From the NCBI GenBank assembly GCA_024653485.1, contig JANLFY010000009.1, forward strand, positions 62,001 to 126,000: a stretch of DNA of 64,000 nt, read 5' to 3'. The position numbers were made by a program, and so were the translations under genes. Below the pieces are notes generated by a model that saw only the letters and a list, made by a program, of their open reading frames with translations, did not search any database and was not told the DNA's origin. The stretch comes from Bacillota bacterium. Its GTDB lineage: Bacteria; Bacillota; SHA-98; UBA4971. Below, piece after piece: positions 1 through 64,000 of the stretch; position 1 is the stretch's first letter, and each line of letters opens with the position of its first letter.

Positions 1-88
1 CGTGCTGCTGAGAGCGGCAGAGGGCGACTCTGGAGAGGCGGAGGGCGGCGTTCCCGAAGAACGCGCCGAGCGGCCACCTACCCACTGA
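1..88 (+). other. Possible 3' end of an upstream plus-strand gene
   Basis: A reading frame open from base 2 reaches TGA at 86-88 and gives a charged tail ending ERAERPPTH. It could be the C-terminus of a gene that starts before the window, converging on the ytpB-like gene. The only support is the open frame; no family can be recognised. Confidence 0.2.
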
Positions 89-133
89 CCGACGCCCACT
101 TGAGCGGAAGTCGGAGCGGTGCCCTGGAGCGGT

Positions 134-1261
134 TCAGAGGACTCCGGCCCGTCTGAGCAATCTGCAAGCCCTCCACATCGCAAGGGCCCTGGGTCCACCC
201 TTGCTCAGGAGGAAGCCTGCGAGACCATCGAGTCCCCCGGTCTTGACTTTGGGATCCGAAAGGTACATGGCAAGGAGGCCCTCGACCACTCCTTGGTGAA
301 AGGTCGGACACGGGAGACGGCGAGCGGCCTCCATGGCCTTGTCCACGAAGTATCCCAGTCTCTCCCTTCGCTCCTCGGCGTCCCGGTAGAAACTCACGAA
401 GTTCAGATCGCCCCCACAAGCGTCCTCCTCCTGATCGATGAGGTAGTCCAGGAGGATGTGCAGGCCGCACACCCACGGGAAGTACGCGCTGGAGATTGCC
501 GCCACGACGTCCGGACTCGCGCCCCAGCCGGGACGCGAATGGCGGTCCGGGGTCGCCGCAAGGTTCAGGAGCGCGAAGACCCCAAGCGTGGAGCCTGCGG
601 CCGCGGCAAACTCCCACCAGGCAATGGGCGCGCGATCGCTGCCTTCGCGCCCTCCAACTTCCCCGAGCCATTCACGTCTCCACCACTCGGTGAGCAGCGG
701 CACTCTCGCCTGCGTCCGCCCGTGCTTAAGCGCCTGGAGGTCAGTATACAGCCTCGCTAAGCGAAGAACCTCTGCCTTGAGCGCTCCACGGTAACCTGGA
801 AGCAGAGAGATCTGCCTCCTACACTCGTCCACGAGCGCGCGCAGGTATCCACCGTCGGACTTACGAGGATACAGAGCGTAGTAATCACCAGGGTCCGAAC
901 CGCACGAGGTGACGGTGGCGGCGGGGTCTGGTTTGGTCGCGCCCTCGCAGGGGCTGGCCGCCATGAGAGCGTCCAGCATGGACTGATGGAGCCTTTCGAA
1001 CGCACGAGCATCGCACACCCCTGCGCGGTCGCAGAGGTTGTCGAGGTAATCGCTGATCGTCTGGTACGCGACTATGAAAGAAACGAGCCCCGGCGAACGG
1101 AGCGGAGCGAGGCCGTACACTGACCCGCCTATTGCGTGGAACAGCTTGCGGCGCATGCTGGCAAGACCGTGAGCCCGGAGCTCCGGGTCGGGGCAGCGTC
1201 GGATCGCTGCCCGCCACCTTGCCAGCTCCCTATGAACTCTCGGCACCACCCATAAAGACAT
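134..1261 (-). CDS. ytpB: YtpB-like tetraprenyl-beta-curcumene synthase (DUF2600)
   Basis: About 375 residues, matching the YtpB/DUF2600 family. In Bacillus this enzyme cyclises a linear C35 polyprenyl diphosphate to a sesquarterpene found in spores. The sequence shows the family's aspartate-rich segments QTISDYLDNLCDR (N-terminal third) and HILLDYLIDQEEDACGG (C-terminal half), the likely Mg2+/diphosphate-binding sites, in an all-alpha protein. The frame is open upstream to 1318, but the ATG at 1261 (MSLWVVPRVH) fits the usual family N-terminus better. It lies last in the minus-strand series, about 100 bp downstream of polX. Together with ytxC it supports a spore-forming host. Confidence 0.85.
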   Translation of the reverse strand: MSLWVVPRVHRELARWRAAIRRCPDPELRAHGLASMRRKLFHAIGGSVYGLAPLRSPGLVSFIVAYQTISDYLDNLCDRAGVCDARAFERLHQSMLDALMAASPCEGATKPDPAATVTSCGSDPGDYYALYPRKSDGGYLRALVDECRRQISLLPGYRGALKAEVLRLARLYTDLQALKHGRTQARVPLLTEWWRREWLGEVGGREGSDRAPIAWWEFAAAAGSTLGVFALLNLAATPDRHSRPGWGASPDVVAAISSAYFPWVCGLHILLDYLIDQEEDACGGDLNFVSFYRDAEERRERLGYFVDKAMEAARRLPCPTFHQGVVEGLLAMYLSDPKVKTGGLDGLAGFLLSKGGPRALAMWRACRLLRRAGVL

Positions 1262-1361
1262 GGCGCGTATGAACCTGGATGCGGTCCAGCGCGAATCGCG
1301 GCACTCTCGGCGCGACACTCACCTCACCCAGCCGTAGTGTTGCCCGGTTAGATCCTCTTGA

Positions 1362-3095
1362 TTACGGCTCTTGTCTTTGCCTTCGCGACAGCCACTCACG
1401 CAGCCGCGCGAGAGGCCAGGCGTTAACGACGTGCGACCGCTCTAGCCAGCCCCTCCTCGCGACGCCGACGCCGAACACCATGTAGCCGAGCTGATCGAAG
1501 CTGTGAGAGTCCGTGTTCACAGCGAGCACCGCTCCCGCGTCTCGGGCCTTCCGGGCCCATCCGGAGTCAAGGTCCAGGCGGTCGGGAAACGCGTTGATCT
1601 CAAGGGCAACCCCGCTCCGGGCCGCCTCGCTGATGAGCTCTTGCACGTCTACTTCGTAGCCATCGCGCCTCCCGAGAACTCTTCCCGTGGGATGGCCGAT
1701 CACGTCTACGTTCGGGTTCCTCATCGCCCTGATTATCCTGTCTGTCATAGCCTCCCTGGGTTGCTTGAACGACGAATGCACGGAGGCGACCACGATGTCG
1801 AGGCGCGCGAGGACCTCATCCGGGAGGTCGAGGGTCCCGTCCTTCTTGATGTCGACCTCAATACCTGAAAGCACTGTTATGCCCCTCAAATGGCGGCCGA
1901 GATCCGCAATGAACTCGACCTGCCTCAAGACCTCGTCGGCTGTGAGACCTCCTGCGATGCCCAATGACTGCGAATGGTCGCATATGGCTATGTACTCGTA
2001 ACCTCTCGCCTTCGCGGCCTCCGCCATGGCCGCTATCGAGGAGGCGCCGTCGCTCCAATCGCTGTGGACGTGAAGGTCGCCGAGGATGTCCCTTTCTCGG
2101 ATGAGATCCGGTAGCCTTCCCTCGAGCGCCGCCTCGATCTCACCCGCATCCTCTCTTAGCTCCGGGGGCACGAACGCTAGACCCAGAGCAGCGTAGATGT
2201 CCTCCTCGCAAGTCACTGGAAGCATGACTCCATCATCAGAGAAGACCCCGTGCTCGTTGACGGTAAGACCGCGCCTCCTGGCGATGCCGCGGAGTCTGAC
2301 GTTGTGCGCCTTCGAGCCTGTGGCGTGATGCAGCGCGGCTGCGAAGTCAGAGGGCGGGACCACCCATAGGTCGACGTCAGGCCCGCTCCGAGTCGCAAAT
2401 GACCCGCGCTCGTCACCCGCGCTGAGGGTCCGAGAGACCTCGTGCCACGTTCCCATCGCCTCCATGACCGCGCCAGCCTTCTCCGCGGCAACAACGATAT
2501 CAAGGTCGCCGCAGGTTTCCCTCCACCTGCGCACGCTTCCTGCGACCGCCGCATCGTAGACTCCGTCCACCGAGACCACCCTATCGAGGACCAGGCGAGC
2601 CATCGCCAACGCCGTCCCCAACGGAATCTGCGTCCAATGGTCCTCGCGCAGCCTTTCGATGGCCCGGAGGATGTTCTCAGCGCTCTTCGCACCGATGCCA
2701 GGCACACCTTTCAACCTGCCATCCCGCGCAGCCCTCTCCAGTTCCTCGAGAGTGGCGATGCCGAGGTGACGGAAAACCGCCATCGCAGTTCGCGGGCCTA
2801 CTCCGGGAATCCTCAAGAGCTGCCGCAGCCCTGGCGGCACCTCTCGCCTTAAGTCGTCAAGCAATCTGAGTCTGCCGGTGGTCGCGATCTCTGCGGTTTT
2901 CTTCTCTATTGCCTCACCTATCCCCTCGATGTGCTTGAGCCTTCCCTCGGCGGCGACCGTTGCCGCATTCTCAGGAAGGCTCTCGATGATGTCCGCCGCA
3001 CGCATATACGCGCGAACCTTGAAAGGATTCTCCCCCTTGAGCTCCAAAAGGTCTGCAAGCTCGCGGAACATGGAAGCGATCTCCAGGTTGTCCAT
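1362..3095 (-). CDS. polX: DNA polymerase/3'-5' exonuclease PolX
   Basis: 577 residues, normal for bacterial PolX, a family-X gap-filling repair polymerase fused to a PHP nuclease. In order: an N-terminal 8-kDa/HhH region with IPGVGPRTA near residue 95; a palm with the nucleotidyltransferase signature GSVRRWRETCGDLDIVV near residue 187 and a further aspartate in DVDLWVV; and a C-terminal PHP domain from about residue 340 with DLHVHSDWSDG, ICDHSQS and NTDSHS as metal ligands. The start has GGGAGGG about 10 bases upstream. It follows cvpA and zapA, the usual Firmicutes order. No mutS2 follows; the ytpB-like gene takes that place. Confidence 0.95.
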   Translation of the reverse strand: MDNLEIASMFRELADLLELKGENPFKVRAYMRAADIIESLPENAATVAAEGRLKHIEGIGEAIEKKTAEIATTGRLRLLDDLRREVPPGLRQLLRIPGVGPRTAMAVFRHLGIATLEELERAARDGRLKGVPGIGAKSAENILRAIERLREDHWTQIPLGTALAMARLVLDRVVSVDGVYDAAVAGSVRRWRETCGDLDIVVAAEKAGAVMEAMGTWHEVSRTLSAGDERGSFATRSGPDVDLWVVPPSDFAAALHHATGSKAHNVRLRGIARRRGLTVNEHGVFSDDGVMLPVTCEEDIYAALGLAFVPPELREDAGEIEAALEGRLPDLIRERDILGDLHVHSDWSDGASSIAAMAEAAKARGYEYIAICDHSQSLGIAGGLTADEVLRQVEFIADLGRHLRGITVLSGIEVDIKKDGTLDLPDEVLARLDIVVASVHSSFKQPREAMTDRIIRAMRNPNVDVIGHPTGRVLGRRDGYEVDVQELISEAARSGVALEINAFPDRLDLDSGWARKARDAGAVLAVNTDSHSFDQLGYMVFGVGVARRGWLERSHVVNAWPLARLREWLSRRQRQEP

Positions 3096-3153
3096 CCCTA
3101 CGCTTCCCTCCCCGCTCGGAGCCGTCGCGCCGCCAAGGATGGCTCCTTACGCC

Positions 3154-3729
3154 TCACGCACGACCGCCCGGCTTGGCCTTGGGCACACCCCCCTCAGGTT
3201 CGGGTGCGCGTCCGCTGCCGCTCTCCCGATGAATGAATGATGGCATCCCAGTTGGAAGGATCGCCTCGATCTTGTCGTATATGACGGGAGATGCCTCCAG
3301 GAACTCCCTTGCTATGGACGAGCTGTCGATGATCTCGCGTAGGCCCCTGACTGGAAGCGCGTACAGGACCAGAACCGCGACAGCCACGAGCACGGCGCCC
3401 TTGACCAGCCCGAACAGCGCGCCACCGGCCGCGTCAAGCCAGGACACCGGAGTGTACCGCACGAGCCTGCCCCAGATCCACTCCACTATGGCCACGGTGA
3501 TGCCGACGCCGACGCAGATGGCAGCGAATCCGAGGATATTCGCGACCGCCCTTGAAAGCACGAAGTAGTCGAGGAGGAAGGTGCCGACTTCCTCATAGTA
3601 CTGAAAGGCCAGGATAACAGCGGCCACAAGCCCTGCGAGCCCCAGCACCTGCCGGACCAGGCCCTGCCTGAGCCCCGCGACCCCCATGAGGCCCACGAAG
3701 ACCAGGATGAGAAGGCTCAACCAGTCCAC
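3154..3729 (-). CDS. cvpA: CvpA family membrane protein
   Basis: 191 residues with about four hydrophobic helices in the first 130 (LSLLILVFVGLMGVAGLRQG, LVAAVILAF, AAICVGVGITVAIVEWIWG, GAVLVAVAVLVLYALPV) followed by a hydrophilic tail. This is the CvpA/colicin V production family; its Bacillus relative YshB sits in the same zapA-polX context. The start is GTG with GAGGAG upstream. Molecular function is not settled for Firmicutes members. The C-terminal tail is rich in Pro, Gly and Lys and probably variable. Confidence 0.85.
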   Translation of the reverse strand: MDWLSLLILVFVGLMGVAGLRQGLVRQVLGLAGLVAAVILAFQYYEEVGTFLLDYFVLSRAVANILGFAAICVGVGITVAIVEWIWGRLVRYTPVSWLDAAGGALFGLVKGAVLVAVAVLVLYALPVRGLREIIDSSSIAREFLEASPVIYDKIEAILPTGMPSFIHRESGSGRAPEPEGGVPKAKPGGRA

Positions 3730-3754
3730 TCCTAACGCACTCCTCTACGTCGTT

Positions 3755-4051
3755 TTACCTCGATTCCTCCACCATTCGCATGAGTTCCTCGTAGCGCGCT
3801 CTCAGCTTCTCGAGGTCATCAGCGAAGGAAAGACACGCGAGGATAGCCGCTCGGCTTCGTGCGATCCTCGGATTGGCAGACAGAGCCGCTCGAACCCGTT
3901 CGTCCACCGCCCTTGCCAGCAATCTCACGTATTCCGCGTCAGCGTCAGCTCTGACAGTGTACTCTTCGTCGACGATCTTCACGGTGACGCGGCTTTTCCT
4001 CGGCCCGGTCGCCCCTCTCCCAGTATCGCTCAATGGACTCGTTCCCATCAT
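3755..4051 (-). CDS. zapA: Cell division protein ZapA
   Basis: About 98 residues from the second of two candidate starts. ATG-ATG at 4046-4051 is preceded by GGGAG at good spacing, while the frame itself is open to 4126. The core VTVKIVDEEYTVRADADAEYVRLLARAVDERV matches ZapA, a small coiled-coil protein that binds and bundles FtsZ at the division ring. The C-terminal half is a predicted coiled coil (FADDLEKLRARYEELMRMVEE). It lies between pheT and cvpA, as in many Clostridia and Bacilli. Confidence 0.88.
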   Translation of the reverse strand: MMGTSPLSDTGRGATGPRKSRVTVKIVDEEYTVRADADAEYVRLLARAVDERVRAALSANPRIARSRAAILACLSFADDLEKLRARYEELMRMVEESR

Positions 4052-4241
4052 ACGTTCGACGCTCCCTGACGCGATCCGATATGGCTTGCTTGTGTCCGGT
4101 CCCGCGTCCGCTTCGTTCACACCCAATCGGTCAGGAAGGGTATTCTACAGCATGGCTCGGATTACCTGCCGTCCACGCGTCCGGGCGCCAATTTCGACCT
4201 AGCGCGAAACGAACCGCCCACATAGAGAGGGGCGACCTGCG

Positions 4242-6392
4242 TCATGCCCGCACAGTCGCCCCCAGCCTCTCGGCCAAAGCGCGAGAGACGGCCCTGTGGG
4301 CTTTCTCCACTTCCTCGTCGGTTAGCGTGCGTTCGGGACTCCGGTACGTTATGGAGAATGCGAGGCTCTTATGTCCTTCCGGCACTTGAGGACCCTCGTA
4401 CACATCGAAGAGCCTCAGAGCCTCCACGAGCCCGGTCGCTGCCGAAGCCATCACCCTCTCGACGTCAGAGCTCGCCACCTCGCGCCTCACGACGACGGCC
4501 AGGTCCCTCGTGACGGCTGGGAACCTTGCGGGTGGCTTCACGCGGAGAGCCGGCTCCCTCGCGGCCAGTATGGTTTTGAGGTCGAGTTCCGCGACGAACA
4601 CACGCTTCCGAAGTCCGAAGGCTTCCCGGACGTCCGGATGAAGCTCACCCAGGAATCCGATGTCCTCGCCGCCTCGCGGCCCATCTCCTACGACCGCTTT
4701 TGCGGTCCTCCCCGGGTGCAGTGACGGGTGAACCCACGGGGAGAAAACCACACGCCTCAGTCCGAGGCCCTCGAGGAGCGCCTCTACTATGCCCTTCAAG
4801 TCGAAGAACCCCGCGTCCACCGCCTTCCTCTCCCACGAAGGCTCCGATAGCCTGCCCATTATCGCAAGACCTACCTTCACCGGCTCGCACGGGAGGAGAT
4901 CATCGTTTGCGACAACCCTGCTCCGCGGACCATCGCCCCGTTCTATCTCACAAACGGATGAGTCTTCGCGCTCGCGCTTCAGATACACCCGAGCGATTTC
5001 GTATATGGCGACATCGTCCTCGCGGTGCGCAGCGTTTCTCTTGAGCACGTCCAGAAGGCTTGTGAGGAGCGTCATCCTCAACATCGTGTAGTCGCTCGAA
5101 AGGGGGTTGGATATCTTGACGGCAAGCCTCTGGACCTCAGTTTCAGCAAGCCTGAGAGCACGGCATGCCTCGAGGTTGGTAAAGGTGATCGTCTCCACCT
5201 CCGAGAGCCCACACGATCTGAGGATCTCTCCCGCCTTCGACGCAAGCCTTGTCTCGGCGTCGCGGCGTACCTCTGGAGGCGCTCCCTTCGGAAGAGTGGC
5301 CTCTATCCTGTCGTACCCGTACAGCCTCGCAATCTCCTCCACGAGATCCTCCTCCCGGGATACATCCGGTCGGTGGTCGGGGACGAGCACGCGGTACGAT
5401 CCACCGTCCCAGGGCTCAACGATGAACCCGAGTCGCATCAAGATGTCCTTCATGTCCTCCTCGCGGATGTCCGTCCCCAGCAGAAGGTTCACGCGCTGTG
5501 GACGAAGACGGACGAACACATGGTCTTCCTGGCCGGGGTAGGCGTCAAGCATCCCGCGGGCGACCTTGCCAGCGCCTATGGCTTGAATCAGGGAGGCGGC
5601 GCGCTCAACGCCGATTCGAGCGTTCTCGGGCCACAACCCGCGCGAAAAGCGGCTCGACGCCTCGGTGCGCATCCGCAAGGCCCGTGACGCGCGCCACACG
5701 CTCACGCCGTCGAAGTTGGCCGACTCAAGGAGCACCGTCCGGGTCCTCTCGCTCACCTCCGTCTCCATGCCGCCCATGACGCCGGCAATCGCGACAGGGC
5801 GCTCACTATCCGCTATCACCAGTATGTCCTCATCCAACGAGCGCCGCTCGCCGTCGATCGTGGTGATCCATTCACCCGGCGCCGCCCGCCGCACCACGAT
5901 ACGGCGTCCCGCAAGGAGGTCGAGGTCGAATGCGTGCAGAGGCTGTCCGACCTCCAGCATGACGTAGTTGGTGACGTCTACGATGTTGTTGACCGGTCGG
6001 ACGCCAGCCGCCTCGAGCCTCGCCTGCATCCAGTCGGGAGATGGGCGGATCTCGACATCCGTTACGACTCTAGCCGCGTACCTTCGGCACAGGTCGGACG
6101 CCTCGATCTTCACCGCCGCCGTCTCGTGCGCATCGCCGGCATCCTCCACCACCGCCAGCTCCGGATGACGGAGCGCAAGCGAGAACACGGCAGCGGCCTC
6201 GCGAGCTATTCCCAACACGCTCAGGAGGTCCGGGCGGTTGTGGGTGATCTCGAAGTCGAAGACAGCGCGAGCACCGTCGCCCGCGAGAGCCTCCACCGCG
6301 ACCCCGGCCAGGGTAAGCTCCCTTGCGACCTCGTTCGGAGCTGGGAGCTCCGGTACGAACTCCTTCAGCCACTCATACGGCACAAGCATCAT
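4242..6392 (-). CDS. pheT: Phenylalanine--tRNA ligase beta subunit, short form lacking the B2 domain
   Basis: 716 residues against about 790-810 for most bacterial PheT. The N-terminal B1 segment (YEWLKEFVPELPAPNEVA) runs straight into FDFEITHNRPDLLSV near residue 47. The B2 OB-fold (EMAP/tRNA-binding-like, about 110 residues) that normally lies between is therefore absent. The B3/B4 editing region (VRPVNNIVDVTNYVMLEVGQ), B5 (DILMRLGF; HRPDVSREEDLVEEIARLYGYD), the catalytic-like core and the C-terminal FDX-ACB anticodon-binding domain (FPAVTRDLAVVV) are present and the frame is intact. pheT begins directly after the pheS stop, so the two should be co-translated under the upstream Phe T-box. 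The deletion looks natural rather than a sequencing artefact, because the junction is clean and in frame. Confidence 0.95.
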   Translation of the reverse strand: MMLVPYEWLKEFVPELPAPNEVARELTLAGVAVEALAGDGARAVFDFEITHNRPDLLSVLGIAREAAAVFSLALRHPELAVVEDAGDAHETAAVKIEASDLCRRYAARVVTDVEIRPSPDWMQARLEAAGVRPVNNIVDVTNYVMLEVGQPLHAFDLDLLAGRRIVVRRAAPGEWITTIDGERRSLDEDILVIADSERPVAIAGVMGGMETEVSERTRTVLLESANFDGVSVWRASRALRMRTEASSRFSRGLWPENARIGVERAASLIQAIGAGKVARGMLDAYPGQEDHVFVRLRPQRVNLLLGTDIREEDMKDILMRLGFIVEPWDGGSYRVLVPDHRPDVSREEDLVEEIARLYGYDRIEATLPKGAPPEVRRDAETRLASKAGEILRSCGLSEVETITFTNLEACRALRLAETEVQRLAVKISNPLSSDYTMLRMTLLTSLLDVLKRNAAHREDDVAIYEIARVYLKREREDSSVCEIERGDGPRSRVVANDDLLPCEPVKVGLAIMGRLSEPSWERKAVDAGFFDLKGIVEALLEGLGLRRVVFSPWVHPSLHPGRTAKAVVGDGPRGGEDIGFLGELHPDVREAFGLRKRVFVAELDLKTILAAREPALRVKPPARFPAVTRDLAVVVRREVASSDVERVMASAATGLVEALRLFDVYEGPQVPEGHKSLAFSITYRSPERTLTDEEVEKAHRAVSRALAERLGATVRA

Positions 6393-7466
6393 TCAGCCCT
6401 CCCTCGACTCGTCTGCGCCATCACAACCGATCCCCGGACTCATCTCGAGGAACTGGCGGTTGAAACGCATGTCATTCTCCGCAAGCAGCCTGATGTCGTC
6501 GATTCCGTACTTCAGCATTGCAATCCGGTCGGCCCCCATCCCAAAGGCGAGGCCGGACACCTCTTCGGGGTCGTACCCGACGGCCTCCAACACCTTCGGG
6601 TGAAAGAGCCCTGACCCCAGGATCTCGAGCCAACCCGTGTTCTTGCACACTCGGCAGCCATCGCCGTGACAGAACACGCATGACACGTCCATCTCTGCGC
6701 TAGGCTCCGTGAACGGAAAGTAGCTCGGACGAAACCTGACCCTGGTGTCGGCGCCGAAGAACTCACGCGCAAACCTCGTTAGCGTCCCTTTGAGATCGCC
6801 AAAGGTGATGCCCTTCTCAACGGCAAACCCGTCCAGTTGATGGAACACCGGCAGGTGAGACGGGTCTGACGCGTCGGACCTATACACCTTGCCCGGGATT
6901 ATCGCCCGCACGGGCGGCTTGTGCCGCTTCATGACACGCACGTCCACGCACGTGGTGTGAGTTCGAAGCACCACCTCATCCGACACGTAGAAGGTGTCCT
7001 GGATGTCTCGGGACGGATGGTTCTTGGGGACATTGAGCGCTTCGAAGTTGTAGTAGTCCAGCTCCACATCGGGACCGTCCGCTACCTCAAAGCCCATGCG
7101 TCCGAAGATCTCCTCCAGCTCCTCGTAAACCATCTTTATCGGGTGCCTCGCCCCTATCACCGGCCTTGTGCCGGGCATGGTGACGTCCAGCCTCTCAGCC
7201 TCAAGCGCCTTTTGCCTTTCCAACGCCGCCAACTCCACGCGGCGTCGCGCGATCATGGCCTCGATCGATTCCCGCGCTTCGTTCAAGAGCTTTCCGACGA
7301 TCGGGCGCTCCTCACTTGGGTACGCACCCAGGCTTCGAAGTGCAATCGTGAGCCTGCCTTTCTTTCCCAGGTACTTCACTCTCACCTCGTCAATGCCCGA
7401 CAGGTTTGACGCGGCCGCCAGCTCCGCCGCCGCCTGAGAGACCATGTTCTCCGCATCGTCTCGCAT
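6393..7466 (-). CDS. pheS: Phenylalanine--tRNA ligase alpha subunit
   Basis: 357 residues, normal for the catalytic class II alpha subunit that charges tRNA-Phe as an alpha2-beta2 enzyme. It has the N-terminal coiled-coil arm (DEVRVKYLGKKGRLT), motif 2 region FHQLDGFAVEKG, FRPSYFPFTEPSAEMDV, the Cys-rich turn CHGDGCRVCKNTGWLE and motif 3 FGMGADRIAMLKYG. It sits between tlyA and pheT with almost no spacing and shares their T-box leader. An alternative start is the ATG giving MVSQAAAEL. Confidence 0.96.
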   Translation of the reverse strand: MRDDAENMVSQAAAELAAASNLSGIDEVRVKYLGKKGRLTIALRSLGAYPSEERPIVGKLLNEARESIEAMIARRRVELAALERQKALEAERLDVTMPGTRPVIGARHPIKMVYEELEEIFGRMGFEVADGPDVELDYYNFEALNVPKNHPSRDIQDTFYVSDEVVLRTHTTCVDVRVMKRHKPPVRAIIPGKVYRSDASDPSHLPVFHQLDGFAVEKGITFGDLKGTLTRFAREFFGADTRVRFRPSYFPFTEPSAEMDVSCVFCHGDGCRVCKNTGWLEILGSGLFHPKVLEAVGYDPEEVSGLAFGMGADRIAMLKYGIDDIRLLAENDMRFNRQFLEMSPGIGCDGADESREG

Positions 7467-7481
7467 AGACCGAATCCTCCC

Positions 7482-8402
7482 TCAGCCTCGCATTTCCGGC
7501 AAGACATACTCCGCAGCGCTCGCTTCGTCCTTCCCCTGCGGCCCCTGCCCACACCCGCTCGCTTGTCTCTGCTCGCTTTGCTCATCCGCATTGTCTTTCA
7601 GCCTGAGCTGCTGCGCAGCGGCCACCACGTCCGGAATGGCGCTCCACACCTGCGCTACGCGGGTATGTTCCCGCGACTTCGAAACCCACACGAGGAACTC
7701 AGCTGTGCCCGAGTTCCCCAGCACCGGTGAGGACGTCAGCCCCATCACACCGAAACCCTTGTGATCGAAGTAGCTTACGAGGCGGGCAAGCACCTCCCTG
7801 TGGACGTCCGGGTCGTCTGCTGCGGCAGGCCTCGAGTCCTCGAAGAGGGGCTTGACGAGCGCCACGATGTCACCCTGTCCCGCGACAAGGCGTGCAACGA
7901 TCGGAACGGCTTTTGTTAAGGACAAGTAGGAGAGGTCCACCACCGCCATCTCGGGGGGAGGCACGAGATCCTCCGGATCCAGGTCACTGATGTTTGTGCG
8001 CTCGAGGCAAACCACAGCCGGACTCGCTCGCAGTTTTCCCGCAAGCTGACCGAAGCCCACGTCGACAGCGTAAACGAGTCTAGCTCCTCTCTGGAGCAGG
8101 CAATCGGTGAAGCCTCCTGTCGATGCACCCGCATCGAGAACAACCCTTCCAGAAACGTCCAGTCCGAACTGGCGAAGAGCATGGTCCAGCTTGAGCCCGC
8201 CCCGTCCCACGAAGGGCATGTCGATACCCTTCACGCGCACGTCCGCGTCAGCAGGAACGAGCGTGCCGGGCTTATCCTCGCGATGTCCGTCCACCAGCAC
8301 CTTGCCCGCCATGATGTAGCCCATGGCCGCGCGGCGGTTCTCCAAGAGCCCACGATCGACCAAGAGCTCGTCAAGTCGCTTCTTCTTCGCACATCTCACC
8401 AC
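7482..8402 (-). CDS. tlyA: TlyA family rRNA 2'-O-methyltransferase
   Basis: About 306 residues. An N-terminal S4 RNA-binding domain (KKKRLDELLVDRGLLENRRA, MAGKVLVDG) is followed by an FtsJ-like Rossmann methyltransferase with the SAM motif VVLDAGASTGGFTDCLLQRGA and later DLSYLSLTKAVP. TlyA enzymes 2'-O-methylate cytidines in 16S/23S rRNA. The frame is open from ATG at 8411, but that ATG abuts the GGGG; GTG at 8402 has better spacing and fits homologues. It carries an extra hydrophilic Gln/Gly-rich C-terminal tail of about 35 residues. The location is unusual: it is the first gene after a T-box leader and precedes pheS-pheT, whereas TlyA usually sits beside dxs, argR or recN. Confidence 0.93.
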   Translation of the reverse strand: MVRCAKKKRLDELLVDRGLLENRRAAMGYIMAGKVLVDGHREDKPGTLVPADADVRVKGIDMPFVGRGGLKLDHALRQFGLDVSGRVVLDAGASTGGFTDCLLQRGARLVYAVDVGFGQLAGKLRASPAVVCLERTNISDLDPEDLVPPPEMAVVDLSYLSLTKAVPIVARLVAGQGDIVALVKPLFEDSRPAAADDPDVHREVLARLVSYFDHKGFGVMGLTSSPVLGNSGTAEFLVWVSKSREHTRVAQVWSAIPDVVAAAQQLRLKDNADEQSEQRQASGCGQGPQGKDEASAAEYVLPEMRG

Positions 8403-8492
8403 CCAGGTCATCCCCTTTCATCCCTGTCTCTCGCCATCCCCATCTATAAGCACGACATGAGTACGAGTCGCCTGATTCCCCCCTCGGAATAC

Positions 8493-8528
8493 AAAAGCCA
8501 CAGTCTTCCAAGGGACGAAGACTGTGGC
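8493..8528 (-). terminator. T-box attenuator terminator ahead of tlyA-pheST
   Basis: On the minus strand a perfect 12-bp stem (GCCACAGTCTTC / GAAGACTGTGGC) with a short loop is followed by TTTT. Its 5' arm begins just after the T-box sequence, so it can compete with the antiterminator, the standard T-box design. Uncharged tRNA-Phe would favour read-through. Confidence 0.9.
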
Positions 8529-8880
8529 CCCGCGGTACCACCCTTCTTGACAGGCTCGCGTCAGTCGTGAAGCACACTTACGCCAGGCGAACCTGACCTC
8601 TCTATTGCCAGGCACAGGTCGAGCGACCGATGCCCTCCCCTCATAACGGTGGGGTTCCGGCACAGCCTACTCGCGGTTCCGCCACGTGGTCGCATCAGAG
8701 CGCGATCACAGCGGAGCGGCCCTCTTCCCGCGCTCTCTGTCCCCCCGAGCCCGGGCGCTCTTGTGAACGCTTTCAGCCTGCGGTTCTGGAGCGAACTTCG
8801 ACGGAAGCTGGCCCGGGCACGCTCGCAGTCCTCGACGCGCCCTCCCTTGGGGCCTCATTCCGTGTACTCCTCTCCTTCAT
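8529..8880 (-). promoter_or_regulatory. T-box leader (probably tRNA-Phe responsive)
   Basis: The canonical T-box AGGGTGGTACCGCGG reads on the minus strand at 8544-8530, immediately before the attenuator. About 330 nt upstream of it form the structured Stem I-III region, with long GC helices around two GCCCGGGC blocks. A TTC triplet in GCGTTCACAAGAG (about 8760-8772) is a plausible phenylalanine specifier, but I could not fold the leader to confirm it. The AT-rich CATACTATATAGTAC at about 8907-8921 may hold the promoter -10; no good -35 was seen. Confidence 0.88.
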
Positions 8881-8995
8881 TGCCTTTCCATGGTTTCTGT
8901 TGTTATGTACTATATAGTATGCGCTCCTCGCGATCCCCTCTCACGTGCGAGCCGTTCGCCGTGCTGAGACATTTGGCCGCACGTCTATCACGTCT

Positions 8996-9085
8996 CTATT
9001 GAGTCACCAACATCCTGTAGATGAGATAAGCCGTGATCGACCCCGTGAGCTCGAAGACCCGCCAGAAGAAGTCCGCTCCTAGCAT
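8996..9085 (-). CDS. YqzL-like microprotein
   Basis: A 29-residue ORF starting MLGADFFWRVFELTGSITAY and ending YRMLVTQ, with AAGGAC 11 bases upstream of the ATG. Length and pattern (short N-terminus, aromatic FFWRVF, then TGSI-AYLIY) resemble the YqzL family of tiny Firmicutes proteins of unknown function. It lies alone between the rRNA methylase gene and the T-box leader. It is too short for statistical certainty; identification rests on the motif pattern. Confidence 0.6.
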   Translation of the reverse strand: MLGADFFWRVFELTGSITAYLIYRMLVTQ

Positions 9086-9169
9086 CAAGGAACCACGTCC
9101 TTTCAGAGATCTGGGTCGGACTCTTTGGGTCTCATTATAGCACAGGCCTTCCTGAGCTCGCAACAAGGA

Positions 9170-9985
9170 TTATCCGGCTTGAGCGCCACACCCTCCCCGG
9201 CCTGCCCCTCTCTGCCTTACGGCCTCGTACATCAGGATGGCGCCGGCCACTGCAACATTGAGCGACTCCACGCCGCCCGGCATCGGGATCCTCACGCGAC
9301 CGTCGCACGTCTCCAGAGCGCTCTCCGATGGCCCGAAAGCTTCGCCACCCACGAGCACCGCGCTCGGCCCGGTGAAATCCCATTCATAGCACGGCGTCCC
9401 AGATCTGACGTCCCCCGCGACCACGGAAAGTCCGTGGGTCCTGAGGACTGAGACCGCCTCAAGAGAGTCGGTCCTCTCCTCGATGGGTATCCTGAAAAGG
9501 CTTCCCATGGTCGCCCGAACGCACTTTGGGTTGTATGCATCAACCGTTCCCCGGGTGGTGATGACGCCTGCCACGCCCAAGGCAGCGGCGGTGCGGATGA
9601 GCGTTCCAAGATTACCCGGGTCCTTCACACCGTCGACCACCAGGACAAGCGGGTTCCCAGATAGGTTAACCGTCCCGCCGGGGATCTCCGCAACGGCCAC
9701 GATGCCTTGGGGAGTCTCTGTGTCGGATACCGCTGCGAGCACCTCCTCCGTGACCTCGATAACTTGCGTGCCCGCGGCCTCAAGGCGCTCGACGAGCGTC
9801 CGCCCGGTCTCGACACGAAGAAGATGCGGGGTGACTAGGGCTTCGTGCATCCTAGCCCCCGCATCCACAGCTTCCTCTATGCTCCGAGCTCCCTCGAGGA
9901 GAAACCGTCGCGTCGCCGCCCGGTGTTCACGACGACCGAGCTTCCTGATTTCTTGAACTCGCGGGTTGCGACGGCTCGTTATCAT
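9170..9985 (-). CDS. TrmH/SpoU family RNA 2'-O-ribose methyltransferase
   Basis: About 271 residues from ATG (MITSRRNPRVQEIRKL); the frame is open three codons further. It has an N-terminal substrate-binding domain (RFLLEGARSIEEAVDAGA) followed by the trefoil-knot SPOUT domain with motif 1 LVLVVDGVKDPGNLGTLIRTA, motif 2 AVLVGGEAFGPS and motif 3 IPMPGGVESLNVAVAGAILMYEA. Such proteins methylate guanosine in 23S rRNA or tRNA. In Firmicutes this paralogue (YsgA/RlmB type) sits, as here, between rplT and pheS. The exact target nucleotide cannot be read from the sequence. Confidence 0.92.
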   Translation of the reverse strand: MITSRRNPRVQEIRKLGRREHRAATRRFLLEGARSIEEAVDAGARMHEALVTPHLLRVETGRTLVERLEAAGTQVIEVTEEVLAAVSDTETPQGIVAVAEIPGGTVNLSGNPLVLVVDGVKDPGNLGTLIRTAAALGVAGVITTRGTVDAYNPKCVRATMGSLFRIPIEERTDSLEAVSVLRTHGLSVVAGDVRSGTPCYEWDFTGPSAVLVGGEAFGPSESALETCDGRVRIPMPGGVESLNVAVAGAILMYEAVRQRGAGRGGCGAQAG

Positions 9986-10030
9986 GACAACCACCAGTTG
10001 CCGGTCGACACTATGGCGCCCTTTCCTCGC

Positions 10031-10396
10031 CTACTGCTCGCCGCCGCCAGTTGCCTTCGCGAGCTTGACAAGCTCGCCGAAAGCATTCTGATCGTTCATG
10101 GCGATCTCAGCGAGGACTTTCCTGTTTATGTCAACTCCCGCTTTGTGCAGGCCGTCCATGAAGCGGCTGTATGACATGCCATTCATGCGGGCAGCGGCGT
10201 TGATCCTGGCGATCCAGAGCTTGCGGAAATCCCTCTTCTTGTTGCGCCTGTCCCTGTACGCGTACTGCAGGGACTTCATGACGGCTTCGTTTGCCCGTCG
10301 AAAGATCTTGCTCTTCGCGCCTGTGAACCCTTTAGCCATTTTCAGGATCTTCTTGTGCCGCCGCCTTGTGACGAATCCGCCTTTCGCTCTCGGCAT
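10031..10396 (-). CDS. rplT: 50S ribosomal protein L20
   Basis: 121 residues with the usual L20 features: basic N-terminus [20 protein letters not shown], a long Arg/Lys helix ([18 protein letters not shown]) and the globular C-terminus [19 protein letters not shown]. It binds 23S rRNA early in 50S assembly and, in other bacteria, represses its own operon. The ATG has GAGGAGG upstream. It is last in infC-rpmI-rplT. Confidence 0.98.
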
Positions 10397-10450
10397 CGTA
10401 GCTTCCTCCTCAGGTTCAGCGTGGATCGGTTTGCGCCGTCGACCCTTCCG

Positions 10451-10648
10451 TCATGCATGCCGCAGGAGCCTTTTCACCCTGGCGGCATCTCCGGGCGCAA
10501 GCACCGCGGGTTCCCGGAGGGACCTCTTGACTTTACCGGACTTCTTGCCGGTATTGTGTCCGCCGTAGGCCTTGTCCCTCACGATTCTGCCCGAACCCGT
10601 CATCCTGAACCTCTTGGCGGCTCCTTTATGAGTTTTGACCTTGGGCAC
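10451..10648 (-). CDS. rpmI: 50S ribosomal protein L35
   Basis: 65 residues starting at GTG (PKVKTHKGAAKRFRMTGSG), with AAGGAGAG about 8 bases upstream, which fixes the start although the frame is open to 10714. The Lys/Arg-rich core (KAYGGHNTGKKSGKVKR) and length are typical. It lies between infC and rplT. Confidence 0.97.
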   Translation of the reverse strand: MPKVKTHKGAAKRFRMTGSGRIVRDKAYGGHNTGKKSGKVKRSLREPAVLAPGDAARVKRLLRHA

Positions 10649-10747
10649 TTCATGTCTCTCCTTTTGCCGGCACACGCCATGACGGCACGCGCCGTCTTCA
10701 TCGTCCACGATCATCAGCGCATCCCTGCGCGCCCTGCCCTTCGTGAC

Positions 10748-11263
10748 CTATCCTACCTGTCTTGGGGCGAGGACCATGATCATGTGCTTGCCCTCGACCT
10801 TGGGCTCCCGTTCGATAACCCCGTAGTCCTTGACCTCCTCGGCGAGGTCCAACAGCAATGCCCGCCCTATGTCGGCGTGAACGATCTCGCGGCCACGGAA
10901 CCTGACGGTGGCCTTGACCTTGTCCCCGTCCTGAAGGAATTTCTGAGCGTTCCTGACCTTGACCTGGAAATCATGGCCCTCTATCTTAGGGGTCATTCTG
11001 ACTTCCTTGATGTCCATGGTCCGCTGCTTCTTTCGGGCCTCTCTGTCGCGCTTGGCCTGCTCATACTTGTACTTGCCATAGTCGAGCAATCTGCACACAG
11101 GCGGTTTAGCGCTAGGTGCCACCTCAACGAGGTCAAGGCCCCTTTCCGCTGCGATCCGGAGGCCTTCCCTGACCACCATGATCCCGAGCTGTTCGCCATT
11201 CTCATCGATCAGTCTGATCTCCCGAGCCCGGATCGCCTCGTTCACCCTCAAGTCTTTGGCGAT
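10748..11263 (-). CDS. infC: Translation initiation factor IF-3, probable AUC start
   Basis: IF-3 binds the 30S subunit and proofreads start-codon selection. The protein has the N-domain (LRVNEAIRAREIRLIDENGEQLG), the linker and the C-domain (YGVIEREPKVEGKHMIMVLAPR). The first conventional start is TTG at 11251, which would truncate the conserved beginning. Four codons upstream the frame reads IAKDLRVNEA, matching family N-termini, and its first codon is ATC (11263-11261) set 4 bases after GGGGGTGAGG. A rare AUC start is therefore likely, giving about 171 residues. Rare start codons are the known basis of infC self-regulation. Confidence 0.93.
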   Translation of the reverse strand: MAKDLRVNEAIRAREIRLIDENGEQLGIMVVREGLRIAAERGLDLVEVAPSAKPPVCRLLDYGKYKYEQAKRDREARKKQRTMDIKEVRMTPKIEGHDFQVKVRNAQKFLQDGDKVKATVRFRGREIVHADIGRALLLDLAEEVKDYGVIEREPKVEGKHMIMVLAPRQVG

Positions 11264-11310
11264 TGTGCCTCACCCCCAGATTCAATGACTCGTATCGATA
11301 GTCGGTACGC

Positions 11311-11334
11311 AAAGAGCGGGCCGACCGCCCGCTC
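11311..11334 (-). terminator. Hairpin in the infC-rpmI-rplT leader
   Basis: Minus-strand GAGCGGG / CCCGCTC with a 7-nt loop, followed by TTTGCG, lies about 50 bases upstream of infC. It could be an attenuator, as in the L20/IF-3 leaders of Firmicutes, or a weak terminator. The U-run is short, so this is tentative. Confidence 0.4.
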
Positions 11335-11760
11335 ATGACACAACCACGCACCAGCGCGCAGCCTTGGCCGCACCCGGCACAGGCTACGCGGACACGCGAC
11401 CTTGCTAGCAACCCTGCCGTAGTTACCTTGTGGTACAGCCCTCTACTCAGGAGGGCATCAGAAGGGCGCCGCAAGGTGAGAAGCAGACGGCTTCCACTTG
11501 CACAACCACGAGTGTCTATGGAGTTTTGCAGAGTCCTGCCGATGTGCGCCGCCCTGTCCCGCGGACCCTGGCGCGACACAAGCAAAACGCAAATGCTTCG
11601 GCCGGCCGGGGACCGGCCGACTGTGGCGCTTTTGAGTATAGCACAACGCATGCCAGCGGTCAATCGTGGTCTGGAGTACTCAACCACGGACAACTCACGG
11701 GGGCAACCGGCTCGCGAGCGCGCTCGCCACCGGTAAGCGCCCTTCGGTCTGGGCGATCCC
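11335..11760. other. Intergenic region between thrS and infC
   Basis: About 430 bases without a convincing gene. It includes a GC-rich inverted repeat (CGGCCGG / CCGGCCG, about 11600-11625) that may be the transcript end of thrS or part of the ribosomal-operon leader. Short ORFs here look random. Confidence 0.5.
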
Positions 11761-13587
11761 TCACGCCTTCCTCTCGATGTCCCCAAAGAGCCGCGCCTTG
11801 AATTCCGCCAACGACATCGGGCCCAGGTCGCCATCGGCGCGTGAGCGCACCGAGACCGTGCCCCGCTCGGCTTCTCTGTCGCCCGCAACTAGCATGTAGG
11901 GCACTTTCTCCAGCTGGGCCTCGCGGATTTTGTACCCCATCTTCTCGCTGCGATCGTCCACGTCGACCCTGGCCTTCATGTCCATGAGCTCAGAGGCGAC
12001 CTGTCGCGCGTAGTCAACATGCCGGTCCGCGACGGGAATCACCCTCACCTGAACCGGCGCAAGCCATACGGGAAACGCTCCCGCATAGTGCTCGACCAGG
12101 CCCGCGACGAACCGCTCCATGGAACCCAGAACCGTGCGGTGTATCATGACCGGGCGGTGCCGGGCGTTGTCTTCGCCGACATACTCTAGGTCGAATCGCT
12201 TCGGGAGGTTGAAGTCCACCTGAATAGTGGGGCCCTGCCACCCGCGGCCGAGCGCGTCCTTGACCTTGACGTCGATCGCGGGGCCATAGAACTTGGCTTC
12301 GCCCTCCATCCTCGTATATGAGAACCCCTTTCGCCCGAGCGCGGCCATGAGCGCTCCCTCGGCCATGTCCCACACTTCGTCGGAGCCGACGTACTTGCCT
12401 TTGTCCGCCGGATCCCGCACGGAGAGCTCCATGTCGTAGTCCTCATAGCCGAATGACTCCATCATGAATTGCACGAGGTCGAGCACTCCCACGAGCTCAT
12501 CCTCGAGCTGGTCAGGACGCATGAAGAGATGAGCGTCGTCCTGCGTGAACCCTCTGACACGAAGCATTCCGTGGAGAACGCCGCTGCGCTCATAGCGGTA
12601 CACCGTGCCGAGCTCCGCCCACCTTATGGGCAGGTCCCGGTACGACCGCGTCTTCGTCTTGTACATGAGGATGTGGAAAGGGCAATTCATGGGCTTCAAC
12701 AGGTATTCCACGCCGTCGATGTCGATGGGCGAGTACATGTTCTCGCGATACCAGTCCCAATGGCCGGACACCTCCCAGAGGTCGCGCCGGGCTATGTGGG
12801 GGGTGTATACGAGTTGGTAGCCTCGCCTCAAGTGCTCCTCTCGCCAGAAGTCCTCGATGATCTTGCGGACAAGAGCCCCTTTCGGGTGCCAGTACACCAG
12901 GCCGGCCCCTGCTTCCTCGTGAAGGCTGAAAAGGTCCAGTTCCTTGCCCAGCTTCCTGTGATCGCGCCTCTCGGCCTCTTCCAACACGTGCAAGTGAGCC
13001 TGAAGCGCCGCATCAGATGGAAAGGCCGTCCCGTAGATTCGCTGCAACATCTTGCGCCTCTCGTCGCCTCGCCAGTACGCGCCTGCGACGCTTAGCAGCT
13101 TGAACGCGCGCAGTTGGCCGGTCGAAGCCAGGTGCGGTCCGCGACAGAGGTCGACGAACTCGCCTTGTCGGTAGATGCTGACCACTTCGTCTTCCGGAAG
13201 TTCCTGGATCAATTCGAGCTTGTATGGCTCGTCGAGAGCTCCGAATAGTCGCACCGCTTCTTCCCGTGGAATCTCCTGGCGCACGATGGGCAGGTCTTCG
13301 CACACGATCTTGCGCATCTCGTCCTCGATTCGACCCAGGTCGCCAACGGTAAAAGGCTCGGGTTTGTCGAAGTCGTAATAGAACCCGTTTTCGATAGCCG
13401 GTCCTATGGCGAGCTTCACTTCGGGAAAGAGCCGCTTCACAGCCTGTGCCAACACGTGGGCGGTGGAATGACGAAGGATCTCGCTCCCTTCTTCGCTGTC
13501 GAGGTCCACTAGCACCTCCGCGCCTCTCATACTCACCCCGGAGCCCTCCGGTCCCGCGTCATCAGTCTTGACTCTCGCTTGAGCCAT
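11761..13587 (-). CDS. thrS: Threonine--tRNA ligase lacking the TGS domain
   Basis: 608 residues from ATG at 13587 (MAQARVKTDDAG), with GGGGTG upstream; the frame is open to 13944, but that stretch is the T-box leader. The N2 editing domain (HSTAHVLAQAV with HxxxH; LCRGPHLAS) is intact, followed by the class II core with zinc ligands in PMNCPFHIL and RGFTQDDAHLF, and the C-terminal anticodon-binding domain (VRVIPVADRHVDYA). The N1 TGS domain, about 60 residues in standard ThrS, is missing and is not encoded upstream. Catalysis and editing should be unaffected in principle; RNA contacts may differ. Confidence 0.95.
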   Translation of the reverse strand: MAQARVKTDDAGPEGSGVSMRGAEVLVDLDSEEGSEILRHSTAHVLAQAVKRLFPEVKLAIGPAIENGFYYDFDKPEPFTVGDLGRIEDEMRKIVCEDLPIVRQEIPREEAVRLFGALDEPYKLELIQELPEDEVVSIYRQGEFVDLCRGPHLASTGQLRAFKLLSVAGAYWRGDERRKMLQRIYGTAFPSDAALQAHLHVLEEAERRDHRKLGKELDLFSLHEEAGAGLVYWHPKGALVRKIIEDFWREEHLRRGYQLVYTPHIARRDLWEVSGHWDWYRENMYSPIDIDGVEYLLKPMNCPFHILMYKTKTRSYRDLPIRWAELGTVYRYERSGVLHGMLRVRGFTQDDAHLFMRPDQLEDELVGVLDLVQFMMESFGYEDYDMELSVRDPADKGKYVGSDEVWDMAEGALMAALGRKGFSYTRMEGEAKFYGPAIDVKVKDALGRGWQGPTIQVDFNLPKRFDLEYVGEDNARHRPVMIHRTVLGSMERFVAGLVEHYAGAFPVWLAPVQVRVIPVADRHVDYARQVASELMDMKARVDVDDRSEKMGYKIREAQLEKVPYMLVAGDREAERGTVSVRSRADGDLGPMSLAEFKARLFGDIERKA

Positions 13588-13721
13588 TCTTCTATCACCC
13601 CAGTTCTTCAAGTCTCCTTGGTCCAGCATCCGTCCAGATAGGGTCCTTGGGGCCGTCACCGTCGCCGCACCGCTCCAGCATGGCGCGCATCCAGGAGTAG
13701 TCCGGACCACCTTGACCAGAA

Positions 13722-13760
13722 AACGAAGGCCCCGCACCTGGATAACTCCAGGGGCGGGGC
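13722..13760 (-). terminator. T-box attenuator terminator ahead of thrS
   Basis: Minus strand: GCCCCGC-CCTGGA, loop GTTA, TCCAGG-GCGGGGC, then CTTCGTTTTC. The stem begins a few bases after the T-box sequence and so can act as the terminator alternative of the switch. Confidence 0.85.
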
Positions 13761-14098
13761 AGTCCCGCGGTTCCACCCTGATTGGTGCCGGCTTTCGGTG
13801 TCTTGCCTTCCGGAGTCTTGCCGCTCTCGGCGCCGTGGCACTCCCCATTCGCCCAGGCAAGCCTTGCGTGCTCGCTGGCAGGGCAGCTCCATGAGCGCCG
13901 TGCGTGCCTAGCGCGACACACACCGACACCCTCTCATTTCGCACGTTAACGGGTGCCTCCGTCGTCGATTACTTGCGAGAACGAGCCCGCTTTCACCGCG
14001 AGGCTCGAAGGAGGTTTTCGGCGTCGCGCTTCCGGCGGAGGCTTCCAGCCGTTGACCTCCGCTCTCTCTCGGTCGCTCCCCGCTTACTCGTCCTTGTC
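13761..14098 (-). promoter_or_regulatory. T-box leader of thrS (tRNA-Thr responsive)
   Basis: The T-box AGGGTGGAACCGCGG lies at 13779-13765 on the minus strand. Stem I marks are recognisable upstream: GGACGAGTAA at its start (about 14090), the GAGAGAGCGGAGG bulge region, the distal-loop type GGCTGGAAGCC and a later GGTGAAAGCGGG. An ACC triplet at 14015-14013 (GAAAACCTCC) is a candidate threonine specifier. This accounts for the apparent N-terminal extension of the thrS frame. Confidence 0.88.
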
Positions 14099-14244
14099 AG
14101 CGCCGTTCCAATGCACACCCCTTGTTACCGCCATTATAGGCAAGCGGCCCTCACATGTCAAGGCCGGGCGGATAGCTGCTGCCTCGTGCCACGATCTGCG
14201 GGCGCTTGGTGACCGGATGGGTATCGCAAATCGCGTCGACAACC

Positions 14245-15210
14245 TCAGTTCTGATCGCCGCGCCCCGACGCCGGCACGTGCGCCCTGGCCTGATGGCCCT
14301 CGCAGAGGCGACAGCCCGGGCACACCGAGACGCGACCTTCGAACAGTCTTTGGATCGTGTCCGTGACACCAGCGCTTCGGCCGAGATGAAGGACTATCTT
14401 TCTGGGCGATACGCTTATCAGGGCGCTGATAAGAAGGTCCTCGTAATCCACATCGATGTCCACGAGGTCCGGGGAAACGCCCTCCAGGTAATCGTTGTCC
14501 ACAACCTTCCCGGCGCGGTCCAACAGCCTGAAGAGACCCCCAGGTCTTGACACGACGTGGACTTCATCGATCCTCGGCTCCTGGACGTCCACGAAGTATT
14601 TCAGAAGCCTGATGAACTCGTTATACTCACGTTCTATCATGTAGTCGTCGACGGCTGCGTCCGCCGATTCGAGCAGTTCCTCAACAAAGCCCTTCAACCT
14701 GAACCGGACAAACCCGTCCAGCACAATGCAACTTGCTGTGTCGAGATAGTCCAGCACTTTGAAGAGCACCTCGTTCCTGCGCCTTACCAGAGCCCTGGGC
14801 TCCTCGGGTCTGTCCCTGTCAGCGGTTTCGGCGCCCATCTTTCCGTCCGTGCCCCTGCCACCGAGAGCCGCGGCCGCGCATGCAACGATTCTCTCTTGTT
14901 CCGAGGGATCGAAGTACGGGTACCGCCTACGAACTACCCGCGCCACAAAACCCTTGGCTACATCGAAGACTATGGCATCAGCAAGGGCGCTAGCTACATG
15001 GTATCTGACGAGGTCTCTCTGGCCCGCGGGGACGCCTCGGCTGGCGTCGCGCAAATTCAAACAGAGAAATGTGAGAGGTCCCGCGGACCTCTCCGTCATG
15101 TCAAGCTCGATCCCCTTCTCACACAGCATCCGCACCTTGCTCGAGAGTCGGTCGCGGACGGCGTTCGTGTGATCCTGAACCCCAATGGCGATGAGCTCCA
15201 TCAGGATCAC
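14245..15210 (-). CDS. ytxC: Sporulation protein YtxC
   Basis: 321 residues similar to YtxC, a conserved protein of endospore formers of unknown biochemical role, often just upstream of thrS as here. The central part is conserved: VLFKVLDYLDTASCIVLDGFVRFRLKGF and EREYNEFIRLLKYFVDVQEPRIDEVHVV. The C-terminus CPGCRLCEGHQARAHVP has closely spaced Cys residues. The frame overlaps nothing and ends about 150 bases before the thrS T-box. Confidence 0.88.
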   Translation of the reverse strand: MILMELIAIGVQDHTNAVRDRLSSKVRMLCEKGIELDMTERSAGPLTFLCLNLRDASRGVPAGQRDLVRYHVASALADAIVFDVAKGFVARVVRRRYPYFDPSEQERIVACAAAALGGRGTDGKMGAETADRDRPEEPRALVRRRNEVLFKVLDYLDTASCIVLDGFVRFRLKGFVEELLESADAAVDDYMIEREYNEFIRLLKYFVDVQEPRIDEVHVVSRPGGLFRLLDRAGKVVDNDYLEGVSPDLVDIDVDYEDLLISALISVSPRKIVLHLGRSAGVTDTIQRLFEGRVSVCPGCRLCEGHQARAHVPASGRGDQN

Positions 15211-15386
15211 GCCCCTTCCCCGTGTATTATATGTCCGGGCAGTACCTCAATATACAGACAAGGTAGGGGCGTCTGCCGTGTGCTGCCAGCTTGTCCACAT
15301 TTGGCCATTCTTCCCAATATGATGCACACGACCTCGAAAGCCTGGCCTTGGGCTCCTCGGCGAATGCTCAGTGAGCGTCGGAAGGC

Positions 15387-16328
15387 TCATCCGTCAGTCC
15401 TTCCGAGATGGGCCTGGAGCTCCCTCCGCAGGGTGAGACACCTCAGGAGCTCTACGGGCAAGGGGAAGAGGACGGTGGAGTTCTTCTCAGCTGCGATGTC
15501 CGTGATAGTTCTCACATACCTGAGTTGGAGAGCGGCTGGCTCGCCCGCCATCATGAGAGCAGCCGCGCATAGTCTCTCCGACGCCTGGAGTTCCCCGTCC
15601 GCAAGTGTCACTCTCGCCTTGCGTTCCCGCTCGGCCTCTGCCTGCTTCGCGATGACTCGTTTCACAGCGTCCGTGAGCTCAACAGCCTTCACTTCCACCG
15701 CCGAGATTCTCAGGCCCCATCGGGAAGCGGTCTCATTCAGCATGGATCGCAGCGCATTGTTCAGCTCGGCGCGGTTCGATAGCACGAAGTCGAGTTCGTG
15801 CTGGCCCAGGACGGCGCGGAGGACAGCCTGGCCGAGGAGCGCGATGCTCTGCACGTGGTTTGCCACCTTCGTCACCGCCAGGCTTGGATCGCAAACGTTG
15901 AAGTACACGGCCGCATCCGCCGCGACTGGTACATTGTCCCTCGTAACGGCCTCCTGCTTGGGCACGTCAACAGTGAATGTGCGGAGATCCACCATCCAGA
16001 CCTTGTCGATGCCGAAAGGGAGGATGACGTTCAGCCCCGGGTCCAGGACTCCCGCAAGGCGCCCGAACCTGAACAGGACGCCTCGCTTGTATTCCGGGAT
16101 GGTTCTGAGCATCTTCGGAAGTACCGGCACGGGAACGAGCGCCAACGCAATCGATCCGGCCTCGCTAGCGGCGCCGAACACGCAGGCACCCCATGCGACG
16201 CCCAAGACGAGCATCAGAGCGAAAGTTGACCGCGACCCCCTCATGAGCGCCAAGACCGCCCACAGGCCCCACCACGCAGCGACGAACCAGAACACGACCG
16301 TGTGAACCTCGCGAAGCCCAGGCGCCAA
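15387..16328 (-). CDS. SPFH domain (slipin/stomatin-like) membrane protein
   Basis: About 313 residues if it starts at TTG 16328, which has GGGGAGG 8 bases upstream; the frame itself is open to 16451. Two hydrophobic helices (FWFVAAWWGLWAVLAL, FALMLVLGVAWGACVFGAA) anchor an SPFH/band 7 domain: IPEYKRGVLFRFGRL, DPGLNVILPFGIDKVWMVDLR, VTRDNVPVAADAAVYF. A coiled coil (RVIAKQAEAERERKARVTLADGE) follows, then a C-terminal hydrophobic patch. This is the slipin pattern, a scaffold of membrane microdomains. The usual partner, an NfeD-like protein, is not adjacent. Confidence 0.88.
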   Translation of the reverse strand: MAPGLREVHTVVFWFVAAWWGLWAVLALMRGSRSTFALMLVLGVAWGACVFGAASEAGSIALALVPVPVLPKMLRTIPEYKRGVLFRFGRLAGVLDPGLNVILPFGIDKVWMVDLRTFTVDVPKQEAVTRDNVPVAADAAVYFNVCDPSLAVTKVANHVQSIALLGQAVLRAVLGQHELDFVLSNRAELNNALRSMLNETASRWGLRISAVEVKAVELTDAVKRVIAKQAEAERERKARVTLADGELQASERLCAAALMMAGEPAALQLRYVRTITDIAAEKNSTVLFPLPVELLRCLTLRRELQAHLGRTDG

Positions 16329-16676
16329 GATCGCCACCTCCCCGCTCCACTTCCTTCGCCCTATCTCCAAACCCTGACTCGATAGATCGTTACCAGCGCA
16401 AGAAATCCTTCCTCCCCAACAAGGCGGGTGAGGCTTGCGGGCTCCGGCCAAGAAGGAGGACTTCAGCGCCGCATCACTGGGCGTACGCGACCCGACTGAC
16501 GGGTTGACGGGTAAGGAGGGTCCGCAGAATCGATCAGGAGCCTAACCACAGGCTGCCCGACCGAGGTGTAGCGAGCGCATGCAGCTGCCCCTTGCGGAAC
16601 CAGTATCGCAGGACGAGGAGGGCCGGCCCTTGAACAAGAGTCGGCCCGAGTCGGTCCAGGTAGGTTGGCGGGACGT
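16329..16676. other. Intergenic region between gltP-like gene and slipin
   Basis: Nothing recognisable as a gene. It contains an imperfect GC-rich inverted repeat around 16620-16650 (GGCCGGCCC / GGGCC) that might end the symporter transcript but lacks a U-tract. The upstream part of the slipin frame (16329-16451) is probably untranslated. Confidence 0.5.
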
Positions 16677-17912
16677 TCACGCTCTCGCGGCGGGCGCCGA
16701 CGGAGCGCGCCTCACCAGCATGTCCGGGTCCACGTTCTCTTTCTCAGTGACGGCCACTAGGGCAGCCGCAACCGTGTCGTCGACGACGTTCACGCAGGTC
16801 CGCGCCATGTCCAGAATCCTGTCGATCCCCGCGATGAGAGCTAGACCTTCGATGGGAACGCCGATGGCGCTCAGCACCATGGTCAGCATGATGAGCCCTG
16901 ACCCCGGCACTCCCGCCGTCCCGATGGACGCGAGGATCGCAGTGACCGCAAGCACGACGTACTGCGAGAACCCCAGGTGCACGCCAAAGGCGTTGGCCAG
17001 AAACACGGCGCACACCGCTTGATAGAGCCCGGTTCCGTCCATGTTGACGGTAGCGCCCATCGGCAGCACAAACCCGGCGGTTGCCTTGGAGACGCCCGCC
17101 TCCTGCACCACTCTCAGCGTCACCGGCAGGGTCCCTGAGCTCGAGCACGTAGTGAACGCCACGAGCGCGGCCTCCCGAATCCGGTAGAGATAGCGCAGCG
17201 GCTTGATGCCACCTATGAACCGGAGGAACGCCGAGTAAACGATCCCTACCTGAAGGATGCAACCCAGATAGACGACGAAGATCAGCAGTGCAAACGGCGC
17301 GAGCACCTTCACTCCGAAGTTGCCGACGGTCCAGGCGATGAGCGCGAACGCACCCACTGGCGCGTAGTAGAGGACGATATCTACCACCCGGTACATGGCC
17401 TCGGCAACACCTTCGATGGCTTTCCTTATCGGCTCTGCGGCCTGGCCAGCCATGCCCATCGCCACCCCGAACACGATGGAGAAGAAGATGATCTGAAGGG
17501 CGTTTCCGCGCGCAGCCGCGTCAACGACATTGGTGGGGACGAGTTCGAGGACTATCTGCGAAAAAGGCGGTGGCAGCTGCCGCTCCACCTTCGCGAGCTC
17601 ACCAAGGCTCAAGCCGGCGCCGAGGTTGAACGCGTTCGCAAGAAGCAGTCCGATTATGACAGAGCAGATAGCCGTGGCGTAGTAGTAGAAGAAAGTCTTC
17701 AGCATCATCCTGCCGAGCTTGACTCCGCCGACTCCCGTCACCCCCACGGCGAGGGTGCTGAAGATGAGAGGCACCACGAGCATTGAGAGCAGCCTTATGA
17801 AGAACGTCCCGAACGGTTTCAGCCACTCGGCCTTGGGCCCTAGGATCAGCCCCGCAACGATTCCGAGCAAGAACCCAGTGAATATGTACATCACCAGCCG
17901 TTGCCTCTTCAC
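16677..17912 (-). CDS. Dicarboxylate/amino acid:cation symporter (DAACS family)
   Basis: 411 residues from GTG at 17912, which has AAAGGAGG 8 bases upstream. It has the full GltPh/DctA fold signature: eight or so helices, hairpin loops with CSSSGTLPVT and VPGSGLIMLT, the NMDGTGLYQ Na+/substrate motif and the TM8 motif DRILDMARTCVNVVDDTVAA. It imports glutamate, aspartate or C4-dicarboxylates coupled to Na+ or H+. The Arg in MARTCVNV fits an acidic substrate. It is monocistronic between a tRNA-Val gene and the slipin. Confidence 0.93.
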   Translation of the reverse strand: MKRQRLVMYIFTGFLLGIVAGLILGPKAEWLKPFGTFFIRLLSMLVVPLIFSTLAVGVTGVGGVKLGRMMLKTFFYYYATAICSVIIGLLLANAFNLGAGLSLGELAKVERQLPPPFSQIVLELVPTNVVDAAARGNALQIIFFSIVFGVAMGMAGQAAEPIRKAIEGVAEAMYRVVDIVLYYAPVGAFALIAWTVGNFGVKVLAPFALLIFVVYLGCILQVGIVYSAFLRFIGGIKPLRYLYRIREAALVAFTTCSSSGTLPVTLRVVQEAGVSKATAGFVLPMGATVNMDGTGLYQAVCAVFLANAFGVHLGFSQYVVLAVTAILASIGTAGVPGSGLIMLTMVLSAIGVPIEGLALIAGIDRILDMARTCVNVVDDTVAAALVAVTEKENVDPDMLVRRAPSAPAARA

Positions 17913-18073
17913 ACAACTCACCTCCTTTCCGGCTTGATTGCGGGCTCAGCATTGACACCTGACCTCGCCCGCCGCTCTGAAATGTCTATTCGATGCGCGA
18001 TGAGCCAATTCCTTCCGAACGGGTCCCGCTGGGCACCCGCGCCACCACGCGCACGCAAAAAAGGGCATGAAAA

Positions 18074-18150
18074 TGGTGCGACGTGCTGGAATTGAACCAG
18101 CGACCTCAGCGATGTCAACGCTGCGCTCTAGCCAACTGAGCTAACGCCGC
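18074..18150 (-). tRNA. tRNA-Val (GAC)
   Basis: Complete 77-nt cloverleaf on the minus strand: acceptor GCGGCGT/ACGTCGC, D-arm GCTC...GAGC, anticodon stem CAGCG/CGCTG with loop TTGACAT (GAC), T-arm GCTGG TTCAATT CCAGC, discriminator A and encoded CCA. Confidence 0.96.
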
Positions 18151-18338
18151 ACTTCACGATGGGATCATGGCTTCAGGGCCTATCATCGCCCTGTGCACAG
18201 TTCTATTTTACGGATCGTCGCCACTCTTGTCAAGCTCGAAGACAGCTCTCAAAGTGTAGCTGTCGCTCCGCGTCGCTCGGTCACCATGCGCCCGCGTCAG
18301 CAGGCTTCATGGCATGGCACTGGGCGAAGGCGGATCCC

Positions 18339-18830
18339 TCAAGGCGCCACTTCCACCTTTGCTATCATCCCACCCGGGAACATGTCTCTGTTCACGATGT
18401 GGCCGTGGTCGCGGTCGCGAATGTAGCACTCTCCCGGGACTTCCAGGATAACCAATACATTCAATCTCTCGCAGGATCCGATTGTAGGCGTCGTCCTCTC
18501 GTACGACGCGTCCACGGCTCGTGTCGCGAGGGGATAGGAATCTCCGGCCACGACACGACCTACGAGCCCTCCGAGGTAGAGACCGTGATTCTGGAACCCC
18601 GTATTGGCTATCCGCGACAGGAGCCTCTGCCCTACCCTCGCCACAATCCTCGACCAAGAGGGCTGGCTTGGTAGCGAACGGTCTCGATCGTCCTTTACGG
18701 TGTCCGGGTAGGAGCGCCCGTTGACCACCCAGTAGTCAGGCGTATAGTCGAGGACATCGTACTCCTGCCCCGAACCGAGAGCTTCATGCATGAGACTGTC
18801 CATCTCCCCGAGGATGAGCGGCCTGGTCAC
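18339..18830 (-). pseudogene. Multicopper oxidase remnant
   Basis: A 163-residue frame aligns by eye to one cupredoxin domain of multicopper oxidases: YTPDYWVVNGRSYPDTV, then RLLSRIANTGFQNHGLYLGG, VVAGDSYPL and a degenerate VLVILEVPGECYIRDRDHGH. The first domain with HxH copper ligands and the final HCH-type ligand block are absent, so it cannot be a functional oxidase. It starts at GTG (TRPLILGEMDSL), which is in the middle of the family's length. I read it as the decayed remains of a larger gene; a short standalone cupredoxin protein is the less likely alternative. Confidence 0.6.
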
Positions 18831-19251
18831 CTAAGCATGAATATGCTATTGTGTGGGCCGCAGCAGTCCCGACGACCTGACCGGGCCGCGGTCAGGGGCA
18901 CGAAGATGCGCGAAGCACTCGTCCTGTATCGAACGGTTTCGGGCTTCGCGCGATCACTTCGTTCAGAGGCCGCCCCAAATGCCTTACATCGGCCGTGTGC
19001 GCCGCGGCCCGTCGGTCCCGAGACATCGTCCGCGCCACCGCGCCGGTTTCCGCGAGAACCGTGGGCCTCAATGGCACGCGCCCAAGCCAGCGGTCCCCGC
19101 GGCGATAGCGTGCTTCGGGTCAGCGGAACAGGTCTGGCGAAGGTGCTGACCGGAACCCAGCGGACAATGGAGCTTCGTGCCCGCCTGAACGCACACTTGC
19201 GCGTCCGCGAGATGTGTTGCGAGCACGAACGCCATGCCTCCAATACCAAGA
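18831..19251. other. Gene-poor stretch upstream of the oxidase remnant
   Basis: Open frames exist on both strands but none shows recognisable motifs or a convincing ribosome binding site. It may be fully decayed sequence of the same lost gene. Confidence 0.4.
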
Positions 19252-19500
19252 TCAGTACTGCAGCCCACCTGAACCGGGCATTCCCGGCGTCCCTGGCATC
19301 ATAGGTTCGATCACGTTGCACTCGGGAACCCCGATCCTTCTGAGGAACGCGAATTCCTCGGGCGACACCACAACTATGGTGAGCCTATTCTGGATCTGGT
19401 CCTCGATCACGAGAAAGTGCTGATTCATGCCGAATCTGAAGACACAGTGGAAGACGAGTCGGGCGCCCACCACGTGCATGGTCCCAGCCTGCTCTGACAT
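19252..19500 (-). CDS. Small hypothetical protein
   Basis: 82 residues from ATG at 19500, preceded by GGGGGG at about 9 bases. The middle is hydrophobic/beta-rich (LVFHCVFRFGMNQHFLVIED, RLTIVVVSPEEFAFLRRIGV) and the C-terminus is Pro/Gly-rich (EPMMPGTPGMPGSGG), a composition seen in exported or spore-surface proteins. I do not recognise the family. Codon use resembles neighbouring real genes and the start signal is good. Confidence 0.5.
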   Translation of the reverse strand: MSEQAGTMHVVGARLVFHCVFRFGMNQHFLVIEDQIQNRLTIVVVSPEEFAFLRRIGVPECNVIEPMMPGTPGMPGSGGLQY

Positions 19501-20017
19501 TATCCTCATCCCCCCTTCACACCGGCAGTCCACTTCATACTATGAGCTTGGTGGGCAACCTGTTCACTCGGAGCCCATCTATGGTTTGACAGCCCAGGCT
19601 GAGGACTACCGGACGCCGCATGGTGCCCCTGGCCAAGCGTGTCGCCACGTACCAGACCGCCAGAAGGATGGAAAGTTCATTCGGGACTGGGCCGCACGCG
19701 TCCGGGACGAGAGCACAACTCCCGTGCGAACACAGATGACATGGCGGGAAACAGCTGTGGGAGCTGAAGAGAATACGCGAAACCAGTGCGCGGTGAAGCC
19801 GACATCGTTCCCAGCTGCGAGTCGCAGGGTCATCTGTGAGACAGCCGCTCCGGGCCAGACCCCCAGCGCCAGGTCCGCGTGGCCACGACCGGTCCGCGCG
19901 CTGGCGAGCAGCCCAGCAGGCGCAGCATCTGGAACAGCTTCGTTGCAGAAAAAGCGGCTGGAGATCTGGAGCTGGGACTTGGCGTCACGAGGCCACATGG
20001 CAGGCCGTACATAATCA
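19501..20017. other. Intergenic region
   Basis: About 515 bases between the small protein gene and tRNA-Cys. I see no gene, clear repeat or terminator. The minus-strand frame that crosses it runs through the tRNA gene and is therefore unlikely to be real. Confidence 0.5.
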
Positions 20018-20091
20018 TGGAGGCGACACCCGGATTCGAACCGGGGATAGCGGTTTTGCAGACCGCTGCCTTGCCACTTGGCTATGTCGCC
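20018..20091 (-). tRNA. tRNA-Cys (GCA)
   Basis: 74-nt minus-strand cloverleaf: acceptor GGCGACA/TGTCGCC, anticodon loop CTGCAAA (GCA), T-loop TTCGAAT, discriminator T, encoded CCA. Confidence 0.96.
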
Positions 20092-20112
20092 CCACTGCGC
20101 TATATATAAACA

Positions 20113-20187
20113 TGGAGCGGAAGACGGGATTTGAACCCGCGACCCTCGCCTTGGCAAGGCGATGCTCTACCCCTGAGCCACTTCCGC
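20113..20187 (-). tRNA. tRNA-Gly (GCC)
   Basis: 75-nt minus-strand cloverleaf: acceptor GCGGAAG/CTTCCGC, anticodon loop TTGCCAA (GCC), T-loop TTCAAAT, discriminator T, encoded CCA. It lies 21 bp upstream of tRNA-Cys, so the two are probably co-transcribed. Confidence 0.96.
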
Positions 20188-20622
20188 TCGAATCATTGTT
20201 CTGCCTCGAGTGCGTCAGTCGCGGCGGCCCTGCCGCCTCGCGTACCGGTGTGCAGCTCGCACTATCGAGTTTACCACGTCCCCGCCCACTTTGCAATACC
20301 CTTTTCACGTATCCGCAGCGGCGCCGTCGGGCAGCTGAGGCATGTCCACACCACCTTCGCGTCGGCCGTCGCGCCCCATGGCGGCCACAGCGGCTCCTCC
20401 ACTGCTTCCCGTGGCGCCTGTCGGTCCGACGCTCACCTCGTGCCTCGTGTCGTACCCCGAGGTGGCGTACAGCCTGGGTCGGGCGTCGTACAGCCGGCGC
20501 CCGAATACCTTGCCTGGAGGTCTAGTCCAAGTCAAAGGCGGGAATACTCCACGTGGAGGTCTTCGCCGAGTTGACAGGGCGCTTTCACTCCACGGGAAGA
20601 ATCCACGGAAGGGATGAGGATC
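20188..20622. other. Intergenic region between tRNA-Gly and the BON protein
   Basis: No gene supported. A CTCCACGTGGAG palindrome lies near 20548-20559, upstream of the BON gene, and GCGTACAGCC/TCGTACAGCC direct repeats lie near 20470-20500. These could be promoter-proximal control elements, but no consensus promoter could be assigned. Confidence 0.4.
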
Positions 20623-21144
20623 ATGGGAGACGGTGACGAAGATCGCCGCCTGGCTGAAACCGTACTAGAGTCCATCAGGAATGATGACGGTCTTAGTGCG
20701 TACGAAATAAACGTCAGCGCGCACGACGGAGTCGTCCGTCTCGGCGGCATCGTGGACGTCTTGGCTGAGAAGATGAGAGCGGAGGAAGTGGCCGCCAAAG
20801 TCGAAGGTGTCGTCGCTGTGGAAAACGACCTCACTGTCTGCACGGATGGCCAGATCACGGACGATGACGTCGACTTCGAGGTCTCGGAGGAGTTGAGACT
20901 CGATCCCCAGGTAAACGTGGCCCGGATCTACGCGGAGAGCAAGCGCGGGGTCGTCCACCTGTACGGTGAGGCGGACTCTCTCGATCGCAGGAACGCGGCA
21001 GTTGCGGCGGCCGCAAGGGCACGAGGAGTCAAGGACATCGTGAGTCACATAAAGGTAACAGGCGAGGACGAGCGGGGAGGTCCGATCGAGGGTGACCGGG
21101 CTGGGGTCAAAGGCACTTCGCCGCAGGACGCTGACTTGCACTAG
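20623..21144 (+). CDS. BON domain protein (two BON repeats)
   Basis: About 173 residues from ATG at 20623 (MGDGDEDRRLAET) with GGAAGGG upstream; ATG at 20614 is the alternative. Two BON repeats are visible: YEINVSAHDGVVRLGGIVDVLAEKMRAEEVAAKVEGVVAV... (first) and VNVARIYAESKRGVVHLYGEADSLDRRNAAVAAA (second). BON domains bind phospholipid or envelope surfaces, but this one has no signal peptide and is very acidic, so it is probably cytoplasmic. Function unknown. It is a lone plus-strand gene in a minus-strand neighbourhood. Confidence 0.75.
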   Translation: MGDGDEDRRLAETVLESIRNDDGLSAYEINVSAHDGVVRLGGIVDVLAEKMRAEEVAAKVEGVVAVENDLTVCTDGQITDDDVDFEVSEELRLDPQVNVARIYAESKRGVVHLYGEADSLDRRNAAVAAAARARGVKDIVSHIKVTGEDERGGPIEGDRAGVKGTSPQDADLH

Positions 21145-21602
21145 GAGCCGCCTAGCACCGAAGGTCCGCGTCGTCCCGTTCGGGGTCAGGCTGCGCCTCG
21201 GCAGCGCGCTCTGCCCGCTCAATGCAAGGTGTACACCTCGGCGCCAGCCGGTCCGACTGCCCTAGCTGGCGCCTGAAGATCCCGGGTCCTTGGGGCACGC
21301 GGTCCTCCCCATTCTGTGACCAACATGGAAGCTCCCGACATCCTGATGAGTCTTTGCAGACGAACCTCGCAGATGGCCGCCGGACACCGACGGTGCGGCG
21401 AGAGGAACCGTGTCCGGCGGTGCACAGAGGTCACGCGCGTCTCGTGCTCGAGCGCGTTTCCATGGGCGCAAACCTGGCCGACTGCGCGGGCCGTTAGGTG
21501 GCCTACACGTGGACCATGGATAACGATGAACGCGAGGGATGCGTACTCACGTCCGCTCCGTATTGATTGCGTCGCCGGACCCATGGTCCGGCTGGCCCCA
21601 CG
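21145..21602. other. Intergenic region with no supported gene
   Basis: About 460 bases between the BON gene and the convergent sugar-dehydrogenase remnant. Short random frames only. It may include eroded 3' flank of that remnant. Confidence 0.45.
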
Positions 21603-22170
21603 TCACGTTCGGCGAATCCTCCACAGAGTCCCCGATCTTGCCCACGGGATTACTCCGGCCAGGTTCGGCTCCAGGACTCCGAAGTCAACCGCGTAGAGGT
21701 TGTCTCATGAAGGATCGAACTTCGCGTCCACAGGGCGCGTCGGCCCCAGACCGCCTGGTCCGGGGCGGCTGATCATCGGGAAATCGTTGACTTGCCGCGT
21801 CCTCAGGTTCGCTCGGACCACCTTGGACCCACGCATGCTCGGAGAACGCCCGGTGACTGGTGCCCCTGTACCAAGCTGAGCCACGAATGCCTCCCCTACG
21901 CACCCAAAGCGATAGCTAGTCGAAAAACCGAACTTCGCAGTCGGGTTTGCAATCGGCTCCCCTGCCAAGAGGTCGGGCCAGACGTACCACGCGCCGCGGA
22001 CGATTTCCCACATCGGATCGGGCGCATTGGTCACGGGCCTGCTCCCTCAGTCGTCGTACCCCTGCTCGATGGCCAACAGCCTGCCACCGGGCTAGAATCC
22101 AAGCCCGAACACGTTCCTGAGGCCGTCTGCAAACCTCTCGAGATGAGACGCGTTGGGGTCGAACAGGCAG
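21603..22170 (-). pseudogene. Sugar/sorbosone dehydrogenase-like beta-propeller pseudogene
   Basis: One minus-strand frame gives a coherent propeller protein fragment: FDPNASHLERFADGLRNVFG, PGGRLLAIEQGYDD, GSRPVTNAPDPMWEIVRGAW, WPDLLAGEPIANP, GSKVVRANLRTRQVNDF, RPVDAKFDPS, DNLYAVDFGVLEPNLAG, ending SGTLWRIRRT. It is broken by TAG (after FGLGF), TGA (GYDD*GSRP) and TGA (DPS*DNLY); each is one base from the expected Ser, Arg and Gly codons. The N-terminal part is missing. Such soluble GSDH-type propellers usually oxidise sugars with PQQ or are of unknown role. Confidence 0.75.
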
Positions 22171-22266
22171 AGTGCGAGAAGCGGACGAAGCGCGAGAATC
22201 AAATGAAGCGTGAGGGCCGGACGGGGGCACAAGACTCTCACTTCCCGCAGCCCCCCCCACGAAAAA

Positions 22267-22342
<76 letters not shown>

Positions 22343-22350
22343 TAGAAAAA

Positions 22351-22428
22351 TGGCGGAAGCGACGGGATTCGAACCCGCGGTCTCCTGCGTGACAGGCAGG
22401 TATGTTAGACCAGCTACACCACGCCTCC
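22351..22428 (-). tRNA. tRNA-Asp (GTC)
   Basis: 78-nt minus-strand cloverleaf: acceptor GGAGGCG/CGCTTCC with one G-U pair, anticodon stem-loop CCTGC-CTGTCAC-GCAGG (GTC), T-loop TTCGAAT, discriminator G as usual for Asp, encoded CCA. Confidence 0.95.
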
Positions 22429-22462
22429 GCTCAAATCTATATTCGACTGTGGTGTTTGCCTC

Positions 22463-22538
22463 TGGTGGGCGAAGGCAGATTTGAACTGCCGACCCCCTCC
22501 TTGTAAGGGAGGTGCTCTCCCAACTGAGCTATTCGCCC
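22463..22538 (-). tRNA. tRNA-Val (TAC)
   Basis: 76-nt minus-strand cloverleaf: acceptor GGGCGAA/TTCGCCC, anticodon loop CTTACAA (TAC), T-loop TTCAAAT, discriminator A, encoded CCA. First of a Val-Asp-Phe run. Confidence 0.97.
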
Positions 22539-22656
22539 GTTGCCCACGGTTGCGTTCCGGCTGAACGTCCCGGCGCAACACCGATTATAAACCAACCCAC
22601 AGGGCGAGTCAAGAGGGATTTCCCGCCCCCCGGGGTCGCTTCGCGCACCGCCTCCG

Positions 22657-23694
22657 CTACCTCCCTCTCCGAGACGCGTTCGCCACGCGTTCCAGGAGGT
22701 CGATCTCCTCCAGCGCTTTGCCCGCACCCATCACAACGCTCATGAGCGGATTGTCCGCGCATCGCACCGGCATTCCTGTCTCCTTGGAGATGTAGCGGTC
22801 TATTCCGCGTAGCAGGGCTCCTCCACCCGTAACGACTATCTCCTTGTCTATCACGTCGCCTATGAGCTCCGGCGGAGTGTTCTCAAGGGTGCTACGAACG
22901 CCTGCGGCGATCGCCGCCATCGGCTCTGACAGAGCCTCCCGTACCTCCTGCGACGCCAGGATGATGCTCTTGGGTAGGCCTGTGACGTAGTCTCTCCCGC
23001 GCACCTCCATCGAGAGCTCTTCCTCCAGAGGCCAAACCGAGCCGATGCCGATTTTCACGTCCTCAGCGGTCCTCTCGCCGATCATTAGGTTGTAGTTCCG
23101 CCGCACGTGCCGAACGATCGCCTCGTCCATGTCGTCGCCGCCCACCCTCACAGAGCAGCCGGAGACGATTCCGCCCAGCGAGATCACGGCAGCATTGGTC
23201 ATGCCCCCGCCGACATCCACGACCATGCTCCCGGTCGGCTCTTGCACGGGAAGGCCGACTCCGATGGCCGCCGCCACAGGCTCCTCTATGAGAAACGCCG
23301 CCCGGGCGCCCGCCTCAATCGTCGCGTCGATCACCGCTCTGCGCTCCACCTCGGTCACGTCGGCGGGGACCGAGACGATGACTCTCGGGCGCACCAGCGC
23401 CCTTCCGCGGCAGCCCCTCTTTATGAGGTAGCGAAGGAGGTGCTTGGTCATCTCGAAATTCGCGATCACGCCCTGTTTCAGAGGACGCACCGCCCGGATG
23501 GCTCCCGGCGTTCTGCCGATCATCTGCTTGGCCTCGTTGCCCACGGCCAGCACCTCGCCGCTGACCTCTTCGATAGCCACCACCGACGGTTCAAACATGA
23601 CCACGCCGCGTCTTGTCACGTACACGAGCGAGTTCGCCGTGCCTAAGTCTATCGCCATGTCGCGCACAAAAAAGCTGTACCCGTTACGCGCCAC
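22657..23694 (-). CDS. mreB: Rod shape-determining protein of the MreB/Mbl family
   Basis: 345 residues, full length. Actin-fold motifs are present: phosphate 1 MAIDLGTANSLVYV, connect/phosphate 2 VVDVGGGMTNAAVISLG and adenosine VVTGGGALLRGIDRYI. It forms membrane-bound filaments that steer lateral cell-wall synthesis. The start is GTG with AAGGAG 9 bases upstream. mreC and mreD do not follow, so this is an unlinked paralogue like Bacillus Mbl. A tRNA run follows and a tiny basic gene precedes it. Confidence 0.93.
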   Translation of the reverse strand: MARNGYSFFVRDMAIDLGTANSLVYVTRRGVVMFEPSVVAIEEVSGEVLAVGNEAKQMIGRTPGAIRAVRPLKQGVIANFEMTKHLLRYLIKRGCRGRALVRPRVIVSVPADVTEVERRAVIDATIEAGARAAFLIEEPVAAAIGVGLPVQEPTGSMVVDVGGGMTNAAVISLGGIVSGCSVRVGGDDMDEAIVRHVRRNYNLMIGERTAEDVKIGIGSVWPLEEELSMEVRGRDYVTGLPKSIILASQEVREALSEPMAAIAAGVRSTLENTPPELIGDVIDKEIVVTGGGALLRGIDRYISKETGMPVRCADNPLMSVVMGAGKALEEIDLLERVANASRRGR

Positions 23695-23732
23695 AATCCT
23701 GCGCTCCTTCTCTTACTTTCATTCTTCCATCT

Positions 23733-23849
23733 TCATTGCTTGGTCAGGATCTGGAACCTGTTTTCGCCCTGATGCTGGGCTTTGGAAGCCTGAGTCTTCT
23801 GCTTCTTGGGCTTCTTCTTCTCCCTTTTCGACGGCACCTTTGCTCCCAC
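23733..23849 (-). CDS. Small lysine-rich protein
   Basis: 38 residues from GTG (GAKVPSKREKKKPKKQKT, ending NRFQILTKQ) with GGAGGG about 6 bases upstream. The N-terminal half is almost entirely Lys/Arg/Pro and the end is neutral. It lies 38 bp upstream of mreB on the same strand. I do not recognise the family; nucleic-acid or ribosome binding is a guess from the charge. Confidence 0.45.
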   Translation of the reverse strand: MGAKVPSKREKKKPKKQKTQASKAQHQGENRFQILTKQ

Positions 23850-23934
23850 GACGATCCCTCCCTGGATCGACTCAACTCCACGTACGGCATCAAAACTCTC
23901 AAAGAGCTATTCTATACTGCTCCCGTCATTCCTG

Positions 23935-24741
23935 CTATCCCCCGCTCTCCGAAGGAGCGTTCCCACCACTTCCCATGCGTACCGCATCCACCAACGCCGC
24001 AAGGGTTGGCCCGGCCTTGGCGTGAATGACCACATCCGCCCTGCCGTCGTAGCCCGTCGGAGTCAGGTTTATGATGGCAAGGCGGGACGCCAGCTCAGGG
24101 AGATAGCACACCGGCGCCACTTCAAGGCTTGATCCAACGGCGATGAGAAGGTCCGATTCCGCCACGGCGCGCTGGGCGAGAAAGAAGTCCGGGGGAAGAG
24201 GGTCTTCGAAGAGCACCACGTCCGGCTTGACCAGCGCCCCGCACAGATCGCACCTCGGGAGTCCCCCAGCCCTCACGGCGTTGAGCGCCGCCCCCAAGTC
24301 GTATGTCTTCCCGCATCTCACGCACGTGCACGTCCTCATGTTGCCGTGCACCTCGAGAGCACGGCGCGAACCGGCGCGCTGATGGAGGCCATCTATGTTC
24401 TGAGTGACTATGGTATCGATGACGCTCATTCGTTCGAGCGCCGCGAGGGCTCTATGCCCCGCATTCGGCTCAACGGCTCGCAGCATTTCGAAGAGCTTGA
24501 GAATGAACCGGTAGAAGGCTTCAGTCCTGGTTACGAAGGCGGTAGCGGACAGCACTGCCATCGGGTCGACCTGGCTCCACAGCCCAGTGCCGGGGCTGCG
24601 GAAATCGGGAATCCCACTCTCTGTGGATATGCCGGCTCCCGTCAGGACGACACATCTCTTCGCACCTGATATCAGTTCAGCCAGTTCGAAGACCCCTCGA
24701 GACACGGGGGATGACTCTTCACGACCAGTGGTCCCCTGCAT
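23935..24741 (-). CDS. NAD-dependent protein deacylase (sirtuin)
   Basis: About 268 residues from ATG at 24741 with GGAGG 9 bases upstream; a longer open frame to 24930 lacks similarity. Sirtuin motifs: VVLTGAGISTESGIPDFRSP, TQNIDGLHQRAG (catalytic His follows in LEVHGN), a zinc ribbon with CVRC and CDLC, VKPDVVLFEDPLP and GSSLEVAP. It removes acyl groups from lysines using NAD+. It lacks the Ala-Arg/Tyr signature I could use to assign desuccinylase preference with confidence. Confidence 0.92.
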   Translation of the reverse strand: MQGTTGREESSPVSRGVFELAELISGAKRCVVLTGAGISTESGIPDFRSPGTGLWSQVDPMAVLSATAFVTRTEAFYRFILKLFEMLRAVEPNAGHRALAALERMSVIDTIVTQNIDGLHQRAGSRRALEVHGNMRTCTCVRCGKTYDLGAALNAVRAGGLPRCDLCGALVKPDVVLFEDPLPPDFFLAQRAVAESDLLIAVGSSLEVAPVCYLPELASRLAIINLTPTGYDGRADVVIHAKAGPTLAALVDAVRMGSGGNAPSESGG

Positions 24742-24862
24742 CCTCTCCCACCTCCACCCACCGGCTCCTGGTCCGCGAACCGAAGGCGGACGTCGCTCTC
24801 TCGCCCCTCTGGTCCACCGCCCTGTACCATGCTGACGGCAGAGCCCGCTGAAGGCCCTACGT

Positions 24863-25798
24863 TCATTCCATGGCACGGAGCTCGAGCGCGAGTCTCCTGC
24901 GGGCGTAATGAAACAAGTACTGCTGGGCATAGCCCGCGAGGTCTCCGAACCTCTCCCGGGCGAAGTGCGATATCGTGGCGGTAGATACTTTGCTGCCCCC
25001 GAAGTAGCAGTACCGCATCACCCTCGTCATCCACACGTCTATGGGGAAAGCCTGAGGGAACCCGAGTGAGAACAGGAGCACGCAATCGGCGACCTTCTCG
25101 CCCACGCCGTCGAGGCGCATGAGCGCCTCCTTAGCGCCGTCGTACCCGAGCACCCGGAGACCGGCGAAGTCTATGTCGCCGGACGCAACCCTCTCAGCCG
25201 CAGCTTTCACGTACCGCGATCTGAATCCCGCTCCGCACTTCACGAGGTCTAGGACGTCAGCCGACGCCAGCCTACCCGCGGTCGGAAAACTGTAATACAG
25301 GGCCGCCCTGGACCCACCGCAGTCATCTCGCACGCCATCCTCTCCCGCAATGGGATCGCCGTACACGTTCGCAATGCGTTCCACCGTGCGCCGGATGAGC
25401 GGAATGGCATTCCTCGCAGAGAGGATGAACGAAATCAGGCACTCCCATGGCTCTTGCCTTAGCAGACGCAAGCCTGTGAACGCCCCCACCGCGCACTCGA
25501 GCACCGGATCTATCTCGCAGAGCCGTCTTTCGATGCTTGCATGATCGGTGTCGAGGGAGAAGTACTCAACCGCGAGCCGAACGTCGTCCTCACTTGCCGG
25601 CCCCACTAGGACGAGGGAGTCTCCTTCCTGCCTTGCGCGGAGCACCCTACCGCGCACCACCCCTACGAACGCCTCTTCCTCCTTGTTCCACCTGAAGGCT
25701 TGTCCGGAATCCAGAGTCTCTTTGAGGTCAAACGGTGAGATGCCTGAGATGATCGCCTCGCTCTTGTGTATCTCTATCGTAGGCCGAGTCAAGATCAC
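24863..25798 (-). CDS. ogg: OGG1-type 8-oxoguanine DNA glycosylase/lyase
   Basis: 311 residues. The N-terminal OGG domain has SGQAFRWNKEEEAFVGVV. The HhH-GPD core has WECLISFILSARNAIPLI, then LDGVGEKVADCVLLFSLG with the Schiff-base Lys (GVGEKVADC) and the catalytic Asp in QAFPIDVWMTRVM. It excises 8-oxoguanine and nicks the abasic site. The ATG overlaps the stop of the UPF0182 gene by 4 bases, implying coupled translation. An OGG1-type enzyme in an anaerobe suggests oxygen-stress exposure. Confidence 0.92.
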   Translation of the reverse strand: MILTRPTIEIHKSEAIISGISPFDLKETLDSGQAFRWNKEEEAFVGVVRGRVLRARQEGDSLVLVGPASEDDVRLAVEYFSLDTDHASIERRLCEIDPVLECAVGAFTGLRLLRQEPWECLISFILSARNAIPLIRRTVERIANVYGDPIAGEDGVRDDCGGSRAALYYSFPTAGRLASADVLDLVKCGAGFRSRYVKAAAERVASGDIDFAGLRVLGYDGAKEALMRLDGVGEKVADCVLLFSLGFPQAFPIDVWMTRVMRYCYFGGSKVSTATISHFARERFGDLAGYAQQYLFHYARRRLALELRAME

Positions 25799-28521
25799 TT
25801 CGCCCTTTCCTCTAGCTCTCGCAACAGTGTACCCAGCTCCGCCAGGGATTCCCCGAATCCCGCGAAGTCGCCCGCACGAAGTCGAGCGCCGGCTTCGTCA
25901 TATACTCGGACCGCCCGGGCCGTGAGATCCGACATGAGTTCGTCGGCCTCGTCGGGAGCCCCTTTCGTGGGGGCTTGTGCCGCCTGCTCGGGTACCGGAG
26001 CCGCGCGCCGCCCTTCGGGTGTGGCGCCGAGCGCCGAGGCGAGCGCTCCCTGCAGCGTGGCATCCATGGCGACAGTGTTTCCGAAAGCGACTATCACTCT
26101 CTTCAGCTCTGGGAGCTCGCTCCGTTCCGCGAGGAGGTAGAGCGGCTCCACATACAGAATGGAATTCTCCACCGGGATGACCAGTAGGTTCCCTCGCACC
26201 ACCCTTGACCCGCGTTGACTCCACAGCGTTAGAGCCTCCGAGATGGCGGGGTCCTGGTCTATCCTCGCCTCCACTTGCATGGGTCCGTACACGAGCTGGT
26301 CCTTGGGGAATGTGTACAGCACGAGCTCACCGTAGTGTGGAGGATCGTTTCGCGCCGCGAGCCAGGCGATCATGTTGTCCTTGCCAGACGGCGTGAATGG
26401 CAGGATGAGAAGGAACTCCGGTCTCGTGCCGCCCGGCGTGCTCATGAGAATGTAGTATGGTCGGACGCTCTGGCGTTCCCCTCCGTACACTTCCTCGGGG
26501 AAGTCCCAGAAGTCCTCGCGCTTGTAGAACGCTTCCGCGTCCGTCATGTGGTACGCGTTGAGAACTCGAGCCTGAATGGTAAAGAGGTCCTCAGGGTACC
26601 GGATGTGACCCTTGAGTGAACCCGGCATCTGCTCGAGCGGTCTGAACATGCCAGGAAACACCCCGGACAGGCTCTTCAGAATCGGCTCGTCGGCGGAGGT
26701 GGCATAGAACTCCACGTCACCGTTGTACGCGTCGATGACTACCTTGACGGAGTTGCGGATGTAGTTGATCCCATCCTCGAGAGGCTGAGAGTAGGGGTAA
26801 CGGGTGCTCACGGTGTACGCGTCCCATATCCAGAAAAGCTTGCCGTCCGCAAGCACCAAGTACGGGTCCCCGTCGTACAGAAGGAAGGGTGCGATGCTCA
26901 TCACGCGGTCGCGGATGTTCCTCTTGTACAGGACCCGGCTCTCCGGGGTCATGTCAGTGGACATGAGGAACTTCAGACTCCCGAACCTCGCAGCGAACGC
27001 GGCTTTCCTCAATAGAGAAGAGACCTGGACACCGCCATGTCCCTCGTACCTCGTATACACATTGGCCTCACCGGTCGGGTAATCGAACTCACGGGCGGAC
27101 GTGCCCACGACGACGTAGTCATCTGTGCGCTCGCCGTAGTATATTTCGGGGCGAGTAACCTCGAAGCCCCGGTCGCTCTTGGGCGGGATGTCCTGTATCA
27201 CGAACCTCGGCAGCCCCTCCGCGGAGACCTCGTTCACGTCGCTCATGGCAAGGCCGTAACCATGCGTATACACGAAGCGTTCGTTCACCCAGGTCCTCGC
27301 CTGATCGGGCAATTCGCCGACTGACAGCTCGCGCGCGGACAGCGCGACTTGGCGCGGCCGTCCGTTCATGACGTACCTATCGATGTCGACGTCGTTGAAA
27401 TCATAGTAAACGCGGAATTCCTGCAGCTGTTTGTAAGTCTGCGCGAGGGGACGCCAGTCCCACAGTCTAATGCTTTCCACAGTGTCCCGATGAACAGTCA
27501 TGAGCCGGCTGAAGCTGAGGTCGTTGCGAACGCTAAAAGGCTGGACCTCGATTGCGTCAAGACCGAACGCAGCTCTTGTGGCGTCGACGTTGTACTTGAT
27601 GTAGGGTTGTTCCCTCGATAGCTCGTTTGGCTCCACCGAGAGTCTCTGGACGACAGCGGGATACGCGGTCCCCAACAGGAACGACGCTATAGCCATTGCC
27701 CCGATTGCCCCAAGAGCCAGTCTCTCGGCTCGAACGAAGAGGTTGGCAAGCAGCAGGAGACCTACGACAACGGCCATCGCCGAAAGGATGCCCAGCGCCG
27801 GCATCTGGGCGTGCACGTCGGTATAACCTGCCCCGAAGGTCACGCCGCGAGGTGAGTACACAAGGCCTATGGTGGCAAGTCGGTACCCCCACGCTTTGAG
27901 CAAGAATCCCAGCGTGAGGAGGCCAATCAAATGTCGCCTTGCGAGCGGGCTTCCGATCACGCCCGCGCTCCCCAGCGAGAGAGTCCTCGTGAGGACGTAG
28001 ATCGCTGTGACAAGGGAAGCGGTCATAACTGTAAGGGTCATAAGCAAAGAGTACACGAGTCTGTAGAGCGGCAGGACGAAGAGGTAGAACCCGATATCCA
28101 GTGCAAACAGCGGGTCCTTCACTCCCGCCGGTGCCCGGTGCAGGAACTGCTGGACGACCATCCAGTGCGAGGAACTGCCGAGCCCCACGAGCACAGCCAG
28201 AGTCGTGCTGAGGATGAGGAAACCCACCCTAACCCTCTGTCCCACGATGTGGGCGGGGATGCCGAACTGCTGAGAGAGAGACGCGGACCTCCGAATGCTT
28301 GCCTCAGTGAGCCTGAGGTTGACGAAGACAAAGACGAAGAAGACGGCACCAATGACGAAGCCAAGCGCCAGCCGGGAGAGCACTGGAACCCAAAGCGCCT
28401 GCAGATACCCGACCTCGCGGAACCACAGTATGTCGGTGAAGAAAGTCGCGATCCCACGTAGTGACGCGGCTGTGCCAACGACCAAAGCAACCACGAATAG
28501 ACCAACGTAGCGTCGGACCAT
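25795..28521 (-). CDS. UPF0182 family large membrane protein
   Basis: 908 residues, the usual length for UPF0182/COG1615. About seven transmembrane helices fill the first 300 residues (starting YVGLFVVALVVGTAASL; FVIGAVFFVFVFVNLRL). A large extracytoplasmic domain follows (YIKYNVDATRAAFGLDAIEV, LPDQARTWVNERFVYTHGYG, YYGERTDDYVVVGTS) and then a low-complexity acidic/Ala-rich C-terminus. Function unknown; widespread in Actinobacteria and some Firmicutes. Translation appears coupled to the downstream glycosylase gene. Confidence 0.92.
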   Translation of the reverse strand: MVRRYVGLFVVALVVGTAASLRGIATFFTDILWFREVGYLQALWVPVLSRLALGFVIGAVFFVFVFVNLRLTEASIRRSASLSQQFGIPAHIVGQRVRVGFLILSTTLAVLVGLGSSSHWMVVQQFLHRAPAGVKDPLFALDIGFYLFVLPLYRLVYSLLMTLTVMTASLVTAIYVLTRTLSLGSAGVIGSPLARRHLIGLLTLGFLLKAWGYRLATIGLVYSPRGVTFGAGYTDVHAQMPALGILSAMAVVVGLLLLANLFVRAERLALGAIGAMAIASFLLGTAYPAVVQRLSVEPNELSREQPYIKYNVDATRAAFGLDAIEVQPFSVRNDLSFSRLMTVHRDTVESIRLWDWRPLAQTYKQLQEFRVYYDFNDVDIDRYVMNGRPRQVALSARELSVGELPDQARTWVNERFVYTHGYGLAMSDVNEVSAEGLPRFVIQDIPPKSDRGFEVTRPEIYYGERTDDYVVVGTSAREFDYPTGEANVYTRYEGHGGVQVSSLLRKAAFAARFGSLKFLMSTDMTPESRVLYKRNIRDRVMSIAPFLLYDGDPYLVLADGKLFWIWDAYTVSTRYPYSQPLEDGINYIRNSVKVVIDAYNGDVEFYATSADEPILKSLSGVFPGMFRPLEQMPGSLKGHIRYPEDLFTIQARVLNAYHMTDAEAFYKREDFWDFPEEVYGGERQSVRPYYILMSTPGGTRPEFLLILPFTPSGKDNMIAWLAARNDPPHYGELVLYTFPKDQLVYGPMQVEARIDQDPAISEALTLWSQRGSRVVRGNLLVIPVENSILYVEPLYLLAERSELPELKRVIVAFGNTVAMDATLQGALASALGATPEGRRAAPVPEQAAQAPTKGAPDEADELMSDLTARAVRVYDEAGARLRAGDFAGFGESLAELGTLLRELEERAK

Positions 28522-28648
28522 GACATTCCCCCCGTGTGTGCTCCTGCGCGGACAGACCGTCCAAGAGACTGCCTCTGGGCGAAGCGCGCGTCGTGGTCGC
28601 TATCAGGACCCCGTCGCCCTCTCCACGTTCATACTTTGTTATGCTTCT

Positions 28649-28873
28649 TCAGTGGGTATGTGATTCCTGCTGCGCGTTCTCTGACCATGGCTGTCCGTGG
28701 GTGCTGGGGCGCGTCTTCAAGAAGCATCGAGCCGCGTCGAGGAAACCGATGGCGTGCTGGACCATGGCCGTTCTGACCTCAGGGTCGTCCGACCACTTTG
28801 CCTCGACCGTGCATATGTGTCCGAGCGCGAGGCATGCGTCTATGAGCCGCTTCCTGATCGTCCAGGGTTCCAT
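28649..28873 (-). CDS. Small hypothetical protein
   Basis: 74 residues from ATG at 28873 (MEPWTIRKRLIDACLALGH) with a strong GGAGGAGG 7 bases upstream; a longer frame to 29077 has no similarity or start signal. It is alpha-helical in character with three Cys in the first 50 residues and a His/Gln-rich tail. I do not recognise it. It lies between the CPBP protease and UPF0182 genes on the same strand. Confidence 0.6.
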   Translation of the reverse strand: MEPWTIRKRLIDACLALGHICTVEAKWSDDPEVRTAMVQHAIGFLDAARCFLKTRPSTHGQPWSENAQQESHTH

Positions 28874-28974
28874 CCCGATGCCTCCTCCGTGGGATCTAGA
28901 CTGGTGAGGGCGCGTCGATTCAGAGGCGCCCCCACGCCATCCACCGTAAGCCCGCCCAGTGGACGACCCCCGCG

Positions 28975-29748
28975 TCACCTTGAGCGCGAAGCGGGCGACT
29001 GCTCCCATCGCCCTCCCGCCTTGTTCCAGACAAAGGCCGAGTAATTGAGCCACCAATGGACGAGCCAGCCGGGCCACAGAGACCCGGCCATCTCGTTCAG
29101 CAGACAGAACACGACGCCTAAGCTCAATGGCACGGCGAGGGCATACGACGCCAGGAGCGCGCTCTTGCCTCGAGTGGCTTGCCTCATGGGAAGGAAGTGC
29201 ACGAGCCCGAACGCGACGGATGAAGCCACCACAGCAGACATGAAGGCAACGGCTGGTGGAACACCGAGACCCGCAAGGGCCCGGCCCACCCCCAGAACCG
29301 CAAGCCCTCGAAAGAAGAACTCCTCGACGAACGTCTGCGAGAACGTAAGTGCCGCTGCCATCATCGCGGTATGCTTGAGGTTGCCGCGTCTTAGGCTCAG
29401 GTATGTCCCGCCGGGGTTAATCGTCCCACTGGCCACAAGGGGAATCAGGTCTGGTCGGAACAGATGAGCCTCCATCACCCTGCCCACTAGGAATGCCGCG
29501 GACCACACGCCGAGCATCCAGAGCCACGGACACTTGCCTAGTAGCGAGACCGAGAGCCCGAACGCGCCGAGTGGCTCCTCCCCACATACGCCCCAGCCGA
29601 TGACAAGTAGAGCCGTTCCGATCAATGGCACGCCATCGACCGTCTCGTCTCTCTCGGTGTCCTCGCGTGTCGCCTCCAGGCCGCGAAGGTCGTGCGCCAT
29701 CCTGGTCGCGAAGCTAAGAACCAGGGCAAAGTACACGATCCATGTCAC
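28975..29748 (-). CDS. CPBP family intramembrane metalloprotease
   Basis: 257 residues, mostly membrane helices. The CPBP (CAAX protease/bacteriocin-processing, Abi) motifs are present: motif 1 FVEEFFFRGLAVLG (EExxxR) and motif 2 SVAFGLVHFLPM (Fxxx[H]). Such enzymes cleave membrane-embedded or prenylated substrates, and some process or give immunity to peptides. It starts 6 bases after the stop of the radical SAM gene, so the two are almost surely co-expressed; that link is the basis for a peptide-processing hypothesis. Confidence 0.85.
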   Translation of the reverse strand: MTWIVYFALVLSFATRMAHDLRGLEATREDTERDETVDGVPLIGTALLVIGWGVCGEEPLGAFGLSVSLLGKCPWLWMLGVWSAAFLVGRVMEAHLFRPDLIPLVASGTINPGGTYLSLRRGNLKHTAMMAAALTFSQTFVEEFFFRGLAVLGVGRALAGLGVPPAVAFMSAVVASSVAFGLVHFLPMRQATRGKSALLASYALAVPLSLGVVFCLLNEMAGSLWPGWLVHWWLNYSAFVWNKAGGRWEQSPASRSR

Positions 29749-29754
29749 CTTCGA

Positions 29755-31083
29755 TCACAACCCATCGACGAGGGCGGCCACCACTGTCTTGACGTTCTCG
29801 TCAGCCGACCGATCCTCGCGCCATCCCCACAACGCTGCCCTGAAAGCTGCTCTGTAGAACTCACAATAAGGGTCGACCGAGAACACGGTGCCGCCTTGGG
29901 CCAGCGCGTTGGCGCGACATCCCCCGCCGCAGAAGTATGCCACATCGCACCGAGAGCAACCTGGCACTCGGGTTACATCAGGGACAACGTTCCTTCCCGA
30001 CCGGCGCATCTTCGAAAGAGAGTCGTCCGGAAGTCTTCCGAGGTACATGTCGGGCCGATGCATGAGCGGACACGGGTAAACCACTCCCTCGGGACCGACG
30101 CTGAGCACACCGTGACCGGCCCCGCACCCAGCCTTAGCGCGCAGGTCAATGGGAGCACATGACTCAAGCCCCGGGGCATGGTCTCCCGAGCCGCGAGAGG
30201 CCTGCGTGATGAGCGAGGCGAGGCACGACAACAGCTCCCGCGGCGGAATCGAGAGGTCCGCGGCATGGCACGCTCCCCGTCCGACGGGCATGAACAGGCT
30301 GAAATGATAGCCGACACCGAGGCTCTTTGCTAGCCTCAGAATGCCGGGGATGTCCGGGAGATTCCTTCGTGTGAGGGTTGGGACTATTTCGATCTTGTCG
30401 ACTCCCGCCGACAGAAGGGCACTTATCCCTCTGATAGCGGCGTTGAAAGCGCCTTTCCCCCTCACAGCGTCGTGCACGGAGGGATCGTCCGACTCAACGC
30501 TCACTTGCACCCTAGCCCCAGACTCGCGAACCCACTCGGCCTCTCTCGCGCCAATCAAGCAGCCGTTCGTGAGAAGCAGCACATCGTCAAATCTGCCTCG
30601 CACGAAGTCGAGTATTTCGCGGATGTCCTTCCTAACAAATGGCTCCCCGCCGCTGATCACAAGGGAGCGAGGTCGTGCCTCCGCCAAGGCGTCTAGGACC
30701 GCCAGAACCTCGCGCGTTGAGAGAGCGTCATTGCCCGGCAAGCCTCCGGCGCCAAAGTAACAGGTCGGACAGGCAAGATTGCACCTTTCTGTGATGTTGA
30801 AGTGAATCCGGCCTGGCCTCTCTTCGTGTCCTTCCTCAACCATGAACCCGGCAGAACACAGGTAACCGAGGAGCGCCCTCACGTCCTCGCAGCGGGCGCC
30901 TCGTCGGACGCACGCCGTGGTCACGAGCTCGCCCACTGTGAGACCCTCTATGTTCTCGACCAGCTCGAACGCCTCGACGCTCAGCTTGATCCACTCACTG
31001 TTCGCCGGGTTTACCAGCACGCGCTGGTCTTGGAACTCGCATACCCGCACAGCCGGGTTGAGCACGTATACCTTCCCGTCCAT
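29755..31083 (-). CDS. Radical SAM/SPASM enzyme with N-terminal PqqD-like domain
   Basis: 442 residues from ATG at 31083 with GGAGGAGG 9 bases upstream. Residues about 1-85 resemble a PqqD/RRE peptide-binding domain (YVLNPAVRVCEFQDQRVLVN, LTVGELV). The radical SAM core has C101-x3-C-x2-C (ERCNLACPTCYF), ISGGEP and VQVSVESDD. The C-terminal SPASM domain has Cys in GCGAGHGVLSVGPEGVVYPC and CSRCDVAYFCGGGCRANA for two more clusters. This layout matches maturases of ribosomal peptides (PqqE, anSME and relatives) and some haem/cofactor enzymes. The protease gene follows immediately and a 33-codon ORF lies upstream. Confidence 0.9.
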   Translation of the reverse strand: MDGKVYVLNPAVRVCEFQDQRVLVNPANSEWIKLSVEAFELVENIEGLTVGELVTTACVRRGARCEDVRALLGYLCSAGFMVEEGHEERPGRIHFNITERCNLACPTCYFGAGGLPGNDALSTREVLAVLDALAEARPRSLVISGGEPFVRKDIREILDFVRGRFDDVLLLTNGCLIGAREAEWVRESGARVQVSVESDDPSVHDAVRGKGAFNAAIRGISALLSAGVDKIEIVPTLTRRNLPDIPGILRLAKSLGVGYHFSLFMPVGRGACHAADLSIPPRELLSCLASLITQASRGSGDHAPGLESCAPIDLRAKAGCGAGHGVLSVGPEGVVYPCPLMHRPDMYLGRLPDDSLSKMRRSGRNVVPDVTRVPGCSRCDVAYFCGGGCRANALAQGGTVFSVDPYCEFYRAAFRAALWGWREDRSADENVKTVVAALVDGL

Positions 31084-31407
31084 GGTCGCACGCCTCCTCC
31101 ACGATGAGACCGCCCTTCCGGAGCGCGGCGTACCGAGCTCGTGGATCCATGGTGTGGAGAAGCACGCCTGGCTCCCTGACCCTCTTGCTCGCCGGACCCG
31201 AAGCTTCGCCCCTCGCGCGCGTCGCCATGCGGTCCGCCGTGGGGATCCGAACAGACTTCGGCCGAAGCTCTGCCTCCGGCGACTCCTGCAGGCTCGCCCT
31301 GCCCAGTGCAAGCGGCAGGTGAACGCAAGGAAAGCATCGGAAACGGAGGCGGGCGGCGAGTAGGACTCTGATCGTCTCCCCGCCCGCCCGTGCAGCCGGC
31401 ACGACGT
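31084..31407. other. Gap between the short peptide ORF and the radical SAM gene
   Basis: About 320 bases. Three overlapping open frames cross it, one of which (ending RVPRPARAGKPGEQ at 30995) contains HTMDPRARYAALRKGGLIVE and overlaps the radical SAM start. None has a clear start signal, so no gene is called. Confidence 0.35.
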
Positions 31408-31509
31408 TCACCCTATCGTGACCCTATGGCCCCACAGCCTGAAGGTAAAGCAGTACCCGTCGATCGCAAGGTCTATCCTGAGTCTTTTCCCACCAAGCCT
31501 CCCGTACAC
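31408..31509 (-). CDS. Possible 33-residue peptide upstream of radical SAM maturase
   Basis: An ORF from GTG (31509) with AAAGGGGG 8 bases upstream. It begins VYGRLGGKRLRIDLA and ends IDGYCFTFRLWGHRVTIG before TGA at 31410-31408. It is basic with a GG motif near the start and an aromatic, beta-like C-terminal half with one Cys, one Trp, two Phe and one Tyr in the last 18 residues. GTG at 31518 is an alternative start. It may be a RiPP precursor for the downstream enzyme, an unrelated small protein, or the tail of a decayed gene. Confidence 0.4.
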   Translation of the reverse strand: MYGRLGGKRLRIDLAIDGYCFTFRLWGHRVTIG

Positions 31510-31669
31510 GCGGTCCACCCCCTTTCCCCGCGTCAGCAGCGGGCGAGCTGCACATGCTTGCCTGGGCCGGCTCAGGTCGCCTCTGGCGATCCCAGTCTAT
31601 CAACAGGGGGGTCGCCGCACCATTGCCTGAACGGGCGACTTATGATGGCTCCAACGGATGAACCCAGGG

Positions 31670-32155
31670 TCATCGCCGGCCTCGGCTGTATACGTACATG
31701 ACCGCCTGCGAGCGGTTCTTCACCCTGAGCTTCCTGAATATGCTGGCCACGTGCGTCTTTACGGTGTTTACGCTGATGTACAGCTCTCTGGCGATGTCTT
31801 TGTTCCTCAGACCTTTCGCGAGCAGTCGAAGCACGTCCAGTTCCGTTCTAGTAAGATACACCGACGGGTCCCTGTCCGCGGACCCACCCTCCCCTGCGGA
31901 GGCTCCCCTGGCCCCCTCTGTCGTTGAGACGGCATGGGTATTCTGTAAACCCAGTGCTGCCTCCCGTAGCACCGATTGCCCACCGGCGCCCGCAAGTGGG
32001 CCGTCGGCACCTGCAATGAGGTCTATCGGGACTGAACGCGGTGCTATCCTCAAAGTGCCGACGACCTCTATGTCGCCCGGTGAAACGGGGCATCCCGGGT
32101 CGAACGGTCCATCAGCATGGCACTCGTCGAGTACCAGTACCCTCAACCTGCCCAT
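31670..32155 (-). CDS. LuxR-type HTH transcriptional regulator, short N-terminal region
   Basis: 161 residues. The last 65 are a clear GerE/LuxR helix-turn-helix: YLTRTELDVLRLLAKGLRNKDIARELYISVNTVKTHVASIFRKLRV. The first 95 residues start like a receiver strand (LRVLVLDE) but lack the phosphoacceptor region and instead hold a Gly/Ala-rich linker (AGADGPLAGAGG, GARGASAGEGGSAD). It is therefore either a solo LuxR or a receiver-truncated response regulator. It is divergent from the sigma-54 activator and upstream of the radical SAM locus. Confidence 0.85.
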   Translation of the reverse strand: MGRLRVLVLDECHADGPFDPGCPVSPGDIEVVGTLRIAPRSVPIDLIAGADGPLAGAGGQSVLREAALGLQNTHAVSTTEGARGASAGEGGSADRDPSVYLTRTELDVLRLLAKGLRNKDIARELYISVNTVKTHVASIFRKLRVKNRSQAVMYVYSRGRR

Positions 32156-32339
32156 TGTCCTCCCTCCAGTGAAGCTCTACCAGAAAGTCCAGGCGACAGC
32201 TCAGTGGCAGTCAGCGTTCACCACGGACACACATGCGGTTCCTCGACACGACTCGCCCCTGGCCGCCTGTGGCCACTTTCTCCCATCTTTGGCGTTCTAT
32301 CCCATGCACATAGCATATTACCATCTTTCGGCAGCGGTG

Positions 32340-32442
32340 TCAAGAGTTGGTGTCGGCAGGTGTCGGTGGCCGCCGGGCGGACCGAGCCGACCACCGAGGG
32401 GAACTTGTATCAAGAGCCATCGTTGGCCGCTGTCGGTGGCCG
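32340..32442. repeat. Pair of 33-bp imperfect direct repeats
   Basis: Two copies, 32340-32372 and 32410-32442, each TCAAGAG-N14-TGTCGGTGGCCG. The 7-bp and 12-bp blocks are identical and the spacing is equal, with copies exactly 70 bp apart. They lie in the divergent 32156-32679 region between the LuxR-type and PrpR-type regulator genes and are candidate operators. Nothing else recognisable occupies that 520-bp region. Confidence 0.6.
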
Positions 32443-32679
32443 CGCCTTCCAAGCGCCCGAGCGTCACCACTACGCCGTGCCACCGTCGTCGCAGCTCGGT
32501 GGGTTCAAGACAACTGCGATCCGGCTGTTCGGACTACGCCGCCGCACGCCGTATTGCCAAACCTAGTCAGCAAGAGCGCCTCAGCCTGAAGGTCAAGGGC
32601 CCGCCTGCCGTCAGGTCTGGAAGGAAACGCGCCGAGTCTCGGAGAAACCCCCTATAACCTAAATCATGGGGTGACAGAG

Positions 32680-34677
32680 ATGCCCGATATCGCGCTCATA
32701 GCGCCGTATGACAACCTCGCCACGGTGGCTCAGGACGTCCTACGCAGCATTGGAAAGCCTGTGAGAGTAGAGCGCGCGCTATTGGGCGACGCGCCAGAGG
32801 TCGCGCGGCGTCTCAAGAAAGAAGGGGTGCAGGTCCTGATCAGCCGCGGCGGGACAGCGCTCATTCTTCAAGACGCTCGCGACCTGGGCCTTCCCGTAGT
32901 GGAGATCCGAGTGACCGCCTACGACGTGGTTCGGGCTGTTGCACGGGCAAAGTGCTTCGGCCGCCACATAGGCATCGTGGGCTTCGAGAACATGGTGCTG
33001 GGGGCAAGCACGCTGAGCGACGCCATGGACGTGGACATAAAGGAGTTTCTCCTGGAACGGGCCCTGGACGCGGATAGAATGGTGCGAACCGCAATTGATG
33101 ACGGGGTCGATGTCCTCATAGGCGGCGTGATCACGGTGAGGACCGCCGAACGGCACGGCGCCAAAGCCGTCCTCATAGAGTCCGGTCCCGAGGCCGTCAG
33201 GCAGGCCATTGATGAAGCACTTCGTGTCTTGTGGGTGAAGAAGCACGAGATGGCTCGGACAGAGCAATTCAAGCTCATCGTAGATAACGTATCAGACGGA
33301 ATCATCTCTGTAGACGCCGCAGGACACATCACGGTATTCAACGAGGCAGCCGAGCGACTGACCGGCCTTTCCGTCGCCGATGCAATGGGACGCCACGTGA
33401 GCGAGGTTCTACCTGGCGTTGACTTCGCCGGAGTCCTGGCGACCGCCTCGCAACGGCAGAGCGGCCATCGTGAGCACCCTGCCGGCTCTCGACCGCGGCC
33501 TGCAGCACCTGAAGTGTGCCGCGTGAACGGAACCCTCGTCAGCGTGACTCGCGTGGCCATCATAGTCGACGGTCTGTGTGTGGGAGCGATCGGCACATTC
33601 CAGGACATCGGCAGACTACAGGCCCTGGAGAAGGACCTCCGCAAACGTCTTTATGCCCGTGGCCACGTGGCTCGGTTCACGTTCGGAGACGTTGTGGGGG
33701 GTAGCAGCGCGATCCAGGCCACTGTCGCAAAGGCGAAACGGTTCGCGAGCGTCGACTCCACGGTCCTCATTCTCGGAGAGACGGGAACGGGAAAAGAGCT
33801 TTTCGCCCAGAGCATCCACAACGCAAGCGCCAGGCGTGACGGGCCGTTCGTCGCCGTGAACTGCGCCGCGCTTCCGGAGAGCCTGCTTGAGAGCGAACTG
33901 TTCGGGTACGTTGAAGGTGCCTTCACAGGAGCCAAGCGAGAAGGGAAACAGGGTCTGTTTGAGCTAGCTCACCACGGAACGATCTTCCTCGATGAAATCG
34001 GTGGCATGCCTTTGCGTCTCCAGGTTCGCCTTCTCAGGGTCCTCCAGGAAAGGGAGGTCATGCGGCTCGGCGACGACCGAACTATACCAGTGGATGTCCG
34101 CATAATCGCCGCCTCAAACAAGGACCTTCGCAAGCTCGTTGCGGAGGGTGTCTTCCAACCGGATCTGTACTACCGCCTTGATGTCCTCAAGCTAGTAGTA
34201 CCTCCCTTGCGCGACCGGCGGGAGGACATACCTCTTCTCGCGAACGCGTTCGCGAAGACTCTATCGCGCAAGCTGGGAAAGGCTTTCCAAGGTTTCGCCA
34301 ACGAAGCCCTTTCTCTTTTGTCGGCTCACGCATGGCCCGGCAACGTAAGAGAGCTAAAGAATGCCGTGGAGAAGTGCCTGGTTCTCTCCGATGACGGGAT
34401 CATCACACCGAGCCACGTGCTTGACGCCTTGGGGGAAGACTCAGTTTCGTCCACTGGTGGCCTGGATGACCCGACCCAACTCCGAGCAGACCTCCAGAGC
34501 CTTGTCAAGGCGGCAGAACGCGAAGGCATCGCCCGTGCCATCCGAGAGTGTCACGGCAACAGAAGCGAGGCCGCTCGTCGCCTCGGAATCGATCGCACCA
34601 CGCTGTGGCGCAAGCTGAGAAACGACACCGCCAGCCAACATCACAGCGCACGCCGAGACAGCAGCCCGGGCTCATAA
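32680..34677 (+). CDS. Sigma-54-dependent activator with PrpR N-terminal domain
   Basis: About 665 residues from ATG at 32680 (GTG at 32671 is possible). Domains in order: a PrpR_N sensor domain (about 1-185; ISRGGTALILQD, GIVGFENMVLGASTLSDAM); PAS (about 195-320; IVDNVSDGIISVDAAGHITVFNE); AAA+ sigma-54 interaction domain (Walker A GETGTGKELF, GAFTGA in VEGAFTGAKREG, Walker B GTIFLDEIGG, and RVLQEREVMRLG); and a Fis-type HTH (GNRSEAARRLGIDRTTLWRK). All parts needed to melt a sigma-54 promoter are intact. PrpR_N domains sense organic acids or CoA derivatives. The nearest target is the -24/-12 promoter just downstream of this gene, ahead of larA. Confidence 0.95.
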   Translation: MPDIALIAPYDNLATVAQDVLRSIGKPVRVERALLGDAPEVARRLKKEGVQVLISRGGTALILQDARDLGLPVVEIRVTAYDVVRAVARAKCFGRHIGIVGFENMVLGASTLSDAMDVDIKEFLLERALDADRMVRTAIDDGVDVLIGGVITVRTAERHGAKAVLIESGPEAVRQAIDEALRVLWVKKHEMARTEQFKLIVDNVSDGIISVDAAGHITVFNEAAERLTGLSVADAMGRHVSEVLPGVDFAGVLATASQRQSGHREHPAGSRPRPAAPEVCRVNGTLVSVTRVAIIVDGLCVGAIGTFQDIGRLQALEKDLRKRLYARGHVARFTFGDVVGGSSAIQATVAKAKRFASVDSTVLILGETGTGKELFAQSIHNASARRDGPFVAVNCAALPESLLESELFGYVEGAFTGAKREGKQGLFELAHHGTIFLDEIGGMPLRLQVRLLRVLQEREVMRLGDDRTIPVDVRIIAASNKDLRKLVAEGVFQPDLYYRLDVLKLVVPPLRDRREDIPLLANAFAKTLSRKLGKAFQGFANEALSLLSAHAWPGNVRELKNAVEKCLVLSDDGIITPSHVLDALGEDSVSSTGGLDDPTQLRADLQSLVKAAEREGIARAIRECHGNRSEAARRLGIDRTTLWRKLRNDTASQHHSARRDSSPGS

Positions 34678-34935
34678 CCACGTGGTGCTCGGCTCGCGGG
34701 CAGTCGCGCAATGTACTCACCACGATCGCGCAGAGGACGCCACCTGCACCCTCGCCCTCTCGTTTGCCATTCGGTGTGAGCAGACGCACGGCCGCAGACC
34801 GACCGATGTTGTTCGCGGTACGTTGCACTGTCGCAATATCGACGCTGCCCTTCTGCAACATGCGGCAGCCGACCCGCACGCCGCGAGGTCACGTTCACCC
34901 AAGTCCTCAGCCACAGTTCGGCACCCCCGAAACAC

Positions 34936-34950
34936 TGGCACGCCACTTGC
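34936..34950 (+). promoter_or_regulatory. Sigma-54 (-24/-12) promoter for the larA-tct-dmlA operon
   Basis: TGGCACGCCACTTGC matches the sigma-54 consensus TGGCAC-N5-TTGC at every conserved position, with the correct GG-GC spacing. It lies 150 bases upstream of larA in the 34678-35099 intergenic region, right after a sigma-54 activator gene. An ATGTTG/CAACAT inverted repeat (34806-34811 and 34856-34861) about 75-130 bp upstream is a possible activator-binding site. Confidence 0.88.
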
Positions 34951-35099
34951 GAACGTCTTACGGTGATGCATGGTCGCCGCTACTACCCTCTCCCGGTCCC
35001 CAGTGAGACCGGACGAGTGAGCTGGGTCCGTGCACCAAGCTGAACGAGACGTCTACAGAGGAATCGGCGACGCGACTTTGAAGGCGAGGTGATGTTCCC

Positions 35100-36398
35100 G
35101 TGGTTCTGGACTTGAGGTATGGCCGGTCCAGCGTCTCCCTAGACTTGGACAAGCTCGGAAAAACCCAAGTCCTGCTGGGCAAGGAGGCCGAACGCCTTCC
35201 AGATCTCCGTGCTGAGGTTCTCCACAAGCTCAGATGCCCGACGGGCGTCCGCAGCCTTGTCGAAGAAGTGACACGCACGCGAAGCAGAAGGGTCGCTATC
35301 ATCGTCAACGACGTCACCAGGCCTACACCCTACGCCGACGTCTTGCCACCCCTTCTAGGCGAAATCCGAAGGGCGGGCGTGCCCGACACCCACGTGACGC
35401 TCGTCGTCGCTACCGGGATCCACCGCGGGATGACAGCCGAAGAGCTCCGGCTGACACTGGGCGGGGACGTCTGCGACAGGTACGAGGTCGCAAATCACGA
35501 TTGCGACGACCAGACCCGCCTGGTCCATCTCGGTCGGCTCAGCTTCGGAACGGAGCTCTATGTGAATCGACTCGTGCTCGAGGCGGACTTCGTCTTGGCC
35601 ACCGGGGTCATCTCGCCCCACTACTTCGCTGGATTCTCCGGCGGCAGGAAAGCAATACTTCCAGGCGTATCAGGTCGAGGCTCCATCTCACACAATCACT
35701 CCCTCATGACCTCCAAAGCGGCCACTGTGTGCAACCTGGAGGGAAACCCGGTCCACATCGAGATGGTCGAAGCCGCACGCAAGGTCGGTGTGCATTTCAT
35801 CGTGAACACAGTGACCGATGGGCTTGGAAAGACGGCGGGTGTAGTGGCGGGTGACGTTGAGAGTGCGTGGCTCGAGGGAGTGGAGATGTGCTCGCGTTTC
35901 GTCGTTGCCCCTGTGGCACGGGAGGTTGACGTGGTGATTGCCAGCGCGGGCGGGTTTCCAAAGGACATCAACGTCTATCAGGCGCAGAAGGCCATCGACA
36001 ACGCCGAACGCGCGACGAGACGCGGAGGCACCATCGTGCTTCTGGCTGAGTGCCCGGAAGGATGCGGAGAGCAGACCTTCGAGAGTTGGATGATGAACGC
36101 GCAGAGCCTTGATGACATCTTCAGCCGCTTCGCCGCCGGGTTCGAGCTTGGGGGGCACAAGGCGTACAGTCTGGCCAGAGTGCTGCGGGATAAGGAAGTA
36201 ATCCTGGTCTCCTCTCTCGACCAAGCCTTCGTGCGAAAGCTCTTCATGACCCCCGCCAGGAGCCTTGATCAGGCGCTCGAGATGGTAAGGTCAAAGCATG
36301 GGAGCGAGTATGAGTCAGTCGTGATGCCGTGCGCAGGAAACGTTATCCCCGTCCCGGGAGGTGATGTCGAGGATCGTCCCATACTGCAGACCCCTTGA
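35100..36398 (+). CDS. larA: LarA-family nickel-pincer 2-hydroxyacid racemase
   Basis: 432 residues, usual for LarA. Conserved pieces: IVNDVTRPTPYADVLPPL, VVATGIHRGMTAEEL, SPHYFAGFSGGRKAILPGVS (with the pincer-linking Lys region and catalytic His), HNHSLM, and FPKDINVYQAQKAIDNAE. LarA-type enzymes use a nickel-pincer nucleotide to epimerise 2-hydroxyacids; besides lactate, relatives act on malate and other acids. LarB, LarC and LarE, needed to make the cofactor, are not in the window and must be elsewhere. GTG start with GAGGTGA upstream. Being first in an operon with a tricarboxylate transporter and a D-malate-type dehydrogenase, malate or tartrate is a likelier substrate than lactate (inference). 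Confidence 0.9.
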   Translation: MVLDLRYGRSSVSLDLDKLGKTQVLLGKEAERLPDLRAEVLHKLRCPTGVRSLVEEVTRTRSRRVAIIVNDVTRPTPYADVLPPLLGEIRRAGVPDTHVTLVVATGIHRGMTAEELRLTLGGDVCDRYEVANHDCDDQTRLVHLGRLSFGTELYVNRLVLEADFVLATGVISPHYFAGFSGGRKAILPGVSGRGSISHNHSLMTSKAATVCNLEGNPVHIEMVEAARKVGVHFIVNTVTDGLGKTAGVVAGDVESAWLEGVEMCSRFVVAPVAREVDVVIASAGGFPKDINVYQAQKAIDNAERATRRGGTIVLLAECPEGCGEQTFESWMMNAQSLDDIFSRFAAGFELGGHKAYSLARVLRDKEVILVSSLDQAFVRKLFMTPARSLDQALEMVRSKHGSEYESVVMPCAGNVIPVPGGDVEDRPILQTP

Positions 36399-36458
36399 CG
36401 CTGTGTGGAAACGAAGTCGAACTGCGACGAACACACGAACTTCAGGGAGGTAAGGGAA

Positions 36459-37424
36459 ATGCGCCTTGTAACGAGAGTCGTTGCGGTGTGCGTGGTCGTT
36501 TCGCTGACTCTGATCGGTTCCGTGGTGTCCGCAGCCGCGAAGTTTCCCGAGAAACCCGTAAACTATCTGATTTGCTTCGACCCCGGTGGAGAGTCAGACA
36601 TAACGGCGCGGCTGCAACAGCCTTTCCTCGAGCAGGTCCTTGGGGTGAAAGTGGTCATCTCGTACAAGACCGGAGGCGGAGGCGCCGTCGGCTGGTCAGA
36701 GCTGGTACGCTCGAAACCCGACGGGTACACGATGGCGGGAGACAACTTGCCCCATACGATACTCCAGCCGTTGCAGCGCGGAGACGCGGGGTACAAGACC
36801 GAGCAACTCAAACGAGTCTATTGCTTCGAGAGTACCCCGAACGCCCTCGTCGTAAGGAAGGATAGCCCCTTCAAGACACTCAAGGACCTCGTAGACTACG
36901 CCAAGGAGCACCCGGAGGTGGTGACCCTCGGGGGTAGCGGGAGCTGGTCCGCCAACCACTTAGGCGTTCTCGAGCTCAATCAGGCGGCCGGTATCAAGTT
37001 GACCTACATACCATTCAGCGGCTCGGGCGCAGTCGTCCCCGCGTTGCTCGGAGGCCACGTAACAGGACTCATGACGTACACGACTATGGCTGTTCAGTAC
37101 AAGGACCAAATGCGTGTGCTGGCGGTCGCGGCTGAGAAGCGCTCGGCTGTCTTGCCTGACGCTCCCACGTTCAGAGAGCTTGGCTACGACATAGTTGAAG
37201 GAGCGTATCGAGGAGTCTCCGTTCCCCCGAATACACCTGATGACATCGTCAAGATACTGGCCGACGCATTCGATAAGGTAAACCGCAACACGGACTTTCA
37301 GAAGAAGATGCAGGAGATGGCGTTCGATCTCGAGTTCATGGGGCCCGAAGAGTACGAGAAGTTCGTTCAGTCGAGGCGTCCCTACTATGAGAAACTCCTC
37401 AAGGACCTCGGCGTGCTGAAGTAG
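36459..37424 (+). CDS. tctC: Tripartite tricarboxylate transporter substrate-binding protein (TctC/Bug)
   Basis: About 321 residues from ATG at 36459 (GGGAGG 8 bases upstream). A signal peptide is visible (VTRVVAVCVVVSLTLIGSVV, then AAA-KFPEKPVNYL). The mature protein has the Bug-family pattern: P-KPVNYLICFDPGGESDITAR, VVISYKTGGGGAVGWSEL, GGSGSWSANHLGV, PFSGSGAVVPALLGGHV and a C-terminal lobe ending YYEKLLKDLGVL. It captures carboxylates outside the membrane and hands them to TctAB. The ligand cannot be read from sequence. Confidence 0.93.
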   Translation: MRLVTRVVAVCVVVSLTLIGSVVSAAAKFPEKPVNYLICFDPGGESDITARLQQPFLEQVLGVKVVISYKTGGGGAVGWSELVRSKPDGYTMAGDNLPHTILQPLQRGDAGYKTEQLKRVYCFESTPNALVVRKDSPFKTLKDLVDYAKEHPEVVTLGGSGSWSANHLGVLELNQAAGIKLTYIPFSGSGAVVPALLGGHVTGLMTYTTMAVQYKDQMRVLAVAAEKRSAVLPDAPTFRELGYDIVEGAYRGVSVPPNTPDDIVKILADAFDKVNRNTDFQKKMQEMAFDLEFMGPEEYEKFVQSRRPYYEKLLKDLGVLK

Positions 37425-37544
37425 GCGAAGTGCACGAGGACGTGCGAAGCGTGGCGCGCACAGTCGGGGCAGGTCCGCGGACTCCCCCGCCTGCCCCGAC
37501 CCTCGGTCGGAATCACAGTCAGCCAGGTGAGGATGGTGATACGA

Positions 37545-39068
37545 ATGGACGCTATAGTGTCCGGGATTATCCAGGTTCTGTCTCCCGGCAATCTCCTCTT
37601 GATGCTCGCAGGCACCGTCGGCGGCCTCATCGCAGGCGCGCTGCCAGGTCTCACGGCCACGATGGCGGTCGCCCTCGTAATCCCATTCACGTTTGTGTTG
37701 CCGCCGTTGACCGGCCTCGTGACAATGGGCGCAATCTACATGTCGGCGATATACGGTGGCAGCTTCTCCGCAATACTCATCAACACGCCGGGGACTCCCT
37801 CATCGATCGGGACTTGTTTCGACGGTTATCCCATGGCAAAGGCCGGTAGGGGTCAGGAAGCCATAGTCGTCGCCACGATATCCTCGGTCATCGGCGGGCT
37901 GTTCGGGATCGCCGTGCTTGCCTTCCTGGCGCCGCCCCTTGCTCGCGTCGCCCTGCGGTTCGGCCCTCCCGAGTACTTCTGGGTCGGCATCTTCGGGCTC
38001 AGCGTAATATCGAGCCTTGCATCGAAGTCGGTCCTCAAAGGGCTCGTCGCCGGGGCCGTAGGTCTCTTGATAGGTATGGTCGGCATCAGTCCCGTCGGAG
38101 GAAACGTGCGTTTCACGTTTGGTGAGCCGGCCCTACAAGGCGGAGTCCAACTGGTATGCGCCCTCATCGGGCTGTTCTGCATACCCGAAGTCCTTTCGCT
38201 TGTGCTCCAGGGAGCGCAGGCCTATGAAGCCGTGCGTCTCGGGAAGCAGAAAGGCGTCATCAGGTCGACGGTACAGAAGGTGTTGCGCCAGCCGGGAAAT
38301 CTCTTGCGTTCCAGCGTAATCGGGACGATCGTGGGCATCGTGCCAGGCGCGGGCGGCAACATCGCCAACCTCATAGCGTACAACGAAGCGGTGCGTGCTT
38401 CGAAACACCCTGAGAAGTTTGGCACCGGGATCATTGATGGCCTGATCGCCACCGAGACATCCAACAACGCTACTGTCGGAGGCGGGTTGATTCCCCTTCT
38501 CACCCTGGGAGTACCGGGTACACCTGTGGACGCCGTCATATACGGAGGCCTTCTGCTCCAAGGGCTCCGACCCGGGCCAGAGCTGTTCCGGTTGCATGCT
38601 GATATCACGTACGGTTTCATTTTCTCTCTCTTCATCGCCACCCTCATGATGCTGGCGGTGGGCCTCGCCGTGGGGACAGCTCTTCACAGACTCGTATCGC
38701 GCATGCCCTTGAGATTCCTCGCTCCATCCATAGTCTTCCTGAGCATAATCGGGTCATACGCAATTCGAAACAACATGACGGATGTGTGGGTCATGCTCGC
38801 GTGTGGAATCATAGGGTACGTCCTCAAGGAACTCGACTTCAACCCAGCCCCGATAGTGCTCGGCCTCATCCTCGGGCCAATCATCGAGGAGGGTCTCTTA
38901 CAGTCGCTTCTCATCTCAAGGGCGTGGCAGCATCCCTGGCTCGTATTCGTCAGGAGTCCCATATCGATCATCCTGATCCTCATGACGCTGATTTCGTTTG
39001 CATGGCCATACTTGTCATACTCCGCGGGGCGTCGTCGACGGAAGGAGGGCGCATATGTCGAGCGGTGA
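37545..39068 (+). CDS. tctA: Tripartite tricarboxylate transporter large membrane subunit TctA
   Basis: About 507 residues from ATG at 37545 (frame open from 37527), with 11-12 hydrophobic helices. The TctA signature GTVGGLIAGALPGLTATMAV occurs near the start and is mirrored by GTIVGIVPGAGGNIANLIAY mid-protein. INTPGTPSSIGTCFDGYPMA and TLGVPGTPVDAVIYGGLLLQ are the paired substrate-path loops. It forms the Na+- or H+-driven permease with TctB. It overlaps the tctB start by 14 bases. Confidence 0.94.
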   Translation: MDAIVSGIIQVLSPGNLLLMLAGTVGGLIAGALPGLTATMAVALVIPFTFVLPPLTGLVTMGAIYMSAIYGGSFSAILINTPGTPSSIGTCFDGYPMAKAGRGQEAIVVATISSVIGGLFGIAVLAFLAPPLARVALRFGPPEYFWVGIFGLSVISSLASKSVLKGLVAGAVGLLIGMVGISPVGGNVRFTFGEPALQGGVQLVCALIGLFCIPEVLSLVLQGAQAYEAVRLGKQKGVIRSTVQKVLRQPGNLLRSSVIGTIVGIVPGAGGNIANLIAYNEAVRASKHPEKFGTGIIDGLIATETSNNATVGGGLIPLLTLGVPGTPVDAVIYGGLLLQGLRPGPELFRLHADITYGFIFSLFIATLMMLAVGLAVGTALHRLVSRMPLRFLAPSIVFLSIIGSYAIRNNMTDVWVMLACGIIGYVLKELDFNPAPIVLGLILGPIIEEGLLQSLLISRAWQHPWLVFVRSPISIILILMTLISFAWPYLSYSAGRRRRKEGAYVER

Positions 39069-39495
39069 CCGCATAGCCGCTTTGGTAGTGATGGCCGTGG
39101 CAGTCATCTTCGGCGTCCAGCTCAGAGGCCTTGAGAGCGCGGATGCCCTGTTCCCGAAATGGGTCCTTGCGCTAGCAGTCGTGATGTCCGTCTGCCTGCT
39201 CATCATGACGCTGACTGGGAGGAGTCCGCAGAAACCCCTGAAGCTTCCGAACATGCGAACCCTCGGGATGGCTGTAGGACTCATGATCTCATGGCTCATT
39301 CTCATTCCGATCGCAGGGTTCTACGTAGCAAGCGTGCTGGTGTCCACCGTCTTCGCGGTGCTTGTTGACAGCAGAGTTCGTCAGCCTCAAGCCCTCGCGA
39401 CTTCATTCGCTGTCATCGCCATCGAGATCGGTGTTTTCTATGCAGTCTTCGCCAACCTGCTCGATGTCCCCTTGCCTCCCGGTTTGTTGTTCTGA
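39055..39495 (+). CDS. tctB: Tripartite tricarboxylate transporter small membrane subunit TctB
   Basis: 146 residues from ATG at 39055 with GGAGGG 5 bases upstream. Four hydrophobic helices (RIAALVVMAVAVIFGVQL, WVLALAVVMSVCLLIM, GMAVGLMISWLILIPIAGFY, SFAVIAIEIGVFYAVFANLL) and the length match TctB. Gene order here is C-A-B rather than the common C-B-A. Confidence 0.88.
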   Translation: MSSGDRIAALVVMAVAVIFGVQLRGLESADALFPKWVLALAVVMSVCLLIMTLTGRSPQKPLKLPNMRTLGMAVGLMISWLILIPIAGFYVASVLVSTVFAVLVDSRVRQPQALATSFAVIAIEIGVFYAVFANLLDVPLPPGLLF

Positions 39496-39588
39496 AGAGG
39501 CCTGAGGGGCGGACGAGCAGTGGCGCGCGGGTATGCGCAACCACGTCAGGCGCAAAGTTGACGGAAACACGTTTGGGGGATTGCAGAC

Positions 39589-40671
39589 ATGGACAACATG
39601 AGCATAGCTGTGATTCCGGGCGACGGAGTCGGTCCCGAAGTGACCGCGGAAGCGGTCAAGGTGCTGAGGGCCGCCGGCGAAGTACATGGGGGAATGGCGC
39701 TGACTTTCGTGGAGTACTCCTGGGGCTGCGAGTACTATCTGAAGCAGGGTCGCATGATGGATGAACACGGCCTTGACGCGCTTAGAGATCACCACGCCAT
39801 ACTCCTGGGGGCGGTCGGAGCTCCCGGGTTGGTTCCAGACCATGTTTCCCTCTGGGGTCTCCTGCTTCCAATCCGCAAGACCTTCGACCAGTATGTGAAC
39901 CTCAGACCAGTGAAGCTGCTTCGCGGCGTCCCTGGGCGACTCGTGGGCAAGGGCCCGGAAGACATCGACTTCGTGGTCGTCCGCGAGAACACAGAGGGGG
40001 AGTACTCGGGAGTCGGAGGCAGGGTGCACGTCGGAACGCCGTTCGAGGTCGCCATTCAGAGCAATGTGTTCACGCGTCACGGAACGGAGCGTGTCGTCAG
40101 ATATGCCTTTGAGCTGGCAAGAAAGCGCCAGAAGGCGAGGCGCGTCATATCCGTTACGAAATCGAATGCCTGCAACTACAGCATGGTGTTCTGGGACGAG
40201 GTCTTTCACACCGTGGCAAGAGACTACCCAGACATTGAGGCGGTACAGACCCACGTAGACGCAGCGGCCATGTACGTGATCACCAAGCCGGAGTGGTTCG
40301 ATGTGGTCGTCGCGACGAACCTCTTTGGAGACATCCTGACGGACGAGGGCGCGGCAATCCAGGGCAGTATCGGCCTTGCAGCAGGCGCAAACCTGAACCC
40401 GGAGAGGAAGTACCCATCGATGTTTGAGCCGATCCACGGCTCGGCGCCTGACATAGCCGGCAAAGGGATAGCGAACCCCATCGCCACGATCTGGGCCGCC
40501 GCCATGATGCTGGATTTCCTGGGCTACGAGGATGTCGGGGCCTTGGTCATGTCCGCCATAGAACGGACTCTCCTCGACGATGCGCCGAAGCCGTTCGACC
40601 TGGGTGGAACGGCGACCACGTCTGAGGTAGGCGATGCGGTATGCGAGAGCCTTTACCGGCTAGCGGGGTAA
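39589..40671 (+). CDS. dmlA: D-malate/tartrate-type decarboxylating dehydrogenase
   Basis: 360 residues of the isocitrate/isopropylmalate dehydrogenase family. IPGDGVGPEV and EYSWGCEYYLKQGRMM, GAVGAPGLVPDHVSLWGLLLPIRK, NLRPVKLL, VVRENTEGEYSGVGG and the metal/NAD region VVVATNLFGDILTDEGAA and FEPIHGSAPDIAGKGIANP are closest in pattern to TtuC/DmlA (tartrate/D-malate dehydrogenase), not LeuB. The reaction would be NAD-dependent oxidative decarboxylation of D-malate to pyruvate and CO2, or the tartrate equivalent. It ends the sigma-54 operon and would consume the D-isomer made by LarA. Confidence 0.9.
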   Translation: MDNMSIAVIPGDGVGPEVTAEAVKVLRAAGEVHGGMALTFVEYSWGCEYYLKQGRMMDEHGLDALRDHHAILLGAVGAPGLVPDHVSLWGLLLPIRKTFDQYVNLRPVKLLRGVPGRLVGKGPEDIDFVVVRENTEGEYSGVGGRVHVGTPFEVAIQSNVFTRHGTERVVRYAFELARKRQKARRVISVTKSNACNYSMVFWDEVFHTVARDYPDIEAVQTHVDAAAMYVITKPEWFDVVVATNLFGDILTDEGAAIQGSIGLAAGANLNPERKYPSMFEPIHGSAPDIAGKGIANPIATIWAAAMMLDFLGYEDVGALVMSAIERTLLDDAPKPFDLGGTATTSEVGDAVCESLYRLAG

Positions 40672-41726
40672 CGCCTAGCCGGCTGGGCGGGTAGGGCACG
40701 AGGCGCAACGCACGGCCGCCCTCTAGCCCGGTTCCGCGGCTTACTGGCGGGAGACCGGGAACTGAACAGAGTGAACAGTATTATCCCTGAAAGCACGAGA
40801 GCGCCCCCTGCGATCGCAGTGGCCGGGGGCTTCTCTTTGAGCACGGCCATCGCCAGAAGCGTGGCGCCCACCGGTTCCCCGAGGACGCTTACGGATATCA
40901 CAGAGGCGCTGACGTACCGGAGTGCCCAGTTGAACACGGTATGCCCCAAAATGGTTGGAACGACTGCAAGGGCGAGGAAAAGCACGTAATCAAAGACGGG
41001 ATGCGGGTGGACGCGCGCGCCCACGACCAAGCACCCGGCGCCGAGGACGAACGAGCAGACGCCGTAGACCACAAAGGCGTACGGCGCAGTGGACAGCCGC
41101 TGCCTGACCTCCCGTCCCACGATCACGTATCCCGCGAACATCGCCGCCGACAGAATGGCGAGCATGTCGCCCAGTAGAGCGGAGTCGGCAGCCGCGGAGT
41201 CGCCCAGCCCGATCGTGGCCGATCCGACAGCGGCTACGATCGCCCCTACCACGGCCGCTGCCGGCGCAGTCTCGCGGAAGATGAGGCGGCTCGCGAGCAT
41301 CACGAAAAGGGGATGCGTCTCCACGAGCACGGCGGAGCTTGCAACGGAGGTGAGCGCGAGAGACGTCATCCACGCGCCGAAATGGACCGCGAGGAGGCCG
41401 CCCGCGAGGACCGAAAGGCCGAGGTCCTTGAGGCGCATCGCCATTATCTCGCGCCGACCGCCCACGAGCGCGGGTGGCGCCAGCAGGAGCGTGGCAAGCC
41501 CCATCCGCCATGTGGCGATCACCAGCGGAGGCGCGGACGACAGGCGCACGAAGATCGACGCGGATGACACCGCGATGACCCCCACGGCTATGGCGAGCCA
41601 CGGAGCGACCGTCGGACGGCCGGCAACCACACCTGGAGCCCTCGACGGACGCGCCATCGCCTGCCCCTTCGTCCCTGCCACGTCAGTGTCCGTTGCAGCA
41701 CACCTCCGTTCTTGGCTCTCCGTCAT
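40653..41726 (-). CDS. EamA/DMT family transporter
   Basis: 357 residues with about ten transmembrane helices in two EamA repeats (first around WLAIAVGVIAVSSASIFVRL ... ATIGLG; second from LLGDMLAILSAAMFAGYVIV to IAGGALVLSGIILFTLF). The EamA motif SVLGEPVGATLLAMAVLKE is present. It probably exports or exchanges a metabolite; the substrate is unknown. The last 30 residues are Arg/Pro-rich and overlap dmlA convergently by 19 bases. ATG giving MARPSRAPG is an alternative start. It is the last gene of the 42-kb minus-strand series. Confidence 0.88.
   Translation of the reverse strand: MTESQERRCAATDTDVAGTKGQAMARPSRAPGVVAGRPTVAPWLAIAVGVIAVSSASIFVRLSSAPPLVIATWRMGLATLLLAPPALVGGRREIMAMRLKDLGLSVLAGGLLAVHFGAWMTSLALTSVASSAVLVETHPLFVMLASRLIFRETAPAAAVVGAIVAAVGSATIGLGDSAAADSALLGDMLAILSAAMFAGYVIVGREVRQRLSTAPYAFVVYGVCSFVLGAGCLVVGARVHPHPVFDYVLFLALAVVPTILGHTVFNWALRYVSASVISVSVLGEPVGATLLAMAVLKEKPPATAIAGGALVLSGIILFTLFSSRSPASKPRNRARGRPCVAPRALPAQPARRYPASR
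40656..40682. terminator. Hairpin at the convergent dmlA/EamA ends
   Basis: CCGGCTAG / CTAGCCGG (8 bp) with an 11-nt loop spans the two overlapping stop codons. It could terminate both transcripts, but no U-tract follows on either strand. Confidence 0.4.
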
Positions 41727-41982
41727 TGCTCTCCTTCATTCGCCTCACGTGCTGCCTCATGTGCAGCCGCTTCAACGCACCGCCTCAACTGCCCCGAAGG
41801 ACTTCCCAGAAACCCAGCCTGCCCCGGCACAGCGCGAGTCCCGGCGTGGTCGCGGCGTAGGCGCGGCGTGGGCACGGCGCAGTCGCCGCGTCGTGCGCCC
41901 AGCCCATCCCAATCCCGCAGCGCGGCTCTCGCCAGTCCCTTGGGCTTTTCACGCAACCCTGGTCAGGGTCATTGGCCGGGAT

Positions 41983-42735
41983 TCAGCTCATCCGGCCGCA
42001 GACCGGACAGTTGGGGTCGCGCGCGGCGACCACCTCTCGCCATGCCATCGCGAGCCCATCAAACAGAAGCAGCCGCCCGACGAGAGGTTGTCCCAGCCCC
42101 AAGATCACCTTGATTGCCTCAAGGGCCTCGATGCTGCCTATCACACCCGGGACCGCCCCCATGATCCCAGCCTCGCGGCACGAAGGCACCGCCCCCGGAG
42201 GAGGGGGTTGCGGGAACACACACCGGTAGCAGGGGCCTTGCCCGGGGATGACGGTCAGCACCATGCCGTCGAATCTCATCACGCCCGCCTCGACCAGTGG
42301 CTTGCGAGCCTCCACGCACGCGTCGTTCACGAAGTACCTGGTCTCGAGGTTGTCCACGGCATCCACGACCACATCGTATGGCTCAATGAGCGCGGCCGCG
42401 TTCTTGTCAGTGACAGCCATCCGATGCGGCACCACGTGGACCCCGGGGTTGAGCCGCGCCAGCGCTCGTCTCGCCGACTCCACCTTTGGGAGGCCCAGCT
42501 CGTCAACACCATGCAGAATCTGCCTTTGCAGGTTGGACAGTTCCACCGCGTCTGAATCCACCAGTCCGAGAGTCCCCACTCCCGCGGCGGCGAGGTACAT
42601 GGCCACCGGCGATCCAAGGCCGCCCGTCCCCACCACGAGCACCTTGGCCGCGTGCAGCTTCGCTTGGCCCGCCTCCCCTACCTCGGGCATCACAAGCTGC
42701 CTGGAATAGCGCATCCTCTCCTCGCTTGTGAGCAT
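41983..42735 (-). CDS. moeB: MoeB/ThiF family adenylyltransferase
   Basis: 250 residues, full-length E1-like enzyme. RYSRQLVMPEVGEAGQAKL at the start, the ATP loop VLVVGTGGLGSPVAMYLAAAGVG, LSNLQRQILHG, DAVDNLETRYFVNDAC, and the zinc-binding pairs CYRCVFP and CPVCG are all present. It adenylates the C-terminal glycine of a MoaD/ThiS-type protein for sulfur transfer. In this window the partner is probably the MoaD-like protein at 58.3 kb, serving molybdopterin or tungstopterin synthesis for the oxidoreductases here. It lacks a C-terminal rhodanese domain. Confidence 0.92.
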   Translation of the reverse strand: MLTSEERMRYSRQLVMPEVGEAGQAKLHAAKVLVVGTGGLGSPVAMYLAAAGVGTLGLVDSDAVELSNLQRQILHGVDELGLPKVESARRALARLNPGVHVVPHRMAVTDKNAAALIEPYDVVVDAVDNLETRYFVNDACVEARKPLVEAGVMRFDGMVLTVIPGQGPCYRCVFPQPPPPGAVPSCREAGIMGAVPGVIGSIEALEAIKVILGLGQPLVGRLLLFDGLAMAWREVVAARDPNCPVCGRMS

Positions 42736-42999
42736 GTCCTCATCACCGCCCGCGCACTTTCCTCCTCGGTCGCCCTCGGCCGAGGCGTCCGTCCCTGGCA
42801 GAGGCCATGCGGCACCCGCACCCGCACCCGGCCCGACTGTCCGGCGTGGCTGCGCCTCGCAATGCCCGGCAGACCAGGCGGACCCATCTGCCTCTCAATG
42901 ACACCGGACCGAGCTGCGATCCGCCCGGTCCGGCCCGCAACCGGTCTTCCCGTTCCGGCTTGCGACGCGCTGTCGCATTCCGTGCATGAGAAACTTGAG

Positions 43000-44526
43000 T
43001 CACGAGCAACCCGCTCTCGCCAAGACCCGCCGAAGCGCTCTCGTTGCCTCACGTAGTACTTCATTTTCGTCAAGAGACAGGAGTCTCCTCCCGTACATCA
43101 AGACACGCCCGTCCACTATGGTCGTGTCCACGTCTGAAGCGTTGGCTTCGTACACCACCCGCGACACCACGTCCACACCCTCTCCTGGAGCCGCATGAGG
43201 CGCTTCGAGGTCGAGCACCACGACGTCGGCTCGCTTTCCCGGCTCTATGCTGCCAATCTCGTGTTCCATGCCCATGGCCCGTGCCCCACCGATCGTCGCC
43301 ATCTCGAGCACAGTCTGAGCCGGCATGGCGGCGGGCCCCAGACGGACCTTCTGTATGAGAGCGGCATGGCGCATCTCCTGGAACACGTCGAGGTTGTTGT
43401 TGCACGGCGCGCCGTCGGCGCCTATGGACACGGACACTCCCATGTCGAGCATCTCAGGCACTTTCGCGATCCCCGAAGCGAGTTTCAGGTTCGACGACGG
43501 GCAGTGCACGACCTTCGTGCCGGAATCGCGCAGGATCGCCATTTCCTCGTCGTCCAGCCAGATGCAGTGAGCGAGCACGAGGTTCGGCCCGGTGAGTCCC
43601 AACTCGCGCAGGCATACCAGGTTCCTCATGCCTCTGTCTCGCCAAACGACCTCTATCTCGCCGCGGTTCTCCGACGCGTGCGTGTGCACGAGGACCCCCG
43701 CCTCCTTCGCCATGTCGCGCACGCGCACGAGGAGCCTATCCGAACACGATACCACGAACCTCGGTGCGAAGGCGTAGCGTATCCTGCCGTCATCGTGCAT
43801 GTGCCACCGATCGAGAAGGGCCTCGCTTTCGCGGAGAGAGTCCTCGGTGGATTCCATGAGGCTCGACGGTACGTCCTTGCCCCAATCCATCATGACTTTT
43901 CCGGACGCGGCACGGATGCCGGACGAGTCGATCGCCCAAAACGCGCTCTCAGTGTGGTGAACGGTCTCCATGTCGATGACGGACGTGGTCCCGCCTTTCA
44001 CGAGCTCCGCAATGCCGAGCATGGCAGACCAATACACGCTCTCCTCATCGTGAGCGCCTTCCAACGGCCATATGCGCTTCTTCAGCCAGTCCAGGAGCTC
44101 GAGGTCGTCAGCCTGTCCCCTGAAGAGGGTCTGGCAGAGGTGCACGTGCGCCTGGACGAACCCCGGAAGCACAACCTTTCCGTACGCGTCTATCACTATG
44201 TCCACGTCATGTCTGTGAGCCCCGGTTGGAAGCACGTGAACCTCCGCACCCATCGCCTCGCCGTCGTCCGCGAAGCGCTGCATCGCGTCCTGCCGTGCCC
44301 ACGCTGGTTCAACGTCCCCCCCTCGAGGGCTCGTGCCTCCCTGAAGCGCGTCACCCACCCATTGCACTCTCTCAAAGCCGAGGCGCTTCATGCTTGCTGA
44401 CGAGGAGCCCTCGCGCGTGACTTGGGCTATGCGGTGCCCATCTATGAGGACGTCAGCGCAGTCAAGCACTTCGCGCTCTCGGTTCATGGTCACAACGGTT
44501 CCGCCGCGAATGAGGATCTTCGCCAC
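43000..44526 (-). CDS. Amidohydrolase, 5'-deoxyadenosine/SAH deaminase-like, with N-terminal insertion
   Basis: 508 residues against about 430-440 for this subfamily. The extra part (roughly residues 42-108: REGSSSASMKRLGFERVQWV through AHRHDVDIVI) interrupts the N-terminal beta-sandwich. The TIM-barrel motifs are intact: metal-binding HVHLCQTLFRGQADDLELLD, HTHASEN, AHCIWLDDEEM and IGADGAPCNNNLDVFQEMR. That pattern fits deaminases of 5'-deoxyadenosine, S-adenosylhomocysteine or methylthioadenosine and related chlorohydrolases. GTG start abuts the AOR stop codon, so it is the last gene of hydA-fdx-AOR and shares their purine riboswitch, which suits a purine-nucleoside deaminase. Confidence 0.85.
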   Translation of the reverse strand: MAKILIRGGTVVTMNREREVLDCADVLIDGHRIAQVTREGSSSASMKRLGFERVQWVGDALQGGTSPRGGDVEPAWARQDAMQRFADDGEAMGAEVHVLPTGAHRHDVDIVIDAYGKVVLPGFVQAHVHLCQTLFRGQADDLELLDWLKKRIWPLEGAHDEESVYWSAMLGIAELVKGGTTSVIDMETVHHTESAFWAIDSSGIRAASGKVMMDWGKDVPSSLMESTEDSLRESEALLDRWHMHDDGRIRYAFAPRFVVSCSDRLLVRVRDMAKEAGVLVHTHASENRGEIEVVWRDRGMRNLVCLRELGLTGPNLVLAHCIWLDDEEMAILRDSGTKVVHCPSSNLKLASGIAKVPEMLDMGVSVSIGADGAPCNNNLDVFQEMRHAALIQKVRLGPAAMPAQTVLEMATIGGARAMGMEHEIGSIEPGKRADVVVLDLEAPHAAPGEGVDVVSRVVYEANASDVDTTIVDGRVLMYGRRLLSLDENEVLREATRALRRVLARAGCS

Positions 44527-46365
44527 CTACGCCACTCCCTTCTCCTCTATTCCGAGTTCCTCGAGCTTCTCGCGGGTGGGAACGCCGTCTTTGGTCCAGC
44601 CTCGCTCGGAGTAGTACTCGGGAAGCAGCTCCCCAAGATTGACCGTAACTCCTTTCGCCGGCCCCCCGGGGAGGCCTTCCTCTAGGAACCGCCTCGGAAG
44701 AGTGTCATCGCGCGGCGTCATGCCGCACCTTAGATTGAACGCCCTTTCCGTATTGACTATCCTCTCACCTATCGATAGGAGCTCGGCCTCGGAGTGCTGT
44801 CGCCCGGTCGCGAATGTCAGGAGATCCGCCACATCCCGGGGCAGGATGGCATATGTCGCGAACGTGCAGTACTTGCATATCTCCGCAGAGTCGCACACGG
44901 CGCCATAGTTCTCATGCCATATTACCATGCCCACCTTGCCCTTTTCCGTGTACGGGTTGACGCAATCGGGGGTTCCGAACCAACGAATCCCCTCCTCCCT
45001 CGTCTTGCTCAGGAGCTCAAAGTTCGGAAGAGCCCGCAGGTGGTCGCCGCCTCTGCTCGCCACGGCCTCGCCGAGAGCGAATCCTTTGCCTGTTCGCACA
45101 TCAAACGCCGGAAGCTCGAGCCCCTTCACGTGGAGAGCGAACCCTTCGCTCCCGGGAATCTCGGAGGACATCGCCTTGACGCCCTTCGCCAACAGCGCCC
45201 CTACGCCGTCGCGACGGGCGATCTTGTGGAGGCACTCGATAACGAAGTCCGCATCGCCCCACTCGTACTCCTCATCGATAAGACCGCGTTGAGAGCACTC
45301 CATGAGGAACGCGATGCTCGTGCCTGCGGAGATCGTGTCGATCCCATAGTCGTTGGCGAGCTGATTGGCCTTGAGGATCGCGTCGAGTGAGCCCACGCCC
45401 ACTCTGCTTCCAAGCGTGACCATTGTCTCGTACTCCGGGCCCATGTTCTCGCATTCGTACGGCCCGCTCGGAACGCGAGCATAGTTCTTGCAGTGGAGTA
45501 TGCACGAGAAACACGCTTTCGAAGCGAGTTTGTATGTATCTTGGTACACGTGGCTCGAGATCTCATCGTAACGATCAAACAAGCCGAGCTGCGCGTTCTT
45601 CGTGGATAGACCCCCGCTCGCCTGGGCGATGTCCACGAGGATGAGCGTTCCGTACTCGGAGAAGTCAGCGTAGGTCGGATCCGCCATGAGCTTCGTGTGA
45701 CACTCGCGGACCTTCGCCAGGAACCTCTCGTCGTCAGCCACGGGGATGTCTCCTGATCCACGCACCGCGACGGCCTTCAGGTTCTTCGACCCCATCACTG
45801 CTCCGACTCCGGTGCGCCCCGCGGCGTTGTGGCCCGCTGCCATGATGTTCGCGTAGGGGACCAGGTTCTCACCCGCCTGGCCTATCGCGATGACCTTGAT
45901 GTCCTTCCCATGCGTGTCTTCAAGGAGTCTTGTGGTGTCGAACACGCCTCGTCCCCAGAGGTGCGACGCGTCGCGCAGCTCCACATAATCGTCTTCGATG
46001 AATAGGTACACGGGACGCTTCGCCTTTCCGCGGATTATCACGGCGTCGTACCCCGCGAAGCGCAGCTCGGGACCAAAATGCCCCCCGGAGTTGGCGTCCC
46101 CGAGGAGCCCTGTGAGCGGCGAGCGGCATCCAACGGTGAACCTACCAGACGAGGGGGAGAGCGTTCCGTCGAGCGGACCTGTCGCGATGGTTAGGACGTT
46201 CTCGGGGGATAGGGGGTCGACATCAGCACCGACGAGATCATAGAGGACTTTGGACGTGAACCCGCGGCCTCCCAGGTACCCTGACCGCCACTCCTCGGGC
46301 ACCCTTGACTTGCGCGCGCAGCCGCGAGTGAGATCCACCCAGACGAGCCTTTCCACATGCGACAC
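44527..46365 (-). CDS. aor: Aldehyde:ferredoxin oxidoreductase family protein (tungstopterin)
   Basis: 612 residues, typical AOR. N-terminal domain VERLVWVDLTRG, LGGRGFTSKVLYDL, GPLDGTLSPSSGRFTVGCRSPLTG and GRTGVGAVMGSKNLKAVAVRG; the cluster ligands in CFSCILHCKNY (C-x2-C-x3-C) with a distal Cys in CVNPYTE or the following region; and the pterin-binding helical domains (DYGIDTISAGTSIAFLMECS). It oxidises aldehydes to acids, reducing ferredoxin, or runs in reverse. GTG start with GAGGTGA upstream. The adjacent polyferredoxin and [FeFe] hydrogenase look like its electron route. Substrate unknown. Confidence 0.93.
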   Translation of the reverse strand: MSHVERLVWVDLTRGCARKSRVPEEWRSGYLGGRGFTSKVLYDLVGADVDPLSPENVLTIATGPLDGTLSPSSGRFTVGCRSPLTGLLGDANSGGHFGPELRFAGYDAVIIRGKAKRPVYLFIEDDYVELRDASHLWGRGVFDTTRLLEDTHGKDIKVIAIGQAGENLVPYANIMAAGHNAAGRTGVGAVMGSKNLKAVAVRGSGDIPVADDERFLAKVRECHTKLMADPTYADFSEYGTLILVDIAQASGGLSTKNAQLGLFDRYDEISSHVYQDTYKLASKACFSCILHCKNYARVPSGPYECENMGPEYETMVTLGSRVGVGSLDAILKANQLANDYGIDTISAGTSIAFLMECSQRGLIDEEYEWGDADFVIECLHKIARRDGVGALLAKGVKAMSSEIPGSEGFALHVKGLELPAFDVRTGKGFALGEAVASRGGDHLRALPNFELLSKTREEGIRWFGTPDCVNPYTEKGKVGMVIWHENYGAVCDSAEICKYCTFATYAILPRDVADLLTFATGRQHSEAELLSIGERIVNTERAFNLRCGMTPRDDTLPRRFLEEGLPGGPAKGVTVNLGELLPEYYSERGWTKDGVPTREKLEELGIEEKGVA

Positions 46366-46371
46366 GCGCCG

Positions 46372-46761
46372 TCACCTCGCTCTCAGGGCCAGGGCCCCTG
46401 TGGTGCAGAACCTCACGCACATGGGGTCACCGTGGCACAAGTCGCAAATGAGCACAGATCCGTCGAATACGCTTATGCCACCGGACGGACACGAAGCGAC
46501 GCAGTCTCCACATAGGTTGCACGCCGCCTCGTTCACGAATACCTCACCGTCGTCCCACTCGAGCGCCCGCCTCTTGCATGCCGCAGTGCACGGATGCTCC
46601 TCGCAGTGGTCGCAAACCCGGATCTCCTCACCGCTCCCTCGCCTGAGAACGTGTATGCGCGCCCGTCTCGGGTTGAACACGCCAAAGTGCCCGATGGAGC
46701 AGGCAAGCTCGCAGTTTCTGCACCCAGTGCACTTCGCCGGGTCGAACGACCGGATGTCCAT
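46372..46761 (-). CDS. Polyferredoxin, four 4Fe-4S cluster type
   Basis: About 129 residues from ATG at 46761 (GGGGGG 6 bases upstream); starts at 46806 or 46818 are also possible and would overlap hydA. There are four Cys groups: CTGCRNCELACSIGHFG, CDHCEEHPCTAAC, CNLCGDCVASCPSGGIS and CDLCHGDPMCVRFC. This is the HycB/DMSO-reductase electron-transfer subunit pattern. It lies between hydA and the AOR gene with 6-bp spacing and is the obvious carrier between them. Confidence 0.9.
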   Translation of the reverse strand: MDIRSFDPAKCTGCRNCELACSIGHFGVFNPRRARIHVLRRGSGEEIRVCDHCEEHPCTAACKRRALEWDDGEVFVNEAACNLCGDCVASCPSGGISVFDGSVLICDLCHGDPMCVRFCTTGALALRAR

Positions 46762-46807
46762 GTCGTTCCCCCCAACCTGGACGCCAACGCCCGCACCTAC
46801 TTCCATC

Positions 46808-48715
46808 TCACCGCGCACCTCCCCGCGCGCGACCTACTGCGCTAGTGCCACCGTCATTCGCCCCGAGCCTCGCTGAGGCCCGAGGTCCCCGTCCCGAGCC
46901 TGCGCGGAGCGTCTGAGCGCCGAGCCGAACCGGATCGTGCAGGAGCTCCTTGGCGCGCGGCCCGCCGGGCTCGCCCAGGAACCGCCGGTAGATCTCCACC
47001 ACGACCGGGTTCCGACGAGGGTTTCTTTCTGTGGTCGCCCCATCGATGGCGCGAAGCGCGGCACCCCGCATCTGTGCGAGCATGCAGTCTCCGTCCTCCC
47101 GTTCCACCGCAATCGGTTGCCCGCCGCCGCCCACGCACCCGCCAGGGCATGCCATGACTTCCACGAAGTCGTAAGGCCGCTTCCCCGCCGCCACGTCGTC
47201 TAGCACGTTCCTCGCCTCGGCCAGGCCCTGGATCACCGCCACACGCAGGATCAGGCGACCCAGGGTCACCGTGGCCGCGATCACACCCGGTCCCGGAAGG
47301 CGGCCTATGGCGCTCCCATCTTCGAGCCCCACCTCGAGCTCCACGCCCAGCTCGTCGGCAAGCGCCCTGAGCGCCGCTTCCGCGACGCCTCCAGTCGCGC
47401 CGAATATCGTCCCCGCTCCGCTTGCGCTTCCCAGCGGTGCATCGAACCCGCTTTCCTCCAGCGACTCCACGTCCATCTCCGCCGCTTGGATCAAGCGGAC
47501 CAGCTCGCGCGTGGTGAGGACCGAATCGACGTCGCGTAGCACGCCTCGCGCGCTTCGCTCCGTCATAGCCTCGAACTTCTTCGCGGTGCATGGCATCAGC
47601 GACACGACGTGCACGTCCTCTGGGGCCGCGCCGTCCGTCTCTTGCAGCACGGTCTTGGCGACGGCGCCAGTCATCATGTGAGGCGACTTGCACGTCGAAA
47701 GGTGCGAGACCAGGCTCGGATACTCGTTCTCCACGAACTTCACCCACGCCGGACAGCACGACGTGAACATGGGAACCTTCCCCCCGGTCTCGAGGCGTTG
47801 CCTGAGCTCATGCGCCTCCTCGACCGCGGTGAGGTCCGCCCCTAATGCCGTATCGAACACCTTGTCAAAACCCAGCTTCCGGAGAACGGCAACCATTAGC
47901 CCGGTCGACACCGTTCCCGCGGGCTTGCCCCATGCCTCGGCGATCGTCGCCCTGAGTGCGGGCGCCGTCTGGGCCACCGTGACGACACGGTGGTTCGCAA
48001 GCCAGCGCCTCACTCGCACTAGCTGGGATTTCTCGGCAAGAGCCCCGGTGGGACACACCGCGACGCATTGCCCGCACTCTACGCACGTGGTGTCGCACGC
48101 CATGTCCTCAAACGCCAGCGCGCGGCACTCCACCCAATCCTCACCGAGGATCGCCCGAGGCCCGGCTCGCTCGACTGCGCTCCTGGCGCCATCGACTTCG
48201 GTGGCCAGGGAGGGGTACGGAGTCGCGCCGTGCATCTTCATGCACGCGGCGACGCACCTTCCGCACATCACGCACTTGTTGGGGTCGCGCACTATCGCGA
48301 GGCTCGTTCTGTCCACCGCAAGTCTGCGTCGCGTCACCGCGAGCCTTCGCGTTCGCACCCCGAGTTCGTCGCCGAGCCTCTTGAGCTCGCAGTACGCCCT
48401 CCTCTCGCACACGAGGCATTCCCTGGGATGCTGAGCAAAGAGGAACGACACCACCTCGCGACGCCTCGCCGTCACCTTCGCGCTCGCCGTGTGAATGACC
48501 ATCCCCGGCTCCACGACATGGTCGCACGCGGTCACGAGATCCTCCCTGCCCTCCACTTCGACCACGCATACTCCGCACGCTCGCGCCCAGCTCCGCCCCA
48601 ACCACGGATGGTAACACAGCGCCGGGACCCGCGTCCCCGCGTGCCTAGCCGCATCCAGGATGGTCGTCCCTTCGGGAACCCAGCACGAATGACCGTCCAC
48701 CACGACTTCCGGCAT
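46808..48715 (-). CDS. hydA: [FeFe] hydrogenase large subunit, modular (CpI-like)
   Basis: 635 residues from ATG at 48715 (GGGAGGTGAG upstream). Modules: N-terminal [2Fe-2S] (C34, C47, C50, C64), His-Cys3 4Fe-4S (H96-PREC-x2-C-x5-C), two 4Fe-4S (CVMCGRCVAAC about 148-158; CVECGQCVAVC about 211-221), then the H-cluster domain. All H-cluster motifs are intact: L1 FTSCCPAW (C320/C321), L2 MPCTAKKFE (C376) and L3 VMACPGGCVGGGGQP (C523, C527). It should evolve or take up H2 with ferredoxin. No HydB/HydC flavin subunits are adjacent; instead a polyferredoxin and AOR follow. The last 35 residues are an Arg/Gly-rich extension. Confidence 0.95.
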   Translation of the reverse strand: MPEVVVDGHSCWVPEGTTILDAARHAGTRVPALCYHPWLGRSWARACGVCVVEVEGREDLVTACDHVVEPGMVIHTASAKVTARRREVVSFLFAQHPRECLVCERRAYCELKRLGDELGVRTRRLAVTRRRLAVDRTSLAIVRDPNKCVMCGRCVAACMKMHGATPYPSLATEVDGARSAVERAGPRAILGEDWVECRALAFEDMACDTTCVECGQCVAVCPTGALAEKSQLVRVRRWLANHRVVTVAQTAPALRATIAEAWGKPAGTVSTGLMVAVLRKLGFDKVFDTALGADLTAVEEAHELRQRLETGGKVPMFTSCCPAWVKFVENEYPSLVSHLSTCKSPHMMTGAVAKTVLQETDGAAPEDVHVVSLMPCTAKKFEAMTERSARGVLRDVDSVLTTRELVRLIQAAEMDVESLEESGFDAPLGSASGAGTIFGATGGVAEAALRALADELGVELEVGLEDGSAIGRLPGPGVIAATVTLGRLILRVAVIQGLAEARNVLDDVAAGKRPYDFVEVMACPGGCVGGGGQPIAVEREDGDCMLAQMRGAALRAIDGATTERNPRRNPVVVEIYRRFLGEPGGPRAKELLHDPVRLGAQTLRAGSGRGPRASARLGANDGGTSAVGRARGGAR

Positions 48716-48921
48716 CTCTCTCACCTCCCGTCCCCCATGCTCCCCTTGTCGTCTTGCCGCTCCCACCTAGTCCTGACCGTACCTCGAGGATACATGCGAC
48801 CTCACGTGGGCCCCGTGAGAGCGGGCTCCTCTTTGCACGTAGCCGCCACCACAGCAAGGAGGCCGTCCCGACCCGTCGGGAGCGCCGGGATCGAACGAAC
48901 GAACGACCACCAGACGCCCCC
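48716..48921 (-). other. hydA leader between riboswitch aptamer and start codon
   Basis: About 205 bases forming the expression platform. It has a CCCGAC/GTCGGG hairpin near 48865-48880, then CGGCCTCC, which could pair with the GGGAGG ribosome binding site at 48718-48728. No open frame of interest. Confidence 0.5.
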
Positions 48922-48990
48922 CTCATAGCCAGGTCGGTTGCGGCCTCCTGGTAGAAACGCCTGAACCCAAGATTATCAGGTCTATATGAG
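48922..48990 (-). promoter_or_regulatory. Purine riboswitch aptamer upstream of hydA
   Basis: A 69-nt minus-strand element fits the purine aptamer throughout. P1 is CTCATA/TATGAG (6 bp), P2 CCTGA/TCAGG and P3 CCAGG/CCTGG. The junction J2/3 is CGTTTCTACC (invariant UUUCUA), L2 is ATCTTGG and L3 CCGCAAC (able to form the GG-CC loop contact), and J3/1 is CTATG with C at the ligand-selecting position, as in guanine-type switches. J1/2 (TAGA) and L3 depart from the common consensus. It begins about 205 bases before the hydA start. No U-tract terminator is seen downstream, so control of translation is possible. Ligand assignment to guanine/hypoxanthine is inference. Confidence 0.82.
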
Positions 48991-49144
48991 AGCAGGCCTT
49001 CACCGGAATGTAGTTGCTCTGTTACGAATATTCGGCGTAGTCCGCAGCACTCCTCCTATTGACGAGGGCCGTTGTCGCGAGCTCCGGGGCGCCGCCTGTC
49101 GGCGCCGCGCACCCGCAGCCTGCTGGCGGCGCCTCATCCGCGGC

Positions 49145-50542
49145 TCATCCGCGGGCGGCGCGGATCATCGCGTCGAGCTCCGACACGATCTCGCGCTGCG
49201 CTATCCAGTACTCCTGGCTCCTCTGGGCGTTGAGCTCCTCGACCGTCTTCCCCTGTTGCTCGACCCACGTGTAGTACTTGAGGTTGTGCCAGCGCTTTCT
49301 GTTCTCCACCGTGCCTTCGACGATGTGGTCCAGTTTAGCGGAAAGGAATATGGCCTCGTGCCTGCTCGCCGCCTTCACGCGGTCCATCGCGCCGCACCTT
49401 TCGGACAGTGCCTTCATGACCGATCTGTACCTGTCGATGGCGTCGGTTGCGACGGTGACTATGTTGTCGTCAGGGCCGAATTCGTAGAACTTCGCCGTCT
49501 TGATGGCGCCGAGGAGGTTGCACACCCCCGAGATGCCGATGATGCTCGATAGTTTCTCAGCTGCCTCCTCATCGATTCCCAGCTCACCAGCGAGGTACTC
49601 GAGTCCGACGGGGTCTGTCAGCAGCTGGAGGCCTTTCTTGCATTCCAAATCGTCTATGCACATCATGGCGTCCATGTTGTTCACGTTGTGTATCCATGTG
49701 ACGTGCTTGTCGCCGATGCCCTGGATGTCGTGAGCGCCGTATCCGTTGTAAGACAACGTCGGGCATTGGACCGGCTCGAGGCCGACGATGCGCGTCTCAT
49801 AGAACACCTCCTTGAGGCGGTCCCCGGCGGCGATCGTTCCCGCGGATCCCATTGCAGACACGAACGCAGCCGTCCTTCCGTTCCCCACGCCCTTTTGCGC
49901 AAGCTCCCCCACGACCTCGACAATGGTGTTGCCGGTCACGTAGTAGTGGAACCTGTAGTTGCCCATCTCCTCGAACTGGTTCAGGACGCGCACGCGTGCG
50001 GGGTCGGCCTTGGCCAACTCCTTGCACTTGTCGTAGATCTCCTTGACGTTGCTCTCGCATCCCGGGGTCGCGATGGCCCGCGCGCCGTAACGCGCTATCC
50101 GTTCGAACCTCTCGGAGCTCATCTGCTCTGGAAGGATGACCAGCGAATCGTATCCCATCCTCGGTCCGACCCAAGCCCCCCCGATTCCGTAGTTCCCCGT
50201 AGACGGCCAGACAAGGGTGTGCTCTCCGGGGCGGATCTCCCCGCGAAGCTGCTTCTCGACGGCCACGGAGTAGGTCGCTCCCACTTTGTGGCTGCCGGTG
50301 GGGAAGTCCTTGCCGTACAGCATGATGACGTTGGGCTCTACCCCGGTCAGCTCTTTCGGCACGACGAAGTACCTCACCGTGTTGTCGGGACCTTTCCAAG
50401 TGATGTTGTACAGGTTGACGGGATCGAGCTCGTCCACACCGAGCGCCTTGACTGCACGCTCCCTCACTCGAGGGTCCACGATCTCCGGGTGAAGCATCTC
50501 CTCGAAGGTAGGACCGTAAACCAGCTCACGTGCCATAGGCAT
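49145..50542 (-). CDS. PLP-dependent fold-type II enzyme of unknown specificity
   Basis: 465 residues of the tryptophan synthase beta/cysteine synthase superfamily. The cofactor Lys is in FPTGSHKVGATYSV, followed by WPSTGNYGIGGAWVGPRMGY and the phosphate-binding region SAMGSAGTIAAGDRLKEVF. Catalysis is expected to be beta- or gamma-elimination, replacement or deamination. I do not recognise a characterised orthologue. It lies 12 bp downstream of ssnA in the molybdenum-hydroxylase operon, a position comparable to ygeX (diaminopropionate ammonia-lyase) in Escherichia coli, but the sequence differs. AAAGGTGAG precedes the ATG. Confidence 0.8.
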   Translation of the reverse strand: MPMARELVYGPTFEEMLHPEIVDPRVRERAVKALGVDELDPVNLYNITWKGPDNTVRYFVVPKELTGVEPNVIMLYGKDFPTGSHKVGATYSVAVEKQLRGEIRPGEHTLVWPSTGNYGIGGAWVGPRMGYDSLVILPEQMSSERFERIARYGARAIATPGCESNVKEIYDKCKELAKADPARVRVLNQFEEMGNYRFHYYVTGNTIVEVVGELAQKGVGNGRTAAFVSAMGSAGTIAAGDRLKEVFYETRIVGLEPVQCPTLSYNGYGAHDIQGIGDKHVTWIHNVNNMDAMMCIDDLECKKGLQLLTDPVGLEYLAGELGIDEEAAEKLSSIIGISGVCNLLGAIKTAKFYEFGPDDNIVTVATDAIDRYRSVMKALSERCGAMDRVKAASRHEAIFLSAKLDHIVEGTVENRKRWHNLKYYTWVEQQGKTVEELNAQRSQEYWIAQREIVSELDAMIRAARG

Positions 50543-50554
50543 CTCACCTTTCCC

Positions 50555-51883
50555 TCAGAACCTCTCCCATACCTTCCTCGCAAGCTCGCGCGAGCGCGCC
50601 ACGATCCTCTCCTCGTCCAATCCAGTCAGCTTTCTACCGCGCATCAGGACCCGCCCTGCCACGATCGTCGTATCCACGAGGCCGCCGCTCATGCCGAACA
50701 AGACGTGACTATAGTAGTTGCGCGAGTCGAGCGGCGTCGGAGGACGGTAGTCCACGATTATGGCGTCCCCCGCGGCCCCTGCTTCGAATGTGCCCACCTC
50801 CAGCCCGAAAACGCGCCGGGCTATCTCCCTGTTGTTCGCGAATGCCATGGCGGGCACCTCGGCCCAGGCGGCGCTGGGATTCCCCTCCGCCAGCTTGTGG
50901 AGCACGTTCGCTACCTTGACCGACTCGAACATGTCGGCGGTGTACCCATCGGTGCCGAGCCCGACCCTCACGCCCTTGCCCATCATGCGTGCGACCGGCG
51001 CCACCCCGACGGCGTTCCCCATGTTCGACTCGGGATTGTGCACCACGTTGACGCCGCGCTCCCTCAAGATGTCCATCTCTCTCTCGTTTACGTGGACGCA
51101 GTGAGCCGCGATGGTTTTCGGCCCGAGTATCCCGAACGCGTCGAGCCGCTCCACGACGCGCTTCCCCGACTTTGCCAAGGCGTCCTCCACGTCCTCCGGA
51201 CCTTCGGCCACATGCACGTGGAACCCCACGTCAAGTCCCTCGGCGGCTTCGCGGCACTTCGCAAGCGTGGCGTCAGACAGCGTCATCTGGGCATGCAGGC
51301 CGAACGAGGCCGCGAGACGCCCATCTCGTTCACCACGGCACCTCCGGATGAACCTCGCATTCTCACGGATGCCCTGGTCAGCGATGTCCTCGCCGTCCCT
51401 GTCGGAGACCTCGTACGAAAGGCAGGCTCTTATGCCCGCCTCTTCGACGGCTCGCGCTACCTCGTCGAGGATGCCTGGAACCGCCATGGGGCTCGCGTGG
51501 TGGTCCAGGATGGTCGTAGTGCCGCAGCGAACGCAGTCCATGAGAGGAACAAGCGCGCTCACGTACACATCCTCCGGTCCTAGGGCCTTGTCCAGCCTCC
51601 ACCACAAGCGTTCCAGGATCTGCATGAAAGTGCGCGGCGGTGCGTCCTTCAGCGCCATACCCCGCGCGAACGTGCTGTACAGGTGCATGTGGCCGTTTAT
51701 CATGCCGGGCATGATCACCCTGCCTCCGGCGTCCACAAACTCGCAGCCCGGATAGTGTTCCCGTATCTCGCTCGTCACTCCCACCTCGCGGATGACGCCG
51801 TCCTCGATGGCGATCGCCCCGTCGTCGAGGACCCGTCCTCCGCTGTCAAGGGTGATCAGAAAGCCTCCTCCGATCACGATCAT
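50555..51883 (-). CDS. ssnA: Aminohydrolase SsnA
   Basis: 442 residues of the amidohydrolase superfamily matching SsnA. GHMHLYSTFARGMALKDAPP (metal HxH), ILERLWWRLDKALGPEDVYV, GTTTILDHHASP, HVHVAEG, AAHCVHVNEREM and GLGTDGYTADMFESVK are all present. SsnA genes accompany molybdenum hydroxylases of the xdhD/ygfK type in purine-utilising gut bacteria, and that is the context here. The exact substrate (an aminated heterocycle) is unproven. GAGGAGGGG precedes the start. Confidence 0.92.
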   Translation of the reverse strand: MIVIGGGFLITLDSGGRVLDDGAIAIEDGVIREVGVTSEIREHYPGCEFVDAGGRVIMPGMINGHMHLYSTFARGMALKDAPPRTFMQILERLWWRLDKALGPEDVYVSALVPLMDCVRCGTTTILDHHASPMAVPGILDEVARAVEEAGIRACLSYEVSDRDGEDIADQGIRENARFIRRCRGERDGRLAASFGLHAQMTLSDATLAKCREAAEGLDVGFHVHVAEGPEDVEDALAKSGKRVVERLDAFGILGPKTIAAHCVHVNEREMDILRERGVNVVHNPESNMGNAVGVAPVARMMGKGVRVGLGTDGYTADMFESVKVANVLHKLAEGNPSAAWAEVPAMAFANNREIARRVFGLEVGTFEAGAAGDAIIVDYRPPTPLDSRNYYSHVLFGMSGGLVDTTIVAGRVLMRGRKLTGLDEERIVARSRELARKVWERF

Positions 51884-51968
51884 CGCAGCCCCTCCTCGTG
51901 CCGCCTTCAGCTCTCGTGCCCTTCCCCGGTTCCCCGGAGCTTCCCGAGACCCGTCAGACGACGTCGCG

Positions 51969-52547
51969 CTACTTGTGTCTATGCTCGTCAGAAGATCCCC
52001 CGAGGTCTTCGGTGACTGCGGGCCCAGATGACTCGAGACGCGAGCGGTCGAAACGCTCTTGGCTCATCCGTCTTGCCGCGTCCTCGATTGCAGAGATTAT
52101 CTGATGATACCCCGTGCACCGGCAGAGGTTTCCCGAGATCGCGCGGGCGATCTCCTCCCTAGTGGGATGGGGATTCTCGCGGATGAGTGCCGCGGCGGAC
52201 ATGAGCATGCCGGGTGTGCAGAACCCGCACTGCACCGCGGTGTGTTCGATGAACGCCTCCTGCAAGGGATGGAGCCTCCCGTCCTTCGCGAGTCCCTCCA
52301 CCGTCTCGACCTCTCGCCCTTCCGCCTGCATCGCCGGAACGAGGCAGGAGTTCACCGCCCTTCCGTCCAGAAGCACTGTGCACGCTCCGCATTCTCCGAT
52401 GCCGCACCCTTCCTTGGCGCCCGTGAGCCTAAGACCCTCCCGCAGAACGTCGATGAGCCTGTCGCCAGCCGAGACCTCGACTTCGACCATGTTGCCGTTG
52501 ACCTTGAATGACATCGTGGCTTTGGCTCCCGGCTCGAGCTGCTTCAT
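51969..52547 (-). CDS. xdhC-like FeS: Molybdenum hydroxylase [2Fe-2S] subunit
   Basis: 192 residues from ATG at 52547 (GGGGGTGG 7 bases upstream). The plant-ferredoxin-type cluster ligands are GCGIGECGACTVLLDG...NSC and the second cluster is in QCGFCTPGML...NLCRCTGYHQI; all eight Cys are present. It passes electrons from the molybdopterin subunit to FAD. It overlaps the FAD-subunit gene by 4 bases. A 35-residue polar tail ends EDLGGSSDEHRHK. It is the only [2Fe-2S] subunit visible for two molybdopterin and two FAD subunits. Confidence 0.95.
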   Translation of the reverse strand: MKQLEPGAKATMSFKVNGNMVEVEVSAGDRLIDVLREGLRLTGAKEGCGIGECGACTVLLDGRAVNSCLVPAMQAEGREVETVEGLAKDGRLHPLQEAFIEHTAVQCGFCTPGMLMSAAALIRENPHPTREEIARAISGNLCRCTGYHQIISAIEDAARRMSQERFDRSRLESSGPAVTEDLGGSSDEHRHK

Positions 52548-53431
52548 TCCGCGTCCACCCCCAAAGCCTTCCACAGCGCCCGCCTGGTGATCGCCTCAAA
52601 GGCTGGCTCTTTGTATTCCGTGGACCAGCGCACACCGGTTCTCCTCACCATCTCCTCGGCCGCCTCCCGCGCCGCCGCGGCCACAACTCGCTCGTCGGGG
52701 AGCCTATCGAGAAGGATCGCCTCGGCTGAGGGCAGCCGCGCCGGCATGGGAAGGCATGCCCCCGGGGCTATCGCCGCCCTCTCCACACGCCCGGCGCGGT
52801 CGCGCTCGATGACCGCTGCGCAGCTCATGCGAGCGATGGCCAACGCCTCCCGCCTCCCCAGCTTCACGAAGGCGCACCCACAGGCCGGAGGGAGCGCGTC
52901 GAAATACACCTCCGTCAGTATCTCTCCCGGCAGCGCACGATTCTCATAGGGCTCGCCGAACAGGTCGGTGATTGGGATGTCGCGCGTACCGCTGACATCG
53001 GAAAGCCTCGCCCTGGCCGAGAGGGCCACGAGGGCTGGTATCGTGTCCGCGGCAGGCGAGGCGTTCATGACGTTCCCGCCGATCGTGCCTCGCGCGCGAA
53101 TCTGCGGCGATCCCACGCTGGCGCATGCTTCGGCGAGAAGGGGAGCGCCCTTCTGAATGATGGGACTCCGTGCGATCTCTACATGTGTCGTGAGCGCCCC
53201 GATCCTGATGACGCCGCAGTCGCTCGTTACGCCTGAAAGCCCGGGGATTCTCGAGATGTCGACCAGCCAGTGCGGATCATCGTCCGGTCCACGCCAGCCA
53301 CGCCGCCTCAGCCGGACGAGTACGTCGGTGCCCCCTGCGACGACCTCGGCTCGCCCCGCGTGCTCTCGCAGGAACGCGCTGGCTTCCGTCAAGGTATCCG
53401 GCACCGCGTAACCCAATCGCGCGGTTGTCAT
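52544..53431 (-). CDS. Molybdenum hydroxylase FAD-binding subunit (copy 2)
   Basis: 295 residues of the CoxM/XdhB family. FAD loops EVVAGGTDVLVRLRRRGW and CASVGSPQIRARGTIGGNVMNASPAADTIPALVALSA are present, then the C-terminal CO-dehydrogenase-flavoprotein domain (FVKLGRREALAIARMSCAAVIE). It receives electrons from the FeS subunit. ATG overlaps the stop of the upstream molybdopterin gene (ATGA) and its own stop overlaps the FeS gene start, forming a tight Mo-FAD-FeS trio. Confidence 0.94.
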   Translation of the reverse strand: MTTARLGYAVPDTLTEASAFLREHAGRAEVVAGGTDVLVRLRRRGWRGPDDDPHWLVDISRIPGLSGVTSDCGVIRIGALTTHVEIARSPIIQKGAPLLAEACASVGSPQIRARGTIGGNVMNASPAADTIPALVALSARARLSDVSGTRDIPITDLFGEPYENRALPGEILTEVYFDALPPACGCAFVKLGRREALAIARMSCAAVIERDRAGRVERAAIAPGACLPMPARLPSAEAILLDRLPDERVVAAAAREAAEEMVRRTGVRWSTEYKEPAFEAITRRALWKALGVDAE

Positions 53432-55797
53432 CTTCTTTCACTTCCTCTTTCTCCCCGGCCAGACTTGAGCGACCGACCCAGGAGGACTCTCTCGAGGTCC
53501 AACGGAAGCTCGCGGATCCTCCTCCCGCTTGCGTGGTAGACCGCGTTCGCTATGGCCGGTGCGAGGAGCTCGCATGTGGGTTCACCTATGGTCTTGGCCC
53601 CGTATGGTCCGTAAGAGTCCGGATTCTCGACCACTATCGGGACTACCTCAGGCATGTCCATGGACGTGGCGATGAGGTATTCGTCGAAATTGCTCGTCCT
53701 CGTGACGCCCCTTGCCATCTCGACCTCCTCGAGCAAGCCGTACCCCAGTCCCATCGCCACGCCCCCGTATATCTGGCCTTCCACCGTCGCGGGGTTTATG
53801 GCCCTGCCTACATCGTGGGCAGCGGCAACCTTCAGCACTTTGACCTTGCCCGTCTCGGTGTCCACCTCCACCTCAACGGCCTGGCACCCGTATACGTAGG
53901 TGAAGTACGCCCTTCCCTGACCGCGCTCTTCGTTCCACCAGACCTTCGGGCCCTTGTACCATCCAAACGCGGCCATGAGCTCGCCCCGGTCGTACGCGGC
54001 CTTCGCAACGTGGCTGAAGCTCACGTTTCGCGCCGGATCGTCTTCCGCGAATATCCTCCCCTCGGAGGCAACTAGCGCCTCGGATGACGTGCCGAGCAGC
54101 TCTCCGGCAACCGCCAGGAGCGTATGCCGGACCTTCCGGGCCGCGTCGCGCACGGCGTTCCCACCCATGGTGGTGCTCCGCGACGCGACCGTGGGCCCCC
54201 CGTCGGGGATGAGAGAGGTGTCGGTATCAACGAACACTATCGATTCGAGGTTGCACCCGAGCTCCTCCGCTGCGATCTGGCTGAATATCGTGCGAAGCCC
54301 TTGACCGTTTTCCGCAAGGCCGGCGTACACGTATACGCTGCCGTCCTGCTGCACGGAGACGATGGCGCCCGTGGCGTCCACGCCTTCACCGCCGAGGCTT
54401 ACGCCGCGGTAACTCGCAGCAAGCCCGACGCCACGTACAGTTCTCGTTCCCGCCTCGCGCGCCGCACCAGCGCGGGACGTCCTCTTCTCACGGTACCCGA
54501 TGGCGTCCGCAGCCTTCCGGATTACCTCCGCGAGGCTCACCACGTGATCGTCAAGAGCCTGCCCGGTCGCTGTGACAGACCCCTGCCGAAACCCGTTCTT
54601 GAGCCGAAGGTCCAGAGGATCCATGCCCAGCTCCGCAGCGAGCTCGTCCATGAGCGACTCGTGGGCGAAAGTGATCTGCGGGCTTCCGAATCCCCTCATG
54701 GCTCCGGTGTATGTGTTGTTCGTGTACACGCCGTACACGTCGGTCTTCACGTTCGGAACCTCGTAAGGCCCCGTCGCCTGGACGACCGAACGCCACGTCA
54801 CGAACGGCGTCATGGAGGCGTATGCCCCCGCGTCTGCCGTGATGCTGATCTCCATCGCCCGCAGCTCGCCATCTCTTGTGGCTCCCGCCTTGTACCTGAG
54901 CACGTAAGGGTGCCTCTTGTACCCTTCCATGATCGATTCTTCGCGGCTGTTCACCATCTTCACAGGCCGCCTCGTCTTGAGCGCCGCCAGCGCAACCCTC
55001 GCGCACATGCAGGACATGGTGTCGTCCTTTCCCCCGAACGATCCTCCCATCGCGCACTGCACGATGCGCACCTTGTTGAGACTGACGCCCAGGACCTCCG
55101 CTACCACGCGCCTCGCGGTGAACGGATTCTGCACAGACCCGTACACCGTGACCGACCCCTCGTTCGGGTTGGGCACCGCCACCGCCGCTTCGGGTTCGAT
55201 GTATGCGTGCTCGATGAACTGGGTGCGGTATTCGTGCTCGATCACGATGTCGGACGCGGCAAAGCCCGCGTCCACGTCGCCCTTGCGGACCTTGTGATGG
55301 TTGACGATGTTGCCGGGCGTATCATCGTGCAGGACGGGCGCACTCTCCGCCATGGCTTCCTCAGGGGAAAACACAGCAGGGAGTTCCTCGTAGTCCACCC
55401 GCACGAGCCCGAGCGCCATCTCGGCCGCGTCGACGGTATCGGCCACGACAACCGCCACGCCATCGCCCAGGTAGCGCGTCTTGTCGAAGGCGAGCACAGG
55501 CATGTCGCGCCGCACGGGCCCGAACGTCTTGGCTCCCGGAATGTCCTCGTGAGTGAGGACAGTGACTACTCCCGGGACCTTCAAAGCTTCCCTTGCGTCT
55601 ATCCGCACCAGCCTCGCATGCGGGAACTTCGCTCTCAATACCTTCGCATGGAGCATCCCATCGAAGTACAGGTCGGCCCCAAACTTGGCCCTCCCGGTGA
55701 CCTTCTCAACGGCGTCCACGCGCCTCGCACGGCGGTGCACAACGCAAAATCCGTTCTCGCGGCCGCCGTCGGCGGTTTCATCTCGAGCCATCGTCAC
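53428..55797 (-). CDS. Molybdenum hydroxylase molybdopterin-binding subunit (copy 2)
   Basis: About 789 residues from GTG at 55797 (GGAAAGGAGG 10 bases upstream); the frame is open to 55839. Xanthine dehydrogenase/aldehyde oxidase fold: AEKVTGRAKFGADLYF-like N-terminus (VEKVTGRAKFGADLYFDGML), GGSFGGKDDTMS, the MGD/MCD-binding AMRGFGSPQITFAHES, VVASRSTTMGG-type region and the active-site Glu in GAKTIGEPTCELLAPAIANA. It hydroxylates an N-heterocycle or aldehyde. Forms a unit with the FAD and FeS subunits that follow. Confidence 0.93.
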   Translation of the reverse strand: MTMARDETADGGRENGFCVVHRRARRVDAVEKVTGRAKFGADLYFDGMLHAKVLRAKFPHARLVRIDAREALKVPGVVTVLTHEDIPGAKTFGPVRRDMPVLAFDKTRYLGDGVAVVVADTVDAAEMALGLVRVDYEELPAVFSPEEAMAESAPVLHDDTPGNIVNHHKVRKGDVDAGFAASDIVIEHEYRTQFIEHAYIEPEAAVAVPNPNEGSVTVYGSVQNPFTARRVVAEVLGVSLNKVRIVQCAMGGSFGGKDDTMSCMCARVALAALKTRRPVKMVNSREESIMEGYKRHPYVLRYKAGATRDGELRAMEISITADAGAYASMTPFVTWRSVVQATGPYEVPNVKTDVYGVYTNNTYTGAMRGFGSPQITFAHESLMDELAAELGMDPLDLRLKNGFRQGSVTATGQALDDHVVSLAEVIRKAADAIGYREKRTSRAGAAREAGTRTVRGVGLAASYRGVSLGGEGVDATGAIVSVQQDGSVYVYAGLAENGQGLRTIFSQIAAEELGCNLESIVFVDTDTSLIPDGGPTVASRSTTMGGNAVRDAARKVRHTLLAVAGELLGTSSEALVASEGRIFAEDDPARNVSFSHVAKAAYDRGELMAAFGWYKGPKVWWNEERGQGRAYFTYVYGCQAVEVEVDTETGKVKVLKVAAAHDVGRAINPATVEGQIYGGVAMGLGYGLLEEVEMARGVTRTSNFDEYLIATSMDMPEVVPIVVENPDSYGPYGAKTIGEPTCELLAPAIANAVYHASGRRIRELPLDLERVLLGRSLKSGRGERGSERR

Positions 55798-55839
55798 GCC
55801 TAGCAGGCCTCCTTTCCGACGCCGTGCTTGATCATCCAC

Positions 55840-58179
55840 TCAACCGACCACGACGGTCGCCGCTCTTTCCCCGGCTTCCAGGGCGTGCTTCTTGAGAGCC
55901 GTGTACACCCTCTCCGGGGTTGCCGGTATGTGTGTCACCCATATGCCGGTCGCATCGTGGATGGCGTTGGTTATGGCGGGGGTGATGGGCACGCACACCG
56001 CCTCGCCTATCCCCTTCGCTCCGAAAGGACCCGACGGCTCTGGCTCCTCAACTATCACTGTCTCTATGTCAGGCGCGTCCATGGACGTGGGTATTATGTA
56101 CGTGGAGAAGTTCGGTGTCTTGGTGATCCCCCGTTCGATGATGGTGTCCTCCATGAGGGCGTATCCCATTCCCATGACCACGCCGCCCTCCGACTGCGCC
56201 TCAATGCCAGCTGGGTTTATTGCCTTACCCGGGTTGGGAATGGACACGGCCCGAAGGACCTCGACTTCCCCGGTGAGCGTATTCACCTCAACGAGGGCGA
56301 GCTGGGTGATGTATGAGTAGATCAAATGTGGAAGGCCGAAATACCCTTCCAGGCCCCGATCTGCCACCGGCCAGATGAAGTGCCCATCAGCCCTCACCTT
56401 CTTGCCCTGGCCTTCGGCCATGCGGGCGATCTCGCTGAACGACAGTCGCCCGCGCCCGCCGGAGGACACGGCGTCCCGGTCCGAACACGAGCTCGCTTCC
56501 ACGCCTCCCGGCCCGAAAGCGATGGCGTCCTTGGGTACTCGCAGCGCCTCCGAAGCAATGTCCGCCAGCTGGTCACGTATCTTGGCGGCCGCGCATCGGA
56601 TCGCGTTGCCGCCGGTGTACACCGATCGCGACGCCGTCGACGTGCCACAGTCCAGAGTGTGCCTTGAGTCCCCCGAAACGACTACGATATCCTCCAGAGA
56701 GCAGCCCAGGCTGTCCGCGGCCATCTGGGCGAAGGCCGTGGTATTGCCCTGACCTATCTCGGGACAGCTCACTCCCACGGCGAACCGCCCATCGGACAGC
56801 AGATCGATGGTGGCGGCCCCGTAGTCCGGCAACCCGACTCCGAGCCCGCACCCATGAAGCTCCGTGGCCAACCCGACGCCCCGTCTCTTGTAGGGCGCGG
56901 AAGGTCGCGCCTTCAGCTCCTCGCGACGTTTCCATAGCTCACACTGTGACGCGGCCCCGAGGGTGGCCAGAGCCCCCACAGACGCCGTCATGGTGTGGCC
57001 AAGCGCCGCCACGTCTCCGCGGCGGACTGCGTTCTTGCGCCGGAACTCGATCTTGTCCATGCCGAGCCGCTCGGCTATCATATCGACCTGGGTCTCCAAG
57101 GCGAAGGTGACTTGGTTCGCGCCGAAACCCCGGAACGCGCCGGCCAAGCCGTTATTGGTGTAAACGCAGAACCCCTCGAGCCTCACGTTGGGAACGCGGT
57201 AAGGCCCGCACGAATGCTCGATGGCAAGATTGACCACCGGACCTCCCAGGGACGCGTACGCCCCCGTGTCTGCGACCACCCGGACCTCGTTGGCAAGGAG
57301 CGTCCCGTCAGCCGCCGCCGCGGTCTTCATGCGGATCTTCATGGGATGGCGCTTCATGCCGGCGACCACCGATTCCTCGCGGGAAAGCACGATCTTCACG
57401 GGACGGCCGGTGCGAAGGGCAAGGAGAGCGAGGTAGATCTGAACGGTTATCTCATCCTTTCCCCCGAACGCGCCGCCCGCCGGGGTCGATACGACGTGGA
57501 TCTTCTTGGGGTTCATCCCGAGGGCGCGGGCTATCTGGAGCTGGTCCCTGAACGGATGTTGGCTTCCGCACCAAACCGTGATGTCACCATGCTCATCCAT
57601 CGCGGCGACCCCGCTCTCGGTCTCCATGAAAGCGTGCATCTGCCGGGGAGTGTAGTACGTGTTCTCCACCACCACCTCCGCCTCACGGAATGCGGTGTCC
57701 ACGTCCCCTCTTTCCACCTTGATGCGATGGTGGACGTTCCCTCCGTCATGCACTTTGGGCGACGATTCGAGCATCGCGTCCTCCGGGTCCTCAACCACCG
57801 GTAAGGGCTCGTACTCAACGCTGATGGCGCCTAGGGCCTCTCTCGCCTTCTCTTTGGAGACAGCGGCGACGAGAGCTATCGCGTCCCCCATGTAACGGAC
57901 CTTGTCGGAACAAAGCACGGGCTGGTCCGGAATGACGATTCCGAAGCCGTTCAGACCGGGCACGTCCCTGTGGGTCATCACGGTGACCACGCCTTCCATG
58001 GCTTCGGCCTTTGACGTGTCTATCCCTCTTATCAGAGCATGAGGATGCTCACTCCGAAGCACAGCTCCCCAAAGCATGTCGGGAAACGACAGGTCGGACA
58101 TGAACTTGAGCTTGCCAGTGACCTTGTCGAACGCGTCAATGCGGCTGACCCGGGCACCCACCCACTTCGGCTCGTTCAC
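55840..58179 (-). CDS. Molybdenum hydroxylase molybdopterin-binding subunit (copy 1)
   Basis: About 779 residues from GTG at 58179 (GGAGGG 6 bases upstream). Same fold as the copy below it, but clearly divergent. DAFDKVTGKLKFMSDLSFPD, GGAFGGKDEITVQIYLALLA, AFRGFGANQVTFALE, SASRSVYTGGNAIRCAA (in TASRSVYTGGNAI) and the active-site Glu in FGAKGIGEAVCVPITPAITN are all present. It ends two codons before the next gene's open frame. Its most likely FAD partner is the upstream copy at 58.5 kb; no dedicated [2Fe-2S] subunit is present. Confidence 0.93.
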   Translation of the reverse strand: MNEPKWVGARVSRIDAFDKVTGKLKFMSDLSFPDMLWGAVLRSEHPHALIRGIDTSKAEAMEGVVTVMTHRDVPGLNGFGIVIPDQPVLCSDKVRYMGDAIALVAAVSKEKAREALGAISVEYEPLPVVEDPEDAMLESSPKVHDGGNVHHRIKVERGDVDTAFREAEVVVENTYYTPRQMHAFMETESGVAAMDEHGDITVWCGSQHPFRDQLQIARALGMNPKKIHVVSTPAGGAFGGKDEITVQIYLALLALRTGRPVKIVLSREESVVAGMKRHPMKIRMKTAAAADGTLLANEVRVVADTGAYASLGGPVVNLAIEHSCGPYRVPNVRLEGFCVYTNNGLAGAFRGFGANQVTFALETQVDMIAERLGMDKIEFRRKNAVRRGDVAALGHTMTASVGALATLGAASQCELWKRREELKARPSAPYKRRGVGLATELHGCGLGVGLPDYGAATIDLLSDGRFAVGVSCPEIGQGNTTAFAQMAADSLGCSLEDIVVVSGDSRHTLDCGTSTASRSVYTGGNAIRCAAAKIRDQLADIASEALRVPKDAIAFGPGGVEASSCSDRDAVSSGGRGRLSFSEIARMAEGQGKKVRADGHFIWPVADRGLEGYFGLPHLIYSYITQLALVEVNTLTGEVEVLRAVSIPNPGKAINPAGIEAQSEGGVVMGMGYALMEDTIIERGITKTPNFSTYIIPTSMDAPDIETVIVEEPEPSGPFGAKGIGEAVCVPITPAITNAIHDATGIWVTHIPATPERVYTALKKHALEAGERAATVVVG

Positions 58180-58252
58180 ACGCGTCCCTCCTCGCAGAGC
58201 TCGGCATTCCCGTCCGTCGGCGCCCCGCTTTTTCACGACAACGCCCGTGTGG

Positions 58253-58480
58253 TCACCCGCCCCCCACCGGCGTGAGGATGTGCACAGCCGCGCCGTCGCT
58301 GAGCGGGGTTGCTTCATCTGCCCGCATCCCGTTCACGAGCACGATGATGTACACCCTATCTTCTATCCTCAGGCGATCCAGTAGGTCGCCAAGCGTGGCA
58401 CCCTCCTTGAGCTCCAGCTCGAACTTGTCTCTCTCCGCGTACCTGCGCATGGTGCCGAACAGAACGACGTTCACTTTCAT
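58253..58480 (-). CDS. MoaD/ThiS-like ubiquitin-fold sulfur carrier
   Basis: 75 residues from ATG at 58480 with GGGGAGG 10 bases upstream. MKVNVVLFGTMRRYAERD, ELKEGATLGDLLDRL and VNGMRADEATPLSDGAAV outline the beta-grasp fold, and the C-terminus is HILTPVGGG. The terminal Gly-Gly is adenylated by MoeB-type enzymes and thiocarboxylated for molybdopterin synthase; one extra Gly is present here. It overlaps the FAD-subunit gene and sits inside the hydroxylase operon, with a MoeB-like gene about 16 kb downstream. Confidence 0.87.
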   Translation of the reverse strand: MKVNVVLFGTMRRYAERDKFELELKEGATLGDLLDRLRIEDRVYIIVLVNGMRADEATPLSDGAAVHILTPVGGG

Positions 58481-59433
58481 GCCTGCCGAACCTCCCCGGC
58501 GCCGTCTCGATCGACCAGCAGTCCCAGCAAACCCTCGTATAGCAGGTTGCAAGCCATCTCGCGCCGGTACGCCTGCGAGCCCCTGACATCGGTGATCGGC
58601 ACGACGTCGCGGAATGCGAGACCCGAGACGTATCTCGCCTCCTCAGCGTTCAGCCTTCTCCCGCGCAGGGCGTTCTCCGCCGTACGAGCCCTCACGACGG
58701 TCGGAGCCACGGATCCGAAGGCGACACGCACCTCATCGAACACTCCGGGGCCAAGGCGCCGGGCGACGAAAGCCGCGTTCACGACGGATATGGCCATCGC
58801 CTTCCTCTGTCCCAGCTTGCGGAAGAACGAGACGTGTCGCGGCCCGAGAGCCCGAAACTTAACCCCGAGGACCAACTCGTCAGGACGGAGATAAGACCTC
58901 TTCGGTCCCACGAAGAACGACTCGACGTCCACCGTGCGAGTTCCTCGGGGACCCCTCACTTCCACGGATGCCTCCAAACAGAACAGCGGTGGTATCACAT
59001 CCCCCGCCGGGGAGGCGGTGCAGATGTTCCCTCCGATCGTCCCCCTCGCCCTTATCTGGGGAGAGCCGACGCACGCGCACGCCTCGGCGAGAAGCGGAGC
59101 GGCCGTCCTCACCACGCGGGACGCCGCGATGGCTTCATGGGTCGTGAGTGCGCCTATCCACACCACGTCGCCTTCGGCGACGCTTCCAGGCTCGTCCTCG
59201 CCCGCTGCCAGCACCCCTGTCTCCCCTTCGACTCGCACCCCCTCGAGCTCCCCCAGCCGACTGATGTCGACGATGACCGCGGGGACGCGCTTTCCCTCCT
59301 TGAGCTCGACCACGAGGTCGGTTCCGCCCGCCATTACGCGCGCCTCCGGCCCCCAACTCGCGAGGGCTTCCACGGCTTCGTCCAGACTCTTGGGGACCAC
59401 GACCCCTACCGGCATTGCGCCAAATGGCTTCAC
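58477..59433 (-). CDS. Molybdenum hydroxylase FAD-binding subunit (copy 1)
   Basis: About 318 residues from GTG at 59433. FAD motifs VMAGGTDLVVELKEGKR and CACVGSPQIRARGTIGGNICTASPAGDVIPPLFCLEA are present, then the C-terminal domain (FFRKLGQRKAMAISVVNAAFVA). Same family as the copy at 52.5 kb but longer. It overlaps preA by 4 bases (GTGA) and the MoaD-like gene by 4 bases. Confidence 0.93.
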   Translation of the reverse strand: MKPFGAMPVGVVVPKSLDEAVEALASWGPEARVMAGGTDLVVELKEGKRVPAVIVDISRLGELEGVRVEGETGVLAAGEDEPGSVAEGDVVWIGALTTHEAIAASRVVRTAAPLLAEACACVGSPQIRARGTIGGNICTASPAGDVIPPLFCLEASVEVRGPRGTRTVDVESFFVGPKRSYLRPDELVLGVKFRALGPRHVSFFRKLGQRKAMAISVVNAAFVARRLGPGVFDEVRVAFGSVAPTVVRARTAENALRGRRLNAEEARYVSGLAFRDVVPITDVRGSQAYRREMACNLLYEGLLGLLVDRDGAGEVRQA

Positions 59434-60635
59434 ACCGCTCCCACCTTTGGTTCGAGCCGTATACGCCCGTACACCGGGCAGACCGTGGCGCACATCCCGC
59501 AGCCCTTGCACTTCTTCTCGTCCACCACGGGCAGACGATCCTCACCGAGCTCGATCGCTTGATGCCCCCCGTCCCTGCAGGCGACGTAGCAGATATCATC
59601 CTTGACGCAGGTCTTGTGATCGATGGTCGCAACCACCTTGTGCAGGCGGGAGAGCCGAGAGTGTTCGACGATGTACGGGAGGGACTTCCCGACGAGCTCA
59701 CGGACGGAGTTCATGCCTTTCTCCTCGAGGAACACATCCAGCCCATCGATGAGGTCCTCGATGATCCTGAATCCGTGGCGCATCACGGCCGTGCAGAGCT
59801 GGATGTTCGTCGCGCCAACCAGGAGGAACTCCGCGGCATCGCTCCACGTGCTTATTCCACCGGCCGCGGCGATGGGGATGTCCACGGCCTTCGCGATCTC
59901 CGCGACGCACCGGAGGGCCACAGGCTTTATCGCCGGCCCCGAGTACCCGCCGAACGCGGAATACCCGCCCACGTTCGGGTATGGAATGAAGGTATCTAGG
60001 TCTATGCCTATGAGGCTCTTGAGGGTGTTGATGGCACACACGCCGTCTGCCCCCGCTCTCTTCACGGCGCGCGCCGCCTCGGTGATATCGGCTATCTGCG
60101 GTGTCAGCTTGATGATGACCGGGACGCGCCGGGCGGCCTCCTTGACCCAGCGCGCGGTACGCTCAGTGAGCTCGGGGTCTTGTCCGATCGTCGAGCCCAT
60201 CCCCCGCTCGGGCATGCCGTGGGGACACGAGAAACTGCATTCGATGAGGTCCACTCCCGCGGCCTCCAGCCTTCGCACGAGCTCCTGCCAGTCCTCCTTC
60301 TTCGCCCCCATGATGCTCGCCCCGACCACTCTGTCCGGGTACTCTTTCTTGAGTGCCCTTACGTCCTGTTCGACTTCGTCTATGTGACGCTCGGAGATGA
60401 GGTCGATGTTCTCGAGGCCCATCAGCTTCTTGTCTTCGTAGTCGATCCCCGCCATCATCGGGTACACGAGCTCAACGACCTCGGTCTCGACAGAAGTCGT
60501 CTTGAGGATCGCGCCGCCCCAGCCCGCCTCGAACGCTCTGGCGACCATCTCCGCGTTGTCTGTAGGCGGCGCAGCCGCGAGTGTGAAGGGATTAGGGAAC
60601 TTCACTCCGCAGAACTCGATGGATAAGTCCGCCAT
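59430..60635 (-). CDS. preA: Dihydropyrimidine dehydrogenase-type subunit PreA
   Basis: 401 residues. The FMN TIM-barrel (SIEFCGVKFPNPFTLAAAPP; ECSFSCPHGMPERGMG with the catalytic Cys; AAAGGISTWSDAAEFLLVGA) is followed by a C-terminal ferredoxin domain. The second cluster motif CKGCGMCATVCPVYG is standard. The first reads CVKDDICYVAC, with Asp where the second Cys is expected. With PreT it reduces uracil/thymine or oxidises the dihydro form using NAD(H). Good GGAGGG start. It is separated from preT by a peptidase gene. Confidence 0.92.
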   Translation of the reverse strand: MADLSIEFCGVKFPNPFTLAAAPPTDNAEMVARAFEAGWGGAILKTTSVETEVVELVYPMMAGIDYEDKKLMGLENIDLISERHIDEVEQDVRALKKEYPDRVVGASIMGAKKEDWQELVRRLEAAGVDLIECSFSCPHGMPERGMGSTIGQDPELTERTARWVKEAARRVPVIIKLTPQIADITEAARAVKRAGADGVCAINTLKSLIGIDLDTFIPYPNVGGYSAFGGYSGPAIKPVALRCVAEIAKAVDIPIAAAGGISTWSDAAEFLLVGATNIQLCTAVMRHGFRIIEDLIDGLDVFLEEKGMNSVRELVGKSLPYIVEHSRLSRLHKVVATIDHKTCVKDDICYVACRDGGHQAIELGEDRLPVVDEKKCKGCGMCATVCPVYGRIRLEPKVGAV

Positions 60636-60788
60636 CTCCGGTCCCTCCTGCAGGCAAGAATGCGTGCTTTCCGCTCCTCACGGCCGTCCGCCGCCCTGGC
60701 GAGGATGGAGGCTGGAGGGCTCGGGCCACCCACGTTTTTTCCCCAAGGTCTCTTGGGGATACGAGCTCGTGCCCGGCCGCGGATCCCG

Positions 60789-62339
60789 CTACGGCGCTAG
60801 GACGACCCTGCATCGCTTCCAACTTCGGTTGGGAATGTATGCGTCAGGATCAAGGGATACTGCCATCACCGGATGCCTCGTGCAGATCACGTGAACCTGG
60901 TCGCGCCCGGTGAGCGTGACTCTCTCTCGCGTCTTACGTTCACCGCCGTCGAGGAGCACATCTGCCTGAACGGGCCCGACCGCATCGCCCGAATTGATCA
61001 AGGCGAACTTCGTCACGAAGCCGCCCCCGGGTCTCGGAGAACAGCGCGCGTTTCGGATCTCGTAGGCGAAACTCGAGGTCGTGCCGAGCCACTCCTTCAT
61101 CAAGCTCTCGACCGGTTTGCCCGACACTCTCTGTGCGACCTTGACGAACTCCGCAAGCCCGGACGGCTTCGCGCGGTACAGTGATACATGCAGCCTGAGC
61201 GTCTCGAAGAACGCCTCATCCCCCAGAAAGTGGTGGACCATCCTGAGCCCCAGGGCCGCCCGGATACACACATGCCTGGGCGCGTCCAGCACCTTGCTCC
61301 TCGCCCATGAGAGAACGCTCTCCTCACCGCCTGGGCCGATGGCACAATCCGCGTGGTACCTATCGATCTCCTCGTGGACGAGCGCGGCTCTCGCCTCATC
61401 CCCGAGAACGCGTCCCACGACCTCGTACGCCATCAACCGAGCTAGCGCTTCGTGGAACCAAGTATCGCGGAACCCCACCGATATCGGGCTGCCCCACCAG
61501 ATGTGAGCGGTCTCGTGAGCGAGAGCCGCCACAAGACGCACTGTGGGCTCCTCCCCCGGATACCTGCGCCTCAGTACCGCTGTGAACCGCCTGGCCTCTG
61601 GCTCACCGAGAATCGAGGCGTAGGCGTCGATGACCCGGCAGAAGAGCTCCATCGCGCGCAAGCCTCCGTCCTTGAGACTAGGCCCTAGATAGAGGTCAAG
61701 CTGCACGCCTCTGTGGACCCTGCGCTCCAAGGTGAACCTGCCCGCCGCAAGCGCGAGGCCAGAAAGAGGATCCCTTACTTCCCACACGTAGACAGCCTGA
61801 TCATCCGTCTGGGACGATAGCACCAGGTCTCCGTCCACGACCGCGGTATTCCCGGGAAACGTCGCGCACGACACCCTCGCGGTGAACGAGTCGAACCCAG
61901 CCCCCACGGGGTACCACGCCGACCTGCGCGAAAGGCGCAGCCCGCCCTCGTCGACGTGCGTCCACCTGCCTCCCACCGGCCGCCCAGCGTACACGAAAGT
62001 GATCCGCGCTTCACGTCCTTCGTCGAAAGGCTCCGGCAGATTGACCCATACGGCCTTGAGTCCGGGTGCGTCAGCAAGTTCAGTCTCCCGCGTCTCCAAC
62101 CGCTCGCCGTCCATGACCACGGCCCGCACGGCGAGCCCGCTGTTCAATACGAAACAGTGCCTCGTTGCACCTGATACAAGAACCTTCAGTGCTACGATGG
62201 CTGTGGCCTCGATCTTCCCTAGTTCGACATCGGTCCGCACAGAGATGTCGTAGCGCGTGACCGTAGCCTCGTCGCCCGCGCGAGCGACCGAGGAGAAGAG
62301 ATGAGCCCTTTTCTGTCTGGCCACCCAGCCCACGCCCAT
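60789..62339 (-). CDS. M1-family (aminopeptidase-like) zinc metallopeptidase
   Basis: 516 residues. HETAHIWWGSPISVGFRDTWFHEAL gives HExxH-x18-E, the gluzincin zinc site of M1 peptidases. The N-terminal half is beta-rich (YDISVRTDVELGKIEATAIV, ARITFVYAGRPVGGRW), matching the M1 N-domain. The GAMEN exopeptidase motif is not evident, so aminopeptidase action is uncertain. No signal peptide is seen. ATG with GGAGGTGAG upstream. It sits between preT and preA on the same strand, 42 bp from preT and 153 bp from preA, an unexpected place for a peptidase. Confidence 0.85.
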   Translation of the reverse strand: MGVGWVARQKRAHLFSSVARAGDEATVTRYDISVRTDVELGKIEATAIVALKVLVSGATRHCFVLNSGLAVRAVVMDGERLETRETELADAPGLKAVWVNLPEPFDEGREARITFVYAGRPVGGRWTHVDEGGLRLSRRSAWYPVGAGFDSFTARVSCATFPGNTAVVDGDLVLSSQTDDQAVYVWEVRDPLSGLALAAGRFTLERRVHRGVQLDLYLGPSLKDGGLRAMELFCRVIDAYASILGEPEARRFTAVLRRRYPGEEPTVRLVAALAHETAHIWWGSPISVGFRDTWFHEALARLMAYEVVGRVLGDEARAALVHEEIDRYHADCAIGPGGEESVLSWARSKVLDAPRHVCIRAALGLRMVHHFLGDEAFFETLRLHVSLYRAKPSGLAEFVKVAQRVSGKPVESLMKEWLGTTSSFAYEIRNARCSPRPGGGFVTKFALINSGDAVGPVQADVLLDGGERKTRERVTLTGRDQVHVICTRHPVMAVSLDPDAYIPNRSWKRCRVVLAP

Positions 62340-62381
62340 CGCCTGGTTCTCACCTCCATGTGTTCGAGTGACATGGGACGC

Positions 62382-63746
62382 TCACTGAAGGTACGCGTGG
62401 ATGGCCCGGGCTGCCTTCCTCCCTTCCGCGACAGCCTTCACGACAGTGGCGCCGCCATCTACCGCATCCCCGCCCGCGAACACACCTTCGATGGGCGTCA
62501 TCATGGTGCTCTGATCCACCGGGATGAGCCCGGCCACGAAGGCAGCCGCGCCGGAGGCGACGAGCCCGCCGCCACCGAAGAGCTCAACGAGCTCCGGCCT
62601 GGGCGCCTGGCCCACAGCCACTATGACGGTACGTACCTCGATCATATGCTCGGTCCCGGGAATCATTTCAGGCCGTTTCCGACCACCGGCATCCGGCTCT
62701 CCCAGGCGAGTGCGCACACACTCTACCGCCGCGAGGCGCCCTCCATCACCGACGAACCTCACGGGGGCTGTGAGGAACTCGAACCTTACCCCTTCCGCCA
62801 AGGCGAATTCGTATTCCCTTCTCCATGCCGGCAATTCCTCGCGAGACCGTCGGTACACCACCACGACCTCTGAGGCGCCGCAGCGAAGCGCGGAACAGGC
62901 CGCATCCATCGCCACGTTTCCGCCACCGATCACAACCACCCTTCCCTCGAGGCGAGCGCAGGCGCCCGTTGCGACGCTCCTCAGAAACTCCCCGGCCTTG
63001 AGGACCCCATGAAGACCCTCTCCCGGGATCCCTAGCGAAGACACTTCTCCCAGGCCAGGCGCGAGGAAGACAGCGTCACACGACCTGCGGATCGCTGCCA
63101 TCGACACGTCCCTGCCAACCCAGACCCCTTTGCTTACCTCGAGGCCGGGCGATGCGAGCACGGCGTCGACCTCAGTCTTCGCCACGGCAAGCGGCAGCCG
63201 GTAACGCGGTATTCCGTGGACGAGCAGCCCGCCGAGATTCTCCTCGCCCTCGTACAGCGTCACGGCATGCCCCAGCCTTACAAGCTCGTGAGCGCAAGCG
63301 AGCCCGGCCGGACCCGAGCCAACGACCGCGACCCTCTTGCCCGTGGGCGCGGCGGCGTGTGGCAGCTTGATCCCCCTCTTCGCCTCCTCGTCCGCCGCGA
63401 ATCTCTGCAACGCCGCGATGGCGATCGGCTCCGAAAGGTTCGTGCTGGAACACCTTTTCTCGCAGAGCTCTTCCGCCGGGCAGACCCTTGCACAAACCCC
63501 TGCGAAGACGTTGGTCTCGCGTATTAGCCGCGCCGCACCGATGAAGTTCTTCGTCTTGAGCCTCCGAATGAACCCCGGAACGTCTACCCCGGCGGGACAC
63601 CCCGAGACGCACGGCGCGTCATGACAGAAGAGACACCTTGAAGCCTCGGCAAGCACCTCGTGGAGTGCTAATCCTCGCTCCACTTCGTCGAATCCGGCCC
63701 TCCGTTCGTCGAGCGGAAGCTCATGCATCCTGGGCCTCGCGCCCAT
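62382..63746 (-). CDS. preT: Dihydropyrimidine dehydrogenase-type NAD(P)H oxidoreductase PreT
   Basis: About 454 residues from ATG at 63746 (frame open to 63806). The N-terminal alpha-helical FeS domain has Cys in CLFCHDAPCVSGCPAGVDVP and CARVCPAEELCEKRC. The FAD site is VAVVGSGPAGLACAHELVRL with LGGLLVHGIPRYRLP, and the NAD(P) site is VVVIGGGNVAMDAACSALRCG. A C-terminal FAD contact precedes EGVFAGGDAVDGGATVVKAV. It feeds electrons from NAD(P)H to PreA. It is also close to glutamate synthase small chain, but no large chain is present. Confidence 0.9.
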   Translation of the reverse strand: MGARPRMHELPLDERRAGFDEVERGLALHEVLAEASRCLFCHDAPCVSGCPAGVDVPGFIRRLKTKNFIGAARLIRETNVFAGVCARVCPAEELCEKRCSSTNLSEPIAIAALQRFAADEEAKRGIKLPHAAAPTGKRVAVVGSGPAGLACAHELVRLGHAVTLYEGEENLGGLLVHGIPRYRLPLAVAKTEVDAVLASPGLEVSKGVWVGRDVSMAAIRRSCDAVFLAPGLGEVSSLGIPGEGLHGVLKAGEFLRSVATGACARLEGRVVVIGGGNVAMDAACSALRCGASEVVVVYRRSREELPAWRREYEFALAEGVRFEFLTAPVRFVGDGGRLAAVECVRTRLGEPDAGGRKRPEMIPGTEHMIEVRTVIVAVGQAPRPELVELFGGGGLVASGAAAFVAGLIPVDQSTMMTPIEGVFAGGDAVDGGATVVKAVAEGRKAARAIHAYLQ

Positions 63747-63812
63747 CGTGACGTCTACCTCCCCTTCGGCATTGGCTCGCTGCCGCGCTCGACCAAGAAC
63801 CCGCAAGCTCTC

Positions 63813-64000
63813 TCACTCGCGTTTGTTCTTGACGTCGATCATCTCCGCCACAATTGCTACGGCGATCTCCTGAGCGGTCCGGGCGCTGATGTCGAGACCT
63901 ATGGGCGCGTGCACGAACGCCACGTCTTCTTGGGAAAACCCCTCTTTGAGCAGCGCCTCGAACGTCGCGCGCACTTTCGATCTACTCCCAATCATCCCGA
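63813..64000 (-). CDS. xdhC: XdhC/CoxF family molybdenum hydroxylase maturation protein (partial)
   Basis: The C-terminal 62 residues only; the gene runs past the window end. GMIGSRSKVRATFEALLKEG, then VHAPIGLDISARTAQEIAVA and IVAEMIDVKNKRE, is the conserved C-terminus of XdhC, which binds Moco, supports its sulfuration and inserts it into the hydroxylase. It is first of the visible catabolic operon, 66 bp upstream of preT. Confidence 0.88.
   Translation of the reverse strand, partial: GMIGSRSKVRATFEALLKEGFSQEDVAFVHAPIGLDISARTAQEIAVAIVAEMIDVKNKRE

Follow-up and report, generated by a model that had tools for sequence, protein, structure and literature searches.

A putative sigma-54-controlled operon with a malate-type LarA racemase in a Bacillota genome without detected LarB, LarC and LarE

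Results

Organization and conservation of the operon

The window analyzed here, a 64-kb stretch of a Bacillota genome that is 98.9% complete, contains five intact, co-oriented genes on the plus strand that were identified with Pfam and NCBI models: larA (35100..36398; Lar_N, 3.1e-64; LarA_C, 1e-23); tctC, encoding a solute-binding protein (36459..37424; TctC PF03401, 1.1e-47); tctA, encoding a large permease subunit (37527..39068; TctA PF01970, 1.8e-147); tctB, encoding a small permease subunit (39055..39495; TctB PF07331, 6e-12); and a gene for a DmlA/TtuC-type D-malate/tartrate dehydrogenase (decarboxylating) (39589..40671; Iso_dh, 1.9e-94). The longest tctC reading frame opens at 36405, and its likely true start is the ATG at 36459, which is preceded by AGGGAGG; likewise, the longest tctB frame opens at 38998, and the likely true start is the ATG at 39055, preceded by AAGGAGG. 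TctC, TctA, and TctB occur together, as in a tripartite tricarboxylate transporter (TTT). All three subunits of known TctCBA systems are matched, with the differences that the window set is paired with a racemase and that its ligand is a prediction.

The first-pass annotation had proposed these five genes as an operon (34936-40671), and the model matches and the conserved gene order bear this out. The boundaries it drew hold for the five genes and miss an upstream plus-strand gene (32671..34677) for a PrpR-type sigma-54 activator with PrpR_N, PAS, sigma-54 AAA, and Fis-type HTH (HTH_8) domains, which also precedes larA in relatives. This activator gene is part of the conserved operon unit. Between the activator gene and larA, a motif scan predicted a perfect sigma-54 -24/-12 promoter element, TGGCACGCCACTTGC (34936..34950, plus strand), whose first base is position 34936. 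It is the sole zero-mismatch match in the 64 kb, where ≈0.15 such sites are expected by chance per window and ≈0.0005 in the intergenic stretch. In each of the seven relatives examined, larA is preceded by a site with 0-1 mismatch to the element, and no sigma-70-type promoter was found inside the operon. The locus thereby appears to combine the two parts of a sigma-54-dependent operon, a -24/-12 element and an enhancer-binding activator, and its genes apparently form one conserved, sigma-54-regulated unit.

The order of the six genes from activator to dehydrogenase recurs in three genomes of the same genus (G002, G004, G005) and in two of a sister genus (G007, G012), which implies that the arrangement is not due to chance. 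The activator gene is split in G007, and in G001 the operon stops at a contig end after tctC. Across the conserved units of the two genera, identity is 81-90% for the dehydrogenase and 57-77% for LarA; the related records are uncultured Bacillota MAGs. In G003 (L037 2369-3162), the operon lacks most of tctC, tctA, and tctB, which is either a true deletion or an assembly error. Adjoining the operon on the minus strand (window 41983-46365) are genes for a ThiF/MoeB-type adenylyltransferase, an amidohydrolase (5'-deoxyadenosine deaminase model), and an aldehyde ferredoxin oxidoreductase.

The racemase is probably of the malate type

The window LarA scored 509 bits against the NCBI malate-racemase model NF052593 (LarAH6/Mar2), a margin of just 9 bits over the cut-off of 500, and 359 bits against the lactate-racemase model NF033504, below the cut-off of 460. 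The catalytic residues His108, His174, and Lys298 and the NPN-binding residues Arg75, Lys184, and His200 (LarA numbering) are kept in the window protein and its orthologues. Where LarA has F175/F176/W358/T359, the window enzyme reads Y-F-H-K, with His353-Lys354 at the last two. H/Q-K at the W358/T359 positions is the published malate-racemase signature, and the first two positions are variable (PMC11770544); the signature is therefore present in the window LarA. Identity as a lactate racemase was rejected on the model score and on these residues.

The nearest solved structure is Mar2/LarAH6 of Thermoanaerobacterium thermosaccharolyticum (PDB 6d6z, 7s91), both by sequence (8.8e-86) and by Foldseek E-value (2.1e-44, 35% identity), the Foldseek query being a predicted LarA model of pLDDT 87. 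Mar2 and the window LarA share the catalytic and NPN residues and the substrate-surrounding Q, F, L, G, H, and K; Lys173 of the Mar2 loop is replaced by Phe (the second loop residue), as in lactate racemase. Unlike Mar2, the window LarA lies in a TTT and DmlA operon with a sigma-54 element, in a genome without detected NPN biosynthesis genes. The LarA of the Lactiplantibacillus plantarum lar operon (larA with larB, larC, and larE) belongs to the same racemase family and shares the NPN-binding residues, whereas the window enzyme is dicarboxylate-type and LarB, LarC, and LarE were not found in its genome. Taken together, the model score, the residue signature, and the cross-phylum context described below support a putative malate-type rather than lactate-type racemase. 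The first-pass annotation had also argued for a dicarboxylic acid substrate, a reading that these data favor and that is not new, because malate racemization by LarA homologues has been published for Mar1, Mar2, and LarAH62.

The dehydrogenase resembles tartrate and D-malate dehydrogenases

The dehydrogenase exceeded both of two tartrate-dehydrogenase models, scoring 533 bits against TIGR02089 (cut-off 470), and it fell short of the LeuB model TIGR00169 (259 versus 353 bits). It also passed the 3-isopropylmalate dehydrogenase model NF002898 (424 bits, cut-off 393), at 88-109 bits under its scores with the two tartrate dehydrogenase models. LeuB identity was rejected on TIGR00169, though the NF002898 cut-off was exceeded, and the earlier assignment to the DmlA/TtuC type is upheld by TIGR02089 and TIGR00169. 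We take the enzyme to be kin of E. coli DmlA. Its best solved match is TtuC (PDB 3flk), and the motif RENTEGEYS is common to both. Unlike TtuC and DmlA as compared here, the window dehydrogenase is encoded with a nickel-pincer racemase, and its substrate is predicted. The other Iso_dh gene found in the source genome is isocitrate dehydrogenase-like and lies near an aconitase-like gene.

Neighborhoods of related racemases point to a C4 dicarboxylate

Similar partners accompany LarA in other phyla. A Pseudothermotoga locus (L160) joins TctA-TctB (and the end of TctC) and malic enzyme with LarA; Atribacteria loci (L105, L120) join a malate-type LarA with L(+)-tartrate dehydratase alpha/beta, a TRAP transporter, a DmlA-type dehydrogenase, and a PrpB-like lyase; and in a Deltaproteobacteria locus (L112) LarA directly follows TctC-A-B. 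Within Bacillota, G243 (L171 2202-15000) carries TctC-B-A, a 2-oxoacid oxidoreductase, a malate-type LarA, and malic enzyme in one run. The same run also holds a second, divergent LarA and a dihydroxy-acid dehydratase, and this genome is without LarB, LarC, and LarE. Among 80 related LarA loci, DctM-like genes occurred at 12, fumarase/TtdA-like genes at 10, TctA at six, DmlA at six, and malic enzyme at five, these being raw counts, with no background rate, from loci that are not independent of each other. The neighborhoods support a predicted C4 dicarboxylate substrate and favor neither malate nor tartrate. The malate/tartrate route suggested earlier therefore stands as regards its C4-dicarboxylate setting, and sequence does not decide between its two substrates.

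Tartrate as the true substrate, with LarA making meso-tartrate from L- or D-tartrate and the TtuC-type enzyme continuing towards glycerate, is an unlikely reading that nonetheless deserves consideration. The dehydrogenase models carry tartrate names, published malate racemases epimerize tartrates too, with lower efficiency, and L(+)-tartrate dehydratase accompanies this pair of enzymes in the Atribacteria clusters. Moreover, the source genome has two malic-enzyme-type (Malic_M) genes, and racemization of L-malate may thus be unnecessary, which favors tartrate or D-malate. Set against this are the preference of LarAH62 for malate over tartrate by >50-fold in kcat/KM and the presence of malic enzyme and a TTT transporter beside the Pseudothermotoga and G243 racemases. 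Malate remains the likelier substrate. The two Malic_M genes also eliminate a missing malic enzyme as the reason for a racemase route; hence, no malic-enzyme bypass is shown to be needed, and the earlier suggestion that the pathway bypasses malic enzyme is weak, although G007 has the operon and no Malic_M genes.

Genes for NPN cofactor biosynthesis were not detected in the source genome or its family

To our knowledge, no pathway to the nickel-pincer (NPN) cofactor has been described other than the one formed by LarB, LarC, and LarE. No match over cut-off to LarC (TIGR00299, PF01969), LarB (NF033503), or LarE (TIGR00268) was found in the source genome, which thus lacks the gene set of an NPN-making organism, and the three proteins were likewise absent over cut-off from the other sampled family members (LarC being searched in all but G011 and G012). 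The same searches succeeded strongly in G015-G018 and in the named control genomes. On reading of their sequences, the best weak matches to LarB and LarE in the source genome look like PurE, whose gene neighbors a PurC-like one, and NadE and were rejected as overlooked pathway genes; two further weak LarE matches fall below the cut-off. The absence of larB, larC, and larE, which the first-pass annotation had overlooked, leaves the cofactor supply of the racemase unexplained.

The source genome has two more Lar_N matches, on contigs C2 and C5. The C2 paralogue (L048 9411-10871) keeps the key residues, and the C5 paralogue has diverged and carries Arg in place of K298. The surroundings of the C2 paralogue read like sugar transport and alcohol dehydrogenase.

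LarA without LarB, LarC, and LarE recurs among sampled Bacillota

We sampled 299 Bacillota genomes, each at least 95% complete, and counted Lar_N matches with E up to 1e-40 (our own threshold) as strong. Such matches were present in 151 of the 299, and LarC was missing in 35 of these. LarB and LarE were searched in those 35 and in seven more family members, the 116 LarC-bearing genomes being left out; in this set LarB was found only in G267 and LarE exceeded its cut-off only in G267 and G058. Thus, 33 of the 151 LarA-bearing genomes (about a fifth) lack LarB, LarC, and LarE. Four of the 33 are single-contig genomes (G036, G178, G212, and G297). The one contig of G036 (C1) holds 10 Lar_N matches, with LarB, LarC, and LarE giving none over cut-off.

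We checked LarA intactness in 15 of the 33 genomes, at 20 loci in all, and at the two paralogue loci of the source genome. R75, H108, H174, K184, and H200 are conserved in the sampled LarAs that aligned; at K298, G118 has Arg and the second G243 protein has Ala, and the G179 sequence runs into a contig edge before reaching this position. The LarAs sampled from these 15 pathway-less genomes therefore appear mostly intact. By model score, G212 encodes a strong lactate racemase (664 versus 460 bits) and G297 and G243 encode strong malate racemases (569 and 533, respectively, versus 500 bits). Near LarA at the 20 loci and the two paralogue loci, chiefly lactate-utilization genes recur, and no convincing gene family for an NPN importer was found; a Ni/Co-type ECF set, named by eye, lies near LarA in one pathway-less genome.

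Discussion

We propose that the locus probably serves the catabolism of a C4 hydroxy-dicarboxylate under sigma-54 control; malate is the most likely substrate, followed by tartrates. Weighing against this reading are the 9-bit margin over the malate-racemase cut-off, the Phe in place of Mar2 Lys173, the two Malic_M genes, and the missing cofactor pathway. Its transport substrate, substrate identity, reaction direction, and regulation are those we infer from the genes. The PrpR-type activator would sense a metabolite and fire the -24/-12 promoter; TctC would bind the acid outside, and TctA and TctB would import it. The LarA-type enzyme would then invert C2, by proton-coupled hydride transfer on the NPN cofactor, converting L-malate to D-malate, or L- or D-tartrate to meso-tartrate. 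Finally, the DmlA/TtuC-type dehydrogenase would carry out an oxidative decarboxylation of D-malate to pyruvate, or take tartrate towards glycerate.

For the racemase to be active with NPN, the cell would have to obtain the cofactor externally or by a route not yet described. More widely, active sites kept without the known biosynthesis genes suggest NPN acquisition, an unknown route, or changed chemistry. We consider it an evenly balanced proposition that many anaerobes, including this one, keep working NPN-dependent racemases by importing NPN or a late precursor from neighbors or by using an undiscovered route. Use of another cofactor or catalysis of another reaction by the racemase would explain the absent larB, larC, and larE; the retention of all NPN-binding and catalytic residues and a predicted fold that matches NPN enzymes make this quite improbable. 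A non-functional remnant, as the lack of a known cofactor supply might suggest, is more doubtful still. The active site is intact, the operon is conserved in two genera, and divergence is biased to third codon positions: the window larA differs from its G002 orthologue at 18, 12, and 53% of codon positions 1, 2, and 3, respectively, and by this measure is under purifying selection.

The reverse pattern, genomes with LarB, LarC, and LarE and without LarA, has been reported (PMC11796402). Among the papers we consulted, none described LarA without LarB, LarC, and LarE, a pattern that may already have been published elsewhere.

With this operon, malate-type nickel-pincer racemases acquire a specific context in an uncultured family, in which a predicted uptake system, racemase, and decarboxylating dehydrogenase stand under a putative sigma-54 switch. 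The cofactor gap is the larger point. NPN may be acquired from neighbors, an undescribed route may supply it, or the enzymes may work differently; LarA without its pathway would imply that the cofactor is exchanged, that another pathway exists, or that the chemistry differs.

Follow-up and report, generated by a model that had tools for sequence, protein, structure and literature searches.

What does a purine riboswitch control when the first gene behind it encodes a hydrogenase? The usual role of guanine riboswitches is to repress the uptake and biosynthesis of purines; the one described here appears to activate purine breakdown. The locus lies in a 64,000-nucleotide stretch of a contig from an uncultured anaerobic Bacillota bacterium (the window), and a preliminary description of it had proposed that the supply of purines may determine how much redox disposal through H2 is possible. 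In the interpretation favoured here, to which a probability of roughly 0.6 is assigned, a guanine-type riboswitch in a leader of about 300 nt acts as an ON switch for a purine-catabolic operon, with the ligand, the direction of switching, the termination of transcription and the flow of electrons predicted. The best reading of the sequence is that purine excess in the transition phase would turn on purine deamination together with an H2-linked redox module that serves purine breakdown.

Identification and conservation of the riboswitch

A cmscan search against Rfam matched the leader to the purine riboswitch family RF00167 at 46.5 bits, against a gathering cut-off of 37 (E-value 1.3e-4 when all families were run on the whole window, 1e-6 on the local stretch). 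No second RF00167 match occurs in the 3.0 Mb genome. The element is confirmed as a genuine purine riboswitch of this known class, in agreement with the core marks described earlier (the P1/P2/P3 junction and the GG/CC pairing of L2 with L3), although the aptamer measures 73 nt, from the 5' end of P1 at 48992 to its 3' end at 48920, and not 69 nt. P1 comprises eight pairs (48992-48985/48927-48920), and P2 comprises five (48980-48976/48964-48960), flanked by A.C and U.U. P3 has 4+2 pairs around a small mismatched internal loop (48950-48947/48933-48930, with the inner pairs 48945-48944/48937-48936), and the GG of L2 (48967-48966) pairs with the CC of L3 (48943-48942).

Table 1 Features of the riboswitch locus and its surroundings, in window coordinates
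Feature	Position	Strand	Evidence or detail
ThiF/MoeB-like protein	41983..42735	-	PF00899; after the deaminase in both genera (synteny)
GuaD-like deaminase (predicted)	43000..44526	-	NF005557 (5'-deoxyadenosine deaminase) 673 bits, cut-off 522
Tungsten-type aldehyde:ferredoxin oxidoreductase (AOR, WorL)	44527..46365	-	PF02730, PF01314; PDB 1aor_A, 9mqx_D, 8c0z_A
Four-[4Fe-4S] polyferredoxin, WorS/AorA and YgfS/YgfT type	46372..46818	-	PDB 8c0z_C, 9mqx_E, 6x6u_B
[FeFe] hydrogenase HydA, group A	46808..48715	-	TIGR02512 423.8 bits, cut-off 405.95
Candidate anti-aptamer element CGGCCTCCTT	48856..48865	-	Complementary to the P3 5' strand and L3 (AGGAGGCCG, part of CCAGGAGGCCGC)
Purine riboswitch match	48906..49009	-	RF00167
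Aptamer proper	48920..48992	-	Rfam alignment and pair counts
Predicted sigma-H-type promoter	49030..49056	-	-35 GGAGGAGTG 49056-49048, 11-nt spacer, -10 GCCGAAT 49036-49030
Predicted reductive uric-acid cluster, near part	49145..60635	-	PALP, ssnA, two xdh sets, MoaD-like, PreA/UacX-like
Cluster continuation, YgfK/YgfT-like flavoprotein	62382..64000	-	Runs past the window edge

The aptamer was found in each of the six genomes of the genus (g1) and in two of seven genomes of the sister genus (g2). The resulting eight-locus set (the window and L022 to L028, of which L022 and L023 belong to the sister genus) contains seven distinct sequences. All 21 pairs, including the two loop-loop pairs, are kept across the eight loci, with 100% of cells paired, compared with 24-50% when the columns were slid by one to three positions. 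Two P1 pairs are altered on both sides with pairing retained; taken alone this covariation is weak, being reached by 58 of 500 shuffles.

Ligand pocket

In guanine riboswitches U47 is one of the bases that contact the ligand. U22, U51 and C74 touch it likewise (PMC9295807), and all four are invariant in the eight loci (alignment columns T26, T53, T57 and C82). Since every ligand-contact base of guanine riboswitches is kept, a guanine-type ligand is likely. The adenine-type U at position 74 is absent, C74 being present in 8/8 loci, and neither the xanthine-II marks (U51G and a two-base J2/3 insertion) nor the guanine-II mark (a one-base J2/3 insertion, alongside most of the other xanthine-II-like changes) occurs in the clade. 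The preliminary description had doubted that plain guanine is the ligand because J1/2 and L3 depart from consensus. The doubt appears weak: these deviations and that at position 73 (A to G) all lie away from the ligand contacts, and G73 is also found in ordinary Bacillota purine riboswitches ahead of purine genes.

A change of ligand, for example to xanthine, 2'-deoxyguanosine or 5'-deoxyadenosine, would be consistent with the low family scores of the clade (43-49 bits, against 56-95 bits in other Bacillota), with an L2 two bases longer than consensus, with G at positions 24 and 73 and the mismatches in P3, and with the unusual target genes. Set against the four invariant contacts, the missing U51G and J2/3 insertions and the occurrence of G73 in ordinary family members, such a change is considered unlikely. 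The predicted guanine-type element shares with the guanine-I riboswitch (RF00167) the three-way junction, the loop-loop pairs and U22/U47/U51/C74, and differs from it in the longer L2 and the mismatched P3.

The conserved target of the riboswitch

In the six g1 genomes the aptamer precedes the genes for HydA, the ferredoxin, the AOR, the deaminase and ThiF, with hydA first. In the sister genus (G009 and G011, loci L022 and L023) it stands directly before the deaminase gene, and thiF comes next. No hydA intervenes there; only in g1 do genes for the hydrogenase, the four-cluster ferredoxin and the tungsten-type oxidoreductase lie in between. Deaminase orthologues (>70% identity) were found only in the eight riboswitch genomes and in G012, whose contig ends 80 nt upstream of the gene, before the leader region. 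The hydA orthologue (>66%) is confined to the genus. When 80 hydA loci were scanned with a purine model built for this analysis, aptamers were present at four, the four closest, and at none of the 76 more distant loci. The synteny in the sister genus, the distribution of the deaminase and the hydA scan together indicate that the riboswitch belongs to the deaminase, which is, judged by gene order, its conserved target. Either the redox genes were a later addition to the operon, or the sister genus has lost them.

The placement of the aptamer upstream of hydA, as first described, therefore holds as adjacency within the genus, where a search of relatives recovers it, but not as a statement about the target or about hydA loci elsewhere; as a general target the hydrogenase was rejected on the G009/G011 synteny and the scan. 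That the hydrogenase is nonetheless the true target, with purine levels setting the cell's capacity for H2-linked redox disposal, would explain why hydA comes first behind the aptamer in all six g1 genomes. This proposal is not borne out and is held to be quite improbable, because the g2 aptamers precede the deaminase gene without hydA and the 76 distant loci lack the aptamer. In addition, the genome encodes several further full-length HydA paralogues, so that the riboswitch operon does not represent the whole H2 capacity of the cell. One or two in-frame TGA codons, possibly encoding selenocysteine, were noted in HydA paralogues at G000:C3:248224-250014 and in relatives. The other purine riboswitches sampled stand mostly before purine synthesis genes, purine permeases and nucleoside-binding lipoproteins, as judged by eye from sequence.

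Gene products of the operon

The hydA-fdx-AOR-deaminase genes are tightly packed, and their order behind the aptamer, closing with the deaminase, is as first described. The longest hydA reading frame begins at 48766, and a likelier start is the ATG at 48715, preceded by GGGAGGTGA. Three H-cluster motifs can be read in HydA (TSCCPAW, MPCTAKKFE and CPGGCVGGGGQP), and HydF is encoded in the genome, so the hydrogenase can be matured. The ferredoxin-AOR pair has counterparts in tungsten enzymes of solved structure, namely the WorS/WorL and AorA/AorB pairs; among the proteins of the E. coli uric-acid cluster, the polyferredoxin is closest to YgfS (36%) and YgfT (35%).

The deaminase is predicted to be GuaD-like, although it passes the cut-off of an NCBIfam model named 5'-deoxyadenosine deaminase. 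Within the E. coli cluster it is closest to GuaD, with 32% identity (E 5e-55), and the CQT/PQS Gln, PRF and HTH..EN motifs are common to both. An insertion of ~65 residues near its N-terminus (about residues 48-105) varies in length within the genus and is absent in the sister genus. On the plus strand, the genes at 36405-40671 resemble, as judged by eye, those of a TctCAB-like tripartite tricarboxylate transporter with a tartrate/isocitrate-type dehydrogenase behind it.

The neighbouring uric-acid cluster

The genes upstream of the operon, on the same strand, are relatives of E. coli ssnA, xdhD, ygfM, ygeW, ygeY, hyuA, yqeA, yqeB and mocA, with those of yqeB, mocA, ygeW, ygeY, hyuA and yqeA situated beyond the window (locus L120). 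Identities to the E. coli proteins are 35% for SsnA, 28-31% for the XdhD type, 36% for HyuA, 38% for YgeW (or UacY) and 46% for YgeY, and the YgfK-or-UacX role is covered by a PreA/UacX-type enzyme. The diaminopropionate ammonia-lyase YgeX is matched weakly: the PALP protein aligns with it over 51 aa only, and a threonine-synthase-like protein shows 24% identity over 348 aa. By these homologies the genes in and past the window form a near-complete cluster for reductive uric-acid degradation, a pathway with a net four-electron reduction (PMC12507026). The neighbours had been described as an operon of purine-type molybdenum hydroxylases; the xdh genes are indeed there, but they belong to this cluster, so the riboswitch target is less out of place than was first thought.

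Relatives of ssnA, xdhD, hyuA, ygeW, ygeY, yqeA and uacX from the E. coli/C. difficile uric-acid cluster (PMC12507026) thus adjoin the window operon, while guaD and ygfS/ygfT, which lie in the same E. coli neighbourhood, have their counterparts inside it. Compared with the clusters described there, the window adds a hydrogenase, a tungsten oxidoreductase and an RNA control that is undescribed in that work. Counting against the favoured reading, G003 has its riboswitch operon separate from the uric-acid cluster, and its ssnA is split into two matches.

Predicted promoter and transcript start

Sigma-H promoters follow the consensus RnAGGAwWW, a spacer of 11-12 nt and RnnGAAT. The pattern RnAGGAWW-N12-RnnGAAT occurs 35-37 nt before P1 in 8/8 loci, exactly in six and with one mismatch in the window and in L026, and no sigma-70 promoter was found. 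SigH is encoded, far over the cut-off, in G000, G003 and G009. From this site the transcript would start ~30 nt ahead of P1, and the predicted start thus lies upstream of the aptamer, where the earlier interpretation needed it to be rather than downstream of 48922. The arrangement suggests expression of the operon in the transition phase and a combined purine and sigma-H input to the reductive uric-acid pathway. Genome-wide, 51 exact sigma-H-like sites were counted against none for the reversed pattern, an imperfect control in that reversed GAAT contains a stop codon; the counts would make it feasible to chart the sigma-H regulon of this uncultured lineage.

Expression platform and direction of switching

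An element of the form [GA][GA]C[CT]TCCT, complementary to the P3/L3 segment, lies 50-62 nt after P1 in every relative. Among 500 shuffles, just 1-4 matched the energy of the duplex between the two in L024-L028, against 50 in the window, the weakest case of the genus; in L022 and L023 the simple duplex is not significant against shuffles. Minimum-energy folds of the full-length leaders disrupt the aptamer in 8/8 loci, and enforcing it costs 5-19 kcal/mol. At least six T are found in the 12 bases after the element in six loci, against four in the window, where the element has no U-run behind it, and two in L026; a simple scan of the minus strand of the window detected no intrinsic terminator. 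The arm of the element varies mostly by one-sided changes, giving little covariation for the alternative helix.

These features suggest a genetic ON switch in which aptamer and terminator compete, a reading for which the window itself offers the weakest case. When guanine (or hypoxanthine or xanthine) is scarce, the segment near 48865-48856 would pair with P3/L3 and draw the 3' half of the aptamer into one long hairpin, followed in most relatives by a U-rich stretch, and transcription would stop. With purine bound, the aptamer would hold P1 and P3, the long hairpin would be blocked and the operon would be read. Masking of the ribosome-binding site is disfavoured, as the CCTCC element keeps its 50-62 nt to the aptamer while the distance to the start codon ranges from about 50 to 430 nt.

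Guanine-I riboswitches are mostly OFF switches (PMC9295807), and here too a bound aptamer might permit a downstream terminator, so that abundant guanine would silence the operon. In most loci a hairpin immediately behind P1 still folds when the aptamer is enforced; the one in L024, a separate hairpin that ends in UUUU, could form together with the aptamer. At the other loci this hairpin has no U-run; the U-rich stretch is instead found behind the aptamer-excluding hairpin, and closing purine catabolism amid plentiful purine makes little sense. An OFF switch is accordingly regarded as doubtful. The weaker element and missing U-run of the window might also mean that its riboswitch has decayed and lost its function in this species while being retained in relatives, which is very improbable given an almost unchanged aptamer, P1 changes that keep pairing and a promoter at its usual spacing.

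The ON direction is supported, by analogy, by a second, unrelated case: in L020, from another Bacillota genome (G057), a xanthine-dehydrogenase-type gene is preceded at 92 nt by a purine aptamer whose P3/J3-1/P1 3' strand becomes part of a hairpin that ends in UUUUU. The aptamer of L020:1501-1730 has an enlarged J3/1.

The adenine riboswitch of B. subtilis pbuE is an ON switch by aptamer-terminator competition, and that of V. vulnificus add has a deaminase gene as its target; the window element differs from both in having C74 instead of U74 and a GuaD-like deaminase as target. Xanthine-II and guanine-II riboswitches use the guanine-type scaffold as ON switches, the former controlling purine degradation genes (PMC9295807). 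The window element resembles them in scaffold and predicted ON use, without U51G or the J2/3 insertion. Guanine-I targets are genes of uptake and synthesis, in contrast to the deaminase with hydrogenase and tungsten enzyme seen here, and the locus represents a known riboswitch class in an unusual and probably catabolic ON use over a hydrogenase-tungsten enzyme module.

A possible electron source for uric-acid reduction

An RNA sensor is hereby tied to the recently solved reductive uric-acid pathway, along with a hydrogenase and a tungsten enzyme. Formate is the known co-substrate of this pathway in E. coli and Enterococcus, and reduced ferredoxin has been suggested as the donor for UacX types (PMC12507026). 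The ancestral target would be the deaminase, which would turn guanine into xanthine or carry out a similar purine deamination. Placed between aptamer and deaminase in the genus, the hydrogenase-polyferredoxin-tungsten oxidoreductase module would most likely exchange electrons among H2, ferredoxin and the adjacent pathway, in the position held in E. coli by formate and the YgfS/YgfT-type proteins. This role, suggested by gene order, offers a testable answer to the question of the electron source without formate. The stronger proposal is that one H2-driven or H2-evolving complex, made up of HydA, the tungsten subunit and the four-cluster polyferredoxin, feeds or itself carries out the reduction of purine or uric acid, replaces formate as electron source and is induced by a guanine-sensing RNA in the transition phase; this is speculative and unlikely to hold in full.

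A literature search, covering mainly open-access papers, found no paper combining a riboswitch, 'FeFe hydrogenase' and purine. WorLS and AorAB (PMC13328260, PMC9295118) combine a large tungsten subunit with a four-cluster polyferredoxin, as does the window, where the partner gene differs in encoding an [FeFe] hydrogenase. Under 'hydrogenase', the five-class WOR scheme contained no such arrangement. The genes hydA and worS-worL at 44527-48715 may thus encode a hydrogenase-linked tungsten oxidoreductase outside the five published WOR classes.
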